Positions 1 to 63,040 of a stretch of DNA of 63,040 bases are shown one piece after another (the first letter of the stretch is position 1; every line of letters begins with the position of its first letter). The stretch comes from a virus, in the IMG/VR virus record IMGVR_UViG_3300042691_028416, positions 1 to 63,040 of that record; one strand, given 5' to 3'. Made by a program: the position numbers and the translations under genes. The notes beneath the pieces are model-generated. The model was not told where the DNA came from. It ran no database searches and worked only from the letters and a program-made list of their open reading frames with translations.

Positions 1-60
1 CACGTCAATCAATGAATCAGATTCCGTTATTTATTTATTCGTTATAATTTTTAAAATAGT

Positions 61-867
61 ATGCCAGCAATACCACCAGGAGGATCAGCCCCAGCTCCAA
101 CACCAACACGGTCACCAGCAGTGACACCAAGTGTGTCTAGGACACCTTCTGTGACTCCAACAATTTCAGTATCAAATACTCCATTTGCTACACCAACACC
201 TACATCATCAACTACTCCTAGTGTGACTAGATCAATTAGTGTGACACCTAGTATAACACCTACAATTAGTGTAACACCTAGTGTGACAGGAACTCCTCCT
301 ATTACACCTTCAGTGTCAAAAACACCAACAGTAACACCAACACCAAGTCCCTCACCTGATTGCAATCCAGGTAATATATTGCAACAAATGCAATTAGCGG
401 CTTTAGCTTTATTACAAACAGCTGTTGGATATTATAAAATAAATTTGTCTCAAACTAAGAGAAATATATATGGTGAATCATTAGAAAAATGGTATTTCCA
501 ACCTGTTTTAGCTAAATGCTCAATTGAAAGACTTGATGATACTCTTAAAGAAGAAATGTTTGGTCCTGATGTTGAAAAAATTATAAGATTAACATTTCCA
601 AAAGCTGTTTTTGAACCACCAAACGCTAACAATGCTGTTGAAGGTACAGGATTAAATTTCCTCCCAGAAATTGGAGATATAATATATGAGAGATCATTAC
701 AAAGATATTTTGAAGTTTATAATATTATAATCAACTTTCAACCATATAATGCTAACGTAGGTTCAGGACAATTAAACTGTCCACCTGTTGAATTAGTAAC
801 TTATACTCTTGAATGTCATCATACAAGAGCAAGTAGATTAAATTTATTACCTGATAAATTATTATAA
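61..867 (+). CDS. Thr/Pro/Ser-stalk virion protein with neck-like C-terminal domain
   Basis: 268 residues in two parts. Residues about 8-97 are a low-complexity stalk of Thr-Pro-Ser-Val/Ile units (TPSVTPTISV-like) that recurs in the genes at 55403 and 56317. Residues about 98-268 form a globular domain with YGESLEKWYF and, near the end, GDIIYERSLQRYFEV and HHTRASRLNLL. That layout recalls T4-like neck/head-closure (gp14-type) proteins, but this is pattern memory only. The stop overlaps the next ATG (TAATG), so the two are probably co-translated. A mucin-like stalk on a neck-like protein is unusual and could form whiskers or a surface decoration. The gene is sure; the neck role is a weak inference. 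Confidence 0.6.
   Translation: MPAIPPGGSAPAPTPTRSPAVTPSVSRTPSVTPTISVSNTPFATPTPTSSTTPSVTRSISVTPSITPTISVTPSVTGTPPITPSVSKTPTVTPTPSPSPDCNPGNILQQMQLAALALLQTAVGYYKINLSQTKRNIYGESLEKWYFQPVLAKCSIERLDDTLKEEMFGPDVEKIIRLTFPKAVFEPPNANNAVEGTGLNFLPEIGDIIYERSLQRYFEVYNIIINFQPYNANVGSGQLNCPPVELVTYTLECHHTRASRLNLLPDKLL
88..355 (+). repeat. Thr/Pro/Ser-coding degenerate repeat
   Basis: Degenerate short repeats such as acacctagtgt and actccaaca encode the Thr-Pro-Ser-Val stalk. An open frame on the opposite strand here is only a by-product of the repeat. Confidence 0.8.
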
Positions 868-2099
868 TGCCTAAATCTATAAAACCAAGACCAAATAATC
901 AAAGAGAAACTCTAGATGAGATATTAAGTAGTGAAGCTGTTGATCCTACTTCAGGTCGTCCTGTAGTTAAAGATCGCAATAGAGGAGATGATGTTTCTAC
1001 AAAAGGAGACCAAGTCAAAGATGTATCTATTGGTATAGTAGATATAGATTCAGCTATTATAAAATACATTGAAACTAAAATTAAACCATCTATTATACAA
1101 GATGGAAACAGAATTCAAGTACCAGTAATGTATGGTTATCCAGAACGTTGGCAAACAATACAAGAAAAAGGTATTTTAAGAGAGTATTCTGGACGAATGA
1201 TAGCTCCTGTTATTGTATTAAAACGTAATAGTTTAGAAGCTAATAGATCATTAGGTACAAAAATAGATGCTAATAAACCTCAAAATTTATATGTTTTTGA
1301 GCAAAGTTACACTAAAAAAAACCAATATGATAATTTTGCTGTTTTAGGTAATAGAATACCTGTCAAAGAATATAGACTAATAGTGACACCTGAATATGTT
1401 ACTTTAAAATATAGTTGCGTCATATTCACAAATCATCTAGAACAAAATAATAAAATAATAGAAGCATTACAATACGCTGCTAACACATATTGGGGAGAAG
1501 AAGGAAGATTTCAATTTAGAGCTAACATAGATAGTTTTGCTACAGCGACTGAGTATGCTATTGGAGAAGATAGAACTATTAGAACTAACTTTGATATTAC
1601 ATTAAATGGATATATAATTCCAGATACTGTAAATAGAGATATATCTTATCCTAAAAAGTTTTTATCTAAAGCTCAAATTGTATTTAATTTAGAAACAGAT
1701 GTTGAAGATATTTTCACTATAGCTGTGGCTCCTAAAGATACATTCAAGCCTCAAGCTGTTAATTTCCCAACTCAACCTCAAACTATAACAGCAGCTATAG
1801 ATCCAAATGTTTTACTTTATTTAAATGCTAATGTAACTAAAACAACATCTAACATTACATCTCCAGGTACTGCTACTTTTAATAATACAAATATATTAAA
1901 TCCACCAGCTGGATCTGGAATAGTAGCTCCTACTAAAAATGATTTCTTATACTTTATAAACTCAGCTAATGTCTCAACAACATTAGTGACATCAATAACT
2001 CAAGTAGGATCTGATGTTGTTGTAGTATTTGACACCGCAGGTCTTGGTTACACTATAGATTCAAGTGATGTAATAGCAGTTGTGGGTAAATTTAGTTAA
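867..2099 (+). CDS. Virion structural protein, possibly neck/connector
   Basis: 410 residues with no recognised catalytic motif. The N-terminal 60 residues are polar and probably flexible. The middle holds VPVMYGYPERWQTIQEKG followed by APVIVLKRNS, a pattern I associate with structural proteins of marine T4-like phages. The C-terminal 110 residues are Thr/Asn/Val-rich and look like a beta domain with IDPNVLLYLNAN. It starts on the last base of the upstream neck-like gene and is followed by a late-type box and the giant fibre gene, so it belongs to the virion set. A gp13-like neck role is possible from position only. Confidence 0.55.
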   Translation: MPKSIKPRPNNQRETLDEILSSEAVDPTSGRPVVKDRNRGDDVSTKGDQVKDVSIGIVDIDSAIIKYIETKIKPSIIQDGNRIQVPVMYGYPERWQTIQEKGILREYSGRMIAPVIVLKRNSLEANRSLGTKIDANKPQNLYVFEQSYTKKNQYDNFAVLGNRIPVKEYRLIVTPEYVTLKYSCVIFTNHLEQNNKIIEALQYAANTYWGEEGRFQFRANIDSFATATEYAIGEDRTIRTNFDITLNGYIIPDTVNRDISYPKKFLSKAQIVFNLETDVEDIFTIAVAPKDTFKPQAVNFPTQPQTITAAIDPNVLLYLNANVTKTTSNITSPGTATFNNTNILNPPAGSGIVAPTKNDFLYFINSANVSTTLVTSITQVGSDVVVVFDTAGLGYTIDSSDVIAVVGKFS

Positions 2100-2103
2100 A
2101 ATT

Positions 2104-2113
2104 AATATTTATA
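2104..2113 (+). promoter_or_regulatory. Late-type box AATATTTATA before the fibre gene
   Basis: The box ends six bases before the ATG at 2120. No TTTG lies 19-20 bases upstream. A transcript from it would start at or next to the start codon. Confidence 0.5.
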
Positions 2114-2119
2114 CATTGT

Positions 2120-5100
2120 ATGAGTGTATTATTAAAAGGCAAACAGATAAATCAACCATTAAGTATCACTGGATCCTTTACAGGATCATTCACAGGTGAT
2201 GGAAGTGGGCTTACAAACTTACCAACACAGTCATTTAATACTGGTTCGTTAGTAACAACATCCTCATTCAATTCTTACACAGGATCATCCTTATCCCAAT
2301 TTGCTGGTACATCATCTTTCTCTCAAACAGCTTCTTATCTCAATACTTTAAATCAAGATTTAACATTAAATGGAAATGTTACTATAAATGGTACAGCTTC
2401 TATATCTTTTTTAAATGTTACAATTGAATCAGCTTCTGTAATATACTCAAGCGGATCAAACCAATTAGGAGATAATACAGATGATACTCAAACATTGATA
2501 GGAACTGTCATAGTGTCCGGTAGTCAACAAATAACAGGATCATTAAATGCACCTAATATAACAGGGTCTTTATATGGTACATCAAGTTGGGCTATAAATA
2601 CTGTCACATCATCAACAACAACAAAAATACAAGTAGGAATCCCAGACGCAGATACGTATTATAACATTATATTAGTAAGGAATACTGGCAGTAGCGTAGA
2701 CCTAGTAGTGGATAATGAAGGAGATTTCAAATATCAGCCTTCTCAAAATCTGTTAGTAGTACCTTTTATAAGTGCTTCTAACGGAATAACAGGATCTCTA
2801 TACGGAACTGCTAGTTGGGCAACAAGCGCATCAATTGCTATTAATGCTCAAACAGCCTCTTTTTTACCAACAGGAACATACAATATAACATCTAGTTGGG
2901 CTGTAAGTGCTTCTCAAGCTGTATCAGCTTCATGGGCTCCATTTGTACCTACTCCTCCAGGAGGTTCAGATACACAAATACAATTTAATAGTGGAAGTGT
3001 ATTTAGTGGAAGTAGTGCGTTTACTTTTAACTACGCAAGTCAAAGTTTACAACAAGGTATTAGTGTCATAACTTCTGGACAATATTCACATGCTGAAGGT
3101 TTTAGTACACAAACAATAGGATCCTATTCACACACTGAAGGTGGTGGTACTGCAGCTTTTGGGCAATATTCACATGCTGAAGGAGAAAATACAATAGCAA
3201 ATGGATACGCTTCACACACAGAAGGATCATCTACTATAGCAAGCGGAGACTACTCGCATGCTGAGGGTGAGAGTACAACATCAAGTGGGTCGTATTCACA
3301 TGCTGAAGGAATCAATACAATAGCAAGTGGATCACATTCACATGCTGAAGGTAATAATTCAATATCAATAGGTCCATACTCACATGCTGAAGGATCTGGT
3401 ACAACAGCCTATAATGAAGCAGCTCATACTGAAGGAATAGGTACCTTTACCTATGGAGCAGGAGCACACGCTGAAGGAGAAGAAACAGTAGCTATAGGGC
3501 TGGCTTCACACACTGAAGGATACCGCTCTGTAGCTGGTAGCAAAGCATATCAATCTGCTACTCCAGATCCAAGCTTCTCAACAGGTTTTATAAATCTTGG
3601 AACTAGATATGGTGATTTATCTAGTATTCTTCCAGGCTCAGGAACAATTTTATTTTATTCAGCTTCTCTCTGGACAAAATTAACATATAGTGGAATAACA
3701 CCTCTTTACGGAGGAGATACATTTTTTATATTAGATCAAGCTTTTGATGCTGGGGAAAGTGGATCTGTTGTGTTAGTTGGATATCCAACTCCATCATTAG
3801 CTGATATAACAATTAATAGTGTGTATACTCATGCTGAAGGAGGAAGTACTTTAGCTATAGGTATCTACTCACACGCTGAAGGTACTAGTACAATAGCTGT
3901 AGGAGATTACTCTCATGCTGAAGGGAGTACAACAACAACAATAGGAACTTACTCTCATGCTGAAGGTGGCGCTACAATAGCTAGTGGGTCTTATTCACAC
4001 GCTGAAGGTCTTAATACTCAAGCTGTAGGTAATTATTCACATGCTGAAGGTGTTGGGGCACAAGCGATAGGTGAAGGATCCCATGCAGAAGGACAGGGTG
4101 CTCAAGCGATAGGAGACTACTCACACGCTGAAGGAATTAGTGCCGCAGCATCAGGATCTTGGTCACACGCTGAAGGATATTATACTATAACATCAGGATC
4201 TTATTCACATACTGAAGGTGAGAATACATTAGCTAGGGGTATTGGATCTCATGCTGAAGGTATTAATACAACCTCATCAGGTAGTCATTCTCATGCTGAA
4301 GGTGGTAGTACAATAGCAATAGGAGCATATTCACATACTGAAGGTGAGAGTACATTAGCTAGGGGTATTGGATCTCATGCTGAAGGATATTATACATCCG
4401 CGAGTGGTAATTATAGCCATGCTGAAGGATACTTTGCTTTTGCAAGTGGTACTTACTCCCATGCTGAAGGATTCAATACAAGAGCTGGATTTTACTCTCA
4501 TGCAGAAGGACAGGGTACACACGCAGCGGGACAAGGTTCCCACGCTGAGGGATTTTCCACTATAGCCACAGGTGCTGAATCACATACAGAGGGTTACAAC
4601 ACTACAGCGAGTGGGAACTGGTCTCATGCTGAGGGAAGAAATACAAATACTGTTGGTAATTACTCACACGCGGAAGGATTTGGTACTGTAGCGAGTGGCA
4701 TATATCAACATGTACAGGGCCAATTCAATTTATCAAGCTCAGCCCAATCAGCTTTTATAATAGGTAATGGAGTAGATGATAATAATAGAAGCAATTTAGT
4801 ATTTGCCTCAGGATCACAATTTCAAATAACAGGATCCTTAAATGTATCTTCAGGTATAACAGGTAGTTTATTTGGTACTGCTAGTTGGGCTCAAAATGTA
4901 ATAACAGCATCAGCTATATTAGGTGGTAAAGCTCCTCATATACCGTTTTTTATAACAGACACAACATTAGCTACAAGTTCAATATACCAATCAGGATCAG
5001 ATAGTGTTATTATCAATGCTGATGTCAACACAACAGCAAATCCTGAAGCATTATTCGTTGAACAAGTTCATCCAACATCATTCAATGTTATAAGTGGTAA

Positions 5101-7543
5101 AGGTAATTTAAACAACTATCTACAACTTAATATTCAAAACAGAAACGCAGGAACATCAGTATCATCAGACGTTGTAGCAACAGCTAACAATGGTGATGAA
5201 AATGGTAACTATGTTGATATGGGTATTAATGGTAGTAACTATAATGGCATTGTTGGTGGACCAAATGATGCTTATCTGTATACTACTGGTAGCCATCTCC
5301 ATATTGGTAATGCTACACCAAATATGCCGGTACAATTCTTTGTGGGTGGATTTGATACAGAAACTAACAGAAAGTTTGAACTAAACCCAGACAACCAGCA
5401 TAATATGACTGGTTCATTAGAAATTAGTGGTAGCTTAAATGTAAAAAGTCATATAACAAGTAGTGGTATATTAACTAATGGAAATAATACTGTTTTAGGT
5501 AACACTACTATGAGTGGTTCTAGCACAATACAAGGAACCACTACAATGACCGGTTCACTTAATATAACCGGTTCTACAACACAAATTGGCAGCAACAATT
5601 TATTTGGTAACACAACATTATCTGGTAGTATTATAATATCAGGATCTACAGTAACACCTACAGTACAAGTGTATGGTAATGTAACTCATGATGGGTATAT
5701 TAGATTTAATCCAGTATCTACAAACATAGATCAATCAATATCAGCATCCTACATTTATGTGTCAGGCTCAACAAATGATCTATATTTTACACAAAATGGA
5801 AGTGGATATAATAATACAACTCGTTTACGTTGGTTAGAAGGTAACTTATATACAGGTTTACTACATGGTGGTTTAATTACAACACAATCATCTACTGTCT
5901 ATCAAGTAAGTAGTGGTAGTGGTATTATTGTTAATTTAAATGCATCAATACCTAATGATCCATACCCAACAGTACAATTTTTAAGTTGGCCTAACCTATC
6001 AGCTAGTATAGCACCATTAAGTGCATCATATGACCAATCATTTATTGCTATAAATTCATCTGGTCAAATATTTGCTCAAGGCATACCATATAATGATGGT
6101 GATTTTAATGATAAAATAACAATTGGTATTGTAATCCATCAGAATAGATCTACAATAAATGCTGTACAAACATTTCCAACTGTAGCATATGGTTGGAAAC
6201 AAAGATCAAATGATTTTATTAAAGCATTCGGCCCATTAAAAATATCAGGTTATACGTTATCACCAAGTGGTTCATCAACAGGTAGCTTAGTATTAAGTGG
6301 AGGAACATCGTATGTTGACGGTAGAAACTATACAGTTGATCCAAACAATCCAAGTTATATTGTTGAAGCGACAGGTATAACAACATCAAAAATATTCAGG
6401 TACCACCAATCAGGATCAGCGGGGTGGGTATATGATACAAATGGGGGAGCTGGATATCCTACAATAGATCCAACCCAATATTCTCTCAATGGAACATTAA
6501 CACCAGTAGGAGTAAATGACTGGACGATACAAAGGGTATTTTATTTCCCAAATAGTGCTACAAAAGCATTATATGTCTATTATGGTAATGCGACTTATTC
6601 AAGTAAGGATAACGCAATAGCAGCCATAACAACAGAAACATTTAATGAAGCTCCTAATACAGCCGCTAATGCTATTTTTGTAGGATGGATGATATTAAGA
6701 AGCAATGCCAACTTTACTACAGCGGCATCATATGAATTTAGAACATCAGGACTATTTAGAGGATCAGGAGGTGGTACAGGAGGTTCTGGTGGAGGTGGAT
6801 CATCAACATTAGCAGGATTAACAGATGTATCTATAACATCACCAACTAATGGGCAACCATTAGTATATAATTCTACTACAACTAAGTGGGAAAACAATAG
6901 TTCATTAACAGCATCCTTACATGGTACTGCGAGTTGGGCTGTAAATGTTGTAAATGGAGGTGGAGCTTCCTTCCCATATACTGGTAGCGCAGTGATAACA
7001 GGTAGCTTAGTAGTGACAGGTTCAACAATATCAACATTAGGATTTACAGGATCATTAGAAGGAACATCATCATGGGCTATTAGCTCATCACACGCTGTGA
7101 GTAGTTCATTTGCCACTACATCTTCATACGCTACAACAGCTCAAAATGTATTAGGGTCTGTGACTACAGCCGCTACAGCATCTTATGCTACTAACTTTAC
7201 AATAGCGAATACATTAACACTCCAATCTACATTAACTGATTTTTATTCTGTATCACCTAGTACAGGTCCTGGTATAAATAATCTATTTACAAAAAATACA
7301 GGCTCATTTACATCTGCTTTTGGTAAATATACTATATATAGCGGTTCTAATTCTAGAGCAGGTGAATTTGTAACATCATGGAATGGCACAACAGTATCAT
7401 ATTACGACAACTCAACAGTCGATATAGGTGACACATCAGCTGTGACATTCATATCAGCTATAGTATCAGGTCAGGTACAAATCAGTACTAGCAACACTAC
7501 TCCATCAGGATGGCAGGTGAAAATGTTAGCAACTTTCATGTAA
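2120..7543 (+). CDS. Giant tail fibre with YadA-head-like repeats
   Basis: 1807 residues. The N-terminus (about 1-320) has repeated fibre motifs such as TGSFTGDGSGLTNLP and SLYGTASWA. Residues about 323-870 hold 33 copies of a 14-residue unit with consensus YSHAEGxxTxAxGx, 11 then 22, split by a roughly 90-residue insert. These resemble the left-handed beta-roll head repeats of trimeric autotransporter adhesins (YadA/Hep_Hag type). Next come beta-rich modules, a second globular region (about 1180-1540), a Gly-rich hinge (GGGTGGSGGGGSS) and more SWA repeats. The tip-like end contains SGWQVKMLATFM. It is very likely a trimeric receptor-binding fibre. No S74-type chaperone domain is visible. It is the longest gene in the window. 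Confidence 0.85.
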   Translation: MSVLLKGKQINQPLSITGSFTGSFTGDGSGLTNLPTQSFNTGSLVTTSSFNSYTGSSLSQFAGTSSFSQTASYLNTLNQDLTLNGNVTINGTASISFLNVTIESASVIYSSGSNQLGDNTDDTQTLIGTVIVSGSQQITGSLNAPNITGSLYGTSSWAINTVTSSTTTKIQVGIPDADTYYNIILVRNTGSSVDLVVDNEGDFKYQPSQNLLVVPFISASNGITGSLYGTASWATSASIAINAQTASFLPTGTYNITSSWAVSASQAVSASWAPFVPTPPGGSDTQIQFNSGSVFSGSSAFTFNYASQSLQQGISVITSGQYSHAEGFSTQTIGSYSHTEGGGTAAFGQYSHAEGENTIANGYASHTEGSSTIASGDYSHAEGESTTSSGSYSHAEGINTIASGSHSHAEGNNSISIGPYSHAEGSGTTAYNEAAHTEGIGTFTYGAGAHAEGEETVAIGLASHTEGYRSVAGSKAYQSATPDPSFSTGFINLGTRYGDLSSILPGSGTILFYSASLWTKLTYSGITPLYGGDTFFILDQAFDAGESGSVVLVGYPTPSLADITINSVYTHAEGGSTLAIGIYSHAEGTSTIAVGDYSHAEGSTTTTIGTYSHAEGGATIASGSYSHAEGLNTQAVGNYSHAEGVGAQAIGEGSHAEGQGAQAIGDYSHAEGISAAASGSWSHAEGYYTITSGSYSHTEGENTLARGIGSHAEGINTTSSGSHSHAEGGSTIAIGAYSHTEGESTLARGIGSHAEGYYTSASGNYSHAEGYFAFASGTYSHAEGFNTRAGFYSHAEGQGTHAAGQGSHAEGFSTIATGAESHTEGYNTTASGNWSHAEGRNTNTVGNYSHAEGFGTVASGIYQHVQGQFNLSSSAQSAFIIGNGVDDNNRSNLVFASGSQFQITGSLNVSSGITGSLFGTASWAQNVITASAILGGKAPHIPFFITDTTLATSSIYQSGSDSVIINADVNTTANPEALFVEQVHPTSFNVISGKGNLNNYLQLNIQNRNAGTSVSSDVVATANNGDENGNYVDMGINGSNYNGIVGGPNDAYLYTTGSHLHIGNATPNMPVQFFVGGFDTETNRKFELNPDNQHNMTGSLEISGSLNVKSHITSSGILTNGNNTVLGNTTMSGSSTIQGTTTMTGSLNITGSTTQIGSNNLFGNTTLSGSIIISGSTVTPTVQVYGNVTHDGYIRFNPVSTNIDQSISASYIYVSGSTNDLYFTQNGSGYNNTTRLRWLEGNLYTGLLHGGLITTQSSTVYQVSSGSGIIVNLNASIPNDPYPTVQFLSWPNLSASIAPLSASYDQSFIAINSSGQIFAQGIPYNDGDFNDKITIGIVIHQNRSTINAVQTFPTVAYGWKQRSNDFIKAFGPLKISGYTLSPSGSSTGSLVLSGGTSYVDGRNYTVDPNNPSYIVEATGITTSKIFRYHQSGSAGWVYDTNGGAGYPTIDPTQYSLNGTLTPVGVNDWTIQRVFYFPNSATKALYVYYGNATYSSKDNAIAAITTETFNEAPNTAANAIFVGWMILRSNANFTTAASYEFRTSGLFRGSGGGTGGSGGGGSSTLAGLTDVSITSPTNGQPLVYNSTTTKWENNSSLTASLHGTASWAVNVVNGGGASFPYTGSAVITGSLVVTGSTISTLGFTGSLEGTSSWAISSSHAVSSSFATTSSYATTAQNVLGSVTTAATASYATNFTIANTLTLQSTLTDFYSVSPSTGPGINNLFTKNTGSFTSAFGKYTIYSGSNSRAGEFVTSWNGTTVSYYDNSTVDIGDTSAVTFISAIVSGQVQISTSNTTPSGWQVKMLATFM
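3086..4718 (+). repeat. 42-base coding repeats, 33 copies (SHAEG units)
   Basis: Imperfect 42-base units encode YSHAEGxxTxAxGx. Eleven units run to about 3530, a roughly 290-base insert follows, then 22 more. The last, YQHVQG, is degenerate. The repeats keep frame throughout, so copy number could change by recombination without breaking the fibre. Confidence 0.85.
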
Positions 7544-7548
7544 TTTAA

Positions 7549-7557
7549 TATATTTAT
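7549..7557 (+). promoter_or_regulatory. Late-type box TATATTTAT
   Basis: It lies 38 bases upstream of the ATG at 7596, with no -33 TTTG at the expected distance. Confidence 0.45.
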
Positions 7558-7595
7558 TGCTGAACTATTAGTTGGATAGTGAAAACTAATTAAAC

Positions 7596-7844
7596 ATGGC
7601 AAATGAATTTGTAGCCAAAAATGGCTTAATCTCTCAGAATAATTCTACAATTAGCGGTTCGTTAACAGTCACACAAGGTATAACAGGATCTTTATTTGGT
7701 ACTGCTACTACAGCTTCATATGTTTTAAATGCAGTAAGTTCATCTTACGCTACAACAGCATCATACGCTGAAAATGCGGGATCTGCTGGACTAACAACTG
7801 GTCAAGTAGTAGCAATAGCAACCGGATATTCAAATTTATTTTAA
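7596..7844 (+). CDS. Short fibre-like module
   Basis: 82 residues built of the same fibre motifs as the giant fibre (TVTQGITGSLFGTATTASYV and SSSYATTASYAENAG). It reads like a detached N-terminal attachment piece. The A-rich leader and own late-type box support expression. It could be a fibre adaptor, or the remnant of a larger fibre whose distal part has been replaced by the genes downstream. No enzymatic motif is present. Confidence 0.65.
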   Translation: MANEFVAKNGLISQNNSTISGSLTVTQGITGSLFGTATTASYVLNAVSSSYATTASYAENAGSAGLTTGQVVAIATGYSNLF

Positions 7845-7846
7845 AA

Positions 7847-7856
7847 TATATTTATA
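7847..7856 (+). promoter_or_regulatory. Late-type box TATATTTATA
   Basis: It is 19 bases upstream of the ATG at 7876, and the interval is almost all A. Confidence 0.5.
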
Positions 7857-7875
7857 AAAAACAAAATAAAAAAAC

Positions 7876-8292
7876 ATGCCAGCAAACACATCACCAATTT
7901 ACACACTACTAGGTGACATACAATGGGGTACAACAGCTATAACAACACAAAATACAGCCAAAGATGGTACTGGTACTGTGTTAACAGTATTCACAGCTGA
8001 TGCTACAAATGGAGGATTTGTACAAAGAATTAGATTTAGAGCAGCAGGTACAAACATAGCTACTGTAGCAAGAGTCTTTATTAATAATGGAAGTGCTAAC
8101 TCTACAGCAGCTAATAATATACTTTGGGATGAAATTACATTAGCAGCAACTACTTTATCAGAAGTAGCAGCCCTAGCGACATATGAATTACCTTTAAACT
8201 TTGCCCTTCCTCCAGGATATAAACTTAATGTTACTATAGGTACTACAGTAGCAGCAGGTTATTATGTGTCTGTAATAGGAGGCAAATACTAA
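7876..8292 (+). CDS. Small beta-rich virion protein
   Basis: 138 residues rich in Thr, Ala and Asn, with alternating hydrophobics suggesting one beta-sandwich (VARVFINNGS and YELPLNFALPPGYKLNVTIGTT). Such single-domain proteins are often head decorations or fibre tips in tailed phages. Its place between a fibre module and the glycine-rich adhesins favours a fibre or tip component. No specific family is recognised. Confidence 0.6.
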   Translation: MPANTSPIYTLLGDIQWGTTAITTQNTAKDGTGTVLTVFTADATNGGFVQRIRFRAAGTNIATVARVFINNGSANSTAANNILWDEITLAATTLSEVAALATYELPLNFALPPGYKLNVTIGTTVAAGYYVSVIGGKY

Positions 8293-8304
8293 AAACTTAA
8301 TTAT

Positions 8305-8484
8305 ATGGAATATATACTTATAGAATTCACTAGTGGATGGCATTTTCAAGCTTATCAAGAGATAAGTAATGGTAATCTAGTCAGAATAACAGATTTAGAT
8401 GGTAATACTTTAACATACCCAGACTTTCCAGTAGAAAGTTATGTTGTAGATGCTAATCCACCAAAACCAACATGGGCTAATTAA
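8305..8484 (+). CDS. Small protein before the glycine-rich adhesins
   Basis: 59 residues (MEYILIEFTSGWHF... to ...PKPTWAN). It fills the gap between two virion genes, and its stop overlaps the next ATG (TAATG), a strong sign of translational coupling. It is acidic and likely beta-stranded. No family is recognised; a fibre-tip chaperone or small tail component is conceivable from position only. Confidence 0.6.
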   Translation: MEYILIEFTSGWHFQAYQEISNGNLVRITDLDGNTLTYPDFPVESYVVDANPPKPTWAN

Positions 8485-9401
8485 TGTTAGATGTTTTAAA
8501 CATACCAAGTACTCAACAATCCACTGAAATATTTTATACTAAGGGAGCAGGTAACGCTTGGCAAACCTGGCAAAAACCTCGTAGTGCTAAATTTATACAA
8601 ATATTTTGTTTAGGATCAGGAGCTGGAGGAGGTGGTGGATACGCTGTGACAGCTAATACTGGAGCAGGAGGGGGTGGAGGAGGATCAGCTGGCTCTACTA
8701 GAGCACTTTACCCAGCATTTCTATTACCAGACACATTATATATACTAGTAGCAGTTGGAGGAGCAGGAGGAGCTGGAGGTACTACAGGTAATGGTAGTAA
8801 TGGTACAGCTGGAGGAACAAGTGTTGTAGCATTAGCCCCCTCAACAGCTGCTGTTAACGCTTTATTACGATCTCAAGCTAGTGGACCTGGAGGTGGAGGT
8901 GGTGGAACATCTGCATCAGGAACAGCTGGAACAGCAGCATCACCAGAAGGTATAACAGGATATGCTTTTTCATCTCTTGCTATAATAATAAATGTAGGTG
9001 GTGTAGCTGGAGCAGCTGGTGTTACAGGAGCAGCAGGAGCTAACACGACTGCTCTAGCGTCAAATATAGTTATGGGAGGTGCTGGTGGTGGTGGTAAAAC
9101 AACAAATACAGTATCATATGCTGGAGGAAATATATTAGCGGCTTCATCACAATTGACAAACCAAGTTAATGGTGGAATATTAGGAGGAGGTAATGGAGAT
9201 TCAGGATATGGTGAATTAGCACCATTATGTGGTACTGGAGGAGCAGGAGGTGGAGGTAATATAGCTGGAGCAGGTGGTAGAGGAGGTGATGGATGGTATG
9301 GTTGTGGTGGTGGGGGAGGTGGGGCTCAACAAACAAATAGTGGTGGAGGTAGAGGTGGAAGAGGGGGTGATGGTTTAGTCATAATAACAACAATATTCTA
9401 A
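8484..9401 (+). CDS. Glycine-rich tail adhesin, paralogue 1
   Basis: 305 residues. An N-terminal beta segment (residues 1-48) with FYTKGAGNAWQTWQKPRSAKFIQIFCLG leads into long Gly-rich tracts (GAGGGGG, GGAGGAGG). It ends with a conserved finish of CGGGGGGA, GGGRGGRGGDG and VIITTIF. The two following genes share this plan, so this is a tandem family. Known glycine-rich adhesins of T4-like phages (S16 gp38) fold as stacked polyglycine II helices and bind receptors; a similar architecture is inferred, not shown. Two Cys flank the last Gly block. Confidence 0.75.
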   Translation: MLDVLNIPSTQQSTEIFYTKGAGNAWQTWQKPRSAKFIQIFCLGSGAGGGGGYAVTANTGAGGGGGGSAGSTRALYPAFLLPDTLYILVAVGGAGGAGGTTGNGSNGTAGGTSVVALAPSTAAVNALLRSQASGPGGGGGGTSASGTAGTAASPEGITGYAFSSLAIIINVGGVAGAAGVTGAAGANTTALASNIVMGGAGGGGKTTNTVSYAGGNILAASSQLTNQVNGGILGGGNGDSGYGELAPLCGTGGAGGGGNIAGAGGRGGDGWYGCGGGGGGAQQTNSGGGRGGRGGDGLVIITTIF

Positions 9402-9403
9402 CA

Positions 9404-10336
9404 ATGTTAGACTTATCATATTTTCAAAATAGCACATCAAATACACAAGTATTTGTAACTGAAGGCGATTGGCGAACTTGGATTAAACCAAGAGGAGCTA
9501 AATCTGTAAATATATTATGTGTTGGAGCTGGAGGGGGTGGAGGTGGAGGTGCTAGTGGAGGTAATACTAGCGGTGGTGCCGGCGGAGCATGTGGTGGACA
9601 AACGAGAATAACAATCCAAGCAAACTTACTACCAGACATTTTATATATACAAAGTGGTATTGGAGGAGCCGGAGGAGCTGGAGGTGCTGCATCTGGTAGT
9701 GGAGCAACAGGTAGTATAAGCTATGTAACCCTATCTCCCAGTACAACATCTGCTAGTAACATAGTATGTGTTTCATCAGCTACAGTAGCAGGAGGGGGCC
9801 CAGCAGGATCTACAAATGGATCTCCAGTAGCAGGCGGCACAGCACCAACAGTAGCTACAGCCGCTAATGCTATATTTTTAAATTTAGGAAATTTTACATC
9901 TGCTGCTGGAGTAGCTGGAGCATCAGGACAAACATCTACAAATGGAACATCAATAACACCTTCAATTTTTATAACCTCAGGAGCTGGTGGTGCGGGTGGT
10001 GCAACATCCGGTACTGCAAGAGATGGTGGTAATATAAATGCAGTTTCTCCTTATTTTCCTATCATTGCTGGAGGATTAGGAACAACTGTATTAAATGCAA
10101 ACGGTGGTAATGGCGGTAACGGTATAATACTATACAAACCTATTTTATACATGACAGGCGGTGCAGGAGGGGGAAATTCTAGAAATAATAGTAATGTGAC
10201 TGGTAGAGGAGGTAATGGAGGAAATGGAGCTTATGGATGTGGTGGTGGTGGCGGCGGAGCAGCTGTTGGTACGGATAATGGTGGAGCTGGTGGAAATGGT
10301 GGCGATGGAATAATTATAATAACAACAAGTTTTTAA
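9404..10336 (+). CDS. Glycine-rich tail adhesin, paralogue 2
   Basis: 310 residues, same design as its neighbours. The N-terminal module has FVTEGDWRTWIKPRGAKSVNILCVG, followed by poly-Gly tracts and a variable Ala/Thr/Ser middle. The conserved end is YGCGGGGGGAAVG then GGDGIIIITTSF. It begins two bases after the stop of paralogue 1, so the three are one transcript. The middle is where the copies diverge most, as expected if it carries specificity loops. Confidence 0.75.
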   Translation: MLDLSYFQNSTSNTQVFVTEGDWRTWIKPRGAKSVNILCVGAGGGGGGGASGGNTSGGAGGACGGQTRITIQANLLPDILYIQSGIGGAGGAGGAASGSGATGSISYVTLSPSTTSASNIVCVSSATVAGGGPAGSTNGSPVAGGTAPTVATAANAIFLNLGNFTSAAGVAGASGQTSTNGTSITPSIFITSGAGGAGGATSGTARDGGNINAVSPYFPIIAGGLGTTVLNANGGNGGNGIILYKPILYMTGGAGGGNSRNNSNVTGRGGNGGNGAYGCGGGGGGAAVGTDNGGAGGNGGDGIIIITTSF

Positions 10337-10340
10337 TAAT

Positions 10341-11162
10341 ATGTTAGACGTATCACACATACCAAATCAAACAAATAATATGTGGACTTTTTATACACAA
10401 GGCATAGACACTTGGCAAACATGGACTAAACCAAGAAGCGCTAAATTTGTTTGGATAATGTGTATTGGAGGAGCAGCTGGTGGATATGGAGGATCAAACT
10501 CAGCAGGATTTAATGGAGGCTCAGGAGGCGGAAGTGGTGGAGTTGCAAGAGCATTGTTTCAAGCAAATGTGCTACCTGATACATTATTTGTACAACCAGG
10601 ACCTGGAGGTGCTGGAGGAGCTGGAGGAGGTATACCTACTACGGGTAGTAGAAGTTTTGTATCAATAGCACCAATTTCAACTGCAGCTTTAAATATAGTT
10701 TGTGCTTCAGGTAACGCAGCCGCTGGGTTCGGTACTGCAGAAACATTATTAACAACTGCAGGGGCAGGATTAATAAGTCTAGGTACATTTGTTGCTGTAG
10801 CTGGAGTAGCAGCTGGTGCTAATGTTACACCATTAAGTACTACAATAACATGCCCAGGATGTCAAGGAGGATCATCATCAGCTGGTGCCACATCCGGATT
10901 TTCAGTTTTAGCTACAACTTTATCACCACTAATTTCTGGTGCTACAACTACATCAGTTAATGGAGGTGATGGTATATGGTCTTGGAAACCTATGTTTGGA
11001 CTTGGTGGAGCTGGTGGTGCTGGATCTACTACAGGAGCAGTGGGTTCAAATGGAGGTGATGGAGCATTTGGGTGTGGTGGTGGTGGAGGTGGATCATCAT
11101 CTGCCGGAGGAGGTAGAGGCGGTAAAGGAGGAGACGGTTTAGTAATTATAGCAACCTTCTAA
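10341..11162 (+). CDS. Glycine-rich tail adhesin, paralogue 3
   Basis: 273 residues, the shortest of the three. It keeps the WQTWTKPRSAKFVWIMCIGG start, GGAGGAGGG tracts, FGCGGGGGGSSSAGGG and the VIIATF end. An extra Cys pair (CPGCQGG) in the middle is absent from the other copies. It begins four bases after paralogue 2 and closes this virion transcript before a two-box promoter. Confidence 0.75.
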   Translation: MLDVSHIPNQTNNMWTFYTQGIDTWQTWTKPRSAKFVWIMCIGGAAGGYGGSNSAGFNGGSGGGSGGVARALFQANVLPDTLFVQPGPGGAGGAGGGIPTTGSRSFVSIAPISTAALNIVCASGNAAAGFGTAETLLTTAGAGLISLGTFVAVAGVAAGANVTPLSTTITCPGCQGGSSSAGATSGFSVLATTLSPLISGATTTSVNGGDGIWSWKPMFGLGGAGGAGSTTGAVGSNGGDGAFGCGGGGGGSSSAGGGRGGKGGDGLVIIATF

Positions 11163-11168
11163 AACAAA

Positions 11169-11200
11169 TTTGGTTGTCTCCTATCTCTAATATATATTTA
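11169..11200 (+). promoter_or_regulatory. Two-box promoter TTTG-N20-TATATTTA
   Basis: TTTG at 11169-11172 and TATATTTA at 11193-11200 are separated by exactly 20 bases. This matches the Bacteroidota -33/-7 pattern (TTTG and TAnnTTTG). The ATG at 11222 follows by 21 bases. Confidence 0.6.
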
Positions 11201-11221
11201 TATCAAATAAAATAAAAAATT

Positions 11222-11542
11222 ATGCCAATTTTTATCACAATTGTTATTGTATCAATAGTAGCAGCTTTAATTATTAGCTTTTATCCAAAGAAAACAAAAC
11301 CAAAATCTCCATCTTGGGAAGATATAGACTTAGGAACTCCAACTCCTCCAATTAAATTTGACACTCCTGTCTCTGGAGAAACAGAACTTACTCCAATTGA
11401 AGTTGAACCTGTTATAACAAATGTTCCTAAGGTGAAATCAAAAAATACAGCTAAAGTAAAATCATTAGCTAAAATGGAGGCTAAGAAGAAAGTAAAAAAG
11501 ACAACTGATAAAAATAAAACAAAAAAATCAACTAAAAAATAA
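11222..11542 (+). CDS. Small membrane-anchored Lys-rich protein
   Basis: 106 residues. Residues 2-20 are one hydrophobic helix (IFITIVIVSIVAALIISFY). An acidic, Pro-rich linker follows, then a strongly basic tail of Lys/Ala/Thr. The topology suggests an inner-membrane anchor with a cytoplasmic basic tail. No family is recognised. It shares a transcript with the next small coiled-coil gene, five bases downstream. Confidence 0.6.
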   Translation: MPIFITIVIVSIVAALIISFYPKKTKPKSPSWEDIDLGTPTPPIKFDTPVSGETELTPIEVEPVITNVPKVKSKNTAKVKSLAKMEAKKKVKKTTDKNKTKKSTKK

Positions 11543-11547
11543 GTTAC

Positions 11548-11799
11548 ATGAGTGTTATAAGCAAAAAACTAACTGACGAAGAATTACAACAAATAAAAAC
11601 TATTAGACAACAATATACAAATTTAGCTTTAGCTTTAGGTAATGTTGAACTTCAAAAAATCAACATTGAAAATGAAAAACTAAATTTAATGGATGCTTTA
11701 GATCAATTAAAAGAAGCTGAAATGAAAATAGCTAAAGAATTAACTGAAAAGTATGGCGAGGGAGCTTCCATCAATATGGAAACAGGAGATATTTCATAA
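11548..11799 (+). CDS. Small coiled-coil protein
   Basis: 83 residues, almost wholly helical with heptad-like Leu/Ile spacing (LTDEELQQIKTIRQQY... and EKLNLMDALDQLKEAEMKIAKELTEKYGEG). It follows the membrane protein by five bases and precedes a terminator, so the two make a short operon. The function is unknown; it resembles small coiled-coil proteins seen near structural genes of T4-like phages. Confidence 0.6.
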   Translation: MSVISKKLTDEELQQIKTIRQQYTNLALALGNVELQKINIENEKLNLMDALDQLKEAEMKIAKELTEKYGEGASINMETGDIS

Positions 11800-11837
11800 T
11801 ATGTATTGTTAGGTGTTAGGAGTTAATATAGAAAAGA

Positions 11838-11870
11838 CCTCGTCAATAATGACGGGGTTTCTTCGTTTTA
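11838..11870 (+). terminator. Rho-independent terminator
   Basis: An 8-base-pair stem (cctcgtca / tgacgggg, one G-T pair) with an ATAA loop is followed by tttcttcgtttt. It ends the small-protein operon just before the sheath promoter. Confidence 0.8.
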
Positions 11871-11882
11871 TATTCCGCTTTA

Positions 11883-11891
11883 TATATTTAT
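11883..11891 (+). promoter_or_regulatory. Late-type box TATATTTAT before the sheath gene
   Basis: It lies 24 bases before the sheath ATG and directly after a terminator, with no -33 TTTG. Confidence 0.55.
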
Positions 11892-11915
11892 CATCAGATA
11901 AAACTAAATAAAAAC

Positions 11916-13712
11916 ATGGCTCAAGAAACATTAATTTCCCCAGGCGTTCTCACAAGAGAAAACGACTTATCTCAAATAACTCAATTACCAGTTACTGTTG
12001 GTTTAGCTTTAGTAGGCCCAACAGTTAAAGGTATACCAAACATTCCAACAGTTGTTACCTCATATAGTGATTATATTAATCGCTTTGGAGGTTCATTTGT
12101 TAGTGGTGGTGCTAATTATGAATTTTTAACATCAATAGCTGCTTATAACTACTTCCAACAAGGTGGTTCTACTATTTTAGTTACAAGGGTGACTAGTGGT
12201 TCATTCACTCCATCCTCAGCTAGTGTTGATTTATATGATGATCCTTTTGATATTGATAATCCAACAAATGTTCCAGCTTCATTTGTTTTAGAAACATTAA
12301 ATGTTGGTCTAATGACATCTAATGAATCTGATGTTTTAAGCAATGGTGCTTTAGATAGTGGTTCAATAGATAATGTTCGTTGGGAAGTTAGAAATGTAAA
12401 CACAGGAAGTGGTACTTTCACTTTATTAATTCATCGTGGTGATGATAATACAAACACACCTGTTATTTTAGAAACTTTTACAAATGTTTCTTTAGATCCA
12501 AATCAACCAAACTATATTGAAGCTGTAGTTGGTAACCAATCTCGAACAGTTCAATATGATGCTGATATGGGTGGTTATTACATTCAAATATCTGGTGATT
12601 ATCCAAATAATAGCCGCTATGTAAGAGTATCTTCTGTTCCAGAACCTACACCAAACTATCTTGACAATGCTGGAAATATAGCTTTTAACACTAACCCAAG
12701 TAATTATAACTTTGGCTTTGAGTATTTTTACCAACTACCAGCCCCAGGAACTGGATCAGCTACAAACTTAGCAGGTGGTGCCTTTGGTGGTGGAGCTGGT
12801 GATGATATTCCATACATTGGTTCTTCTTTATTCACTAATATAAGTGTCACAACACAAGGATTAGTAAGTGACAATTATGTTACAGCTAGTAATATATTAT
12901 CTAATAAAGATGAATATGACTATGAATTATTAGTAACACCAGGATTAATTAAAAATCAACACACTGTTGTTACTGATTTTGTTACAAACGCTGAAAGTAG
13001 AGGTGATTATTTTTACATAACTGACTTAGTACCTTATAATTCAACTCTTAACACACCAATAAATGTAGCTGCTGGTTTAGATACTAACTATGCTGGTTCA
13101 TATTGGCCTTGGGTTCAAGTAGTATCTCAAGAAACTGGTAAGTTAGTTTGGGTACCTGCTTCAACAATTATGGCTGGTGTTTATGCTTTCAATGATAATG
13201 TAAGCGCTGAATGGTTCGCACCTGCTGGTTTGAATCGTGGTGGTTTAGGTGGTGTAATTCAAGCAGAAAGAAAATTATCTCCAACAAATCGTGATAATTT
13301 ATATGCTGGAAAAGTTAATCCAATTGCTACTTTCCCTAATATTGGTGTTACAGCATTTGGTCAGAAAACATTACAGAAAAAAGCTAGTGCTTTAGATCGT
13401 ATCAATGTTCGTCGTTTATTAATTGCCTTGAAACGTTATATTGGTAATGTAGCTAAGACATTAATATTTGAACAAAATACAACTATAACAAGAAATAGAT
13501 TCTTATCTCAAGTCACTCCATATTTAGAAAGTGTACAACAACGTCAAGGTTTATATGCTTTCCGAGTTGTAATGGATGAAACAAATAACACACCAGATGT
13601 AATTGATAGAAATCAATTAGTAGGTCAAATTTACTTACAACCAACTCGTACAGCTGAATTTATCCTCTTAGATTTCAACATTTTACCAACTGGAGTTGAA
13701 TTCGGAGCTTAA
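11916..13712 (+). CDS. gp18: Contractile tail sheath protein
   Basis: 598 residues. The N-terminus (SPGVLTRENDLSQI...VGLALVGPTVKGIP and SYSDYINRFGGSF) is typical of phage sheath proteins. The C-terminal core has LIALKRYIGNVAKTLIFEQN, VTPYLESVQQRQGLYAFRVVMDETNN, GQIYLQPTRTAEFILLDF and the usual end IL..GVEF. The Ser/Thr/Asn-rich middle is the exposed variable region. It polymerises around the tube and contracts during infection. The size is close to T4 gp18 (659). The tube gene follows, as in T4. Confidence 0.93.
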   Translation: MAQETLISPGVLTRENDLSQITQLPVTVGLALVGPTVKGIPNIPTVVTSYSDYINRFGGSFVSGGANYEFLTSIAAYNYFQQGGSTILVTRVTSGSFTPSSASVDLYDDPFDIDNPTNVPASFVLETLNVGLMTSNESDVLSNGALDSGSIDNVRWEVRNVNTGSGTFTLLIHRGDDNTNTPVILETFTNVSLDPNQPNYIEAVVGNQSRTVQYDADMGGYYIQISGDYPNNSRYVRVSSVPEPTPNYLDNAGNIAFNTNPSNYNFGFEYFYQLPAPGTGSATNLAGGAFGGGAGDDIPYIGSSLFTNISVTTQGLVSDNYVTASNILSNKDEYDYELLVTPGLIKNQHTVVTDFVTNAESRGDYFYITDLVPYNSTLNTPINVAAGLDTNYAGSYWPWVQVVSQETGKLVWVPASTIMAGVYAFNDNVSAEWFAPAGLNRGGLGGVIQAERKLSPTNRDNLYAGKVNPIATFPNIGVTAFGQKTLQKKASALDRINVRRLLIALKRYIGNVAKTLIFEQNTTITRNRFLSQVTPYLESVQQRQGLYAFRVVMDETNNTPDVIDRNQLVGQIYLQPTRTAEFILLDFNILPTGVEFGA

Positions 13713-13725
13713 TAATTAAATAAAA

Positions 13726-14013
13726 ATGAACAATAAAAAATTACAAGAACTTAAAGATGACGCTGAGTCTGATGCCGCTGTAAGTAGCGCTGCTTCATCA
13801 TTAAAAACACTACTTAAATTTGTCAATAATCCAGTTGATTTTTCTAGATTAATGGAAGCAATTATGAGATGGATGATTAGAAATAAGCAGCAATTACGTT
13901 CACTTGATACTAATTCTAACTTTAAACAAGTGATGAGTTACTTAAATAAAATGCATTCAGAGAAAGTTGATGATTCATCAAAAGAATCTGAACAATCAGT
14001 TACACAGAAATAA
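13726..14013 (+). CDS. Small helical protein between sheath and tube
   Basis: 95 residues, predicted helical and charged (KKLQELKDDAESDAA, FVNNPVDFSRLMEAIMRWMIRNKQQLR), with a polar Ser/Glu-rich tail. It sits 13 bases after the sheath gene and is probably on the same transcript. No family is recognised. Position suggests a tail assembly factor or minor tail protein. Confidence 0.6.
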   Translation: MNNKKLQELKDDAESDAAVSSAASSLKTLLKFVNNPVDFSRLMEAIMRWMIRNKQQLRSLDTNSNFKQVMSYLNKMHSEKVDDSSKESEQSVTQK

Positions 14014-14021
14014 TAATTATT

Positions 14022-14031
14022 AATATTTATA
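14022..14031 (+). promoter_or_regulatory. Late-type box AATATTTATA before the tube gene
   Basis: It ends 15 bases before the tube ATG and lacks a -33 element. Confidence 0.5.
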
Positions 14032-14046
14032 TTAAACAAATAAAAA

Positions 14047-14532
14047 ATGGCAGTATTAGATCCAACCGAAATAATGTTCACTGCGTTTGAACCTAAAGTT
14101 CAAAATCGCTTTATAATGTATATTGATGGTATTCCAACTTACTTAGTTAGAAAAGCATCATCACCTTCATTTAACGCTGGTGAAATAGTTTTAGACCACA
14201 TCAACGTTTACCGTAAAGTAAAAGGTAAAGTTAGGTGGAATGACATGACTTTAGAATTATATGATCCTGTAACACCAAGTGGTGCTCAAGCTGTAATGGA
14301 ATGGGCTCGTTTGGCTCATGAATCAGTAACAGGCCGTGATGGTTACTCTGACTTCTATAAAAAAGATTGTCGCTTAGATATTTTAGGTCCTGTTGGTGAT
14401 GTAGTAGGTGAATGGATTATCAAAGGTGCTTATATTAAAGAAGCTAACTTTGGTGAGTATGATTGGGCTAATGAAGCTTATGTGTCTATTAGTTTAACAG
14501 TTGCTATGGATTACTGTATCTTGAACTACTAA
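14047..14532 (+). CDS. gp19: Tail tube protein
   Basis: 161 residues, matching T4 gp19 (163). Typical features are QNRFIMYIDGIPTYLVRKASSPSF near the start, the strand pair GKVRWNDMTLELYDPVTPSGAQAVMEWARL, and the end GAYIKEANFGEYDWANEAYVSISLTVAMDYC. It forms stacked hexameric rings of the inner tube. It stands after the sheath gene and before a strong terminator, consistent with high independent expression. Confidence 0.92.
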   Translation: MAVLDPTEIMFTAFEPKVQNRFIMYIDGIPTYLVRKASSPSFNAGEIVLDHINVYRKVKGKVRWNDMTLELYDPVTPSGAQAVMEWARLAHESVTGRDGYSDFYKKDCRLDILGPVGDVVGEWIIKGAYIKEANFGEYDWANEAYVSISLTVAMDYCILNY

Positions 14533-14553
14533 TTTAAATTTAATATCTTTAAA

Positions 14554-14585
14554 GAGCGTCTACCTTGTTTGGTAGACGCTTTTTT
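14554..14585 (+). terminator. Strong rho-independent terminator after the tube gene
   Basis: A perfect 10-base-pair stem (agcgtctacc / ggtagacgct) with a TTGTTT loop is followed by a run of T. Confidence 0.92.
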
Positions 14586-14587
14586 CA

Positions 14588-14597
14588 TATATTTATA
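14588..14597 (+). promoter_or_regulatory. Late-type box TATATTTATA
   Basis: It follows the terminator at once and ends four bases before the ATG at 14602, so the transcript would be leaderless or nearly so. Confidence 0.5.
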
Positions 14598-14601
14598 TAC
14601 G

Positions 14602-14967
14602 ATGTTAAAAATAGTTATATTCATAATATTTGTTTTGATTAATATAGGTTTAGCTAATATAGATGCTTACAAAATAAAACAAGACAAACAAATAAAACAT
14701 GGTCTTAATGCTTTAATATATTTAGCATTATTAGTGCCAATGTTTTATGCAACACAAAATTGGTACTTAATACTAAGTTTATTATTAGTTAGAATACCAG
14801 TATTTAACACATCATTAAACTACTTTAGAGACAAAGAATTAGACTACATCAGTTATAACACAACATCAATAACTGATAAAATAACTAATTGGATACCAGA
14901 TAGAATAGGATATTGGATATATCATTCAATATTATTTACAATATCATTAATACTAACATTATTATGA
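14602..14967 (+). CDS. Integral membrane protein, about four helices
   Basis: 121 residues from the ATG at 14602. A frame extension upstream would run through the terminator and is not used. Hydrophobic helices lie at about 2-20, 34-50, 55-68 and 103-120. No family is recognised. It overlaps the next small membrane gene by ATGA, so the two are translationally coupled. Their place between tube and baseplate genes is odd for membrane proteins. A holin-like or envelope role is possible, but nothing in the sequence decides it. Confidence 0.6.
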   Translation: MLKIVIFIIFVLINIGLANIDAYKIKQDKQIKHGLNALIYLALLVPMFYATQNWYLILSLLLVRIPVFNTSLNYFRDKELDYISYNTTSITDKITNWIPDRIGYWIYHSILFTISLILTLL

Positions 14968-15131
14968 AATACTTGGTTTATATAGCGTTATTAATTATAT
15001 TAGGATTTGGAATTAAATGGACTGCTGATTATCCTGTATTATTAGTTATAATAAGTATTGGATGGTGTGTAACAGCATTTTTATTCTTATATCACTTAAT
15101 AAATCTTATATTAGAAAAAACAACAAAGTAG
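14964..15131 (+). CDS. Small two-helix membrane protein
   Basis: 55 residues. The start at 14964 sits in an ATGA overlap with the previous stop. Two hydrophobic helices (about 2-16 and 24-46) are joined by IKWTADYP, and the end is basic. Size and topology fit a holin or accessory membrane protein, but no family is recognised and no endolysin lies beside it. Confidence 0.55.
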   Translation: MKYLVYIALLIILGFGIKWTADYPVLLVIISIGWCVTAFLFLYHLINLILEKTTK

Positions 15132-15139
15132 AAAAACTA

Positions 15140-15149
15140 TATATTTATA
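15140..15149 (+). promoter_or_regulatory. Late-type box TATATTTATA
   Basis: It lies 20 bases before the ATG at 15170, followed by A-rich sequence. Confidence 0.5.
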
Positions 15150-15169
15150 TACAAAACAAATAAAACGTT

Positions 15170-15937
15170 ATGGAAGAAAAAAAATTTAAATTCCCAACAG
15201 AACAGATTGAGTTACCTTCAAAAGGATTAATTTACCCATTAGATTCACCTTTATCAAAAGGAGTAATTGAAATGAAGTATATGACAGCTAAAGAAGAAGA
15301 CATTCTATCTAATGCTAACTATATTAAAAATGGGACTGTAATTGATAGATTATTACAATCAATGATTGTTACTCCTATTGATTATAATCAGTTATTAAAT
15401 GGAGATAAAAATGCTATTTTAATAGCTGCTCGTATTTTAGGATATGGTAAGGATTATGACTTTATGTACACTGATCCAACAACAGGAAATACTGAGAGAG
15501 CCTCAACTGATCTAACATTAATTGACGCTAAACCAATAGATGAATCTTTATTCACACCAGGTAAAAATGAATTTGAATTTCAATTACCATTCTCTAAAAT
15601 CACAGTTACTTTTAAGTTACTAAATCATGATGACGAGAAAAAAATTAATCAAGAAATTAAAGGTTTAGAAAGAGTTAATTCTCAAGGAGCATATGATGTT
15701 ACAACTCGTTTAAAACACACTATCATAGCTGTTAATGGAGATAGAGACACAACAACTATTAGAGAATTTGTTGATAATATGTTAGCTAGAGATATTAGAG
15801 CATTACGTGAGCGTATTAACTCAGTGATGCCTGATGTTAATATGAAAGTTAATGTTACTAAAGCTAATGGTGATGTAGTGGAGGGCATCGACTTACCAAT
15901 TGGAGTCAGCTTTTTTTGGCCTGACACCCTCGTATAA
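15170..15937 (+). CDS. gp26: T4 gp26-like baseplate/tail assembly protein
   Basis: 255 residues. The start (FPTEQIELPSKGLIYPLDSPLSKGVIEMKYMTAKEEDIL) and the segment IDRLLQSMIV then AILIAARILGYGKDYDF match the T4 gp26 family (T4 baseplate protein). T4 gp26 is 208 residues. As in T4, a gp51-position frame follows and then, further on, the tape measure. That is the usual place of a tail assembly chaperone pair. The 3' end contains seven T (15911-15917), where a shift by one base would fuse it to the next frame. Confidence 0.8.
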   Translation: MEEKKFKFPTEQIELPSKGLIYPLDSPLSKGVIEMKYMTAKEEDILSNANYIKNGTVIDRLLQSMIVTPIDYNQLLNGDKNAILIAARILGYGKDYDFMYTDPTTGNTERASTDLTLIDAKPIDESLFTPGKNEFEFQLPFSKITVTFKLLNHDDEKKINQEIKGLERVNSQGAYDVTTRLKHTIIAVNGDRDTTTIREFVDNMLARDIRALRERINSVMPDVNMKVNVTKANGDVVEGIDLPIGVSFFWPDTLV

Positions 15938-16217
15938 GAAAATACTCTTAGACGAAATATTTATCTTATGTTATCATGGACAAGGAGGATGGACTCATGA
16001 AGAAGTATATAATATGCCTATAAGATATAGACACTATTATATTCAAAAAATCTCAGAGACACATGAAAAACAACAAGAAGAAATAGATAAAAAATATGGT
16101 AAAATGATGGGTAATGAATCTCCATCCATGGAACAACCCATGAAAAAATCACCTAGACATGTAAATGTACCAGATTTTGTGTCTAAAGCAAGTAAAAGTA
16201 AAGTACCTAGAAGATAG
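15900..16217 (+). CDS. gp51-position frame, probably made by +1 frameshift
   Basis: The frame overlaps the end of the gp26-like gene and has no ATG near its start. The only initiators are TTG at 15900 or an internal ATG at 16016. Reading from 15900 repeats the sense of the upstream end: frame 0 gives GVSFFWPDTLV, the shifted frame SAFFGLTPSYKKILLDEIF. After the shift come GQGGWTHEEVYNMPIRYRHYYIQKISETHEKQQEEIDKKYG and a basic tail. The most likely product is a C-terminal extension of the gp26-like protein, as in G/GT chaperones. An independent TTG start cannot be excluded. Confidence 0.65.
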   Translation: MESAFFGLTPSYKKILLDEIFILCYHGQGGWTHEEVYNMPIRYRHYYIQKISETHEKQQEEIDKKYGKMMGNESPSMEQPMKKSPRHVNVPDFVSKASKSKVPRR

Positions 16218-16225
16218 GTACTTTT
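16201..16225 (+). terminator. Hairpin terminator overlapping the gp51-position stop
   Basis: A perfect 9-base-pair stem (aagtaccta / taggtactt) with a GAAGA loop is followed by TT. The stop codon lies inside the hairpin. The T tract is short, so strength is uncertain. Confidence 0.7.
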
Positions 16226-16235
16226 CATATTTATA
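16226..16235 (+). promoter_or_regulatory. Late-type box CATATTTATA before the tape measure
   Basis: It directly follows the hairpin and lies 23 bases before the ATG at 16259. Confidence 0.5.
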
Positions 16236-16258
16236 CATGATAATTTTTAATTTAGAAC

Positions 16259-18760
16259 ATGTCATTTAGTAATCCTATACGACTTTTTTACATGCCTGAC
16301 CCAGCAGCGGATCAAGCTGCGTTGAATGCTCAGTTAAATATAACAAACCAATTAAATCAATTAATTCAGCAGTCTATTGAAGAACAAAGAGATTTAATGA
16401 GAGAAATTAACAATGAGTTAAAGGGCGGAATAAATTTCTCTAAAGAATCTAGAAAACTTTATAATACTATAGAAGATATTTCTCAGAAATTGGTTGATGA
16501 TGCTGAAGAATTAGTTGAATTGTCTGAGAAACAATTAGAAAAAGAAAGAACAAGAGCTAAAAAAACTTTAGATAGATTACAATATGTTGGGAGAGAATTA
16601 AAAGCTAATGAAGAACAACTAAGAGCTAAAAAAACTTTAAATGTTCAAGAAGAAGCTCTTTTGGCGGCTGCTAAACTAAATTTTATAGAAGAAGAAAAAA
16701 CTTTACAATTAATTAATGATAGAATTGATCGACAAAAAGTTTTAAATAAATCTGTAGGTTTAACTGGAGCTCTTCTTAAAGGAGCCGCTGGTATGGCTGA
16801 AAAATTAGGTTTTAGTGGTACAGTTGTAGAACATTCTCTTACAGATGCTAAAAAAGCAGCTTATGAAACAGCTAAAGCTTTAGAAAAATCAGGAGCAAAT
16901 ATGGGTAGCCTAGCTACTAAAACCAAAACAATGGTTTCAGGTTTTAAAAGCTTAGGAGGAAGTTTACTCAAATCATTTTCAGATCCACTAGTATTATTAA
17001 CAGCTCAAATAGCTTTACTTAAAAAGTTTTTTGAACTTTATGGAGCTGTTAACCAACGAATAGTTGATCAACAAAAACAATTAGGTATTAGTTATGAAGC
17101 ATCTAATAAACTATATGAAAGTGCTCATCAATATGCTGCTTCTCAAAGAAATGCTTTTGTAACAGAAGCTAGAATATTAGAAGGTAGACATAAATTAAAT
17201 GAGGCTTTAGGTACATCTATAGCATTTACTGATAAAGAAGCTATAACAGCTGAAAAATTATCTCATTATTATGGAATAAGTGAGGAACAAAATGCTAATT
17301 TAGCTGTTTTAGCTCGACAAACTAACCAAACAAATGATGATATTTTAAATACAGTTATTAAAACTGCTAATGAGCAAAAAAGACAATTTGGTGGCTCAAT
17401 GAGTTACCAAAAAACTGTTCAAAAAATAAGTGGAATTAGTGGTGAAATATTAACTAAATTTAAAGGTAATGTCACTGAACTAACTAAAGCTGTTCAGCAA
17501 GCTGATAGACTAGGTTTAACATTAGAACAAGTAGATAAAATAGCTGAGTCATTACTTAATTTTGAATCATCAATTGAAAATGAACTTAAAGCTGAATTAT
17601 TAACTGGTAAAGCCATTAATGTTGAAAAAGCTAGGGCTGCTGCTTTATCAGGAAATCAAGCAGTACTAATGAATGAAATAGCCTCTCAAGTAGGTAATAT
17701 TCATCAGTTCGAGAAAATGAATGTTATCCAAAGAAAAGCATACGCTGAAGCATTTGGATTATCAGCTGATGAAATGGGTAATATGCTTCGTAAAAAAGAT
17801 CTTGAGGCTAAATTAGGAATGGATATCTCAAAATCAGCTACAGAGGCATTAAAAGTAGCTAAGGAAAAAAATATAAATGTTGAGGAAAGTCTTAGAAAAG
17901 AACTTGAAGCTAAATCATTGGCTGAATTACAAAAATATACTTTTGAAAAAATTCTAAGTATTATAACAAGATTGACTGCAGGCCCAATGAAAACTCTTTA
18001 TGGATTTTTAGAAAAAGGTCTTAAATTTGTAGAGAAAATATTTGGATATTTTGGACAAATGACTGGTGGTCCTTTAGGTGATGCTTTAGGTGCGGCTATA
18101 TTAGGTGCTCCTTTACTAATAGGAGCTGTTCGATTATTAGTAGGTGGAATAAGAGGAATGTTTATGGGACCTAGAGGTACAGATTTAAATCCAATGATAG
18201 TTCGTATGCAAGGAGCTATAGGTGGAGGAGTTGGAATGGGGTCTGGTGGTAGTTTTGTACCTGGTTTAGGATATGTTAGTAAACAATCAACTTTTAGATT
18301 AGCTGGTACTTATCAAGGAACTGCTCAAGAACGTTTAGCCCAAGCTAGAAAAACTCAAGCAAATATGGGTATGAGAAATATGGGAATAGGAATGGGACTA
18401 GGAATAGGTGGTATGGCATTATCCAGCATATCTTCTGGTATGGAAGAAGGAGGAGCTAAAGATACTGTAGGAGTATTAGGATCTACAGCCACATATGCTG
18501 GTGTGGGTATGATGTTTGGACCTATTGGAGGAGCTATTGGTGGTCTTGTAGGTTTAGGTATGGGGTTATTCAACTTATCTAAGGAAAATGAAGAACGTAG
18601 AAAAGCAGAAATGGCTAAAAAAGCAGAAGATGATAAAAAATATCAAGATATGGTAGAAGCGTTATCAGTTAGACCACTTCAATTAAATGTAGGTAATGAA
18701 AGTTTAGCTACATTTAGTACAAGACAAAGTTTAACAAACGCATCCTCTGATTTTGCTTAA
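16259..18760 (+). CDS. Tail tape-measure-like protein
   Basis: 833 residues. Residues about 20-165 are strongly coiled-coil (LIQQSIEEQRDLMREINNELK, ELSEKQLEKERTRAKKTLDRLQ). The centre is helical and Ala/Lys/Glu-rich. The C-terminal third has hydrophobic Gly-rich segments (about 610-640 and 700-780) like the membrane-interacting parts of tape measures. It follows the gp26/gp51-like pair, the standard order chaperone then tape measure. The role is to set tail length and help DNA entry. T4 gp29 is 590 residues, so this is longer. The call rests on context and architecture, not direct similarity. Confidence 0.72.
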   Translation: MSFSNPIRLFYMPDPAADQAALNAQLNITNQLNQLIQQSIEEQRDLMREINNELKGGINFSKESRKLYNTIEDISQKLVDDAEELVELSEKQLEKERTRAKKTLDRLQYVGRELKANEEQLRAKKTLNVQEEALLAAAKLNFIEEEKTLQLINDRIDRQKVLNKSVGLTGALLKGAAGMAEKLGFSGTVVEHSLTDAKKAAYETAKALEKSGANMGSLATKTKTMVSGFKSLGGSLLKSFSDPLVLLTAQIALLKKFFELYGAVNQRIVDQQKQLGISYEASNKLYESAHQYAASQRNAFVTEARILEGRHKLNEALGTSIAFTDKEAITAEKLSHYYGISEEQNANLAVLARQTNQTNDDILNTVIKTANEQKRQFGGSMSYQKTVQKISGISGEILTKFKGNVTELTKAVQQADRLGLTLEQVDKIAESLLNFESSIENELKAELLTGKAINVEKARAAALSGNQAVLMNEIASQVGNIHQFEKMNVIQRKAYAEAFGLSADEMGNMLRKKDLEAKLGMDISKSATEALKVAKEKNINVEESLRKELEAKSLAELQKYTFEKILSIITRLTAGPMKTLYGFLEKGLKFVEKIFGYFGQMTGGPLGDALGAAILGAPLLIGAVRLLVGGIRGMFMGPRGTDLNPMIVRMQGAIGGGVGMGSGGSFVPGLGYVSKQSTFRLAGTYQGTAQERLAQARKTQANMGMRNMGIGMGLGIGGMALSSISSGMEEGGAKDTVGVLGSTATYAGVGMMFGPIGGAIGGLVGLGMGLFNLSKENEERRKAEMAKKAEDDKKYQDMVEALSVRPLQLNVGNESLATFSTRQSLTNASSDFA

Positions 18761-18770
18761 CATATTTATA
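18761..18770 (+). promoter_or_regulatory. Late-type box CATATTTATA
   Basis: It ends 15 bases before the ATG at 18786. Confidence 0.45.
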
Positions 18771-18785
18771 TAAAACAATAATATC

Positions 18786-19358
18786 ATGGCATTATTTGAC
18801 AAACTAAGAAACGATGGAACCTTAAGCTTAAGAGGTAATCAAGGTCCTACATTTGAAAATGAAGGACAGCGATTTACATCAGATATTCAAGCTTTAGCTT
18901 CTAATAATAATCTAGTAAGCTCTCAAGACTTAGTAAAAGGAAGAACATATGGTATTTCACCAAACCAAACTAAAGTAGCTCCATCAATACTTGACACCAA
19001 CGGAAAAACTCCAACTAAATATCTTGATGTTTTAGGAGGTATGAATTCTAGCCAAGCACCAACTTTTGAATCAGCTACTGGCACAGGATTTGTTTTAGAA
19101 AAAAGATTATTTTTTAGTGGTCTAGGATTAAGAGGAGCACCAGGTCCACTTTTTGAAAGTGAAGGACAAAGATCAACATCTGATATTCAAGCTTTAGCTT
19201 CTGGTAATAGTTTACAAAGCTCACAAGATCTACTTTCTGGTAGAAACTATGGTAAAGGAAGATTTACTGTGTTTGTACCACCATCCACTTTAGATGCTAG
19301 TGGTATACCAGTGAATGGTGAGTATAGAAACAAAGGACCTCGTGAAGGTAGATACTAA
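18786..19358 (+). CDS. Tail protein with an internal duplication
   Basis: 190 residues containing the same module twice, at about residues 14-56 and 113-155: a GPxFExEGQR start, then TSDIQALASxNxLxSSQDL and GRxYG. A spacer of about 55 residues separates the copies and holds a third weaker partial echo (SQAPTFESATG). The composition is polar with no membrane segment. It lies between tape measure and baseplate genes, so it is probably a tail or baseplate component. No family is recognised. Confidence 0.6.
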   Translation: MALFDKLRNDGTLSLRGNQGPTFENEGQRFTSDIQALASNNNLVSSQDLVKGRTYGISPNQTKVAPSILDTNGKTPTKYLDVLGGMNSSQAPTFESATGTGFVLEKRLFFSGLGLRGAPGPLFESEGQRSTSDIQALASGNSLQSSQDLLSGRNYGKGRFTVFVPPSTLDASGIPVNGEYRNKGPREGRY

Positions 19359-19379
19359 ATATAATAAATAATAATTTAA

Positions 19380-21422
19380 ATGCCTTTTTTAAACCTAGAC
19401 AATAACTGGTCTAATTTAGCTCCTTTATATAATCAAGCGTTTGCTAATAGACCTACTGTGCCTGTCAAGGTTAATCAATATGTTACTTTTGATGATGGTT
19501 TTATTAGAGGTGGTACTATAAACGCATATTTAGCTACTGCTCAAGATGTGGTTCGTATTGGAAAGTTTTTAACAGGATTAAGCAATATTAACAGAGTAAC
19601 TGATTTTAAAGATACTACATTACAAACAGCTACTAAAGGTATTTTATTTTTAACTAAACAGGTTGGATTACAACAAGCTAATCCAAGATTAGAGTGGGAA
19701 GGACAACCTTCAAAAACCACCCCATATTTAGGAGGAGTCACTCGTCAATTTACAGGTGCTGGTACTATATTATCAATTGGTGGCAGTGCTTTTGGTTTAC
19801 ATTTTGACAGAGCGGGTTTACTTGGAAAAATAAGAGACAATCAAAAATACGGTGGTGATATTGATAGTCCAACAAGTGGGGTTGTTTGGCAAAATAATTT
19901 TGGTAATGGAAACAATAGTAACTTATTAATTAGTAAAAAATCCCAAAATAGACTTGTTAGATATTTAGCCAAAATAGCTCCACCTTTATCTGTTCGCAAC
20001 CCAAATGATCCAGTTTCTTATCTCCCAGGTTCTACAGATCCAATTAAAGCTTTAGAAATTATTGATGATGAAGGAAATAAAGTTAATGGTAGTGACTCTA
20101 AAATATTGGACAGTTATTCTGGCGGATATAAATCTGTATATGGGCTAGGTATATCAACAATTAGAACATTTAAAGATTCAAAAACAATTATAGACTTATC
20201 AGATCTTGGAGTTCCTGGTATTCCTCCATCTCAACAAATTATCCCAGGAGGATCATATCAATCTATCGCTAATCCAAATTATAAACCTCCTCAAACAACA
20301 ACTACACCAGGTAAAATACTAAAGAAAAAAGTTGGTAAAAGGACAATAATTAGTGAAACATTTGAAAGTACAGCTACTGTTTATTCTCCAAACACAATAA
20401 GTCAATGGGTGGATGTTACAAAAACAGAATCTATAGCTGGAACTCCTGGCCAAACTGGTACTAATCCTGGTTTGATAAAAAAATTAAATGGTTTTTCTCC
20501 TTTTGCTAATTCTCAAATAATACAAGCTACTAGAGCAGATGTTGGTACTTATGAGAGTCCATCTGGAAATCTTGAAAAAATATTAAGTGGGTCTTTAAGA
20601 TATTGGAATAGATCTGTCGCTGATGAAAATATAGAAAAAAGAATTGGTGTTAGTTCTCCAAAACAAGTAGACGCTATAAATGTTATTAATATAACAGACT
20701 CTGAAACTTTTTATGTCACAAATAAAGCTGGGGGAAAAACACCAAATACTACAGTCACTGATCTTAGTGCATACTCAGGAAAAATAGATGGATATTATGG
20801 TAGAGATATAATCAATTTTAGAATTGAGTTTTTAAATAATGATGAACCAATTTCATCTGGTGGTACTAGAAATACTGATGTATTAGCATTTAGAGCTTAT
20901 ATAGATGACTTCACTGATGGAATGACAGCGAAATGGAATCCATATCGTTATATGGGCCGTGGAGAGGAATTTTATGTTTATGATGGATTTACAAGAGATA
21001 TAGGTGTGTCATTTACTATGTTTGCTCATAGCCCTAAAGAAATGAAACCATTATACAATAAATTAAATTATCTAATGTCTTCTTTTGCTCCTGATTACAC
21101 ATCAGCTAATAAAATGAGAGGCAACATAGGATATTTAACAGTTGGAGATTATATATATAGACAACCAGGTGTGTTCACTGATATTAAATTAAGCGGTATG
21201 TTAGATGCCCATTGGGAATTATCTTTAAATAAACCTGAAAAAGGAGATGATAAAGATCAATATGAAGTACCTAAAATGATTAAAGTAGGGTTGTCATTTA
21301 AACCAATTCATACTTTCTTACCTAGAAGACCATCATCAAGTAAAACATCTGCTGCTCCATTTATTACTCCTGATAAAATATATAAAGGTTACACTGGTGG
21401 GACCAACAAATATTTGGATTAA
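19380..21422 (+). CDS. Large baseplate or tail structural protein
   Basis: 680 residues of polar, beta-rich character with many Gly/Asn/Thr turns. The C-terminal 200 residues include INFRIEFLNNDEP, AFRAYIDDFTDGMTAKWNPYRYMGRGEEFYVYDGFTRD and SGMLDAHWELSLN. This resembles the tube-fold hub or initiator domains used in baseplates. It is transcribed with the genes around it. A gp48/gp54-like tube initiator or hub role is possible but unproven. Confidence 0.55.
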   Translation: MPFLNLDNNWSNLAPLYNQAFANRPTVPVKVNQYVTFDDGFIRGGTINAYLATAQDVVRIGKFLTGLSNINRVTDFKDTTLQTATKGILFLTKQVGLQQANPRLEWEGQPSKTTPYLGGVTRQFTGAGTILSIGGSAFGLHFDRAGLLGKIRDNQKYGGDIDSPTSGVVWQNNFGNGNNSNLLISKKSQNRLVRYLAKIAPPLSVRNPNDPVSYLPGSTDPIKALEIIDDEGNKVNGSDSKILDSYSGGYKSVYGLGISTIRTFKDSKTIIDLSDLGVPGIPPSQQIIPGGSYQSIANPNYKPPQTTTTPGKILKKKVGKRTIISETFESTATVYSPNTISQWVDVTKTESIAGTPGQTGTNPGLIKKLNGFSPFANSQIIQATRADVGTYESPSGNLEKILSGSLRYWNRSVADENIEKRIGVSSPKQVDAINVINITDSETFYVTNKAGGKTPNTTVTDLSAYSGKIDGYYGRDIINFRIEFLNNDEPISSGGTRNTDVLAFRAYIDDFTDGMTAKWNPYRYMGRGEEFYVYDGFTRDIGVSFTMFAHSPKEMKPLYNKLNYLMSSFAPDYTSANKMRGNIGYLTVGDYIYRQPGVFTDIKLSGMLDAHWELSLNKPEKGDDKDQYEVPKMIKVGLSFKPIHTFLPRRPSSSKTSAAPFITPDKIYKGYTGGTNKYLD

Positions 21423-21445
21423 TTCTAAATTGATCTTATATTTAT
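21413..21445 (+). promoter_or_regulatory. Two-box promoter TTTG-N20-TATATTTAT
   Basis: TTTG at 21413-21416, exactly 20 bases, then the -7-like box at 21437. The box ends four bases before the ATG at 21450, so a leaderless transcript is predicted. Confidence 0.55.
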
Positions 21446-21449
21446 TATC

Positions 21450-21767
21450 ATGGAACGCTATGATAGTAATGATATAATCCAAACTGTACCAACAGTTCAA
21501 TACCCTAAAGTAATTAGGTATCGTTCATCAACACGATACCCCGATATTCCCTTATCAGAAGGTGATGTGTTATTATATACAATACGTGGTGATAGATTAG
21601 ATAATTTAGCTTATCAATTTTATGGTGACTCAACATTATGGTGGGTTTTATCTGTAGCTAATCCTGATTTACCAAATGATTCATTATATCCAACACTTGG
21701 ATTTCAATTAAGAATACCAGGTAATTTAAGTCAAATATTAAGTGATTTTGAACAATTAAATAGTTAA
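21450..21767 (+). CDS. gp53/LysM-like baseplate wedge protein
   Basis: 105 residues. The C-terminal two thirds carry a LysM-like pattern: YTIRGDRLDNLAYQFYGDSTLWWVLSVANPDLPND and then GFQLRIPGN. The LysM fold is used in T4 gp53 and in tail proteins X. T4 gp53 is 196 residues, so this is a shorter version. It probably helps bind wedges around the hub. The hub-like gene starts nine bases after its stop. The fold call is good; the exact T4 counterpart is an inference. Confidence 0.7.
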   Translation: MERYDSNDIIQTVPTVQYPKVIRYRSSTRYPDIPLSEGDVLLYTIRGDRLDNLAYQFYGDSTLWWVLSVANPDLPNDSLYPTLGFQLRIPGNLSQILSDFEQLNS

Positions 21768-21776
21768 AAAAGTGTT

Positions 21777-24700
21777 ATGTCAATATTTAAAAGTACTCTT
21801 TCTAAGGTAGTATCTTCTCAGTTAAAAGCTCGTGAAACAGTTGTTTCACAACTAGGAGACTCAGGAGCAAAAACTAAAAATGGTGATCCTATTTATCGAG
21901 CCGGAATAAATGATAGAGATTCAAGATTTTTAATGTATACTACAGGGAAAAATTCTTGGGTTAGATTACGTTCATTTGTTGATTATACTTCTTATAAATT
22001 TGATGATGATAAGAAAAATAAAATAAGACTAAAAAAAGATGAAAAATACACAGGAAATAATTTGTCTAAAAAATGGGTTTTAGAAGGAGGTACTTTATAT
22101 AATGGAAAATCTCTAAGATCAGGAGTTGGTGACCTAGACTCAGTATATGGCAGTAATTTAGATTTTAATAATCAAGATTTAAAGAGTGACGCTAAAATAG
22201 GTCTAGGTATTGATAGGGGATATGGTCTTAGACCAATGCCTGGTATTACATCAGTTGAAGTAATGAACAAGAGTGCTTATGGATCTTTAAGAGAAGCTAC
22301 TATAAACTTTTTTTGTTGGGATAGACATCAGTTAGAAGAGTTAGAAATATTATACATGCGCCCTGGTTATTCTTGTTTTCTTGAATGGGGATGGAGTCAA
22401 TATCTAGATCATAGTATAGCGAGTGTTAATGAAATACCTAATAATATTAAAATAAAAACGTTTGATAGTGACATTAATTCTGTTTTAGATACCTGGGATG
22501 ATAAGGATGATAATTTAACTGATGATAATATATACCTAAAAATAGACTCAGCTGTAAATAAATATAAAGGTAATTATGATGCTATGTTAGGTTATATTAA
22601 AAACTATTCCTGGCAATTAATGCCTAATGGTGGTTTTCAATGTAGTACTACTTTAATATCTAGAGGAGAAGTAATTAACACTATAAAAGCTAGTAGTAAC
22701 CCTAATATTATTATTGGATCAGAAAAAACAACAACTACAACTGTTGATGAAAATAAAACAATTTATAGTCAATTTGAAAAAATATTTTTAAATTTAGTAG
22801 CCCATATAAATGACCAGGAATTCGCTTATAGTATTAGTTTCCAAAAAACACTAGCTCCAGGTCAATTTTACTCAGTAGATAAAGGACCACAAAGAGATGC
22901 CTTAATAGCTGAGGCAGATAAGGTGTATAATGATATTAATAGTAGAATAAAAGTTGGGTCATATAAAGGATTTGCTGGAAATTGGGAGGACCCTCAATTA
23001 GTTGATTTTAATCCTGCAACTTTTGATTTAAACTTAAATTTAGCTGTTAAATTAATTGATGGAGGAACTGAAGAAGGTATAGGAGTTGAATATATTAGTA
23101 TGAATGCTTTTATAGCTATATTAACTGAATTTTTTCTTCCTAAAAATAAAAAAAATAATAAACCTGCAATTAGTATAGCTATACCAAATAATACACCATG
23201 TTTAGCTAGTGAAGACTCAGTTAGTATTGACCCAACAACATGTATAATAAATAATTCTAAAGCCACTTTTATATGTGATAACACTAATGGATTTAAACCT
23301 CAGTTATATAGTGAAATAAGTATGATTTCTTCTCCTTCATCAACAACTAACTCTACTAATATACCTGAATTTATTCAATCCGGTACTAATATAGGAGCAA
23401 TAGGAAATATATATGTTTCAATTAGTAAAATTTTACAAGTTTACAGAAATCTATCAGGTGGTCCTGACGGTGTTGATGTTATTGAGCTTCTTAAAGAAAT
23501 TTTAGATGCTTGTTCTTTCGCTTTAGGAGGTATTAATGATTTTAAATTGTATAATGATAGAAGTACTGTTCAAATTATAGACGTTAAATACTTTGAGACA
23601 AAAGGTAAAAATAGCAAATTTAAATTTGACTTAATAGGATTAAAAAGTATATGTAGAGATGTTAAAATTAATTCTCGTATATTCTCAGAACAATCAACAA
23701 TGATAGCTATAGGAGCTACTTCTGGAGATCAAAATGCTAATTTAGGTGATATTTATACATCAACTCAAAATTATTTTAATTATGGGTTAAAAGATAGAAT
23801 ACTAAAAACTACTTATAGTAATGATAAAGCATCAGATAAAATTGTTGTTGATGGAGTAGAACTAAAAGGAGAAGCCGCTTATTATTTCACTATATATAGC
23901 AATGTAGAAGCATTAACTAGTTATGTTAACATAAATGTTTTAGGTTTAGACACAGATGGAGATAGTTATTTTGTAACAAAACTTCCTCAGTCAAATCAAG
24001 TAGTAAATGCTGGAAGTTTATTAAAAACATACCATTATCAAATAAATGGTAAAGATACTAATTTTAAATCTTTAATACCATTTGAATTAGAAATTACTCT
24101 TGATGGTATTAGTGGGTTTATTGTAGGACAAATTTTTACAATTGATAAATCTATATTACCAAAAGATTACTTTAATAAAAATTTAGGATTTATTATTACT
24201 GGTGTAAATCATTCATTACAAAATAATGATTGGGTCACAACTGTTAAAACTCAAATATGTTTATTAGAAAATGATAAAATTGAAGAAATGTTTGGTGTTG
24301 ATAAAGCCAAATTGAAAAAAATTATAACTAAAATTAGAGAAGAAGCTAGAAAGAAAGGATGGTTATTATGTGCTTTAGCTGATTATATGGTTAAAGAAAC
24401 CATTGATGCTATATTTTTATTTTTAAATCCAAAAAATAATACTTGGCCTCAAAATGATTTATTTTTAAAAGCTTTAAGTGACGGAAATAAAGATGCTTTT
24501 GTAGGAACCCCAGGAAATACTCCAGAATTTACAAATTGGATAAATTATTTAAATGTTGGAACTGTAATAAATGTTGAAGACTACTTAAAAAATTGGTGGG
24601 GATATCATGCTACATTAAATATACCTGATTTTCCAACTTCATATGATGATCTTATATCAACAGACATACCTGGAACAGGAAAAAACACATTTAACTTAAA

Positions 24701-25202
24701 AAAATTTGTTGATAACTTTATATCAGATGATGCGGGATCCGCCCCTAGAAGTCAAGTAGCAAAAAATGAAGGTAAAGATGCGGATGAAAGTGCTTTTAAA
24801 AGATTTTGGGACAGTATTTTTATAGGAAAAGTTATTAATGATCAAATATCTAACCCTAGTAATTATAGTAACCTTAAAGGACTTTTAATTAAATTTAGTG
24901 AAGTATTAACCTCTAGTGGTGTCACTCATACTCAACAAACAATATCAGACAAATCAAACAATCCTGTTTTACTTAAAACTCCAAGACCTCTATTTCAAAC
25001 GAGTACAGGTACATATTATGATGGTAATACTGGGTTTGATTATCCTATTTACAGTGCTTTTGAAATGGATGCTCTTGATCCTATGTTCACAATATATTAT
25101 AATTATTTATTAACACATGCTGCTGAGCTTGATTTAACAGTCCATACTCCTCCAGCTTCTTTTGAACCAATAAAAGCTCATGTTGAAAAAATAATAAGAT
25201 AA
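21777..25202 (+). CDS. Very large baseplate hub-like protein
   Basis: 1141 residues. Residues about 145-205 hold GYGLRPMPGITSVEVMNKS and LREATINFFCWDRHQLEELE, then YMRPGYSCFLEWGWS. This is a pattern I know from hub-type proteins of T4-like phages, where the N-terminal domain forms the tube-like ring. The middle (about 600-860) is beta-rich with LKTYHYQINGKDTNFKSLIPFELEITLDGISG, like a gp27/gpD hub domain. The C-terminal 280 residues are of unknown fold. No lysozyme or metal-spike motif is visible. It is far longer than T4 gp27 (391), so extra domains or a hub fusion are likely. Confidence 0.65.
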   Translation: MSIFKSTLSKVVSSQLKARETVVSQLGDSGAKTKNGDPIYRAGINDRDSRFLMYTTGKNSWVRLRSFVDYTSYKFDDDKKNKIRLKKDEKYTGNNLSKKWVLEGGTLYNGKSLRSGVGDLDSVYGSNLDFNNQDLKSDAKIGLGIDRGYGLRPMPGITSVEVMNKSAYGSLREATINFFCWDRHQLEELEILYMRPGYSCFLEWGWSQYLDHSIASVNEIPNNIKIKTFDSDINSVLDTWDDKDDNLTDDNIYLKIDSAVNKYKGNYDAMLGYIKNYSWQLMPNGGFQCSTTLISRGEVINTIKASSNPNIIIGSEKTTTTTVDENKTIYSQFEKIFLNLVAHINDQEFAYSISFQKTLAPGQFYSVDKGPQRDALIAEADKVYNDINSRIKVGSYKGFAGNWEDPQLVDFNPATFDLNLNLAVKLIDGGTEEGIGVEYISMNAFIAILTEFFLPKNKKNNKPAISIAIPNNTPCLASEDSVSIDPTTCIINNSKATFICDNTNGFKPQLYSEISMISSPSSTTNSTNIPEFIQSGTNIGAIGNIYVSISKILQVYRNLSGGPDGVDVIELLKEILDACSFALGGINDFKLYNDRSTVQIIDVKYFETKGKNSKFKFDLIGLKSICRDVKINSRIFSEQSTMIAIGATSGDQNANLGDIYTSTQNYFNYGLKDRILKTTYSNDKASDKIVVDGVELKGEAAYYFTIYSNVEALTSYVNINVLGLDTDGDSYFVTKLPQSNQVVNAGSLLKTYHYQINGKDTNFKSLIPFELEITLDGISGFIVGQIFTIDKSILPKDYFNKNLGFIITGVNHSLQNNDWVTTVKTQICLLENDKIEEMFGVDKAKLKKIITKIREEARKKGWLLCALADYMVKETIDAIFLFLNPKNNTWPQNDLFLKALSDGNKDAFVGTPGNTPEFTNWINYLNVGTVINVEDYLKNWWGYHATLNIPDFPTSYDDLISTDIPGTGKNTFNLKKFVDNFISDDAGSAPRSQVAKNEGKDADESAFKRFWDSIFIGKVINDQISNPSNYSNLKGLLIKFSEVLTSSGVTHTQQTISDKSNNPVLLKTPRPLFQTSTGTYYDGNTGFDYPIYSAFEMDALDPMFTIYYNYLLTHAAELDLTVHTPPASFEPIKAHVEKIIR

Positions 25203-25205
25203 AAA

Positions 25206-25802
25206 ATGTTTATACCGAATTCAACTATAATAGAAACTGGGTATGCTCAAGCTGGCCAATTTTTAGTTCAATCCACACAACTTCCTTATAGAGGATTTTA
25301 TCATAGAGATGATAAAAATAGATATTGGTCTGGAAAAACACATACAAATGATTCTTTTTTACTTACTCCTCCTACAACAAAACCTCTTACTTTAGATGCT
25401 TTTAATAAAAATAATATAATGTCATATGGTTTTACTAAAAAATATAGTATAGCTTCTGCTCCAACATTATATAAAGGCGATTTTGTATTTCCAACAGATG
25501 AAGATTTTAGTAATACATTTTTTACTCGTTATGTAGTTCAATTAAAATCATCTACATCTCCATATGTGGTTGAAATAAATAAAGATAATTATGCTAAGGT
25601 AACTCAAACTGAAGATAGATTTTATTATAATGTAGCTGAAATGTTATGGAAATTAAAAGGACCAATAGATGATGTTTTTGAAAATAACGTTAGAATAGAA
25701 GCTGGAGTTAGAGATACAAATCTACGCTCATTGCAAGCAGCAGAAAAAATCATACCTGGTGTATCTAAAATATTTCCAGACCCACTTCAGTTTTATTTTT
25801 AA
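25206..25802 (+). CDS. Baseplate-associated structural protein
   Basis: 198 residues starting three bases after the hub gene, so translation is probably coupled. Sequence such as TQLPYRGFYHRDDKNRYWSG and SGKTHTNDSF suggests a compact structural domain. The C-terminal half is helical. No enzymatic motif or named family is recognised. It closes the contiguous tail gene block. Confidence 0.55.
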   Translation: MFIPNSTIIETGYAQAGQFLVQSTQLPYRGFYHRDDKNRYWSGKTHTNDSFLLTPPTTKPLTLDAFNKNNIMSYGFTKKYSIASAPTLYKGDFVFPTDEDFSNTFFTRYVVQLKSSTSPYVVEINKDNYAKVTQTEDRFYYNVAEMLWKLKGPIDDVFENNVRIEAGVRDTNLRSLQAAEKIIPGVSKIFPDPLQFYF

Positions 25803-25803
25803 G

Positions 25804-25836
25804 TTTGGTAATCTAAGTTTTAGATTATATATTTAG
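25804..25836 (+). promoter_or_regulatory. Two-box promoter TTTG-N20-TATATTTAG
   Basis: TTTG at 25804-25807, exactly 20 bases, then TATATTTAG at 25828-25836. It precedes the polymerase-like gene by 15 bases. Confidence 0.6.
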
Positions 25837-25851
25837 GTTATAATTAAGGTT

Positions 25852-27090
25852 ATGTTTTACATCATTGAGACTAAAGAACAGCTCTCTTACTTATCAAAAA
25901 ATTTACCACAACAGTGTTTTGTGAATGTTATTTCACAAAATGATAGTTTTCATCCTGCTTTAACTAAACCATGTTTAGTATACTATAACGATGGAGATAA
26001 AGGATATATATTACCTATAGACCATAGTGAAGCATTTAAATTAGATTGGGGAGATGTTAAGGATTTTATTTCTAAGCATAACACTGTTTATGTCTTAGAT
26101 AAAAAACACCACATGTATTTTATTGAACCTGATAATTTACATGATTTAAACTTTAACAAATACATAAATGAATCAGAGCATGATACTAGAGTACATGTAA
26201 ACTTTAACCAACAAAAATATTACATACCAGAACTAAACTCATTAATACCCATATCTAAACATTATGAAAAATGGGAGAACATATATAGTAATATTAAATT
26301 AGAACCAGTTAATGAGTTTTTAAATAACAATATCACTAAAGTATTTTATGAGATAGAGAAAAATGGTATTGGTATTGATCCTAAAAAATTTAATAAACAT
26401 TTTGAAGTTACTTGGAAAGATTATTCGATTTACGGGAATACAGTTTATACACAATATAATCTATATAATTTAACTACTCGTCCTTCAAACGCATTTAATA
26501 GCGTTAATTTCGCCGCACTTCCTAAAGACCAAGCACGTGAGTCATTTGAACCAAATAATTATGTTTTAGTTGAATTTGACTATAGCGCTTACCATCCACG
26601 AATCATTGCTAAGGAAATAGGACATACATTTAAAGGTGATCCATATGATGAGGTACCTAAAGAAGTTATGTTTCAAAACTTATATGGTGGTATAAGAGAT
26701 GAATATAAAGACATACCATTTTTTCAAAAACTAAATGGATTTTTAGGTGACAAATATAAAACATTTGCTATAAATGGTGGTTTACAATTAGCATGTGGTA
26801 AAATAATACACTTAGATAAAAATACTCATGCCAATAGAAATAAACTATTAAGTTATATTATTCAGTCATATGAAACATATTATAATGTTATTACACTAGA
26901 ACGTGTTTTAAAATTACTTAAAGGTAAAAAAACCAAAATAGTACTGTACACTTATGACTCAGTATTATTTGACTTTGATAAATCAGAATTAAAAAAATTA
27001 TTACCACAAATTAAACAAGAATTAGAAGCAGATGGTTTTCCAACACACATGAGTGTCGGAGAGAATTATGGCGCTTTGACACAAAAATAA
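25852..27090 (+). CDS. Degenerate family A DNA polymerase-like protein
   Basis: 412 residues. IEKNGIGID at about 168-176 resembles the start of the PolA polymerase domain. RPSNAFNSVNFAALPKD then FEPNNY stands for the usual RLSS..PNLQNIP region. Motif A is EFDYSAYHPRIIA (Asp243; usual DYSQIELRIIA). Motif B-like is KEVMFQNLYGG with Lys270 and Tyr-Gly. Motif C is YTYDSVLFDF (Asp369; usual HDE is YDS). Both catalytic Asp positions survive, but Glu of motif A and Glu of motif C are changed. The 3' exonuclease part is reduced to about 100 unrecognised residues. It is a surprising second polymerase beside the family B enzyme at 57465. Activity is uncertain. Confidence 0.7.
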   Translation: MFYIIETKEQLSYLSKNLPQQCFVNVISQNDSFHPALTKPCLVYYNDGDKGYILPIDHSEAFKLDWGDVKDFISKHNTVYVLDKKHHMYFIEPDNLHDLNFNKYINESEHDTRVHVNFNQQKYYIPELNSLIPISKHYEKWENIYSNIKLEPVNEFLNNNITKVFYEIEKNGIGIDPKKFNKHFEVTWKDYSIYGNTVYTQYNLYNLTTRPSNAFNSVNFAALPKDQARESFEPNNYVLVEFDYSAYHPRIIAKEIGHTFKGDPYDEVPKEVMFQNLYGGIRDEYKDIPFFQKLNGFLGDKYKTFAINGGLQLACGKIIHLDKNTHANRNKLLSYIIQSYETYYNVITLERVLKLLKGKKTKIVLYTYDSVLFDFDKSELKKLLPQIKQELEADGFPTHMSVGENYGALTQK

Positions 27091-27097
27091 CATATTT

Positions 27098-27517
27098 ATG
27101 GAATGGAACATAACCATACAAGAATTGGCTAACAGATTATTTGCAACTTTCTCAAAGAAAGAAGACATAGAAGATACAATTGATGTTATAACAAAAAGTT
27201 ATACTATTCTTTATAATAAGATATTCATTTTAGAATCAAAAGATAGTGACGAATTTGTTTGTACATACAATATTGATCCAGGTAATGTAAGCACTACCAT
27301 GGTGTTACCAAACACAATCTTACTACATCGTAAGAAAGAGTCAAACTCGTTATATACAATCAATGCTTTGAATACTTTAATCAAAACATTGAATAATGGT
27401 TATGCTGATCCAAGTTATAGAGTAAATTGGACAGACTACAAAAACAGTATACTGTTAACAAACGGTCCTGATCTTCGTATTCTAAAGACAACTATTTACA
27501 AGATAGTTAACCTGTAA
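27098..27517 (+). CDS. Conserved hypothetical phage protein
   Basis: 139 residues, mixed alpha/beta, with TILLHRKKESNSLYTINALNTLI and VNWTDYKNSILLT. I associate this kind of protein with marine T4-like phages but know no function. It starts seven bases after the polymerase-like gene. A CATATTTATG string overlaps its start codon and cannot serve as its promoter. Co-transcription with the upstream gene is likely. Confidence 0.6.
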   Translation: MEWNITIQELANRLFATFSKKEDIEDTIDVITKSYTILYNKIFILESKDSDEFVCTYNIDPGNVSTTMVLPNTILLHRKKESNSLYTINALNTLIKTLNNGYADPSYRVNWTDYKNSILLTNGPDLRILKTTIYKIVNL

Positions 27518-27525
27518 AAACTTCA

Positions 27526-27534
27526 TATATTTAT
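27526..27534 (+). promoter_or_regulatory. Late-type box TATATTTAT
   Basis: It lies 17 bases before the ATG at 27552, consistent with late expression of a packaged protein. Confidence 0.5.
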
Positions 27535-27551
27535 TATTGTAAATAAAAAAA

Positions 27552-27914
27552 ATGAAACAGAATATCAATGAAATCAAAAGAATGCAGCAATTAGCTGGTA
27601 TTATTAATGAAGCTAAAATGTCAAAGCTTGATGAACTTGATAGTAAAGTAGCAGCTTTATACGCATGGGCCGGTGTTGAAACAGAATATGATGATGACGT
27701 AGCTAGTAGATATGATCAAGATGTAATAAATAGAGCTATAGAATTAGCGCCAAAAATTTTAGCATATGAGGAAAAAATAAAACAAATAGCAAATGCTATA
27801 AGGAATAGTGATGAAGGAAAAATGTTACTCGCTATAAGAGCATGGAAAGGAGGATATAGTGGATCACGTGGTAGTTCTGAAGATATTGGAGATTTATTTA
27901 GCATTTACTCGTAG
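27552..27914 (+). CDS. Small protein with capsid-targeting-like leader
   Basis: 120 residues. The first 20 end in GIINE and have the pattern NEIKRMQQLAGIINE. T4 internal head proteins carry an N-terminal capsid-targeting sequence cut by the prohead protease after Leu/Ile-x-Glu, and Ile-Asn-Glu at 18-20 fits that rule. The remainder (about 100 residues) is helical and acidic with a Gly/Ser-rich end. A late-type box upstream and a terminator downstream make it a single-gene unit. I infer an internal head protein injected with the DNA; no enzyme motif is seen. Confidence 0.6.
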   Translation: MKQNINEIKRMQQLAGIINEAKMSKLDELDSKVAALYAWAGVETEYDDDVASRYDQDVINRAIELAPKILAYEEKIKQIANAIRNSDEGKMLLAIRAWKGGYSGSRGSSEDIGDLFSIYS

Positions 27915-27943
27915 TTAATCATTAAGTATAAAAATAAAAACAT

Positions 27944-27966
27944 AGCCTTCAGAAATGAAGGCTTTT
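27944..27966 (+). terminator. Rho-independent terminator before the gp32 promoter
   Basis: A 7-base-pair stem (agccttc / gaaggct) with an AGAAAT loop is followed by TTT. Confidence 0.85.
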
Positions 27967-27977
27967 GTTAACTTAGG

Positions 27978-28010
27978 TTTGGCCTCCGACTTTTCTGATG
28001 CTATATTTAG
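27978..28010 (+). promoter_or_regulatory. Two-box promoter TTTG-N20-TATATTTAG for gp32
   Basis: TTTG at 27978-27981 and TATATTTAG at 28002-28010 with 20 bases between, close to the Bacteroidota vegetative consensus. The leader of 30 bases is A-rich with no Shine-Dalgarno motif. Confidence 0.65.
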
Positions 28011-28040
28011 CGTATTACAATTTTAAAACAATAAACAGTT

Positions 28041-28847
28041 ATGGATTTACAAGCTATCAAGCAACGTATGCAATCGTTGCAAAACAAAGGTAAAGGTGGC
28101 GGTAACAAAGATGACCGCGCCAAGAATTTTTGGGTACCACCAGTTGGCAAATCAGTAATTCGTATTGTTCCTTCCCGATTCAACAAAGCAAATCCATTCA
28201 AAGAAGTAATGTTCCATTATGGTATTGGAAACAAAACCATGTTGTCATTAACTAACTTTGGTGAAAAGGATCCAATTGTTGAATTTGCACAACAACTCCG
28301 TAAGACTAATGACAAGGAAAATTGGTCATTAGCTAAAAAAATTGAACCTAAAATGAGGGTATTTGTACCTGTTATTGTTAGGGGAGAAGAAGATAAAGGA
28401 GTTCGTATGTGGCAGTTTGGTAAGGAAATGTATCTCGAATTGTTAGGTATTGCTGAAGATGAAGACATTGGTGATTACACAGATCTTATGGATGGTCGAG
28501 ACTTGACCGTTGACACAGTAGGACCTGAAGTCACAGGTACTAAATTTAACAAATCATCTATTCGTATTAAACCAAAAACATCTCCATTATCAGAAGATAA
28601 TGAGCAGATTAAAAAGTGGATTAGTGAACAACCAGATGTACTTACACTTTACAAGAAGTATGAGTTCGATGAAATGAAAACCATGTTGATGGAATGGTTA
28701 GAACCAAGTGAAGATACAGGTGATGAAGCTGAAACAACAACAGCAGAAGCACCAGTAGCAGAAGCACCAAAAGCTAACTACACATTGAACACTAAGACTA
28801 AAAAAAGTTTTGACGAAAACGAATTTGACGAACTATTTAAAGACTAA
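28041..28847 (+). CDS. gp32: Single-stranded DNA-binding protein
   Basis: 268 residues (T4 gp32: 301). The basic N-terminus (KQRMQSLQNKGKGGG) and core (FWVPPVGKSVIRIVPSRFN, NPFKEVMFHYGIGNK, GVRMWQFGKEMYLELL, GTKFNKSSIRIKPKTSPL) are gp32-type. The acidic C-terminal tail ends DENEFDELFKD, the usual site for partner binding. The zinc-binding His/Cys set of T4 gp32 is absent: the matching stretch reads LTNFGEKDPIVEF with no Cys. It coats ssDNA during replication and recombination. It has its own promoter and leads the replication operon. Confidence 0.88.
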   Translation: MDLQAIKQRMQSLQNKGKGGGNKDDRAKNFWVPPVGKSVIRIVPSRFNKANPFKEVMFHYGIGNKTMLSLTNFGEKDPIVEFAQQLRKTNDKENWSLAKKIEPKMRVFVPVIVRGEEDKGVRMWQFGKEMYLELLGIAEDEDIGDYTDLMDGRDLTVDTVGPEVTGTKFNKSSIRIKPKTSPLSEDNEQIKKWISEQPDVLTLYKKYEFDEMKTMLMEWLEPSEDTGDEAETTTAEAPVAEAPKANYTLNTKTKKSFDENEFDELFKD

Positions 28848-28849
28848 TT

Positions 28850-29956
28850 ATGGCTAAAAGTAAAAGTGTAAACACAAGTGTTTCTCAAGCTATCAAAGGT
28901 ACTTTTGATCTTGATAAGTTTAAGAAATCAAAGCGTCTAGATCAATCATCTAATTTCAAAACACAGAAGTGGATTCCATTTTCACCTGCTGTACAAGATG
29001 CTCTTTCAATTCCAGGCGTGCCAATGGGACACATTACTATAGCTAGAGGTGGTTCAGACACAGGTAAAACAACATTATTGATTGAAACAGCTGTTGCTGC
29101 TCAAAAGATGGGTATTTTGCCTGTGTTTATTATCACCGAAATGAAGTGGGACTTTGCTCATGCTCAAAAAATGGGATTTCAATGTGAAGCAATTCCAGAT
29201 GAAGCTACAGGCGAAGTAACAAACTACAATGGATTTTTCTTATATGTAGATAGATCAACTCTAAATACAATTGAAGATGTAGCTGCGTTTATTGCTGATA
29301 TTTTAGACGAACAAAAGAAAGGTAATTTACCTTATGACTTATTGTTTTTATGGGATTCAGTAGGCTCTATACCATGTGATATGAGTGTTAAACAAGGTAC
29401 AAATAATCCAATGTGGAATGCAGGTGCTATGTCAACACAGTTTGGTAATTTTATCAATCAAAAAATACCATTATCACGTAAAGAATCATCTCAATTCACT
29501 AACACGTTGTTTATTATTAATAAAACAGGTGTACAACCAGCTTTAACACCTATGAGTCAACCTCGTATGACTAATAAAGGTGGTAATACAATGTATTGGG
29601 ATGCTTCAATTGTTATTACATTTGGTAATGTTACTAATAGTGGTACAAGTAAAATTCACGCTCAACATAAAGGTAAGAAAGTGGAATTTGCTAAACGTAC
29701 TAAAGTATCAATTGATAAAATTCACGCTGACTGTGGTATAGCTACTACTTCAACAGTTATAGTAACACCTCATGGGTTTATACCTGATGAGAAGGAAGAA
29801 GAAAAGGCATACAAAGCTGCTCACGCCCATGAGTGGTTTGGAGAGAAAGTAAATGTTGATGACATTATAGTTACTGAGGACAGTAGCGAATGGGAAGAAA
29901 GTAGTAAAATATCACCAATGATTGAGATAGACAACGACGATGAACAAGACGTATAA
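28850..29956 (+). CDS. uvsX: RecA-like recombinase
   Basis: 368 residues (T4 UvsX: 391). Walker A is GGSDTGKTT at 67-75. Walker B-like is YDLLFLWDSVGSI. Further landmarks are FIITEMKWDFAHAQKMGF, QPRMTNKGGNTMYWDAS and a C-terminal acidic tail. It forms filaments on ssDNA for strand exchange and recombination-dependent replication, working with gp32, whose gene ends two bases upstream. It overlaps the nuclease gene by 17 bases. Confidence 0.9.
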   Translation: MAKSKSVNTSVSQAIKGTFDLDKFKKSKRLDQSSNFKTQKWIPFSPAVQDALSIPGVPMGHITIARGGSDTGKTTLLIETAVAAQKMGILPVFIITEMKWDFAHAQKMGFQCEAIPDEATGEVTNYNGFFLYVDRSTLNTIEDVAAFIADILDEQKKGNLPYDLLFLWDSVGSIPCDMSVKQGTNNPMWNAGAMSTQFGNFINQKIPLSRKESSQFTNTLFIINKTGVQPALTPMSQPRMTNKGGNTMYWDASIVITFGNVTNSGTSKIHAQHKGKKVEFAKRTKVSIDKIHADCGIATTSTVIVTPHGFIPDEKEEEKAYKAAHAHEWFGEKVNVDDIIVTEDSSEWEESSKISPMIEIDNDDEQDV

Positions 29957-30965
29957 ACAAATACTTGACAGTATAAAACAGGCTAAAGAAGAACCATTAC
30001 ATTTGAATAGTAAAGTACTTCTTATAGACTCGATGAACACATTTCTGAGGAGCTTTGCCATGATCAATCATATGAATCCAAGTGGAGCCCACATTGGTGG
30101 GCTCACTGGGTTCTTAAAATCAATTGGTTTTGCTATTAGACATATAAAACCCACTAGAGTAATTTTAGTATTTGATGGAACCGGCAGTACAACAAACAAA
30201 AAGAATTTATATCCTGAGTATAAAGCTCATAGGAAAATACAACGTATAACTAATTGGGACGGATTTGATGACAAAGATGATGAAGCTGAATCTATTGAAA
30301 ACCAGTTAGTACGTTTAGTACAATATTTAAGGTGTTTACCTATTAGTATGTTATCTATTGATAAAGTTGAAGCAGATGATGTTATTGGTTATATAGCTAA
30401 TAATTTAAAGGATGAAGTATATATAATGTCTGCTGATCAAGACTTTATGCAACTAGTAACACCTAAAGTGACAGTGTATTCACCTATCAAGAAAAAGTTC
30501 TACACACCTACTTTAGTTAAGGAAGAATATGGTCTATATCCTCAAAATTTTATTAACCAGAAAATATTAATGGGAGATAATTCTGATAATATACCTGGCG
30601 TAAAAGGATTAGGTCCTAAAAAATTATTTAAATTATTTCCAGAGTTAGAAGGTAGTGAGTATGTTACACTAGATTCTATTTTTGAGAAATGCAGTACTTC
30701 AGACTCACATGGTTTATATAATGATATTCTTAATTTTAAGAAACAATTATTAATAAATCAACAACTAATGGATTTATCTGATCCTAACATACCAGAAGAA
30801 GATATTACTGAAATAGAAACAGTAATAAATAATGAACCTAACAAAATAGATAAATTACATTTTTTAAAGTTATACAACGAAGATCGATTAGGAAATTCTA
30901 TCCCTAATGTAGAGATATGGTTGACCGAAATATTTTCGTATCTTCAAGCTTATAAAATAAAATAA
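29940..30965 (+). CDS. rnh: 5'-3' exonuclease / flap nuclease (T4 RNase H-like)
   Basis: 341 residues (T4 Rnh: 305). Acidic metal-binding motifs of the FEN family are all present: LLIDSMNTFLRSF, ILVFDG, VEADDVIGYIA and MSADQDFMQLV. The helix-hairpin-helix is GDNSDNIPGVKGLGPKKLFKLFPEL. It removes RNA primers from lagging-strand fragments. It overlaps uvsX and lies four bases before the helicase gene, in one replication operon. Confidence 0.88.
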   Translation: MNKTYKQILDSIKQAKEEPLHLNSKVLLIDSMNTFLRSFAMINHMNPSGAHIGGLTGFLKSIGFAIRHIKPTRVILVFDGTGSTTNKKNLYPEYKAHRKIQRITNWDGFDDKDDEAESIENQLVRLVQYLRCLPISMLSIDKVEADDVIGYIANNLKDEVYIMSADQDFMQLVTPKVTVYSPIKKKFYTPTLVKEEYGLYPQNFINQKILMGDNSDNIPGVKGLGPKKLFKLFPELEGSEYVTLDSIFEKCSTSDSHGLYNDILNFKKQLLINQQLMDLSDPNIPEEDITEIETVINNEPNKIDKLHFLKLYNEDRLGNSIPNVEIWLTEIFSYLQAYKIK

Positions 30966-30969
30966 AATT

Positions 30970-32346
30970 ATGGTTGCGTTTAACAAGCTCTCAGTTTACG
31001 GTTTGAATTTCCAAACCAAGGTTATTAGTTCGCTTTTAAAGAATAAAAAATTTCTACTTAACATTAGAGATGTTGTTACACCTGAATTCTTTGACAATCA
31101 AGCGCATCAATATCTAGTAGAAACTATTATAAAGTATTTTGACAAATGGCATTCAACTCCTACACTTGATACATTACATATAGAAGTAAAGAAAATAGAA
31201 AACGATGTTCTAAAAACATCAGTAGTAGAACAACTTAAAGAAGCATATAAAGTAGATAATGAAGATGCTGAGTATGTAGAAGCTGAATTTAGTAATTTTT
31301 GTAAAAATCAACAACTAAAGAAAGCACTATTAACATCAGTAGATTTACTACAATCAGGAATGTATGATGATATTCGTCACTTAATTGATTCAGCCTTAAA
31401 AGCAGGTATGGATAAGAATATAGGTCATGAGTATGAAAAAGATGTTGAAGATAGATATCGTGAAGAATATAGAAGTCCAATTGCTACACCTTGGTCTGTA
31501 GTGAATGATTTATTACAAGGAGGATTAGGTAGTGGTGATTTTGGATTAATATTTGGTGGTCCTGGAGGTGGTAAGAGTTGGTCATTAATTGCTTTAGGAG
31601 CAGCAGCTGTTAAAGCAGGTTATAATGTTTGTCACTATACACTTGAGCTAAGTGAAGCATATGTTGGTAAAAGATATGATGCTTGTTTCACACAAATATC
31701 AGTAGCACAAGTTCAAGACTATAGAAAAGACGTTGAAGATGCTGTCTCTAAATTACCTGGCAAACTTATTATTAAAGAATATCCAACAGGTAAAGCGACT
31801 ATTAGTACTATTGAATCACATATTCAAAAATGTAAGGATTTAGGTAATCCACCTGACTTAATTATTATTGATTATGTGGATTTATTACGCGCTAATAGGT
31901 CAAGTAAAGAACGTAAAGAAGAAATTGATGATGTTTATGTAGCTACTAAAGGCTTAGCTCGTGAATTAAATTTACCAGTTTGGTCTGTTAGTCAAGTAAA
32001 TAGAGCTGGTGCTAATGATAACATTATTGAAGGAGATAAAGCAGCTGGTTCATATAATAAAATGATGATTACAGATTTTGCAATGTCAATTTCACGCCGT
32101 CGACAAGATAAAGCTGGTGGTACTGGTAGATTTCATATTATGAAAAATAGATATGGTATGGATGGTGTAACATACGCCGCTGTCATAGACACATCTACAG
32201 GTCATATACAGATTGATAATAATGAGTTAGATGAAGAAACACTTGAACGAGAAAGACCAGTTAAGTTAAATGAGAATTTTGACTCTGTAGATAGGGATAT
32301 ACTTAAAAAGAAGTTTTTTGAACTTAACAATAATATTGGATCTTAA
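30970..32346 (+). CDS. gp41: DnaB-family replicative helicase
   Basis: 458 residues (T4 gp41: 475). The N-terminal domain has TPEFFDNQAHQYLVETI. The RecA-like domain has Walker A GGPGGGKSW at 196-204, LELSEAYVGKRYDA, Walker B LIIIDYVDLLRANR, VWSVSQVNRAG with the sensor Gln, and SISRRRQDKAGGTGRFHIMKNRYGMDG with the Arg-finger region. It unwinds DNA ahead of the polymerase. No gp59-like loader or gp61-like primase is recognisable in this window. Confidence 0.88.
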   Translation: MVAFNKLSVYGLNFQTKVISSLLKNKKFLLNIRDVVTPEFFDNQAHQYLVETIIKYFDKWHSTPTLDTLHIEVKKIENDVLKTSVVEQLKEAYKVDNEDAEYVEAEFSNFCKNQQLKKALLTSVDLLQSGMYDDIRHLIDSALKAGMDKNIGHEYEKDVEDRYREEYRSPIATPWSVVNDLLQGGLGSGDFGLIFGGPGGGKSWSLIALGAAAVKAGYNVCHYTLELSEAYVGKRYDACFTQISVAQVQDYRKDVEDAVSKLPGKLIIKEYPTGKATISTIESHIQKCKDLGNPPDLIIIDYVDLLRANRSSKERKEEIDDVYVATKGLARELNLPVWSVSQVNRAGANDNIIEGDKAAGSYNKMMITDFAMSISRRRQDKAGGTGRFHIMKNRYGMDGVTYAAVIDTSTGHIQIDNNELDEETLERERPVKLNENFDSVDRDILKKKFFELNNNIGS

Positions 32347-32347
32347 T

Positions 32348-32357
32348 TATATTTATA
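32348..32357 (+). promoter_or_regulatory. TATATTTATA box three bases before a start codon
   Basis: It ends three bases before the ATG at 32361, so the transcript would be leaderless. No TTTG lies at the expected spacing (TTAA instead). Confidence 0.4.
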
Positions 32358-32360
32358 CCC

Positions 32361-32849
32361 ATGAGTACAGTTGTTTTAGTTTCATGTTCTGCTGGTAAGG
32401 AAGATAAACCAATGCCTGCTGAAAAATTATATAATTCAGATTTGTTTAAAAAACAATTAGAATACGCTAAAAAGCTATCTAATCCTAATGATATCTATAT
32501 TATATCTGCTAAATACCATTTAGTACCATTAAATAAAACTATAGATCCATATAATGTCACTTTAAAAGATATGCCATCTGATGAACGTGAAAAATGGTCT
32601 GAAGTTGTTAAAAAACAATTAGAAGATAAAGGTTATAATCTTCAAAAAGATAAGTTTGTTTTTCTAGCAGGAAATGCTTATCGTCAATATTTAGAGCCCC
32701 ACATGAAAAATGTTGAGGTGCCTTTTGAAGGTTTACGTATTGGACAACAAAAGAAAGCGTTGTTGCAAAAACTAAAGGAAACAGTTATTAAGTTAACATT
32801 AAACATAATTAAAGAAGTTAAAAAACTTTATAAAAATGGAGTTCTCTAA
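32361..32849 (+). CDS. DUF6884-like protein
   Basis: 162 residues. The start VVLVSCSAGKEDKPMPAEKLYNSDLFKKQ, the segment IYIISAKYHLVPL, PYNVTLKDMP and the end FLAGNAYRQYLEPH..EVPFEGLRIGQQKKAL match what I remember of the DUF6884 family, a nucleotide-processing-like fold with an early Cys and conserved Lys/Tyr. Biochemical function is unknown to me. Related proteins occur next to modified-base genes in some genomes, and the deazaguanine operon begins 4 kb downstream, but a link here is only suggestive. It overlaps the next gene by 14 bases. Confidence 0.6.
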   Translation: MSTVVLVSCSAGKEDKPMPAEKLYNSDLFKKQLEYAKKLSNPNDIYIISAKYHLVPLNKTIDPYNVTLKDMPSDEREKWSEVVKKQLEDKGYNLQKDKFVFLAGNAYRQYLEPHMKNVEVPFEGLRIGQQKKALLQKLKETVIKLTLNIIKEVKKLYKNGVL

Positions 32850-33099
32850 AAAACAAATAGATGACGCTATGTCACGGTATCTTCAAGATAATGAAGATTA
32901 TGGTGACTATAATGAAAGTGAACTAATTAGTGAAACTTTTAAAGGTGTTAAATCATTACTTACAGAGAGTACTAGTGATAGAGTTTCGCTTCAAACACTT
33001 CAAGAACATGCTAATACTTTAGGTGGTATTCCAAAAGATATTCTTGAAGATTTTGTTTTGTACCTTAATATAGATGAGTTAGATAACCTTCTAACTTAA
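32836..33099 (+). CDS. Small hypothetical protein
   Basis: 87 acidic residues, mostly helical (FSKKQIDDAMSRYLQDNEDYGDY... and HANTLGGIPKDILEDFVLYLNIDELDNLL). It overlaps the DUF6884-like gene and ends before an 82-base gap. No family is recognised. Leu-Thr-Glu occurs internally but not in an N-terminal leader, so it is not called a packaged protein. Confidence 0.55.
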   Translation: MEFSKKQIDDAMSRYLQDNEDYGDYNESELISETFKGVKSLLTESTSDRVSLQTLQEHANTLGGIPKDILEDFVLYLNIDELDNLLT

Positions 33100-33181
33100 T
33101 TTAACCAAACATAATTAAAAAAGAAAATCGCAAAAAGCGACACGCTATTATTTACTATAAATTTTTAAATATATAAACAAA

Positions 33182-35032
33182 ATGGACGTAACACAAGAAA
33201 TTTTATCAGACATTACAACATACATGAAGTATGCTAAGTACAATCCTGATCAAAAACGCAGAGAAACATGGGAAGAATTAGTAACAAGAAATAAAGAAAT
33301 GCATCAGGAAAAATTTCCTCACTTACATAATGAAATAGAAAACGCTTATAAACTAGTATATGCTAAAAAAGTTTTACCGTCAATGCGTAGCTTACAGTTC
33401 GCGGGTAAGCCCATTGAACTTAATAATACTCGTATATTTAATTGTTCTTATCTTCCTATTGATGATTGGAGAGCTTTTAGCGAAATAATGTTCTTGTTAT
33501 TATCAGGAACAGGAGTAGGTTATAGTGTACAAACACACCACATTGATAAGTTACCTGAAATTAAAATACCAATAAAAACAAAACGTTATTTGATTGGTGA
33601 CAGTATTGAAGGATGGGCTGATGCTATTAGAATGTTAACTAAAGCATATTTTCAAGGTGGTGCCTTACCAGTGTTTGATTTTAGAGATATTCGTCCAAAA
33701 GGAGCTCAATTAATTACTGTAGGGGGTAAAGCACCTGGTCCAGAACCACTTAAAGAATGTTTATTCCAGTTACAAAAAGTATTGGATAGAAAACAAAATG
33801 GTGAAAAACTTACATCACTAGAAGCACACGATATGGCTTGTCATATTGCTGATGCAGTATTAAGTGGTGGTATTCGTAGAGCAGCATTGATCTCATTATT
33901 TAATTTAGATGATGAAGCAATGTTAACTTGCAAATTCGGTAACTGGTGGGAAGAAAACCCACAGCGTGGTCGCTCAAACAATTCAGCAGTAGTTATTCGT
34001 CATAAAATTGATGAAGAAGAATTCTTTAAATTATGGAAGAAAATTGAATTAAGTGGATCAGGTGAACCAGGTATCTACTTCAGCAACGATAAAGATTGGG
34101 GAACAAACCCATGTTGCGAAATTGCTTTACGTCCATTCCAATTCTGTAACTTATGTGAAGTAAATGTTAGTGATGTTGTTGATCAAGCTGATCTAAACGC
34201 TAGAGTTGAGGCAGCTGCGTTTATAGGTACATTACAAGCCGCTTATACTGATTTTCATTACTTAAGAGATATATGGCGTAAAACAACTGAAAAAGATGCT
34301 TTATTAGGTGTTGGAATGACAGGTATTGGATCAGGTGCTGTATTAGGATTAGATCTTAAACAAGCAGCTGATTTAGCTAAACAAACAAATGAATTAGTAG
34401 CAGGTAGAATTGGTATTAATAAAGCAGCTCGTGTTACAACAGTTAAACCAAGTGGTACTAGCTCATTAGTATTAGGTACTAGCTCAGGTATTCATGCTTG
34501 GCATAATGATTATTATATTCGTAGAATTAGAGTTGGTAAAAACGAAGCTATTTATACTTATTTAGCTATTAATCATCCTGAATTGATTGAAGATGATTTC
34601 TTCAAACCAACAATTCAAGCAGTAATTTCTGTTCCACAGAAAGCACCAGCTGGATCAATATTAAGAAACGAAGATGTTATTGACATGCTTGAACGTGTTA
34701 AGAAATTCAATGTGCAGTGGGTGAAGAAAGGTCATCGTAAAGGAGCAAATACAAACAATGTATCAGCTACAGTATCAATTAAAGAAGGTGAGTGGGAAAA
34801 AGTAGGTAAATGGATGTGGGAAAATCAAGATACATTTAATGGCTTATCAGTATTACCTTATTTTGGAGGTACATACACACAAGCTCCATTTGAAGATATT
34901 ACTGAAGAAAAGTTCTATGAAATGGCTAATCATTTACTTGGAGTTGATTTAAGTAAAGTAGTTGAATTTAGTGATGAAACATCATTGATGGATCAGAGCG
35001 CTTGCGCTGGAAATCAGTGCGAAATAGTGTAA
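33182..35032 (+). CDS. nrdJ: B12-dependent (class II) ribonucleotide reductase
   Basis: 616 residues, one polypeptide with no small-subunit gene nearby. Class II monomeric features are VLPSMRSLQFAG near the start, RIFNCSYLPID (first redox Cys), NPCCEIAL and FCNLCEVN (radical-site Cys), VKPSGTSSLVLGTSSGIH, and a C-terminal Cys pair in CAGNQCEIV. It makes deoxynucleotides using adenosylcobalamin. The Lactobacillus enzyme is about 740 residues, so this is compact. No ATP-cone is visible. B12 would come from the host. The 82-base leader has no recognised promoter. Confidence 0.88.
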   Translation: MDVTQEILSDITTYMKYAKYNPDQKRRETWEELVTRNKEMHQEKFPHLHNEIENAYKLVYAKKVLPSMRSLQFAGKPIELNNTRIFNCSYLPIDDWRAFSEIMFLLLSGTGVGYSVQTHHIDKLPEIKIPIKTKRYLIGDSIEGWADAIRMLTKAYFQGGALPVFDFRDIRPKGAQLITVGGKAPGPEPLKECLFQLQKVLDRKQNGEKLTSLEAHDMACHIADAVLSGGIRRAALISLFNLDDEAMLTCKFGNWWEENPQRGRSNNSAVVIRHKIDEEEFFKLWKKIELSGSGEPGIYFSNDKDWGTNPCCEIALRPFQFCNLCEVNVSDVVDQADLNARVEAAAFIGTLQAAYTDFHYLRDIWRKTTEKDALLGVGMTGIGSGAVLGLDLKQAADLAKQTNELVAGRIGINKAARVTTVKPSGTSSLVLGTSSGIHAWHNDYYIRRIRVGKNEAIYTYLAINHPELIEDDFFKPTIQAVISVPQKAPAGSILRNEDVIDMLERVKKFNVQWVKKGHRKGANTNNVSATVSIKEGEWEKVGKWMWENQDTFNGLSVLPYFGGTYTQAPFEDITEEKFYEMANHLLGVDLSKVVEFSDETSLMDQSACAGNQCEIV

Positions 35033-35061
35033 TGGAGGAGCATGTGAAATTATACTCCTGC

Positions 35062-35070
35062 TATATTTAT
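35062..35070 (+). promoter_or_regulatory. TATATTTAT box before the endonuclease gene
   Basis: It lies 13 bases before the ATG at 35084. A late-type box inside the nucleotide-metabolism region could drive the endonuclease and the packaged-protein candidate behind it. Confidence 0.4.
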
Positions 35071-35083
35071 TGGAAACACAGGT

Positions 35084-35671
35084 ATGGCAGGAGTAATTTA
35101 TAAAATCACTAATCCTAAAGATAAGATATATATTGGTTGTACTATTGATTTTAAACGAAGATTATCTGAATATAGACGATTAAGTATGAATGGTCAAGTT
35201 AAGTTATACAATAGCTTGGTTAAATATGGATTTGATAATCATATATTTGAAATAGTAGAGGAATGTAACGAAGATATACTTCATGAACGTGAGATATATT
35301 GGATTAAACATTTTAATTGTATAGAAGAAGGATTAAATATTAGATTAGGTAATAGAACAGGAGCATTAATGGATAGTACAAAACAAAAAATATCCAAAGC
35401 TCTTAAAGGAAGAAAAGTAACATGGGAATCTAAAGGACCTAAAGGGTACAAATACACAGAGGAACAAAAACAAAAACTAAGCCAAGGACTAAAAGAATAT
35501 TATAAACATAATTCAGTTAAACCTAAACCAAAATCTGTATCTCCCTCTATAGTTGAGGAGATAAGAACCAAATTTAATTTAGGCCATAAACGCTCAGACT
35601 TAAGTAGAGAATATAATGTAAGTTGGGGTACTATTAAAAACATAACTGACTGTATAAATTCATATAAATGA
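35084..35671 (+). CDS. GIY-YIG homing-type endonuclease
   Basis: 195 residues. The GIY-YIG core starts with VIYKITNPKDKIYIGCTIDFKRRLSEY, with catalytic Arg in FKRRL and Glu in HEREIYWI. Modular DNA-binding repeats follow (TKQKISKALKGRK and YTEEQKQKLSQGLKEYYKHN, NUMOD3-like). The end SREYNVSWGTIKNIT is a helix-turn-helix. It lies just after nrdJ as a free-standing gene, a common place for homing endonucleases that target ribonucleotide reductase genes. Its stop overlaps the next ATG. Confidence 0.87.
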   Translation: MAGVIYKITNPKDKIYIGCTIDFKRRLSEYRRLSMNGQVKLYNSLVKYGFDNHIFEIVEECNEDILHEREIYWIKHFNCIEEGLNIRLGNRTGALMDSTKQKISKALKGRKVTWESKGPKGYKYTEEQKQKLSQGLKEYYKHNSVKPKPKSVSPSIVEEIRTKFNLGHKRSDLSREYNVSWGTIKNITDCINSYK

Positions 35672-36297
35672 TAAAACTAGTTGATCTATTAAACGAAAAT
35701 AAAGATTATAGTAATATATTCACTAAAGATGAATATGATTTGTTTGTAAATTATTTAAAAGGAAAACTTAATAAAGTTGATAAATCAAAACTTATAGAAC
35801 TTATTAAAAAATTAAAGTCTATTCAAAGTCAATATCCTGAATTACAAACAAAACCATTTGATAAAGCTTATAGAGTAGATATATTACCAATAAATAAATT
35901 ACCTGTCCCATTAGAATCATTAGATATAGAATATGGAGGTGAAAAATATGGTAATATTTTAGGAGGTAAATCTAGTTTTCAAATGGCTAAATTAAATTCA
36001 ATACCATTTGAGTCTAAAAGTATATTAAATGGATGGACATTAGATAGAGATTTTGCTTTTGAAATGCTATATGATACAGCTAGAGATAATGATTTTGAAC
36101 AGACACTACCTGTTTTATATGAAATAGATTATAATAAAGATGAATTTATTTTTGATGTTGATTTTTTAGAAAAAATAAGGGGACAAGAAACAGGATATGG
36201 GTATGAAGCTGAAGTAATACGTTTAGGACCAAATAAACCTTTACCAGGATATGTTGTGTATATAGATAATATAATACCAGATATCAACTATGACTAA
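35668..36297 (+). CDS. Alt-like ADP-ribosyltransferase candidate with packaging leader
   Basis: 209 residues. The first ten, MIKLVDLLNE, have the length and Leu-x-Glu end of a T4 capsid-targeting sequence (T4 internal protein leaders are ten residues ending Ile-Ala-Glu). The body has the order expected of an Arg-Ser-Glu ADP-ribosyltransferase: Arg69 in AYRVDIL, SILNGWTLDRDFAFEM at about 118-133, and Glu180-x-Glu182 in GYEAEVIRL. T4 Alt is a packaged ADP-ribosyltransferase that modifies host RNA polymerase, so an Alt-like role is inferred. The fold call rests on short motifs and needs a profile search. Confidence 0.5.
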   Translation: MIKLVDLLNENKDYSNIFTKDEYDLFVNYLKGKLNKVDKSKLIELIKKLKSIQSQYPELQTKPFDKAYRVDILPINKLPVPLESLDIEYGGEKYGNILGGKSSFQMAKLNSIPFESKSILNGWTLDRDFAFEMLYDTARDNDFEQTLPVLYEIDYNKDEFIFDVDFLEKIRGQETGYGYEAEVIRLGPNKPLPGYVVYIDNIIPDINYD

Positions 36298-36454
36298 ACT
36301 AATAGAAAACATTCACTATATAATAAATGAGGACGGTAGGGTAGTATTCACTGCCCTATTCCTCATTCAACAAGGGAAATGTTGTGGAAATGGTTGTAAG
36401 AATTGTCCGTATGATCCTAAACACACTAAAGGAAATACTGACCTAAAAAAATAA
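36290..36454 (+). CDS. DUF5522 small Cys-rich protein
   Basis: 54 residues. YIINEDGRVVFTALFLIQQGKCC then GNGCKNCPYDP reproduces the DUF5522 signature of a short beta lead and a CC-x3-C-x2-CP cluster. The four Cys could bind a metal. I know this family mainly from Bacteroidota, which supports the host guess. The ATG lies inside the end of the preceding gene (8-base overlap). Function unknown. Confidence 0.8.
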   Translation: MTKLIENIHYIINEDGRVVFTALFLIQQGKCCGNGCKNCPYDPKHTKGNTDLKK

Positions 36455-36456
36455 GT

Positions 36457-36465
36457 TATATTTAA
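36457..36465 (+). promoter_or_regulatory. TATATTTAA box before the deazaguanine operon
   Basis: It ends three bases before the ATG at 36469. No TTTG lies at 19-20 bases. A weak candidate for the operon promoter. Confidence 0.35.
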
Positions 36466-36468
36466 AAC

Positions 36469-36960
36469 ATGATAATTCATTCAAAAGAATTCATAAACAA
36501 ACATATATCTAAACTACAACCACTCAAATATAACCAGTTTTACTGGTGGAGAAAATTCAAAGACAAGTCTCCATTATCGTCCAAAGAAGCAGTACATGCT
36601 CGGATTGATAATGGAGATTTTGATTTCTCCTCATATTATTGGCAGGCACAATACGCCTTAATTGAGATGGAAGAAAAAACAGGTCATATTAAGGACCCAG
36701 CTAAACGTCATGAAGAACAAATGATATATAGAGAACGTCATAGACGATTAATGAAAGATTTTGAAAAAGATGAAGCTGAACGTTTGGTAAATTACAAAAA
36801 AGCTATCACAGATATATTTGAAATAGAAGTAGATGAGTTAGAAAGAAAAATGGAAGATTTTGATGGAACCCTAAAAGAATTATATACCTTAATAAAAGCA
36901 AAATATAATTTTAGAACAGTTAAAAAACGTAAAGATAGACCTAAAAAATATAATATATGA
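36469..36960 (+). CDS. Hypothetical protein heading the deazaguanine operon
   Basis: 163 residues, very rich in charged and aromatic residues and mainly helical (QFYWWRKFKDKSPL, DFSSYYWQAQYALIEMEEKTGHIKDPAKRHEEQMIYRERHRRLMKDFEK). The C-terminus is basic (VKKRKDRPKKYN). No family is recognised. It overlaps queD by ATGA, so it is part of that operon. A DNA-contacting or regulatory role is conceivable from the basic tail only. Confidence 0.6.
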   Translation: MIIHSKEFINKHISKLQPLKYNQFYWWRKFKDKSPLSSKEAVHARIDNGDFDFSSYYWQAQYALIEMEEKTGHIKDPAKRHEEQMIYRERHRRLMKDFEKDEAERLVNYKKAITDIFEIEVDELERKMEDFDGTLKELYTLIKAKYNFRTVKKRKDRPKKYNI

Positions 36961-37421
36961 GTAAATTTTTATCAACAAAATTATTTGATGGTTTTAGTTG
37001 TGTATTCCGTCAATGGAAAGCTGAAGGAACACATTGTAGATTTTTACATGGTTATGGAGTATCATTCAGAGTATGGTTTGCTGGTGAATTAGATGAACGT
37101 AATTGGGTTTGGGACTTTGGTGGTATGAAACGTGCTAAAGGAACTATTGATGGTATGAATCCTAAAGAATGGATGGACTATATGTTTGACCATACATTAA
37201 TAGTAGCTGAAGATGATCCATACTTAGCTGGATTTAAAGCAATGGGAGAACATGGTCTAACTCAAACTAGAGTAATACCAGCTACAGGAGCAGAACAATT
37301 TGCAAAATATATCTTTGAAAAACTAAATACATTTGTTCAAGAAGAAACAAATGGCCGAGTAAAAGTAGCACGTGTTGAATTTATGGAACATAATAAGAAC
37401 ACAGCTATATATGAAGGATAA
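36957..37421 (+). CDS. queD: QueD-like 6-carboxytetrahydropterin synthase
   Basis: 154 residues. Catalytic-type Cys27 and His31 occur in HCRFLHGYG. Further landmarks are WVWDFGGMK, the conserved FDHTLIVAEDDP, GAEQFAKYIFEKL and RVEFMEHNKNTAIY. The usual reaction is 7,8-dihydroneopterin triphosphate to 6-carboxytetrahydropterin, step two of preQ0 synthesis. The canonical zinc ligands are not all kept: the first His position reads Phe17 (FSCVFRQ) and HGH reads HGYG. It shares the operon with queE, queC and folE. Confidence 0.8.
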   Translation: MSKFLSTKLFDGFSCVFRQWKAEGTHCRFLHGYGVSFRVWFAGELDERNWVWDFGGMKRAKGTIDGMNPKEWMDYMFDHTLIVAEDDPYLAGFKAMGEHGLTQTRVIPATGAEQFAKYIFEKLNTFVQEETNGRVKVARVEFMEHNKNTAIYEG

Positions 37422-37809
37422 AAAACCAGATCTAGTTGTTTGGGATGAAGAACGTGGTTACTATCCTAGAGAACTAACATATGGTAGTAATTTAGGTGCT
37501 CCTGCTATACATGTAGATAATGTAGATGGATGGAAGCTAGCAAGAATAAAAGATGTAAATAGTGAATTTGAAGCTAGATATAATGAATTAATAGCTGAAG
37601 CACAAAAACTAAAAAACGAATATGAGTGGAACGAACTTATATACACTAAAGTTCAATATAACTTTCAACCAACAGTAGGTCATGTTTATCACTTATATTC
37701 TAGAGATGATGAAAGTATGTTTCTATCAATTATAGAACCAAGTAACTGGAATAAAAAACACATAGCAAGTTTTAAATTAGATTCAACAAATAAATGGATT
37801 AAAATATGA
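37411..37809 (+). CDS. DUF2452 family protein
   Basis: 132 residues from the ATG at 37411; a longer in-frame start at 37372 would overlap queD by 50 bases. KPDLVVWDEERGYYPRELTYGSN at the start, SEFEARYNELIAEAQKLKNEYEWNELIY in the middle and VGHVYHLYSRDDESMFLSII near the end are typical of DUF2452, a family frequent in Bacteroidota. Function unknown. It overlaps queD upstream and the transglycosylase gene downstream, so it is tightly coupled with the modification genes. Confidence 0.75.
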   Translation: MKDKKPDLVVWDEERGYYPRELTYGSNLGAPAIHVDNVDGWKLARIKDVNSEFEARYNELIAEAQKLKNEYEWNELIYTKVQYNFQPTVGHVYHLYSRDDESMFLSIIEPSNWNKKHIASFKLDSTNKWIKI

Positions 37810-38591
37810 AAATTTCACATGAGTTACCTTTAGGGTTAATGCATTATGGTTATCAATGGAATGATTATGATTATTGTCTTCCACATCTAATAGATAAATA
37901 TGAACAATATTGTTTGTATTTTCAGAAAGCAAGATTAGATAAACGTTTCATTATAATGGATAATGGACTATTTGAAGGTGTAACTCACACAACAGAAGAT
38001 CTATTATCTAAAATTAATTTAATTCGCCCATCAATATTCATTGTACCTGATGCTTGGAATGACTCAACTAAAACATTAGTGAATGCTAAGAGTTGGATGA
38101 TGAATTATAAACCAAGCCTACCAGAAGGTGTTGAACTAATGGCAGTGTGTCAAGGTGAAGATATTCATCAATTGATAACTACATATCAAACATTACTTGA
38201 TTTAGGATATAAACATATAGCATTTAATCACTCAAGTGTTGCCTATATGGAAATGTACCCAGGTATGGATCAATTAAAACGTCAAATGTATGGTAGAATG
38301 GAATTTATTAGAAAACTAGTTTTAACAAATACAATAAATAAAAACGCTTATCATCATTTATTAGGTTGTTCATTACCACAAGAATTTATGTGCTATAAAG
38401 ATTGGAAATTTATCAAATCATGTGATACATCAAATCCAATCATTGTTGGAGCTCAAGGTGAAAGATATACAGACAGTGGTTTAACATTTAAGCCAAAAGA
38501 AAAAATTGAACATTATATGGAAGAAGATTTGTCTGATCGACTTGATGATATTATTTTTAATGTAAACAAATTTAAACAATATGTCAGTTAA
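37806..38591 (+). CDS. dpdA: DpdA-like DNA deazaguanine transglycosylase
   Basis: 261 residues. The landmarks follow the tRNA-guanine transglycosylase barrel in order: Asp52 in IIMDNGLFEG (usual DSGGFQ), Asp82 in IFIVPDAW, Gln116-Gly in AVCQGED, YKHIAFNHSS (usual Gly-rich GLA), HLLGCSLPQEF at about 184-194 (usual HYLMGxGxPEDL) and Asp207 in IKSCDTSNP (usual nucleophile FDCVxPTR). The zinc-binding end of true TGTs is missing, as in DpdA proteins that put 7-deazaguanine into DNA. Flanked by queD and queC. The exact substrate (preQ0 or its amide) is not shown by sequence. Confidence 0.75.
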   Translation: MKISHELPLGLMHYGYQWNDYDYCLPHLIDKYEQYCLYFQKARLDKRFIIMDNGLFEGVTHTTEDLLSKINLIRPSIFIVPDAWNDSTKTLVNAKSWMMNYKPSLPEGVELMAVCQGEDIHQLITTYQTLLDLGYKHIAFNHSSVAYMEMYPGMDQLKRQMYGRMEFIRKLVLTNTINKNAYHHLLGCSLPQEFMCYKDWKFIKSCDTSNPIIVGAQGERYTDSGLTFKPKEKIEHYMEEDLSDRLDDIIFNVNKFKQYVS

Positions 38592-38853
38592 TATGTTATC
38601 ATTGTATGACTATTTAGGTAGAGCTGCTGGTCCTAATTTAGGTTTAGAAGTAGCTAAGTATGCCGCTCATCAAGGAGTTAAAACTGGAATTAGAGAAGTA
38701 TCTAATCCAAAGTATAGTGGGCCTATTAAATTATACACTGAAGATTTTTTAATGTCATTTTTTAATAACCCAAACTATAAAACAGTTATTAAAGAAGATG
38801 AGCAGTGGTACAAAGAAAAAATAAAAAAGAAAGAAAATAATTTACCATTTTAA
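38581..38853 (+). CDS. Small conserved protein between dpdA and queC
   Basis: 90 residues. SLYDYLGRAAGPNLGLEVAKYAAHQGVK then REVSNPKYSGPIKLYTEDFLMSFF looks like a compact helical domain, and the tail is Lys-rich. It overlaps the end of the transglycosylase gene by 11 bases. I recognise no named family. Position makes an accessory role in base exchange possible. Confidence 0.6.
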   Translation: MSVNMLSLYDYLGRAAGPNLGLEVAKYAAHQGVKTGIREVSNPKYSGPIKLYTEDFLMSFFNNPNYKTVIKEDEQWYKEKIKKKENNLPF

Positions 38854-38865
38854 TAAAACAAATAT

Positions 38866-39699
38866 ATGAAAAAACAAGCAGTATTATCACTAAGTGGAGG
38901 AATGGATAGCTCTACATTGCTGCTTCATCTACTCGCCAATGGCTATGAAGTTACAGCTCTATCCTTTGATTATGGACAGAAACATCGTGTTGAACTTGAA
39001 CGTGCTGAATCATTAGTAGAATATATTAATGATCACATGTTTAGAGTAAAACAGGATAATTACGTAAAATATCAAGTAATTAAACTTGATGGATTGTCAA
39101 ATTTGCTTAACTCAGCATTAGTTGAGGGTGGAAAAGATGTTCCTGAAGGACACTACGCTCATGAAAATATGAAAGATACAGTAGTACCAAATCGTAATAA
39201 AATATTTAGTTCATTAATTCAAGCTGTTGCTTTATCAATTGCTACTCAAAAAGATACAACATGTGATATAGCAATGGGTATTCATGCTGGTGATCATGCT
39301 ATTTATCCTGATTGTAGGCAAGAATTTAGGGATGCTGATTATGGAGCATTTACATTAGGTAATTGGGAAGCACATAGAGTATCTACTTATACACCTTATT
39401 TACATACTGATAAATTTGGTATTTTACAAGATGGAGAAAAATGTTGTGAAGAATTAGGTCTTGATTTTAATGAAGTATATAAGCGTACTAACACAAGTTA
39501 TAAACCAATTAAATTAGCTCCTAATGTTTGGTTATCTGATTTTAAATCAGCGTCATCTGTAGAACGTATAGAAGCATTTATTAAATTAGGTCGTCCTGAT
39601 CCTGTTCAATATGGTGAAGTATTTGATGGTGGTATTAGAACTGTTAAATGGGAAACTGTTAAATCACATGTAGAACAAGTATTAGCTGAATTTCATTAA
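38866..39699 (+). CDS. queC: QueC-like preQ0 synthase lacking the zinc cysteines
   Basis: 277 residues. The PP-loop LSGGMDSSTLL (9-19) is intact, as are SFDYGQKH, VVPNRNKIF and YPDCRQEF. QueC converts 7-carboxy-7-deazaguanine to preQ0 through an adenylated acid and an amide intermediate. The C-terminal zinc site is lost: where TCY..CGxCxxCxxR is expected, this protein reads TSY (211-212), Asp225, Ser228 and Ser231 before Arg234. About 45 extra residues are present against E. coli QueC (231). It may be active without zinc, or stop at the amide. Confidence 0.82.
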   Translation: MKKQAVLSLSGGMDSSTLLLHLLANGYEVTALSFDYGQKHRVELERAESLVEYINDHMFRVKQDNYVKYQVIKLDGLSNLLNSALVEGGKDVPEGHYAHENMKDTVVPNRNKIFSSLIQAVALSIATQKDTTCDIAMGIHAGDHAIYPDCRQEFRDADYGAFTLGNWEAHRVSTYTPYLHTDKFGILQDGEKCCEELGLDFNEVYKRTNTSYKPIKLAPNVWLSDFKSASSVERIEAFIKLGRPDPVQYGEVFDGGIRTVKWETVKSHVEQVLAEFH

Positions 39700-39701
39700 T
39701 T

Positions 39702-39824
39702 ATGGAACATATTATAGAACATATGATAGGCTTATGTGGTGAAAAACATTTATCATTTTTTATTTTACTAAATGAATGGCCTATTTTTCAATATACAATT
39801 AATTATCTAAAAACATGGAGGTAA
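39702..39824 (+). CDS. Very small protein after queC
   Basis: 40 residues (MEHIIEHMIGLCGEKHLSFF... to ...NYLKTWR). It fills the gap between queC and the next gene almost exactly and continues the packed gene order. GLCGEKHLSFFILLNE is hydrophobic, possibly a short amphipathic helix. No family is recognised; support is from context only. Confidence 0.5.
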   Translation: MEHIIEHMIGLCGEKHLSFFILLNEWPIFQYTINYLKTWR

Positions 39825-39828
39825 AACT

Positions 39829-40059
39829 ATGAAGTGTCTTAAAAATCAAAAAACAGGTGACATTATTAGAGTCACAGATGTACAAGCAAATCAAATGGAA
39901 GGTCATACTTGGAAGTATGTAACCAAATCAGAGTGGAAATCATTAACACGTGCTCCTAAAACAGAACAACAAGTAGTTGAGTCTGAAAAAAAGGAAAAAA
40001 CATTGTCTAAGAAAGCACAACGTAGAGCTAAATTTAATACTGAAAAAAATGACAGTTAA
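39829..40059 (+). CDS. Small basic protein
   Basis: 76 residues. The first 45 look like a small beta domain (CLKNQKTGDIIRVTDVQANQMEGHTWKYVTKSEWKSL) and the rest is a charged, Lys-rich helix. It overlaps the next start by 11 bases. The GGAGG upstream is part of the previous frame and probably fortuitous, since other genes here lack such motifs. Function unknown. Confidence 0.55.
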   Translation: MKCLKNQKTGDIIRVTDVQANQMEGHTWKYVTKSEWKSLTRAPKTEQQVVESEKKEKTLSKKAQRRAKFNTEKNDS

Positions 40060-40276
40060 AGAACTAATAGAACATTTACAGCGACTAGATCCTAACATAC
40101 ATGTATTCCATAGAGGATATGAGGGTGGACTTGATGACGTTGTTGCTATAAATGGACCTTTAGATGTGGCTTTAAATGTAAATGAAGAAGATGAATGGTG
40201 GTATGGATCACATTCACTTATTAAAGATGTAGAAGACAAATCAAATTATACAATTGTAAAAGGAATAATATTATGA
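40049..40276 (+). CDS. Small hypothetical protein before queE
   Basis: 75 residues from the ATG at 40049; a longer in-frame start at 39977 would overlap the previous gene by 83 bases. TVKELIEHLQRLDPNIHVFHRGYEGGLDDV resembles small acidic phage proteins often seen in T4-like genomes (helix then strand, Leu-Asp-Pro turn). It overlaps queE by four bases. No function known. Confidence 0.6.
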   Translation: MTVKELIEHLQRLDPNIHVFHRGYEGGLDDVVAINGPLDVALNVNEEDEWWYGSHSLIKDVEDKSNYTIVKGIIL

Positions 40277-41112
40277 GTAAAATAGATCCAAATAAACTAC
40301 TAATAAGTAGTGATTTTTATTCCGTCCAAGGTGAAGGAATAAGTAGTGGAGTTCCATCATATTTCATTCGCTTAGGTATATGTAACCTAACTTGCGGTAT
40401 GAGTAGAGCATTCGCTAACATGCTAATGAAAGAAAAATCATTAGAAGACGGTGAAATATTTGAAGGTGACTTACACAAGGAAGGTAAAGCAACTTGGACT
40501 TGTGACAGTACATCTCAATGGCTATGGAGAGGTGAAGATAAAGAATTTCAGTATCTGATTGACAGATGGAAAGAGCAAGGCATCTATGATGATATCAGAA
40601 ATGGTATTATTCATATCATCTGGACTGGTGGTGAACCTACAATCAAAGGACATCAAGAAGCAATTGTTAATTTTCATAAATATTTAGGCGACACAATGGA
40701 AGATGATTCTTTCGCTGATATGTTTAATGAAATAGAAACAAATGGTACAGTTTATATTGAAAATGATTTATTTAGATTAATCCATCAAATCAACTGCTCA
40801 CCAAAGCTATCCAACTCAGGTATGACTGAGAAACAACGTATAGTACCAGCCGCAATTAAGCGCATAATGGAACATTCCAATTACCAATTTAAATTTGTTA
40901 TTAGTAATGAAGAAGATGTTAAAGAATTATTCCGTGACTTTGTCGTACCATATAGCATACCTCTTACCAAAGTGGTTTGTATGCCAGGATTGGATGATGC
41001 CTCTAATTTCGAAGAGCGTACTCAATTCTGTCTCGAGATGGCGAAAAAATATAAATTTAGAGGATTAACTCGTTTGCATATCGCAGCGTGGAACAAAACA
41101 TTAAACGTATAA
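40273..41112 (+). CDS. queE: QueE-like 7-carboxy-7-deazaguanine synthase
   Basis: 279 residues, a radical-SAM enzyme. Hallmarks are DFYSVQGEG (14-22), FIRLGICNLTC with Cys37 and Cys41, and IWTGGEPTIKG for SAM binding. The third cluster Cys seems to be Cys77 in TWTCDST, giving CX3CX35C instead of the usual CX3CX2C, with a charged insert of about 33 residues. Product: 7-carboxy-7-deazaguanine from 6-carboxytetrahydropterin, the substrate of QueC. It is somewhat longer than bacterial QueE (about 220-245), which the insert explains. Confidence 0.83.
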   Translation: MSKIDPNKLLISSDFYSVQGEGISSGVPSYFIRLGICNLTCGMSRAFANMLMKEKSLEDGEIFEGDLHKEGKATWTCDSTSQWLWRGEDKEFQYLIDRWKEQGIYDDIRNGIIHIIWTGGEPTIKGHQEAIVNFHKYLGDTMEDDSFADMFNEIETNGTVYIENDLFRLIHQINCSPKLSNSGMTEKQRIVPAAIKRIMEHSNYQFKFVISNEEDVKELFRDFVVPYSIPLTKVVCMPGLDDASNFEERTQFCLEMAKKYKFRGLTRLHIAAWNKTLNV

Positions 41113-41113
41113 T

Positions 41114-41350
41114 ATGAGTATAACAATTACAATGGAAAATCTTCTTGTAGGTTCTATTTTACTATTGTTAGGATTACAAGTATTCCAGCAATACAAATTA
41201 GATAAAGCCAACAAAGAAATTAAGCAATTATGGGATCAACTTTCAACATGGAATACTATGGTTGCTTTAAAACTTTTGGAAAACCAAAAAGAAATAGCTA
41301 AATTAAACGAAAATAAAAATAATGGAGAACAAACGAAGAAAGATAGCTAA
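41114..41350 (+). CDS. Small membrane-anchored coiled-coil protein
   Basis: 78 residues. Residues 8-24 form one hydrophobic helix (ENLLVGSILLLLGLQVF), followed by a helical charged part (QYKLDKANKEIKQLWDQL). The start is two bases after queE and the end overlaps folE by 29 bases. Function unknown. Confidence 0.55.
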   Translation: MSITITMENLLVGSILLLLGLQVFQQYKLDKANKEIKQLWDQLSTWNTMVALKLLENQKEIAKLNENKNNGEQTKKDS

Positions 41351-42047
41351 TGTAGAAACATTAGAAACAGCACAAGCTGGCTTTGCAAATGGTATTTCAA
41401 TCCAGTTAGCAAATGTACTTAGCAGAGGTGATCATCGCTCACTTAACGCTCAAGAAAAACAAATCATTATTGAAAATGCTGAGAAAGCATATGGTGATTT
41501 TCTTACAGCATTAGGTGTTAATTGGCAAAATGATCCAAATAGTATGGAAACACCTCGTCGTGTAGCTAAAGCATATGTAAATGATTTATGGGCGGGTAGG
41601 TATAATTTACCAACTGATATTACAGCATTTCCTAGTGATGGTTACAATGGTATTGTATTAGAAAGAGACATTCCAATTGTGTCAATGTGTTCACACCATC
41701 ATCAAGCAATTTTAGGTAAAGCCCATATAGCTTATATACCAGGTGAAGACGGTAAAGTAGTTGGATTGAGTAAATTGAATCGTATTGTAGAACACTTTGC
41801 TCGTAGAGGTGCTATTCAAGAACAACTTACAGTAGCAGTACATAATGCTATTCAAGCAGTAGCTGAAACTGAAAATGTAATGGTAGTAGTACACTCATAC
41901 CACAATTGTGTATCATGTAGAGGTGTTAAACACTTTGGTGCATCAATGGTAACAAGTGAAGTATCAGGTGTATTCGCTGATCACACTAGAACAGCTAAAA
42001 TGGAAGTAATTGAAATGTTAAAATTAAATATGGAGGGATATAAATAA
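41322..42047 (+). CDS. folE: GTP cyclohydrolase I
   Basis: 241 residues. Family landmarks are TPRRVAKAYVNDLWAG, SMCSHHHQAILGKAHIAYIP (Cys123 and His126 as zinc ligands), VGLSKLNRIVEHFARR, QLTVAVHNAI and HNCVSCRGVKHFGASM (Cys196 as third ligand). It converts GTP to 7,8-dihydroneopterin triphosphate, the entry step for both folate and 7-deazaguanine; here the operon points to the latter. Unlike QueC and QueD of the same operon, it keeps its zinc site. Confidence 0.92.
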   Translation: MENKRRKIANVETLETAQAGFANGISIQLANVLSRGDHRSLNAQEKQIIIENAEKAYGDFLTALGVNWQNDPNSMETPRRVAKAYVNDLWAGRYNLPTDITAFPSDGYNGIVLERDIPIVSMCSHHHQAILGKAHIAYIPGEDGKVVGLSKLNRIVEHFARRGAIQEQLTVAVHNAIQAVAETENVMVVVHSYHNCVSCRGVKHFGASMVTSEVSGVFADHTRTAKMEVIEMLKLNMEGYK

Positions 42048-42208
42048 TGCAACCAAAAGAATCTAAATCAAACAAACACTTCTGGTTTAGTATGGCTAAA
42101 TCAGTTTTAAGACTATTTGGATGTCTATACTTATTTTTTGATGATGTAGTTGGCGCGGCTGTTTTATTAGCTGTAGCTGAAGGATTAGGAATTATAGAAG
42201 AATTTTAA
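42047..42208 (+). CDS. Small membrane-associated protein
   Basis: 53 residues. The start overlaps the folE stop (TAATG), strong evidence of coupling. A basic start (KESKSNKHFWFSMAKSVLRLF) leads to a hydrophobic segment (VVGAAVLLAVAEGLGII). One helix may insert in the membrane. No family is recognised. Confidence 0.6.
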   Translation: MQPKESKSNKHFWFSMAKSVLRLFGCLYLFFDDVVGAAVLLAVAEGLGIIEEF

Positions 42209-42220
42209 TAAATTTATAAT

Positions 42221-42736
42221 ATGTTAAACGTAAAACAAATTTTAGACGAAGGTCTACTTAAATTAGAACATAGTAAAGGTAAACCAGCACAAGTTGGATT
42301 TGATCTTACACTTAAACAAGTAAACAAAATTGGTAACAAAGGAGTAAATATACCTAAAATAGGTAAAGTATTAAAAGACAAAACTGAACTGACTAATTAT
42401 ACTCCACATGGATTAATGAATTTAGATGGTGTTACTGGTTGGTTACTTTATGAAGGTGTATATGATATTACATTCAATGAAGGATGCAAAATACCATCAA
42501 ATAGAGTAGCATTCATCAAACAACGCTCATCACTATATCGCAATGGAGCCATCATTAATAGCCCAGTATTCGATCCAGGATTTGAAACTGAATTTATGGG
42601 TACATTAATGTTTGTTCATGAAACATTATTCATTGAAGAAAATGCTAGAGTAGCACAAATATATTTTCATGAATGTGAACCTGCGGAGCTCTACAACGGC
42701 CAGTGGCAGGGTGATAAACAACGTAATCAACAGTAA
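42221..42736 (+). CDS. dcd: dCTP deaminase / dUTPase-like enzyme
   Basis: 171 residues. The trimeric dUTPase/dCTP deaminase signature is seen in GFDLTL (26-31), RSSLYRNG (102-109) and SPVFDPGFETEF (114-125). The C-terminal YNGQWQGDKQR matches the flexible YxGxYQG closing arm of dCTP deaminases. It supplies dUMP or dUTP for thymidylate and keeps uracil out of DNA. It closes the deazaguanine operon before a terminator, which groups nucleotide supply with base modification. Deaminase versus dUTPase activity cannot be decided here. Confidence 0.82.
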   Translation: MLNVKQILDEGLLKLEHSKGKPAQVGFDLTLKQVNKIGNKGVNIPKIGKVLKDKTELTNYTPHGLMNLDGVTGWLLYEGVYDITFNEGCKIPSNRVAFIKQRSSLYRNGAIINSPVFDPGFETEFMGTLMFVHETLFIEENARVAQIYFHECEPAELYNGQWQGDKQRNQQ

Positions 42737-42763
42737 AAATTACATCCCTTCCCACCAAGAATA

Positions 42764-42789
42764 ATGGTTCCTCATTTGAGGAGCCATTT
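42764..42789 (+). terminator. Rho-independent terminator
   Basis: A 10-base-pair stem (atggttcctc / gaggagccat, one G-T pair) with an ATTT loop is followed by TT. It separates the deazaguanine operon from the second fibre block. Confidence 0.85.
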
Positions 42790-42796
42790 GTCTTGT

Positions 42797-42806
42797 CATA
42801 TTTATA
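42797..42806 (+). promoter_or_regulatory. Late-type box CATATTTATA
   Basis: It ends three bases before the ATG at 42810. TTTG occurs 18 bases upstream, but inside the terminator stem, so its meaning is doubtful. Confidence 0.45.
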
Positions 42807-42809
42807 TAC

Positions 42810-43100
42810 ATGGCATCTGGAAAATACCCAATATTTAATAGGAGTAAAAATCCTTTTAGTAATAATACAAGACCATCACCTTCAACCGCTAAAAAAGGTA
42901 GTGTGATGTTTGATGAAAATTATAGTGGTATTATAACAACAGCTAAATCATATGTGACTAATTATTATGAAACTGTGAATGGTTTAGAGTATTACGCTAT
43001 AGAAAATGAAAGTACATATTATCAAGATTTAGCAGGTACTATACCAAATATATTTCATGTTAATTATATACAAGATCCAATCAATAAACTAAATATATAA
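42810..43100 (+). CDS. Small virion-type protein
   Basis: 96 residues with a polar start (SGKYPIFNRSKNPFSNNTRPSPST) and a beta-rich remainder (GIITTAKSYVTNYYETVNGLEYYAIENEST). It lies three bases before a fibre gene and after a late-type box. Probably a structural or fibre-associated protein; no family is recognised. Confidence 0.55.
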   Translation: MASGKYPIFNRSKNPFSNNTRPSPSTAKKGSVMFDENYSGIITTAKSYVTNYYETVNGLEYYAIENESTYYQDLAGTIPNIFHVNYIQDPINKLNI

Positions 43101-43102
43101 GC

Positions 43103-44350
43103 ATGGCTTTAGTTTTAAGAAATACAAAAGGTAGTCCTTTAACATTTGCTGAAGGAGATGCTAACTTAGTTTATTTAGAAAGTTTAGCATCCAGTGGAAG
43201 TAATATTAATATTAATAGTTTAGTCACTACTAGTTCATTTAATAATTTTACAGGAAGTATACTTACAACATCCTCATTTAATACATATACTGGTTCTTCT
43301 TCATCTCAATTTGCTGGTACAGCCTCATATGCTCTATTTGCTGCTAATGGAGGAGGTGGAGGTAATATAGATACAGGATCATTAGCTACTACAGGTTCAA
43401 ATACATTTAATGGTAATCAAATTATATCAGGTTCATTTACAGTAATAACAGGTAGCTCAATAGAGTTACAAGTTATAAATACTGGTGTAAGAATAGGTAG
43501 TGTTATTACTGATGCCCATACTGTAACAGGATCACTAAGAATAAGTGGATCAACAACTATTACAGGATCATTAAATGTAACAGGTCCTTCATCTACTATT
43601 AATAATCTATTAATAACATCATCAGCAGGAACTACAATATTATCAGCTACTACAAACTCACTTGATATTAACTTAACATCAGCTGGTACAAATAGTAATG
43701 GGTTTAGAATATATGCAAGTAATACTTTAACAGAAACACCAAATGCAGCGGCTATACAATTTTTCTCAATAGGTCACCCACTTTACCCAGGTCAATTCTA
43801 TTTAGATTCTGGAGCAGACAATAATGCCGCATTGATATTTAGAACAGCAGTGACAAGTGGTACTATCACAGAAAGAATGAGAATAACTGCTGATGGTAAT
43901 ACTTTAATTACTGGTTCATTAAGTGTAAGTGGTAGTATAGGACATGACTATAACCAATTTAAAACACTATATACTAGTGTAGGTACACAAACTAGTGGTG
44001 TTATTCTAACATTTGATCCAACACAATATTATTCTTGCTTTATAGAATACCATGTATTTTTATATGATGACCAACTACCAATAGTAACAACAACAAGAGC
44101 AGGAAATATAAAAATATCAGTACCATATAAACCTGATACCAATGATAATCAATATAATATACCATTTACAGAAAATACAACAGAACATAGAACACATCTT
44201 GACTATTCAACAGTAACAACAGAAGACATCTACTTCAAAGTAAATTATGATTCAAATGTAGGATTAATACAACTAATAATGTATAATGATAATGGAACAT
44301 ATGCCTCATATATAAATGCAGAATATAGATTAATAGGTTACAGATTATAA
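43103..44350 (+). CDS. Second tail fibre
   Basis: 415 residues. It uses the same modules as the giant fibre: TTSSFNTYTGSSSSQFAGTASYA at the start, GGGGG hinge, then TGSLRISGSTTITGSLNVTG repeats. The middle has a beta module ending ITERMRITADGNTLITGSLSVSG, and the tip region (about 300-415) is different (YSCFIEYHVFLYDDQLPIV and INAEYRLIGYRL). A shared N-terminus and differing tip suggest an alternative or accessory fibre using the same attachment point. Confidence 0.75.
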   Translation: MALVLRNTKGSPLTFAEGDANLVYLESLASSGSNININSLVTTSSFNNFTGSILTTSSFNTYTGSSSSQFAGTASYALFAANGGGGGNIDTGSLATTGSNTFNGNQIISGSFTVITGSSIELQVINTGVRIGSVITDAHTVTGSLRISGSTTITGSLNVTGPSSTINNLLITSSAGTTILSATTNSLDINLTSAGTNSNGFRIYASNTLTETPNAAAIQFFSIGHPLYPGQFYLDSGADNNAALIFRTAVTSGTITERMRITADGNTLITGSLSVSGSIGHDYNQFKTLYTSVGTQTSGVILTFDPTQYYSCFIEYHVFLYDDQLPIVTTTRAGNIKISVPYKPDTNDNQYNIPFTENTTEHRTHLDYSTVTTEDIYFKVNYDSNVGLIQLIMYNDNGTYASYINAEYRLIGYRL

Positions 44351-44359
44351 AAATAGATT

Positions 44360-45034
44360 ATGGCTCAATTAAAACATACTCCACCTAACTTTACAGTAAA
44401 TTCTATCAAAGGATGGAATACTAGATTATTATATACTTTTTATGGATATTTTAATACAGCATTTAATTATTATGCTGTAGCTACTAATTATACTAATAAT
44501 TTGTTCTCAACAATAGCAAATTGGGAAAATTCAAACGCCATCATAGTATCAAAAGGACAATATAACTACCCACAATATAGCTACTTTTTTAAAACAGGAA
44601 AAAGTATAAGGGTAAAAGGACATTTATTAGTAACATCAGATGATACAAATCAAATTTTTAATATCTTTGCTAAAATAAGAAATATTACAGATAATAGTTT
44701 AATTTCAATCGCGTCCTCGGATAAAAGTAATAGCCATACTTTCGCAAATGGAACTATAGTTAATGGTTTACCTATAAACTTTGAAATAACATATAGCTGT
44801 GTTGAAGATAATAATGATTTATATTTTCAAGCTAATGGATTTTTTCAATATGAATATGATAGCTATAGTGGTGGAGGTACAAATAGATCAGTTGTTTATG
44901 TCCCTATATGGTCTGACAATCAATTTACATTAGTTGGAACAAATGATGATGAATACAATCTACATATAAGTTTTGATGATAGTAATGTACCAAACATCAC
45001 ATTGCGACATATGACAGTAGAAGAATTAAGTTAA
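44360..45034 (+). CDS. Fibre-block structural protein
   Basis: 224 residues, aromatic- and Asn-rich, mostly beta (NTRLLYTFYGYFNTAFNYYAVATNYTNNLF, SIRVKGHLLVTSDD, DLYFQANGFFQYEYD). It starts nine bases after the second fibre and is probably a fibre tip or tail-surface protein. No repeat or catalytic motif and no family recognised. Confidence 0.6.
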   Translation: MAQLKHTPPNFTVNSIKGWNTRLLYTFYGYFNTAFNYYAVATNYTNNLFSTIANWENSNAIIVSKGQYNYPQYSYFFKTGKSIRVKGHLLVTSDDTNQIFNIFAKIRNITDNSLISIASSDKSNSHTFANGTIVNGLPINFEITYSCVEDNNDLYFQANGFFQYEYDSYSGGGTNRSVVYVPIWSDNQFTLVGTNDDEYNLHISFDDSNVPNITLRHMTVEELS

Positions 45035-45044
45035 AATATTTATA
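45035..45044 (+). promoter_or_regulatory. Late-type box AATATTTATA
   Basis: It directly follows the stop of the structural gene and ends seven bases before a 31-codon frame. Confidence 0.4.
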
Positions 45045-45051
45045 TAAAACA

Positions 45052-45147
45052 ATGACAACTGGTGAAATATTTATTAAAACAGGAGATCCAACACCATCAA
45101 ATACCTATCTAAGTAACACACCAATGGAAATAAGAGTTTATAATTAA
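45052..45147 (+). CDS. Possible 31-residue protein
   Basis: Reads MTTGEIFIKTGDPTPSNTYL... to ...EIRVYN. It has its own late-type box and fills the gap up to the next promoter. Short, with no family; support is position only. Confidence 0.4.
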   Translation: MTTGEIFIKTGDPTPSNTYLSNTPMEIRVYN

Positions 45148-45148
45148 A

Positions 45149-45180
45149 TTTGTTTTCTTCCTAATTCTTGTATATATTTA
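45149..45180 (+). promoter_or_regulatory. Two-box promoter TTTG-N20-TATATTTA
   Basis: TTTG at 45149-45152, exactly 20 bases, then TATATTTA at 45173-45180. It precedes the ATG at 45201 by 20 bases. Confidence 0.6.
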
Positions 45181-45200
45181 TATAATGTAAATAATATAAT

Positions 45201-45524
45201 ATGGAAGGATTTGACCCAAAACAAGAATCAAAAGGATTAGGTGACACAATTGCCAAAGTGACAAATTTTTTCGGTATTGATAAAGTAGCTGAAGCTGTGG
45301 CTAAAATAGCAGGAGCTAAAGGTTGTGGTTGCAATGAACGTAGAGAAGCTTTAAATGCTTTATTTCCATACAAAGAAAAAACACGTAAATTTAAAGTATT
45401 AAAACAATTTAACTGGCATGGAAATGATTATTTTGAAGGTCAAATAGTAGAAGTAAATAATGAACATCCTCTGTTTGATGGTGTTATTATTTTAGCTACT
45501 GAAAAAATGATTGAAGAAATATGA
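45201..45524 (+). CDS. Small protein with Cys-Gly-Cys-Asn motif
   Basis: 107 residues. The first half (KGLGDTIAKVTNFFGIDKVAEAVAKIAGAKGCGCNERREALNALFPYK) is a helical segment ending in Cys-Gly-Cys and a basic stretch; I have seen this pattern in phage proteins of unknown role. The second half (FKVLKQFNWHGNDYFEGQIVEV) resembles a small beta barrel. It overlaps the membrane protein gene by four bases. Confidence 0.6.
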   Translation: MEGFDPKQESKGLGDTIAKVTNFFGIDKVAEAVAKIAGAKGCGCNERREALNALFPYKEKTRKFKVLKQFNWHGNDYFEGQIVEVNNEHPLFDGVIILATEKMIEEI

Positions 45525-46534
45525 AATTAGATAAGTTTTTCCAGTTAAAAAATGATTTAGAGACATTTACTTTTGAAAAAAATTTTAATTCATTAAGTAA
45601 AACACTTTATTATTTTTCATTTTTAGGCAATATATTTTTAATATTGTTTAGTTATTTCTTTATTAAGGATGTAACTAATAGTATACCTTCTCTATTTACA
45701 GGACAAGGATTATTTTTTAGTATATTCATTATTCTGTTTATGACAGGGTATGAATTATTTAAGCGTTTTGCTTTTGAACAACTTACTTCTACTATATTAC
45801 GTTTACGTAAGTTCACTGTTAATATCATTATAGGTTCATTAGTATCATTAATACTAGTAGCTGGTTCATTTTATCTATCATTAAATGGAGCTCACCGATT
45901 AATTGACACTAGTGAAACTGTACAAACAACTGTAGACTCATCTATTACAAAACAAACAGATTCTATAGCTAATTACTATAATAAAGAAATTGAATTTTAT
46001 CGTAACCAACCAGCTAAAACTAGAACAGATAGACAATATAGAGACTCAATTGTAGCTGACTTACAAAAAACTAAAGACAATAAAATACAAGCTATTGAAT
46101 CTAAAGCATCAGGTAAATCAACTTCTAAATTAAATGAAGTACAAGAAAATAGTTTAGCATTTGCTATAATGGTATTTTTCTTAGAATTAATTATTCTAAT
46201 AGGAGTAGCGTTTGATGCTTACTATGTATGGACTTCATATTCAGAAATGAAACAAGTTCTAACAACCCCTAAATATAGACAACTAGAGATAAATTTACGA
46301 CTATTAAAAGTATTCTATCAGAATGGTCGTAAAAAAGAACAAGATCCAATCATAGCTAAATCAAAATTATTATCTTTAGTTTCATCATCTAAAATATCTG
46401 TTAGCCAGAAAGAAGTAAATGACTTTTTAGCTTTATGTTCTGAACTTGAAATCATATCAGGCACATTCAGAAAAAAAGTTTACAATATGAGTTATCAAAA
46501 AGCTAAAGAGTTATTGGAAAACCAAGAAATTTAA
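45521..46534 (+). CDS. Membrane protein with extracytoplasmic coiled segment
   Basis: 337 residues. Helices lie at about 29-47, 60-80, 98-120 and 208-232. Between the third and fourth is a charged, helical loop (about 121-205) probably outside the cytoplasmic membrane, with many Thr/Asp/Lys. The last 100 residues are cytoplasmic and helical. No channel, protease or kinase motif is seen. Coupled with the Cys-Gly-Cys protein. An envelope or superinfection role is possible but unproven. Confidence 0.6.
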   Translation: MKLDKFFQLKNDLETFTFEKNFNSLSKTLYYFSFLGNIFLILFSYFFIKDVTNSIPSLFTGQGLFFSIFIILFMTGYELFKRFAFEQLTSTILRLRKFTVNIIIGSLVSLILVAGSFYLSLNGAHRLIDTSETVQTTVDSSITKQTDSIANYYNKEIEFYRNQPAKTRTDRQYRDSIVADLQKTKDNKIQAIESKASGKSTSKLNEVQENSLAFAIMVFFLELIILIGVAFDAYYVWTSYSEMKQVLTTPKYRQLEINLRLLKVFYQNGRKKEQDPIIAKSKLLSLVSSSKISVSQKEVNDFLALCSELEIISGTFRKKVYNMSYQKAKELLENQEI

Positions 46535-46558
46535 GTTATATTTTATTTAAAATAAGTT

Positions 46559-47806
46559 ATGGAAACAATTTTTATATCGATAGCAAGCTATCGAGACCCA
46601 GAGCTAATACCAACTATAAAAGACTGTATAGCTAACGCTAAAAATCCTAAAAGATTAAGATTTGGAATTTGTTGGCAACATGATGAAACTGAATCTCTAG
46701 ATGAATTTAAAGATGACTCTAGATTCAAAATAATTGATGTTCCATATTCTTATTCTAAAGGTACATGTTGGGCTCGTAACATGGTGCAAGAACTATATGA
46801 TGGTGAAACTTATTATTTACAGTTAGATTCTCATCATCGTTTTACTAAAAACTGGGATGATACTTTACTTAAAATGTTTAAAGCATTAAAAAAAGATGGT
46901 TATAAAAAACCATTATTGACTGCTTATTTACCTGGTTTTGATCCTAAAAATGACCCTAATAGCAGAATTAATGAATGTTGGGGTTTAGAATTTGATAGAT
47001 ATTTACCTGAAGGTCCTATATTTATTAAACCACATTCTATACCAAATTGGAATAAACTAAAATCTCCAGTACCGTCTAGATTTTTATCAGCGCACTTTAT
47101 TTTTACTTTAGGACAATGGGCTAAAGAAGTAAAATACGATCCATATTATTATTTTCATGGTGAAGAACCATCATTAGCAGCTCGTTCTTATACTTATGGA
47201 TATGATTTATTCCAACCACATAAAGTAATCATATGGCATGAATATACTAGATCAGGTAAAGTTAAACAATGGGATGATGATAAAGATTGGGCTACTAAAA
47301 ATAGTACATCTTACTCTAGATATAGAGCTTTACATGGTATGGGAGATATAATAGAAGGAACAATTAATGATTTAGAAAAGTATGGTTGGGGAACAGAGCG
47401 TACTTTAGAAGAATATGAAAGATATGCTGGTGTGAAATTTAGTACTAGACAAGTACATAGACACACAGCTGATTATCACCCATTACCTGTACCACAAGAT
47501 AATTTTGAAGAAAACTTACTTAGCAAAATAAAAGTTTGTATTGACATTTATAAAGGATCATTAACTGAAACTGATTATGACGCTATTGTTATAGCAATAT
47601 TAGATAAAAATGGCAATGACATTTATAGACAAGATAGTTCACCTGAAGAAATTTATAGTTTAATAAAATCGGATCCAAACGATCAATTTATCCATATTTG
47701 GAGAGAATATGTTGACAACAAACAACCAACAAGTTGGAGAGTTTGGCCACATAGTACCTCTAAAGGATGGTGTGAAAGAATTGAACAAATAATAAAATAT
47801 GCGTAA
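46559..47806 (+). CDS. GT60-type glycosyltransferase, copy 1
   Basis: 415 residues. IFISIASYRDPELIPTIKDCIANAKNPKRLRFGICWQ is typical of the GlcNAc-transferase family (GT60: polypeptide alpha-GlcNAc transferases of the Skp1 type). The metal-binding motif is QLDSHHRF. Further on come FLSAHFIFTLGQWAKEVKYDPYYYFHGEE and WHEYTR. A C-terminal domain of about 110 residues is shared with copy 2. Known members add sugar to protein Thr, Ser or hydroxyproline. The target here is unknown; Thr/Ser-Pro stalks of this phage are candidates. Confidence 0.75.
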   Translation: METIFISIASYRDPELIPTIKDCIANAKNPKRLRFGICWQHDETESLDEFKDDSRFKIIDVPYSYSKGTCWARNMVQELYDGETYYLQLDSHHRFTKNWDDTLLKMFKALKKDGYKKPLLTAYLPGFDPKNDPNSRINECWGLEFDRYLPEGPIFIKPHSIPNWNKLKSPVPSRFLSAHFIFTLGQWAKEVKYDPYYYFHGEEPSLAARSYTYGYDLFQPHKVIIWHEYTRSGKVKQWDDDKDWATKNSTSYSRYRALHGMGDIIEGTINDLEKYGWGTERTLEEYERYAGVKFSTRQVHRHTADYHPLPVPQDNFEENLLSKIKVCIDIYKGSLTETDYDAIVIAILDKNGNDIYRQDSSPEEIYSLIKSDPNDQFIHIWREYVDNKQPTSWRVWPHSTSKGWCERIEQIIKYA

Positions 47807-49052
47807 AGAAACAATTTTACTACATCTGCCCTCTTACAGAGACCCAGAAATAGTACCAACTATTAAATCAGCGTTAGAGAACGCTAAATATCCAAAACGT
47901 GTTCATTTTGGAATATGTCGACAATATAATCCTGAAGATGGATTTGATAATTTAGATGAGTTTAGAGATGATCCTAGATTTAAAATTATGGATGTACTCT
48001 ATACTGAAGCTCAAGGTTTACCATGGGCTAGAGCTCAAATAAATGAAAATCTATTAACAGATGAAGATTACATTTTACAATTAGATTCACATCATCGCTT
48101 TGCTAAAGATTGGGATGTGACATTAATTAAAATGCATAATCAAAGAGAAAAACAAGGTTATAAACCAATCTTAGCAGCTTATTTACCATTATATACTCCA
48201 TTTAATGATCCAGGTGGTAGAACAATGGAACCATGGCAACAACATTTTGTTTGTTTTTATCCACATGGTACTATCTTTATTCGCCCAGGATTATTAACAG
48301 GATGGCAAGATATGACTGAACCTCCATTTAGTAGATTTTTATCAGGACATTTCTGTTTTGCCAGATCAGAATGGGCTAAAGAAATAAGACATGATCCTGA
48401 TATTTACTTTAGTGGTGAAGAAATTAACTTAACAGTTAGATCTTATACACATGGGTATGATATGTTCCATCCTCATAAATTAGTAGTTTGGCACTCAACA
48501 ATGAGAGAAGAACGTGATGGTATTTTAAAATGGGATGATGATTCTAAGCGTGGAGTTGATTGGTGGAATAGACAAGAAAAAGCTCGCGCTAAAATTAGAC
48601 AATTATTCCGTACTGAAGATAATGGATTTGATTTAACAGGATATGATTTAGGAACAGTTAGAACATTAGCTGACTATGAAGCTTATGCTGGTGTTAATTT
48701 TAAAGATATGTCTGTTCAAAAATATACTTTAGAAAATGGTTACCCACCTACACCTCAAGATAGCCCATGGTCTAAATCATTTTATCATTTAGTTACTGTC
48801 CATAGACATGAATTACCAGCTGATGACTATAAATCAATTTTAATTGCTTTTGATGATGAAAATGGTATTGGTATTCATAGTAAATTTATTGATGGCCCTC
48901 AATTACAACAATTTTTAAATAATCAAGGTCCAATCCATTATGAAGAATATTTTCCATATTTTGATAAAAAACCAACTCGTATGGTAGCTTGGGGGTTAAG
49001 TGAATCTAGAGGATGGGCTGAAAGAATAGAACATAAAATAACAGATAAATGA
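47799..49052 (+). CDS. GT60-type glycosyltransferase, copy 2
   Basis: 417 residues, paralogue of copy 1 with which it overlaps by eight bases. Equivalent landmarks are LLHLPSYRDPEIVPTIKSALENAKYPKRVHFGICRQ, LQLDSHHRFAKDWD, PFSRFLSGHFCFARSEWAKEIRHDPDIYFSGEE, and the C-terminal module ending SRGWAERIEHKI. The copies have diverged widely, so they may act in succession or on different acceptors. It overlaps the next gene by four bases. Confidence 0.75.
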   Translation: MRKETILLHLPSYRDPEIVPTIKSALENAKYPKRVHFGICRQYNPEDGFDNLDEFRDDPRFKIMDVLYTEAQGLPWARAQINENLLTDEDYILQLDSHHRFAKDWDVTLIKMHNQREKQGYKPILAAYLPLYTPFNDPGGRTMEPWQQHFVCFYPHGTIFIRPGLLTGWQDMTEPPFSRFLSGHFCFARSEWAKEIRHDPDIYFSGEEINLTVRSYTHGYDMFHPHKLVVWHSTMREERDGILKWDDDSKRGVDWWNRQEKARAKIRQLFRTEDNGFDLTGYDLGTVRTLADYEAYAGVNFKDMSVQKYTLENGYPPTPQDSPWSKSFYHLVTVHRHELPADDYKSILIAFDDENGIGIHSKFIDGPQLQQFLNNQGPIHYEEYFPYFDKKPTRMVAWGLSESRGWAERIEHKITDK

Positions 49053-49948
49053 TAAAAGTATATCATGTCAAGACTCCATACACTTTAAAACAACATGATG
49101 TTTTATTAGCAGAGTTGTCTGATTATATGGTAAAAACATATAATGCTGAATTAGCTATATCATTAGGAGAAAAAATAAAAATAAATAGTGAAGAAGCAAA
49201 TGTAGATATAGCTGACTGTAATTTAATTATAGAATATACAGATAGTAATACTTTTAAAGGTATAACTTTTGAAGACCAACCTAGTTGTTTTATGGATTTC
49301 TTTAAAAAAAGAAATAATCCTAATGATATATGCTTAGTATCTCAATACAATCCATTAGAAGTTAATAACTATAATAATCAAGATCAAATAAAAAGATCTA
49401 TTTATGTGACTGCTTCACCATTTGTAGACTTAGATTATTATTATCATAAAAGACAAGAAATTAAAGAACATATTGATAAATTTTATTTTAGAGGAAATTT
49501 ACACAATATGGGTAGGTATTCAGCTATATTGCTAAATGAAAATCCATATTTTCATGGTGGTGAAGGTATCAACCCAGATCTATATTTTAGTGATTTAATA
49601 AATCATAAAGTAGGATTAAGCATTCCAGGAATAGGAGAGTTTTGTTATAGAGATATAGAGTATATGGCTGTTGGATTACCCATGATGAAATTTAAATATA
49701 TTAATGAATTATATTATCCTTTAATACCAAATTATCATTACATTAGCATTGATCGGATTGATGATGATATGGTTCATGAAAGAAATGGTGGTCAAAAATA
49801 TGTAGATGCTTATATAAACCGATTTTTAGAGGTTAAAGATGATAAAGACTTTTTAAACTTTATCTCTAAAAACGCTAGAGAATATTATGAAAATCATTTA
49901 CATTCTTCATCCAGATTAAACACAATAAAAAAAATTCTAGACATATGA
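49049..49948 (+). CDS. Exostosin-like glycosyltransferase
   Basis: 299 residues. The C-terminal half has KFYFRGNLHNMGRYSAILLNENP, then HKVGLSIPGIGEFCYRDIEYMAVGLPMMKFKYINELYYPLIPNYHYI. That resembles the nucleotide-sugar-binding part of GT-B enzymes of the exostosin (GT47) or related type. The N-terminal half is less clear. No membrane segment, so a soluble cytoplasmic enzyme. Overlaps at both ends with its neighbours show a coordinated cassette. Confidence 0.65.
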   Translation: MIKVYHVKTPYTLKQHDVLLAELSDYMVKTYNAELAISLGEKIKINSEEANVDIADCNLIIEYTDSNTFKGITFEDQPSCFMDFFKKRNNPNDICLVSQYNPLEVNNYNNQDQIKRSIYVTASPFVDLDYYYHKRQEIKEHIDKFYFRGNLHNMGRYSAILLNENPYFHGGEGINPDLYFSDLINHKVGLSIPGIGEFCYRDIEYMAVGLPMMKFKYINELYYPLIPNYHYISIDRIDDDMVHERNGGQKYVDAYINRFLEVKDDKDFLNFISKNAREYYENHLHSSSRLNTIKKILDI

Positions 49949-50466
49949 TAAAATACACTATACAATCAGAAAATTCAACAGATCATTGGCCTTATTTTGA
50001 TATTAAAAACCATAATGTTTTAGATTTAGGTTGTGGTAGATGGTACACTAAAGAAACAAATGAGTTTAGTCCTATATATTTTAAAAATATGGGAGCTAAT
50101 AAAGTTATAGGAGTAGATGGAAATGATAATGATATTGAATTTTATAAAAACTTAACAACTAATGATCCATCATATGTTTTTATTTGTAAAATGATACAAA
50201 ATATTAATGATGTAAAAGAATTATTAAATACATATTCAATCACAGCTTTAAAAAGTGATATTGAAGGTGGAGAAATAGTGTTATTAGATTTAACTAAAGA
50301 AGATTTAATTAATATAAAAGAATTAGCTATAGAATTTCACACTGAAGATTTAAAACAATCTTTTATTCAAAAAATTGAAGAATGGGGTTTTGTTATAAAT
50401 GTAGAGGCTAATTTTGCTAACACTCCTTCTCATTTAGGTGTTTTATTTTGCTCTAAAATAAATTAA
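49945..50466 (+). CDS. SAM-dependent methyltransferase, FkbM-like
   Basis: 173 residues. The SAM-binding glycine motif is NVLDLGCGRW and the acidic loop is VIGVDGND. ALKSDIEGGEIVLL matches the FkbM core motif (usually KxDxEGxE). The end is ELAIEFHTEDL. FkbM enzymes O-methylate sugars. Shorter than usual (about 200-230). It overlaps the preceding glycosyltransferase by four bases. Confidence 0.72.
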   Translation: MIKYTIQSENSTDHWPYFDIKNHNVLDLGCGRWYTKETNEFSPIYFKNMGANKVIGVDGNDNDIEFYKNLTTNDPSYVFICKMIQNINDVKELLNTYSITALKSDIEGGEIVLLDLTKEDLINIKELAIEFHTEDLKQSFIQKIEEWGFVINVEANFANTPSHLGVLFCSKIN

Positions 50467-50467
50467 T

Positions 50468-51277
50468 ATGGATATAAATTTTAATGAAAAATTAGCTATT
50501 TGCTATACATGTAGTGGCCCTACTTATAGAAAAACAGTTTTAGATAAACTAAATAACTTTTATTTTGATAATCCTAACTTATATTATTTTGTTATAACAG
50601 ATGATAAAAACTATTTTAAAGATGTAGTTAGACAAAATTTTGTAGTTAATGAATTAAAAGACTTTCAGACAAACCATTCAGACAAAGTAAAACAGCATGA
50701 GTATTTTATAGAAAGTAATAGTATTGAAGATTATGTAGAAAAATTTATAAGATATGATTATAAGTATCCTTTTTCTGTAAATCGTTTTCATTTGTTACAA
50801 ACTCAAAATTTTGGAATTCAAAATATAGCTATATTAGGTACAGACGCTGATATTACTTTAAGTTTAATAAATGATTCTTTTTTACAAAATAAAAATATTA
50901 TATATAATGCTGTGAGTGCCTGGTTTGATACCATATCAGAGAATAAAAATATGAGACTAATAAATGATCTACTAGACAGTCAATATAAAATATCTGACAA
51001 TGATGAAATAATGATTTTTGATGCCGCAGCTAGATTATTTATATTTAATGATACTCAAAAAGTGAATGAGTTTTTTAATGTATGGAATGATATAGTTATT
51101 AAATTGTGTGAGTCAGATGAAATTAATAATTTTATTGGTTCTCCTTTTATTAATGATGAGTTGATTTTAGCTCCAATATATAAAGCATTATCAATTAATC
51201 CTCCATCAAATAGAGGAGATCATTGTAGACTTTTTGAAGTAAAACATAATAGAGAAGAAAGATTTTGGACCTATTAA
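50468..51277 (+). CDS. Putative glycosyltransferase with DxD motif
   Basis: 269 residues. The start KLAICYTCSGPTYRKTVLDKLNNFYFDNPNLYYFVITDD and the central AILGTDADITLSL suggest a GT-A-type sugar transferase with a DxD metal site. The C-terminal half (DNDEIMIFDAAARLFIFNDTQKVNEFFNVW and SPFINDELILAPIYKAL) recalls GT6-like enzymes. Call from short motifs and context; exact family unsure. Confidence 0.6.
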   Translation: MDINFNEKLAICYTCSGPTYRKTVLDKLNNFYFDNPNLYYFVITDDKNYFKDVVRQNFVVNELKDFQTNHSDKVKQHEYFIESNSIEDYVEKFIRYDYKYPFSVNRFHLLQTQNFGIQNIAILGTDADITLSLINDSFLQNKNIIYNAVSAWFDTISENKNMRLINDLLDSQYKISDNDEIMIFDAAARLFIFNDTQKVNEFFNVWNDIVIKLCESDEINNFIGSPFINDELILAPIYKALSINPPSNRGDHCRLFEVKHNREERFWTY

Positions 51278-51301
51278 TTTAATAATAAAAATAAAAAAAT
51301 A

Positions 51302-52951
51302 ATGGCGAATATAGCTTTTTATGGCTCTCACAACGCTGGTTATGTTGTTGAAGAAAATGGTGAAATACTTTTAGTACTAGAAGTTGAAAGATTTCTTAAT
51401 TTTAAAAATAGTGGTATAGCTCAATATCTTTGTCCAAAATACAGCGATATAGAGTTTATATCTCGTTACATTCCAGAATATATAATGAAGAAATTTAACA
51501 TATCAGAATTTGAAAATTGTTATTATTTAAATTCAGATGTGATTATGGATAATGTTGTTTATAGGTTAGAACAAAATATACCCGCTAAAAATTACATACC
51601 ATGTCTTCATCATGAATCTCATGCGGCTGGTGCTTTTTATCAATCTCCATATCAAAAAGCATTAATTTTCTCTTTTGATGGAGGAGGAAATGATGGTAAA
51701 TTTAACATATACACTTGTGAAAGAGGAGAATCACCTAAACTATTAGATTCAATTTTAAACCCTATTTTAAAAAATCCTCACATACATTATGATCTTGGAT
51801 TTCCATATATGGTATTTGGAGAATTTTTAGGTGATATTAAATATGAAGCTTTGAGTATAGGCAACTTAGTCTACTCAGGAAAAATAATGGGTCTAGCTTC
51901 TTATGGAAAAGTAAATGAAGAATGGCTTCCTCATTTTATTGAGTTTTATAAGTCCAATCCAAATGGTAGTACTTCTCTTTATAATAATGTCTATGAATAT
52001 GATTTTGAACCTAAAATAAATGTATTAGGTGAAAAGATAGGTGTCACATTTAATAGACATAATAGATTATTAGGACAAGTAGCTTATGACATAGCTGCTA
52101 CTTCTCAAAGAGCATTTGAAGAATGTTTCTTAGAAGTAGCTAAACCTTATATAGAACAACATCCAGATCTTCCAATTTGTATAACTGGAGGATGTGGTTT
52201 AAATATCTTACTAAATACTAGATTAGTACAAGAATTTAAAAATGAGATTTTTGTAGGACCTGATCCTAATGACTGTGGTATAGCTTTAGGATTAATGTTA
52301 AATCAATTAAAACCAGAAAAACCATTTGATAGTACATACTCTGGAATAGATCTATTAGATATAGATAATTTAGGTTATTATATTCAAAATAGTCATACTC
52401 ATTTTAATACAAATTATCTAAACCAAGATATACTAGTTGATGATCTAATTAGTGGAAAAATAGTAGGTGTAGCTAGAGGAAGATCAGAACACGGACCTAG
52501 AGCTTTAGGCAATAGAAGTATCATGTGTAATCCATCTATCCCTGAAATGAAAGATATTTTAAATGCTAAAGTTAAACATAGAGAATGGTATCGTCCATTT
52601 GCCCCAGTTGTAAGATTAGAAGATGTGAGTAAATATTTTGAATGGAATAAAGAATCTAAATGGATGAGTTTTTGTCCTAAAGTGAAAGAAGAATGGAAAG
52701 AAAAATTAGCCGCTATTACTCACGTAGATGGTACAGCTAGAGTTCAAACAGTAACTAAAGAACAAAATGAGTGGTTATATAATTTATTAACTAAATTTGA
52801 AGAAAAAACTGGAGTTGGTGTTTTGCTTAATACATCTTTTAATGTTGATGGAAAACCAATTTTATCTACTATTAAAGATGCTTTCACTACTTTAGAGAAG
52901 ACAGAACTAGATTGTTTAGTTTTAGAAAACTATTACATTAAAAAAATATAA
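51302..52951 (+). CDS. Carbamoyltransferase (NodU/TobZ family)
   Basis: 549 residues. The N-terminal kinase-like domain has IPCLHHESHAAGAFYQSP (metal-binding His), IFSFDGGGNDG and LGFPYMVFGEFLG. The C-terminal domain has ICITGGCGLNILLNT, RGRSEHGPRALGNRSIMCNP and HREWYRPFAPVV. It uses carbamoyl phosphate and ATP to carbamoylate a sugar hydroxyl, as in Nod factors and antibiotics. A full-length, intact enzyme. Between glycosyltransferase and methyltransferase genes, it points to a decorated glycan. Confidence 0.87.
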   Translation: MANIAFYGSHNAGYVVEENGEILLVLEVERFLNFKNSGIAQYLCPKYSDIEFISRYIPEYIMKKFNISEFENCYYLNSDVIMDNVVYRLEQNIPAKNYIPCLHHESHAAGAFYQSPYQKALIFSFDGGGNDGKFNIYTCERGESPKLLDSILNPILKNPHIHYDLGFPYMVFGEFLGDIKYEALSIGNLVYSGKIMGLASYGKVNEEWLPHFIEFYKSNPNGSTSLYNNVYEYDFEPKINVLGEKIGVTFNRHNRLLGQVAYDIAATSQRAFEECFLEVAKPYIEQHPDLPICITGGCGLNILLNTRLVQEFKNEIFVGPDPNDCGIALGLMLNQLKPEKPFDSTYSGIDLLDIDNLGYYIQNSHTHFNTNYLNQDILVDDLISGKIVGVARGRSEHGPRALGNRSIMCNPSIPEMKDILNAKVKHREWYRPFAPVVRLEDVSKYFEWNKESKWMSFCPKVKEEWKEKLAAITHVDGTARVQTVTKEQNEWLYNLLTKFEEKTGVGVLLNTSFNVDGKPILSTIKDAFTTLEKTELDCLVLENYYIKKI

Positions 52952-53566
52952 ATGAAAAAAATAACTGAATTAGAATTTAACTCTATTGTTAGTGATATAA
53001 ATAATTGCTTCTTTATTGAAGTTGGAGCTAACAATGGTAAAGACTTAGATCCACTTTATCCTTTCATAATAGAAAATAAATGGTCAGGAATATTAGTAGA
53101 ACCTAATCCTGATGTTTTTAAAGAACTTAAACAAAATTATAAAGAAATTGATAATTTATTTTTTGAAGAATGTGTTATATCTGAAAAAAGTGGATTTATT
53201 GATTTTTATTATAATGGTTATAATTATACTACTTTACATAACACATTAAGTTATGATTATGCTAAAACTCATTTCAAAGAAAACTTAAGAGTTGTACCAA
53301 CATTAAGTTTAACATTTGATGATTTGATAGAAAAATATAATCTTCAAAAAATTGATATATTAATGACTGATGTTGAAGGATATGATTTAGATTTATTAAA
53401 AACTTTTCCTTTTGATAAAATAAAACCTAAAATAATAAGGTCAGAATATATCCATGTAGGACATCAAAATCACACAATGGAAGAAATGGTTAATTTCTTA
53501 GAAAATAAAGGGTATGAGTGTTATAATCTTATTGAAGGAACTGATATTATTGGAATATTAAAATAA
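52952..53566 (+). CDS. FkbM-family methyltransferase
   Basis: 204 residues. FFIEVGANNGKDLDPLYPFI is the SAM-binding motif, ILVEPNPDVFKELKQNY the acidic loop, then FEECVISEKSGFIDFYY, VPTLSLTFDDLIEKY and IDILMTDVEGYDLDLLK. A complete FkbM set, probably a sugar O-methyltransferase. It starts directly after the carbamoyltransferase stop. Confidence 0.85.
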   Translation: MKKITELEFNSIVSDINNCFFIEVGANNGKDLDPLYPFIIENKWSGILVEPNPDVFKELKQNYKEIDNLFFEECVISEKSGFIDFYYNGYNYTTLHNTLSYDYAKTHFKENLRVVPTLSLTFDDLIEKYNLQKIDILMTDVEGYDLDLLKTFPFDKIKPKIIRSEYIHVGHQNHTMEEMVNFLENKGYECYNLIEGTDIIGILK

Positions 53567-53580
53567 TAAAAATATAAAAT

Positions 53581-55374
53581 ATGAATAGTTTTTTAGATGG
53601 TTTTAAAAATCAATTAAAAGGTTTAACTAAAGAAGAAAAAGAAACTTTAGTGGAATATCTTACAAAATCTCAACTAGATATAGTTAATAAAGATTTAACA
53701 GTAGTTACTGGACTATGGAATATAAATCGTCCAGGCCGAGATTTTAGTCATTATATAGAACATTTTAAAAATTTTCTAGATATACCTGTTAATATGTTTA
53801 TTTATATTCCTAAAGAATATGAGTATCTAGTTTGGGAAAAACGATCTAAAGAAAATACATCTGTTAAAGTATATGAGTTGGAGGATGTAAAAAGAATGTA
53901 TAGTCCATTTTGGGATAAAACTCAAGAAATAAGAACAAATCCTGAATGGTTTAATCAATTAGGAGAAAATAGTTGGTTAACAACATCACCTCAAGCTGCT
54001 TTAGAATGGTATAATCCAATAGTACAATCAAAAATGTTTTTACTTAATGATGTCACTATTTGGAATCCATTTAATACAAAATATTTTATTTGGTTAGACG
54101 CTGGTATCACTAACACTGTTTATGAGAAATTTTTTACTGATAATAGAGCGTTAGATAAAATTAATCCTTACTTAGAAACATTTTTATTTTTAAGTTATCC
54201 ATATGAGACTACTAGTGAGATTCATGGTTTTGATATTAAAGCTATGAATACACACGCTGGTGAAGAAGTTAAATATGTTTGTCGAGGTGGATTATTTGGA
54301 GGTACAAAAGAAATTATAAATCAAGCAAATAGTTTTTATTACACTATGCTTGAAAGAACTCTAAATAAAGGATGTATGGGTACTGAAGAAAGTATTTTTT
54401 CTCTAATGGCTCATATTGAACCAGGAAAATATAGAAGATATGCTTTAGATGGAAATGGACTAATAGTTAAATTTGTTCAAGCTTTGATTGATGATAAAGT
54501 AATTTTAGAGCCTATACCTGAAGGCACAACATATATAGCTCCTAAAAATTTAGATACTTCTAAATTAAAAACATCTTTATATATGCTTACTTTTAATTTC
54601 CCACAACAAGTAAGACATACATTGGAAACTTGGAAAACTAGTTATCCTGAGTTTTTAGATAAAACAAGAAAAATATTAATTGACAATTCTAATAAACCTG
54701 AAGCGATAGAGGGTAATAAACAACTTTGTGAAGAGTATGGATTTGAACACATTGTGACAGGTGAAAATTTAGGTATTAATAGAGGTAGATTATACGCTGC
54801 TAAACATTTCCAAGAATCAGATAGTGATTATTATATCTTTTTAGAAGATGATATGGGAGTTCACTCACCAGGTAGTGATAATTGTAGGAATGGATTTAAA
54901 ACATATATATCAAATTTATATGAAAAAATTCATAAAATCATGTTAAAAGAAGAATATGACTTTTTAAAATTATCATTTACAGAGGTATACATGGATAATC
55001 AAATTCAATGTTCTTGGTATAATGTTCCTCAGCATATTCGCACAGAGATTTGGCCTAATTATAATAAGTTACCAGTTAATGGTTTAGATCCAAATTGTCC
55101 TAGAACTAAGTTTAATAAGATTGATAATATGAATGAATTGTCATATATTGATGGAGAAATTTATTATTGTAATTGGCCTATGATAGTTGGTAAAGTTGGT
55201 AACCAAAAAATGTTTTTAGATACAGAATGGGCCCATCCTTATGAACAGACATGGATGTCTTATATGTTTCAAGAAACTTTAAAAAATAATTTAAAACCAG
55301 CAATATTGTTAGCTTCTCCTATAAAACATAACAGAATTATATATTATGAAGCTCATGAACGTCGAGAAAATTAA
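53581..55374 (+). CDS. Two-domain glycosyltransferase (HtrL/YibB-like plus GT-A)
   Basis: 597 residues. The first about 310 match the HtrL/YibB pattern: VVTGLWNINRPGRDFSHYIEHF, NMFIYIPKEYE, YFIWLDAGITN and FGGTKEIINQANSFY. From about 335 a second domain reads TSLYMLTFNFPQQVRHTLETW, ILIDNS, NLGINRGRLYAAKHF and YYIFLEDDMGVHSPG, a family 2-like GT-A fold with an EDD acidic motif. It is probably bifunctional and is the last gene of the sugar cassette, followed by the stalk proteins. Confidence 0.75.
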   Translation: MNSFLDGFKNQLKGLTKEEKETLVEYLTKSQLDIVNKDLTVVTGLWNINRPGRDFSHYIEHFKNFLDIPVNMFIYIPKEYEYLVWEKRSKENTSVKVYELEDVKRMYSPFWDKTQEIRTNPEWFNQLGENSWLTTSPQAALEWYNPIVQSKMFLLNDVTIWNPFNTKYFIWLDAGITNTVYEKFFTDNRALDKINPYLETFLFLSYPYETTSEIHGFDIKAMNTHAGEEVKYVCRGGLFGGTKEIINQANSFYYTMLERTLNKGCMGTEESIFSLMAHIEPGKYRRYALDGNGLIVKFVQALIDDKVILEPIPEGTTYIAPKNLDTSKLKTSLYMLTFNFPQQVRHTLETWKTSYPEFLDKTRKILIDNSNKPEAIEGNKQLCEEYGFEHIVTGENLGINRGRLYAAKHFQESDSDYYIFLEDDMGVHSPGSDNCRNGFKTYISNLYEKIHKIMLKEEYDFLKLSFTEVYMDNQIQCSWYNVPQHIRTEIWPNYNKLPVNGLDPNCPRTKFNKIDNMNELSYIDGEIYYCNWPMIVGKVGNQKMFLDTEWAHPYEQTWMSYMFQETLKNNLKPAILLASPIKHNRIIYYEAHERREN

Positions 55375-55382
55375 TATTTATA
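55373..55382 (+). promoter_or_regulatory. Late-type box AATATTTATA
   Basis: It overlaps the stop of the sugar cassette and lies 20 bases before the first stalk gene. Confidence 0.45.
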
Positions 55383-55402
55383 CTCAGTAAATATTATAAT
55401 TA

Positions 55403-56269
55403 ATGTCGGAGTTATTTTCAAAACAAAAAGAAATTAAAGTAGTTGGGAGACCTAAGGAGTTCTTAAATGTTATGCCTCCTGAACCAACACCACCATCTAC
55501 TCCAAGCTTAACTCCAAGTGTTAGTGTTACCCCAAGTATTACTCCAACTATTAGTATCACTCCAACAGTGACATTAAGTGTTAGCTCCACTCCAACTCCA
55601 ACACCATCTGTTAACTATTATTATATAGCCAATAGATATAATTGCTACTCAGGAGAAGATTGTGGACAATTCACGGGTCAAGTTACTTTAAATAGTGGGG
55701 GAAGTGCTTTAACTTTGGAATTATTTTATACTAGCTCTGGTAGTCCTAATTTTATTTTTCAGCCTATTAATTTAGATTCTAATATAATTGGATCTCCGTT
55801 AACTATAACTGACTTAAATTCTTTTAATAATTGTGTTGATGCTTGTTTAGCTATCAATCCATCTCCAACACCTAGTGTGACTCCATCAATCACACCTACA
55901 ATTTCAAAAACACCATCAATTTCACCAACACCAACTGTCACCTCCACACCTAGTGTGACAATCACATCTACTCCATCAATTACACCTAGTATAACAGTTA
56001 CTCCAACCCCAACACCATCATCACTTATTTATAGTTTTAATTTAAGATATGATAGTGCTGATAGTGGATCTGCTTGTTCTGCTGGTAGTGCTGTTACTAG
56101 ATATAGTGACTCATCAACTTTAAGTGTAGGTTATAGATTAACTACAGATTCTGGTCTAGTGACAGATGCTCCCGCTGGATATTATTGTATTGATAGTGGA
56201 TCATGTACTAACAACAAAATATGGATTTATTCTGATGGTTCTATAATCACTCAAAATTTCATATGTTAA
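55403..56269 (+). CDS. Mucin-like Thr/Pro/Ser stalk protein 1
   Basis: 288 residues. Order: polar start; stalk (about 28-72) of TPSVSVTPSITPTISITP type; a Cys-containing domain (about 73-152) with YYYIANRYNCYSGEDCGQFTG and NNCVDACLAI; a second stalk (about 153-205); and a C-terminal Cys domain (SGSACSAGSAVTRYS... to ...FIC). The first Cys domain is shared with the next gene. No signal peptide, so a virion protein is likelier than a secreted one. Dense Thr/Ser-Pro makes it a good acceptor for the upstream glycosyltransferases. Confidence 0.65.
   Translation: MSELFSKQKEIKVVGRPKEFLNVMPPEPTPPSTPSLTPSVSVTPSITPTISITPTVTLSVSSTPTPTPSVNYYYIANRYNCYSGEDCGQFTGQVTLNSGGSALTLELFYTSSGSPNFIFQPINLDSNIIGSPLTITDLNSFNNCVDACLAINPSPTPSVTPSITPTISKTPSISPTPTVTSTPSVTITSTPSITPSITVTPTPTPSSLIYSFNLRYDSADSGSACSAGSAVTRYSDSSTLSVGYRLTTDSGLVTDAPAGYYCIDSGSCTNNKIWIYSDGSIITQNFIC
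55490..56016 (+). repeat. Two Thr/Pro/Ser-coding repeat tracts
   Basis: Tracts at about 55490-55605 and 55855-56016 are made of degenerate act-cca-agt/acc-cca-tca units, like those in the gene at 61. Confidence 0.75.
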
Positions 56270-56282
56270 TTTAGAGAATCAC

Positions 56283-56292
56283 AATATTTATT
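56283..56292 (+). promoter_or_regulatory. Late-type box AATATTTATT
   Basis: It lies 24 bases before the second stalk gene. Confidence 0.45.
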
Positions 56293-56316
56293 AACGATTA
56301 ACCAAAAATTTAATTC

Positions 56317-57402
56317 ATGTCAACTAGACCAGTCCCTACCCCATCATTAATACTATCTGATCCAGGAGATTCTCCTATTGTAACTGGCTCACAATATTAC
56401 TATAGAGCCTCAACATATACTTGTAATAGAACAGTATGTGGTCAATTCACAGGAGATACAATAATATTTAGCGGAGCAACTCCATTATCTATAGGCAGTT
56501 GGTACACTTCACCAGCTACCCCAGGGTATGTTTATCAAGTATCATCAATTGATACTACAGCAACAACTGGATTATCTGTAAATACAACTTTTTATAGAAG
56601 TTGTAATACTGCTTGCCCAGTAGCGGGTACTATTCCTTCTGTTACTCCATCAACAACACCATCTGTGACTAGAACACCAAGTGTCACTCCATCTACAAGT
56701 ATTAGTGCTAGTGTAACACCATCACCAACTAGAACACCATCAGTGACACCAACTAGAACAATAAGTATAACTCCAAGTATAACTCCAAGTATAACATCTA
56801 CAATCAGTATCACCCCAACAATAACAGTGACACCAAGTGTGACACCGTATACTTCTCCATCATTTGGAATGAATATAACATGTTCATTTCAAATATTAAA
56901 TACTATTCCAACATCATCAGTGTCAGAATTAACAGGAAGTATAACAGGATCATTATCATCAAGTGTATCATCATCTGGTATTTTTATACCAACTTCTTCC
57001 TATCAAACATCAATGATCAATCTTTTCCCTCAAGCTAGTACATTGTTTTTTATGCCAATGCAAATCTATGAGAATGGAGGACAAGGTTTTATATCATTTC
57101 CAAGTTCTTTAGTTGTAGCTAATAGTACTGTTGTTACTAGTTCATTATATGTTCCAAAACCAAACTTTTGGGAAAATCTCACCATGATAGTAGGTTTTGT
57201 ACAAAATAAATGTGGTCCTAATGATACTCTAAGAAGTTACAATATGAGAGTTAGAGTCTACAAAAACAACTATTTAATATATGATATAGTTGATCCACAA
57301 TCAGCTAGAACTAATTATTCATATCCTGAATATTATTATTCTATACCATATGGAACTATGTGTGATGGTGATCATGTTGAAGTTGTGTATAGTTTAGCTT
57401 AA
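56317..57402 (+). CDS. Mucin-like Thr/Pro/Ser stalk protein 2
   Basis: 361 residues. The N-terminal Cys domain (about 24-105: YYYRASTYTCNRTVCGQFTG then FYRSCNTACP) is paralogous to that of stalk protein 1. A stalk follows (about 106-183, TPSVTRTPSVTPST type), then a distinct C-terminal beta domain (about 188-361) with LTGSITGSLSSSV and YYYSIPYGTMCDGDHVEVVYSLA. It looks like an adaptor-stalk-tip protein. The shared adaptor with a different tip suggests both proteins attach to the same virion site. Confidence 0.65.
   Translation: MSTRPVPTPSLILSDPGDSPIVTGSQYYYRASTYTCNRTVCGQFTGDTIIFSGATPLSIGSWYTSPATPGYVYQVSSIDTTATTGLSVNTTFYRSCNTACPVAGTIPSVTPSTTPSVTRTPSVTPSTSISASVTPSPTRTPSVTPTRTISITPSITPSITSTISITPTITVTPSVTPYTSPSFGMNITCSFQILNTIPTSSVSELTGSITGSLSSSVSSSGIFIPTSSYQTSMINLFPQASTLFFMPMQIYENGGQGFISFPSSLVVANSTVVTSSLYVPKPNFWENLTMIVGFVQNKCGPNDTLRSYNMRVRVYKNNYLIYDIVDPQSARTNYSYPEYYYSIPYGTMCDGDHVEVVYSLA
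56630..56860 (+). repeat. Thr/Pro/Ser-coding repeat tract
   Basis: A degenerate repeat encoding Thr-Pro-Ser-Val/Ile units in the stalk of the second mucin-like protein. Confidence 0.75.
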
Positions 57403-57427
57403 TAAATCATAACATATAAAACTTAAG

Positions 57428-57459
57428 TTTGGCGTCCTCGGACGCCTTTCTTATTTTTA
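57428..57459 (+). promoter_or_regulatory. Two-box promoter TTTG-N20-TATTTTTA for DNA polymerase
   Basis: TTTG at 57428-57431 and TATTTTTA at 57452-57459 are 20 bases apart, and the second fits TAnnTTT. A perfect hairpin fills the spacer (see the terminator entry). The box ends five bases before the ATG. Confidence 0.45.
57431..57452 (+). terminator. Rho-independent terminator before DNA polymerase
   Basis: A perfect inverted repeat (ggcgtcc / ggacgcc) forms a short G+C-rich stem with a tetraloop, followed by TTTCTT. It could end the stalk transcript or act as an operator inside the polymerase promoter. Confidence 0.75.
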
Positions 57460-57464
57460 ATTAT

Positions 57465-60053
57465 ATGTATCAAGCTTTACACTATGACTTTAGAACCAAA
57501 ACATGTCATTTAAGAGATGACAGACAAGGTTGGTTATCATTTGAATATACTCCTACTTATTACAAGTTAGACCCTAACGGTGAATATGAAACATTAGATG
57601 GTAAACGTGTTTCACCTACTTACACTTGTGATAAAAATGATCCATTAACATATTATGAAATAGACATTCCTATGGAAACTAGGGTGTTAGTAGATGCTTA
57701 TAAAGATCTAGATAACGCTCCTGAATACCATAATGTACTATTTCTAGATATTGAGTGTGAAATTGGAGGAGCATTAACAACTGAATATATCAAGTCAGCT
57801 CCAATGAAAATAACATCTATAGCCTTATATGATGTTACTCTTAAAAATTATTATTGTTTAGTTCTAGATGAAAAAAATCAATTAAAATACACTGTTGAAG
57901 ATAATAGGTATATTATCCCATGTTGTGATGAAGCTGATCTATTACAACAATTTATTCATTTATGGGAAAGTGCTGATCCAACTATTGTGACAGGATGGAA
58001 TAGTGAGTTTTTTGATATGCCTTATTTATATCATCGTATTTGTAAAGTATTGGGTGAGCAAGAAGCTAAAAAATTATCTCCGTTAGGTATTGTTTCTGTT
58101 AGAGATTTTTTTAATAAGAAAACTCAAACAAATGAATCTGTAGTTAACATAGCTGGTGTTAACCATCTTGACTATATGTTACTTCATAAGAAGTATATTA
58201 TGAAACAAGAGTCATCTTATAAATTAGGTGACATAGGAGAAAAATATGTTAAGTTAGGTAAGATAGAATATGAAGGATCACTTGATAAATTATTTAGAGA
58301 TGATGTAAATAAATTTATTGAATATAACTTACGTGACGTTGAGATTCTAATTAAACTAGATGAAAAACTGCAATTCATTAATTTAACAGTCAATATATGT
58401 CATTTATGTCATACACCATATGAAAACATATATTACTCAACATCATTGAATGAAGGTGCCATATTAACATATCTGAAACGTAAAGATATAGTCTCACCAA
58501 ATAAACCAACTACTTATAATCCAGTATTAAAAGAAGGTAATGAAGAATACGCTGGTGGTTATCTTAAAGATCCAGAACCAGGATTGTATGAATGGGTATC
58601 TGACTTAGACTTCACTTCACTATATCCATCTATTATTCGTAACCTAAACATGGGTATAGAAACATTAGTTGGTAGGATACAAAATAGAGATAAATATGAT
58701 AATCAATGGGGATTAGGTGATTTAAAGAAATTAGATCCAAATGATGATATTACTATTGAAAAAGTAACTCTTGATAGAAGAGTAAAAATAAGTAGTATCA
58801 AAGCAGGTGATTTAATTAATATGATTGAAAAAAATAAATTAATCATTTCAGCTAATGGTACATTATTTAGAAGAGATAAGTCAAGTATTGTAGTGGAAAT
58901 ACTAAATGATTGGTTTGATAAAAGAAAACAATATAAAGACTTAATGAAAAAAGCATATAAGTCAGGTGATAAAGCAATGGGTGAACATTATAATAGGTTA
59001 CAACATACATTCAAAATTAAATTAAATGACGTGTATGGTGTATTCGCAATTAATAGCTGGAGATATTCAGATGGAAACTTATTTATAAGCAAAGCTATAA
59101 CACTCACTGGTCAAAGATTAGATCAGGAATCAATCAATTTTGTTAATAAAGAAGTCAGTAATGAATTAGGAATAGAGAGAGACTATGTAATTACAGCTGA
59201 TACAGATAGTTTATTCTTTGAATTAAAAGATTTAATTCTAAAACGCAAACCAGATATTGATATTAGTAGTAGAGAAGAAGTAATACCTATTGCTCTTGAA
59301 ATAACTAAAGAATATCAAGACAAGACATCTCCATTTCTTCAAAATCTATGTAAAGATTTATTTAATGTTAATAATCAATATTTTGAATTGAAGCAAGAAG
59401 TAATCTTGGAGCGAGGCTATTTCGCGGGAAAGAGAAGATATGCTCAATTTATTGTTAATAAAGAAGGTGTACCAACAGAAGAACTAGATATTAAAGGAAT
59501 GGATGTAATGAAATCAAATATGACTCCAATGTATCGTAAATTTGGAGAAGAAATATTACTTGATATCATGTATGGTAAACCTAAAAGAGAAATTGATAAA
59601 AAAATTATTGATTTTAAAAAATATCTTGATATAGTATCTTATAAACAAATAGCTAAACCTACTGGAGTTAAAAATATAAGAAAATATATAGCTTCACCCC
59701 CACAATCAGGTTCGATATTTTCTAAATTAGAACTTAAATGTCCTGTAAATACTAAAGCAGCTATATGGTATAATGACTTATTACGCTTTAAGAAATTAGA
59801 TAAGAAGTATTCATGTTTCACTGAAGGTGATAAGATGTATTATGTTCAATTAAAAGACAATCCATATAAAATTGAAGTATTAGGATTTACAGGCAATGAC
59901 CCAGAATTTATAGATGAATTTATAACTAAATTTGTTGACAAAGAAGAAGGATTCAATTCAGTATTATTAAATAAATTACAAGGTATTTATGATGATCTTA
60001 AATGGTCTTTTCCATCACTTAATGCTTATGTAAACAAATTTTTCTCATTTTGA
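57465..60053 (+). CDS. gp43: Family B DNA polymerase
   Basis: 862 residues from the ATG at 57465. An upstream frame extension from TTG at 57429 would translate the terminator and is rejected. Exonuclease motifs: LFLDIECEIGG (Asp95/Glu97), VTGWNSEFFDMPY and YNLRDVEILIKL. Polymerase motifs: A SDLDFTSLYPSIIRNLNMG, B KIKLNDVYGVFAINSWRYSD, C ITADTDSLFFEL. All catalytic acids are present, so it should be active and proofreading. T4 gp43 is 898 residues. The C-terminus (LNAYVNKFFSF) resembles a clamp-binding tail. Confidence 0.93.
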   Translation: MYQALHYDFRTKTCHLRDDRQGWLSFEYTPTYYKLDPNGEYETLDGKRVSPTYTCDKNDPLTYYEIDIPMETRVLVDAYKDLDNAPEYHNVLFLDIECEIGGALTTEYIKSAPMKITSIALYDVTLKNYYCLVLDEKNQLKYTVEDNRYIIPCCDEADLLQQFIHLWESADPTIVTGWNSEFFDMPYLYHRICKVLGEQEAKKLSPLGIVSVRDFFNKKTQTNESVVNIAGVNHLDYMLLHKKYIMKQESSYKLGDIGEKYVKLGKIEYEGSLDKLFRDDVNKFIEYNLRDVEILIKLDEKLQFINLTVNICHLCHTPYENIYYSTSLNEGAILTYLKRKDIVSPNKPTTYNPVLKEGNEEYAGGYLKDPEPGLYEWVSDLDFTSLYPSIIRNLNMGIETLVGRIQNRDKYDNQWGLGDLKKLDPNDDITIEKVTLDRRVKISSIKAGDLINMIEKNKLIISANGTLFRRDKSSIVVEILNDWFDKRKQYKDLMKKAYKSGDKAMGEHYNRLQHTFKIKLNDVYGVFAINSWRYSDGNLFISKAITLTGQRLDQESINFVNKEVSNELGIERDYVITADTDSLFFELKDLILKRKPDIDISSREEVIPIALEITKEYQDKTSPFLQNLCKDLFNVNNQYFELKQEVILERGYFAGKRRYAQFIVNKEGVPTEELDIKGMDVMKSNMTPMYRKFGEEILLDIMYGKPKREIDKKIIDFKKYLDIVSYKQIAKPTGVKNIRKYIASPPQSGSIFSKLELKCPVNTKAAIWYNDLLRFKKLDKKYSCFTEGDKMYYVQLKDNPYKIEVLGFTGNDPEFIDEFITKFVDKEEGFNSVLLNKLQGIYDDLKWSFPSLNAYVNKFFSF

Positions 60054-60080
60054 GATCCAAAATACTCTATATATATTTAA
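60049..60080 (+). promoter_or_regulatory. Two-box promoter TTTG-N19-TATATTTAA
   Basis: TTTG overlaps the polymerase stop codon region, and TATATTTAA is at 60072-60080. The ATG at 60084 is three bases further on, so a leaderless transcript is predicted. Confidence 0.5.
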
Positions 60081-60083
60081 TTT

Positions 60084-60422
60084 ATGAATATAATTTATGG
60101 TATAATATGGGGTGTGTTAGCTCAAGTGACTACATATATTCAATTACAAGGACAAATTAAATTTGAATGGCTAAAACAAAATATGTGGTTTGGAATATTA
60201 ATGGGTATTCCAATTTCATTTATGTTTATGCAATCTGTAAAATATTTTGTATTAGCATTTGATGGTCAAATATGGCCATCACGATTACTTGGGTTTGGAA
60301 TAGGTGTTATTATATTCACAATAATGTCTGAATTGTTATTTAAAGAACCATTTACCTTAAAAACAGGTATTTGTTTATTTTTAGGTTTATTAATTATTTT
60401 AATACAAATATTTTGGAAATAA
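60084..60422 (+). CDS. Four-helix membrane protein
   Basis: 112 residues with hydrophobic helices at about 2-18, 35-52, 66-84 and 93-110, like the topology of small multidrug-resistance or DMT-type proteins. IIYGIIWGVLAQVTTYIQLQGQIKFEWLKQN and YFVLAFDGQIWPSRLLGFGIG are its clearest features. No conserved SMR glutamate is visible in the first helix. Function unknown. It starts between polymerase and clamp genes and precedes the latter by one base. Confidence 0.6.
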   Translation: MNIIYGIIWGVLAQVTTYIQLQGQIKFEWLKQNMWFGILMGIPISFMFMQSVKYFVLAFDGQIWPSRLLGFGIGVIIFTIMSELLFKEPFTLKTGICLFLGLLIILIQIFWK

Positions 60423-60423
60423 T

Positions 60424-61155
60424 ATGCAAAAACAAATATTAACATCAGTTATTGATAAGTACTATTTAAATGGTACTGTAGAGTCAGTTAAATGGTCTAT
60501 AAAAGATAAAAATATAACTATTGACTTCATTACACCATTTAAAAATTTAGTTGGTAAAATAACTAGTCCTAATATTGATTTAGAAGATTGTGAGTTAGGT
60601 ATCTATAATACTACTCAATTCTCTAAATTAGTTAAAATAATGGATAAAACTATTATATTAAATTTAGGTAAAAGTGAGCGTGGTACACCACTTGAATTAG
60701 CTATATCTGATAACCAATACGATTTGAATTATTATTTGTCTGATTTGAATCTAATTGACACTGTGCCTGCAATTAATGAACCAGAACATTATGATGCTAC
60801 AGTTCCTATCACTAGTGAGTTTATCAGTTTATTTATCAATGCTAAAAAAGCATTAGGAGATATTAAACAATTCACTATCAAATCAGAATTAATAGATGGA
60901 GAAATGTTTTTAAATATTGTTATAGGTGATGGATCTGGATATGCTAATAAAATCAAATTCAAAACATCATGTGAAGCAATGTTTGGTTTAGGTGAATTAC
61001 CTTTTCCAGCTGATATAATGACTGAAATACTAAAGGCAAATGAAGGTATGAATGAAGGTAAAATAGAGGTGAGTGAACAAGGACTAATGAAAATAATGTT
61101 TAAAGAAGATTCTATAGAATCTGTTTATTATCTTGTTCGTCTTTCTACAAATTAA
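60424..61155 (+). CDS. gp45: DNA polymerase sliding clamp
   Basis: 243 residues (T4 gp45: 228). GKITSPNIDLEDCELGIYNTTQFSKLVKIMDKTI, YDLNYYLSDLNLIDTVP and the second-domain start ITSEFISLFINAKKALGD match the gp45 clamp. It encircles DNA as a trimer, holds gp43 and in T4 also activates late transcription. A late-promoter system of TATATTTAT boxes in this phage would fit such a role. Clamp loader genes (gp44/62) are not in the window. Confidence 0.85.
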   Translation: MQKQILTSVIDKYYLNGTVESVKWSIKDKNITIDFITPFKNLVGKITSPNIDLEDCELGIYNTTQFSKLVKIMDKTIILNLGKSERGTPLELAISDNQYDLNYYLSDLNLIDTVPAINEPEHYDATVPITSEFISLFINAKKALGDIKQFTIKSELIDGEMFLNIVIGDGSGYANKIKFKTSCEAMFGLGELPFPADIMTEILKANEGMNEGKIEVSEQGLMKIMFKEDSIESVYYLVRLSTN

Positions 61156-61165
61156 TATATTTATA
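61156..61165 (+). promoter_or_regulatory. Late-type box TATATTTATA before hsp20
   Basis: It lies 82 bases before the hsp20 ATG, the longest leader among these boxes. The leader holds one arm of an inverted repeat. Confidence 0.4.
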
Positions 61166-61178
61166 AAAAAAGAGAAAC

Positions 61179-61190
61179 AGGTAGGTCTCT
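61179..61190 (+). repeat. Left arm of a 12-base inverted repeat around hsp20
   Basis: aggtaggtctct here is the exact reverse complement of 61691-61702. Confidence 0.7.
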
Positions 61191-61247
61191 GAGTTTTGAA
61201 CAATTATTTAGTTAACCGCCACCTTAGGGGGCACAAAATTTAAAATT

Positions 61248-61682
61248 ATGACACAACTTCAACGTTGGGCAATGGACCCATTTGACATCGTTTGGAAAAA
61301 TTTTTTCGACGGTCACTCCAATTTCAATCCAATTCAACACAAAATTAACTATCCCGTAGACATCTACGAAACAGAAACTGGGTTACGATTTGAACTCGCA
61401 GTAGTAGGTCTTGATAAAGAAGATCTAAGTATTCAAGTAGAATCAGACGTTTTAAGAATTACACATGACAAAAAGGAAGAACAAGAACGTTCATACCTAC
61501 AAAAAGGTATTACACGTCGTTCATTTGATCTCGCCTGGAAGGTAGCCTCTAAATTTGATTTAAATAACTTAGACGCATTTTTAGACAAAGGTTTATTAAT
61601 TGTTGATATACCTTATGCTGAATCTAAAGCTCCAAAGAAAATTGAAATCAAAATTAATAACAAGTCCTTACTAAAAGGATAA
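61248..61682 (+). CDS. Small heat-shock protein Hsp20
   Basis: 144 residues. The alpha-crystallin domain runs from about 36 to 130: YPVDIYETETGLRFELAVVGLDKEDLSIQVESDVLRITHDKK, ITRRSFDLAWKV (usual FxRxFxLP), and AFLDKGLLIVDIP (usual xxxGVLxIxxP). The C-terminal KKIEIKIN matches the IxI anchor. It holds unfolding proteins. Hsp20 genes are common in cyanophages of the T4 type. GroES and GroEL follow closely, forming a chaperone set. Confidence 0.88.
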   Translation: MTQLQRWAMDPFDIVWKNFFDGHSNFNPIQHKINYPVDIYETETGLRFELAVVGLDKEDLSIQVESDVLRITHDKKEEQERSYLQKGITRRSFDLAWKVASKFDLNNLDAFLDKGLLIVDIPYAESKAPKKIEIKINNKSLLKG

Positions 61683-61690
61683 ACTAAAAA

Positions 61691-61702
61691 GAGACCTACC
61701 TA
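61691..61702 (+). repeat. Right arm of a 12-base inverted repeat around hsp20
   Basis: agagacctacct pairs perfectly with the arm at 61179-61190, about 500 bases upstream. Confidence 0.7.
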
Positions 61703-61711
61703 ATCTCAGTT

Positions 61712-61921
61712 ATGATTACTAGACAATTAATTGGCTTTAACGGAAATCAATTTGTATTAAAGTATCGTCTTTTAGATGATCCAAAGTATACTAGTGAGAA
61801 ACTAGATATACTAAATATACTTTATGGATCAAATAAAGTGTTAAGAAAAGATGGTCATTTATATTTTTTAGAACAAATTGAAGAAGCTGAAGTGATTGCT
61901 TGGTTACCAAAAGAAAATTAA
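61712..61921 (+). CDS. Small hypothetical protein
   Basis: 69 residues (LIGFNGNQFVLKYRLLDDPKY... and HLYFLEQIEEAEVIAWLPKEN), a small alpha/beta protein. It lies between hsp20 and groES and is probably co-transcribed. No family is recognised. Confidence 0.55.
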   Translation: MITRQLIGFNGNQFVLKYRLLDDPKYTSEKLDILNILYGSNKVLRKDGHLYFLEQIEEAEVIAWLPKEN

Positions 61922-61946
61922 TTACATTTAAAATAAAATAAAGTAT

Positions 61947-62237
61947 ATGAGTAAATTAATACCACAAAATGGTCATGTTATTCTTAGACCTATTGAGGAA
62001 CAAGAACAAACATATGGAAACATTGTCATTCCAGACATGGGAAAAGAAAAACCAGAAATTGGGGAAGTAATATCTGTTAGTGATACATACAATTGGCACA
62101 CTGGTGAATATTATAGAACTAAATTAGAACCTGGTCAAAAAGTACTTATTCCTAAAATGGGATCAATGAAAATCACAGTTGATGGAGAAGATTATTTTAT
62201 AACTAAAGAAACAGAAATATTAGCAGTTTATGAGTAA
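61947..62237 (+). CDS. groES: GroES-like co-chaperonin
   Basis: 96 residues. IPQNGHVILRPIEEQEQTYGNIVIPDMGKEKPEIGEVISVS is the GroES beta-barrel start including the mobile loop (QEQTYGNIVIPD). LEPGQKVLIPKMGSMKITVDGEDYFITKETEILAVYE gives the usual end. It caps the chaperonin ring. T4 carries gp31 instead; this one resembles true GroES more. It overlaps groEL by eight bases. Confidence 0.9.
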   Translation: MSKLIPQNGHVILRPIEEQEQTYGNIVIPDMGKEKPEIGEVISVSDTYNWHTGEYYRTKLEPGQKVLIPKMGSMKITVDGEDYFITKETEILAVYE

Positions 62238-63040
62238 AATTATTGTTTATAACACAGACGCAAGACAAAAACTAGCAGATGGAGTAGAAAAATTATCCAA
62301 TGCTGTAGTCACAACATTAGGTCCATTTGGACGTAACGTTATAATTGAGAAAGAAAATGAGTTACCACAATCAACAAAAGATGGGGTCACTGTTGCTAAG
62401 TCAATCAAACTTAAAGACCCAATTGAAAACATTGGAGCTGAAATTGTTAAGCAAGCCGCAATACGCTCAGCTAACACTGCAGGTGATGGAACTACTACTA
62501 CTACTTTATTAGCCAATACTATGGTTAAAGAAGGGTTAAGCAAAGTTAGAGCTGGAGCTAACGCTGTTGAGATTAAAAAAGGTATTGACAAAGCAGTTAA
62601 AGAAGTAACTGAAGCATTAAAACAAATCAGTAAAGAAATTTCATCTGAAGAACAATTAAAACAAGTAGCTTCAATTTCATCTAATAATGATGAGTTCACA
62701 GGTAACTTAATTGCTACAGCCTTAGAAAAGGTAGGTCGTGATGGAGTAGTTGCTATTGAAGAAAGTAAAACAGGTGAAACAACACTTGAAGTAGTTGAAG
62801 GTATTCAGTTTGATAAAGGTTATAAATCACCTTATTTTGTTACTAATAATAGTACAATGACAGCTGCTTTAGAAGATCCATATGTTTTAATTTATGATGG
62901 TCGTATAATGACAGCCGCTGAATTATTGAATGTACTTCAAAAAGTGAATAGTGAAAATAAATCATTATTGATTGTAGCTGAAGATATTGATGGTGAAGCA
63001 TTAGCAACACTCATTGTAAATAAAATGAGAGGTATTGTTA
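62230..63040 (+). CDS. groEL: GroEL chaperonin, 5' part (runs off the window)
   Basis: 270 codons are present and the frame is open at the window edge. MSKIIVYNTDARQKLADGVEKLSNAVVTTLGPFGRNVIIEK, STKDGVTVAKSI, GAEIVKQAAIRSANTAGDGTTTTTLLAN (ATP-binding DGTTT), GRDGVVAIEESKTGETTLEVVEGIQFDKGY and YFVTNN all match GroEL. Apical-domain sequence starts near the edge. Full-length GroEL is about 545 residues. A phage-encoded GroEL next to its own GroES suggests the phage brings a complete folding machine, perhaps for capsid or fibre proteins. Confidence 0.93.
   Translation, partial: MSKIIVYNTDARQKLADGVEKLSNAVVTTLGPFGRNVIIEKENELPQSTKDGVTVAKSIKLKDPIENIGAEIVKQAAIRSANTAGDGTTTTTLLANTMVKEGLSKVRAGANAVEIKKGIDKAVKEVTEALKQISKEISSEEQLKQVASISSNNDEFTGNLIATALEKVGRDGVVAIEESKTGETTLEVVEGIQFDKGYKSPYFVTNNSTMTAALEDPYVLIYDGRIMTAAELLNVLQKVNSENKSLLIVAEDIDGEALATLIVNKMRGIV

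Follow-up and report, generated by a model that had tools for sequence, protein, structure and literature searches.

Replacement of guanine by 7-deazaguanine in DNA is a known means by which phages resist restriction. A run of genes at 36957-42047 in the stretch of virus DNA considered here (the window, all 63,040 nucleotides of it) raises the question of whether this phage encodes such a replacement and, if so, which base it delivers. The source record is a 63-kb linear IMG/VR fragment of a large tailed phage, encoding a tail sheath, SSB, DNA polymerase and RecA-like genes, and megablast with positions 30001-45000 of the window found no near relative among named phages. An earlier note on this DNA had placed queD, a gene resembling those of TGT and DpdA, queC, queE and folE in one operon; all five are intact and lie in a single overlapping run on the plus strand, with small genes between them (Table 1). 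The assignments of QueD, QueC, QueE and FolE are backed by NCBIfam, Pfam and PHROGs.

Table 1. Genes of the putative 7-deazaguanine operon, in positions of the window.
Feature	Position	Strand	Evidence
queD (PTPS/6-carboxytetrahydropterin synthase family), CxxxHGY variant	36957..37421	+	PF01242 1.8e-16; phrog_2389 2.6e-40; ligand analysis
DUF2452 gene, overlaps queD; lineage-specific, non-core	37411..37809	+	PF10504 9.7e-10; 5 loci only
dpdA, DNA guanine transglycosylase, 261 aa, without C-terminal zinc domain	37806..38591	+	Homology, model, Foldseek, invariant residues
Small gene between dpdA and queC, no known family; accessory candidate	38581..38853	+	59 loci; dN/dS ~0.43
queC (7-cyano-7-deazaguanine synthase family), zinc ligands replaced by S211, D225, S228, S231	38866..39699	+	PF06508 1.5e-37; fold; motifs
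40-aa small gene, conserved	39702..39824	+	51 loci
76-aa small gene, conserved	39829..40059	+	29 loci
75-aa small gene, sparse	40049..40276	+	5 loci
queE (7-carboxy-7-deazaguanine synthase), radical-SAM CX3C-X35-C: C37, C41, C77	40273..41112	+	phrog_2076 1.6e-37
Small gene ahead of folE	41114..41350	+	19 loci
folE (GTP cyclohydrolase I), zinc motifs CSHH and HNCVSCRG	41322..42047	+	PF01227 5.7e-46

As a single sequence, the DpdA-like reading frame had no match in Pfam, NCBIfam or the PDB sequences. With tblastn it matched 24 named phage records, the best being the 'DNA guanine transglycosylase' of Flavobacterium phage immuto (34% identity, 4e-35, full length) and another gp056 of Campylobacter phage CP220 (33% identical over 98%, 2e-27), and a scan of viral contigs yielded 55 loci. 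The TGT landmarks previously listed for this protein (Asp52, Gln116, HLLG and Asp207) are real: in an alignment of 69 DpdA sequences, D52, D82, Q116 and D207 are invariant and HLLG is conserved, matching the family's set of two catalytic aspartates together with an Asp and a Gln that bind the substrate. Asp82, the fourth invariant catalytic-type residue, had been missed in that first reading. D52 and D82 were matched to TGT catalytic-type residues by eye, via their motif, and an hhalign alignment of low probability with E. coli Tgt places the glutamine on IIQG and the second catalytic aspartate on MFDC.

A structure model was used because the PDB sequence search was empty and the PDB profile search, which ranked the DNA preQ0 insertase 7ui4 first, gave a match that was weak and local. 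When the AlphaFold2 model (pLDDT 95.9, pTM 0.92) was compared with the PDB by Foldseek, DpdA 7ui4 came first, followed by 41 TGT structures, ahead of other barrels (E 2.7e-7 to 3.3e-5 for these 42). The lack of a TGT-fold match for this protein had been named beforehand as grounds for abandoning the reading; the top 42 matches are all DpdA or TGT. Superposition on TGT is moderate (TM 0.57-0.63, 10-14% identity), consistent with a shortened and distant relative. The C-terminal TGT zinc site is absent, as the earlier note had said, the 261-aa protein ending without a Cys/His cluster, which argues against a tRNA TGT and not against a DpdA. Model and alignment thus confirm the predicted TGT/DpdA fold and the set of catalytic residues. 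Cui et al., writing in NAR in 2023, are said to have tied the DpdA3 subfamily to complete guanine replacement, and we would assign the window DpdA to this subfamily.

The biosynthetic enzymes depart from their published signatures. The zinc motif of E. coli QueC consists of C188, C197, C200 and C203 (PMC13329287), and C(x)8CxxCxxC is regarded as the hallmark of the family (PF06508 cluster 1; Biochem J 2026, PMC13329287). In the window QueC all four cysteines are replaced, by Ser/Asp/Ser/Ser, and this replacement is invariant in 58 of 58 non-redundant relatives. What these sequences share with canonical QueC is the SGGxDS ATP loop, YGQKHxxE (YxQxHxxE), VPNRN (VPxRN) and YPDC, all retained in the 58 relatives, whereas the zinc motif is lost; the essential tyrosine next to the position of the first zinc cysteine is likewise retained. 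The best structure matches of the QueC model are QueC 2pg3 and 3bl5. The zinc-ligand-less sequences form a single clade apart from canonical QueC (100/99 support); the QueC proteins of CP220 and BSP7 keep their zinc cysteines, and in immuto QueC they are replaced.

In QueD, where the zinc ligands of the E. coli enzyme are H16, H31 and H33, the window protein carries CxxxHGY instead of CxxxHGH and is left with one of the three canonical zinc histidines (the H31 equivalent). Across its relatives the His16 equivalent is F (or I) and the His33 equivalent is Y, the equivalents of Cys27, H31 and Glu110 are kept, and a new histidine, His26, is invariant (137/137); QueD may have a rearranged metal site. 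CxxxHGH is the published QueD signature (PMC5041015), and a 2009 survey of zinc-regulated paralogues found the QueD zinc residues conserved (PMC2770081). The radical-SAM motif of QueE reads CX3CX35C, not CX3CX2C, with an insert inside the iron-sulphur motif; 61 relatives have CX3CX35C and 49 a short spacer of about CX3CX7-8C, and all three cysteines are kept in 112 of 112. FolE keeps its zinc Cys/His/Cys motifs. Judged by sequence, then, the metal-binding hallmarks are broken in three biosynthetic enzymes, QueC, QueD and QueE, and uniformly so across their relatives. The first reading had noticed neither the missing QueC and QueD zinc ligands nor the QueE insert.

The gene set is conserved beyond the window. 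Among some 140 viral loci, homologues of QueC were found in 134, QueD in 130, DpdA in 125, QueE in 120 and FolE in 82, mostly close together, although fragments and some contigs retrieved twice are among those counted, and the counts are not independent, since DpdA or QueC served as the query by which the loci were retrieved. Label-free clustering of the neighbours put QueC, QueD and QueE directly behind DpdA, followed by FolE, RNR, a DnaB-like helicase and small genes. The suggestion that the small genes are accessory factors holds in part: those beginning at 38581, 39702 and 39829 recur beside DpdA (59, 51 and 29 loci, respectively), whereas the DUF2452 gene at 37411 and the gene at 40049 occur at five loci each. 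DUF2452 was accordingly rejected as a core accessory factor; it is peripheral, and the three recurring genes are the better candidates. Rough dN/dS values (DpdA 0.25, QueC 0.23, QueE 0.16 and QueD 0.16) were obtained with synonymous sites near saturation and serve only as indications of purifying selection on the operon genes.

Which base is made depends on what follows QueC. The earlier note had reported no QueF and had expected preQ0 or an earlier intermediate, and on gene content this was the right prediction. In a profile search, QueF was missing from the 63-kb window and from 12 of the 13 larger related contigs (116-183 kb), the contigs nearest to the window being among the 12. The one contig with QueF (G011, L064) falls in a distinct, immuto-like group whose dpdA has genes for QueF and a formyltransferase next to it. 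Matches to QueF below the threshold, which occur in the window and in most relatives, were rejected as FolE, a T-fold homologue, and a weak match in G006 as a 270-aa reading frame whose sequence looks, by eye, like a portal protein. Since QueF is absent, the base is likely to be dPreQ0 or dADG, and of these gene content makes dPreQ0 most likely, with dADG as the main alternative. In phages CAjan and Rosebush, FolE, QueD, QueE, QueC and DpdA give rise to dPreQ0, and in CAjan deletion of dpdA abolishes it (Hutinet 2019, PMC6884629). The DNA of Campylobacter phages CP220 and CPt10 carries dADG (PMC8306585). CP220 thus shows that dADG, and not dPreQ0, can be the end product of a comparable gene set.

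Whether QueC and QueD of this type can make preQ0 at all is addressed by their cellular relatives. QueC of this type also turned up in cells when GTDB genomes were scanned, the zinc positions reading S/D/S/S in the phages and in Fastidiosibacteraceae/Thiotrichales, S/x/T/D in Pirellulaceae and Poseidoniales, and C/C/C/C in Marinobacter and other controls. Seven Fastidiosibacteraceae/Thiotrichales genomes and two from Planctomycetota encode zinc-ligand-less QueC and no other strong QueC, and QueF, TGT and QueA are present in all nine; in the seven Fastidiosibacteraceae/Thiotrichales genomes, the HGY-type QueD is also the sole protein of the PTPS family (7/7). As sole copies beside QueF, TGT and QueA, these enzymes probably make preQ0, and without the canonical zinc sites; some free-living bacteria appear to use the variant QueC and QueD for queuosine. 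Two Poseidoniales genomes have zinc-ligand-less QueC and TGT without QueF or QueA, the pattern expected for archaeosine. Eight immuto-like phage loci in which QueF and zinc-ligand-less QueC occur together point in the same direction, towards preQ0 synthesis. Bins of Pelagibacter, Flavobacteriales and Woesearchaeota with a dpdA gene were set aside as cellular evidence, as they are probably phage contigs. We consider it rather probable that preQ0 synthesis has a branch that dispenses with hallmark zinc sites, those of QueC throughout and those of QueD in phages and Fastidiosibacteraceae, and that this branch provides many aquatic phages with the 7-deazaguanine of their DNA, and Fastidiosibacteraceae, Pirellulaceae and Poseidoniales with queuosine or archaeosine for tRNA. 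A search of the literature available to the analysis found no description of zinc-ligand-less QueC or QueD.

The reading that competes most closely with dPreQ0 leaves the system unchanged and alters only its product, which would be dADG, either released by QueC as the amide intermediate or formed by later hydration of preQ0. It draws on the dADG of CP220 and CPt10 (PMC8306585), both of which have a DpdA homologous to that of the window, and on the unusual nature of the window QueC, which could stop at the amide. However, the same zinc-ligand-less QueC stands beside QueF, which needs preQ0, in the immuto-like loci and the nine bacterial genomes, and should therefore reach preQ0; moreover, the QueC of CP220 is canonical, and its dADG is thus not explained by loss of zinc. 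We regard dADG as a possible but distinctly less likely outcome. Because the record is a fragment, an enzyme acting later in the pathway may be encoded beyond it, and the DNA could carry preQ1 or a derivative made by QueF or some other tailoring enzyme encoded elsewhere, as the QueF and formyltransferase genes adjoining dpdA in immuto-like relatives might suggest; the lack of QueF in all the larger related contigs except the immuto-like one makes this unlikely.

A loss of QueC function, which would leave 7-carboxy-7-deazaguanine in the DNA, might be read from the disappearance of all four zinc cysteines, but decay was rejected on the grounds that the replacement is invariant (58/58), not random, and that dN/dS is about 0.23; the other catalytic motifs are also kept, including the essential tyrosine, and the type is the sole QueC in bacteria with a queuosine pathway. 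We consider this loss very improbable. Scarcely any weight, and the least of all, is given to the proposal that the operon serves queuosine in host tRNA, with the transglycosylase acting on tRNA instead of phage DNA. FolE, QueD, QueE and QueC do constitute the precursor pathway of tRNA queuosine, and the transglycosylase has the TGT fold, but it is without the TGT zinc domain, its named homologue is annotated as a DNA-guanine transglycosylase, the PDB profile search ranks the DNA preQ0 insertase 7ui4 first, if weakly, and the homologous phages CP220 and CPt10 have modified DNA (PMC8306585).

The reading of the locus as an operon for 7-deazaguanine in phage DNA is supported by the TGT/DpdA fold, the catalytic residues and the conservation of the full gene set together. 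FolE, QueD and QueE would convert GTP to 7-carboxy-7-deazaguanine, which QueC would carry through the amide to preQ0; DpdA would then remove guanine from finished phage DNA and insert the deazaguanine in a TGT-like exchange, and the modified base would most likely shield the DNA from host restriction, with QueC and QueD representing a branch that would work without canonical zinc sites. From sequence and model we infer the activity, the identity of the base, the extent of replacement, the protection and the metal independence. We hold it to be very probable that the operon turns GTP into a 7-deazaguanine, most likely giving dPreQ0, by way of this zinc-site-free QueC/QueD branch, and exchanges it for guanine in DNA, most likely against restriction. 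If the zinc-free branch is real, zinc is not essential to the chemistry of QueC or QueD. The uniform replacement of the ligands makes the role of zinc in both enzymes directly testable. It also follows that annotation based on the motifs CxxxHGH, CX8CxxCxxC and CX3CX2C will miss or misname enzymes of the window type.

Modification of phage DNA with 7-deazaguanine is a known kind of system, to which the operon is supported as belonging; it mainly adds a common environmental phage group to the known range of the modification, and what is new is that QueC and QueD zinc sites treated as defining are uniformly replaced across a large clade, cultured bacteria included. CAjan and Rosebush have the same minimal set of FolE, QueD, QueE, QueC and DpdA, but were not matched by tblastn with the window DpdA, and their DpdA therefore belongs to another, distant subfamily. 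CP220 shares the DpdA homologue gp056 and has QueD, QueC and radical-SAM genes, but its QueC keeps all zinc cysteines and its genes are scattered and form no operon. The resemblance to Flavobacterium phage vB_FspM_immuto, with its FolE, QueD, QueE, QueC, DpdA, QueF and formyltransferase, extends to a DpdA 34% identical over the full length, a QueC 63% identical with the same Ser/Asp/Ser/Ser, and a QueD with CxxxHGY, whereas immuto differs in having QueF and the formyltransferase beside dpdA, in the spread of its genes and in a QueE motif of CX3CX7C, as against CX3CX35C in the window.

Upstream of the 7-deazaguanine operon, the window carries a GIY-YIG/NUMOD3 gene whose product is probably a homing endonuclease, and a gene for a small, cysteine-rich DUF5522 protein, which also lies upstream of dpdA in 65 loci. 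Genes downstream of the operon, encoding glycosyltransferases, a carbamoyltransferase, and FkbM and HtrL/YibB proteins, possibly form a glycan-modification cluster.

Window genes outside the operon and phosphoribosyltransferase examples
Feature	Location	Remarks
GIY-YIG endonuclease with NUMOD3 motif	window 35084-35671	directly downstream of ribonucleotide reductase
DUF5522 gene	window 36290-36454	PF17653, 1.4e-15
Phage glycosyltransferase phrog_24687 (two copies), Nol-like carbamoyltransferase, FkbM methyltransferase, HtrL/YibB protein	window 46559-55374	
Hsp20-family small heat-shock protein, phage-encoded	window 61248-61682	PF00011, 2.5e-15
Phosphoribosyltransferase (PF00156), example viral loci	L010:13038-13451; L083:9731-10243	

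Phosphoribosyltransferases of two types (in 29 and 35 loci) are encoded close to dpdA/queC in 64 viral loci altogether and are absent from the window; they could serve a recycling role, forming GMP from the guanine released by DpdA.

Among cellular relatives lacking the zinc ligands, Poseidoniales QueC, situated within a FolE-QueE-QueC-QueD cluster, appears by eye to be fused to a C-terminal domain resembling methionine sulfoxide reductase B (GCGWPSFHTEH...GGERYCINSAS; loci L174-L178, L182, L183, L185, L187, L189, L194, L196, and L197).

QueF adjoins dpdA in the branch resembling Flavobacterium phage vB_FspM_immuto (loci L002, L063, L064, L073, L121, L131, L135, and L139), and in all of these except L073 a formyltransferase is also found beside dpdA, an arrangement of the two genes that is consistent with a formylated preQ1 base in immuto-like phages.
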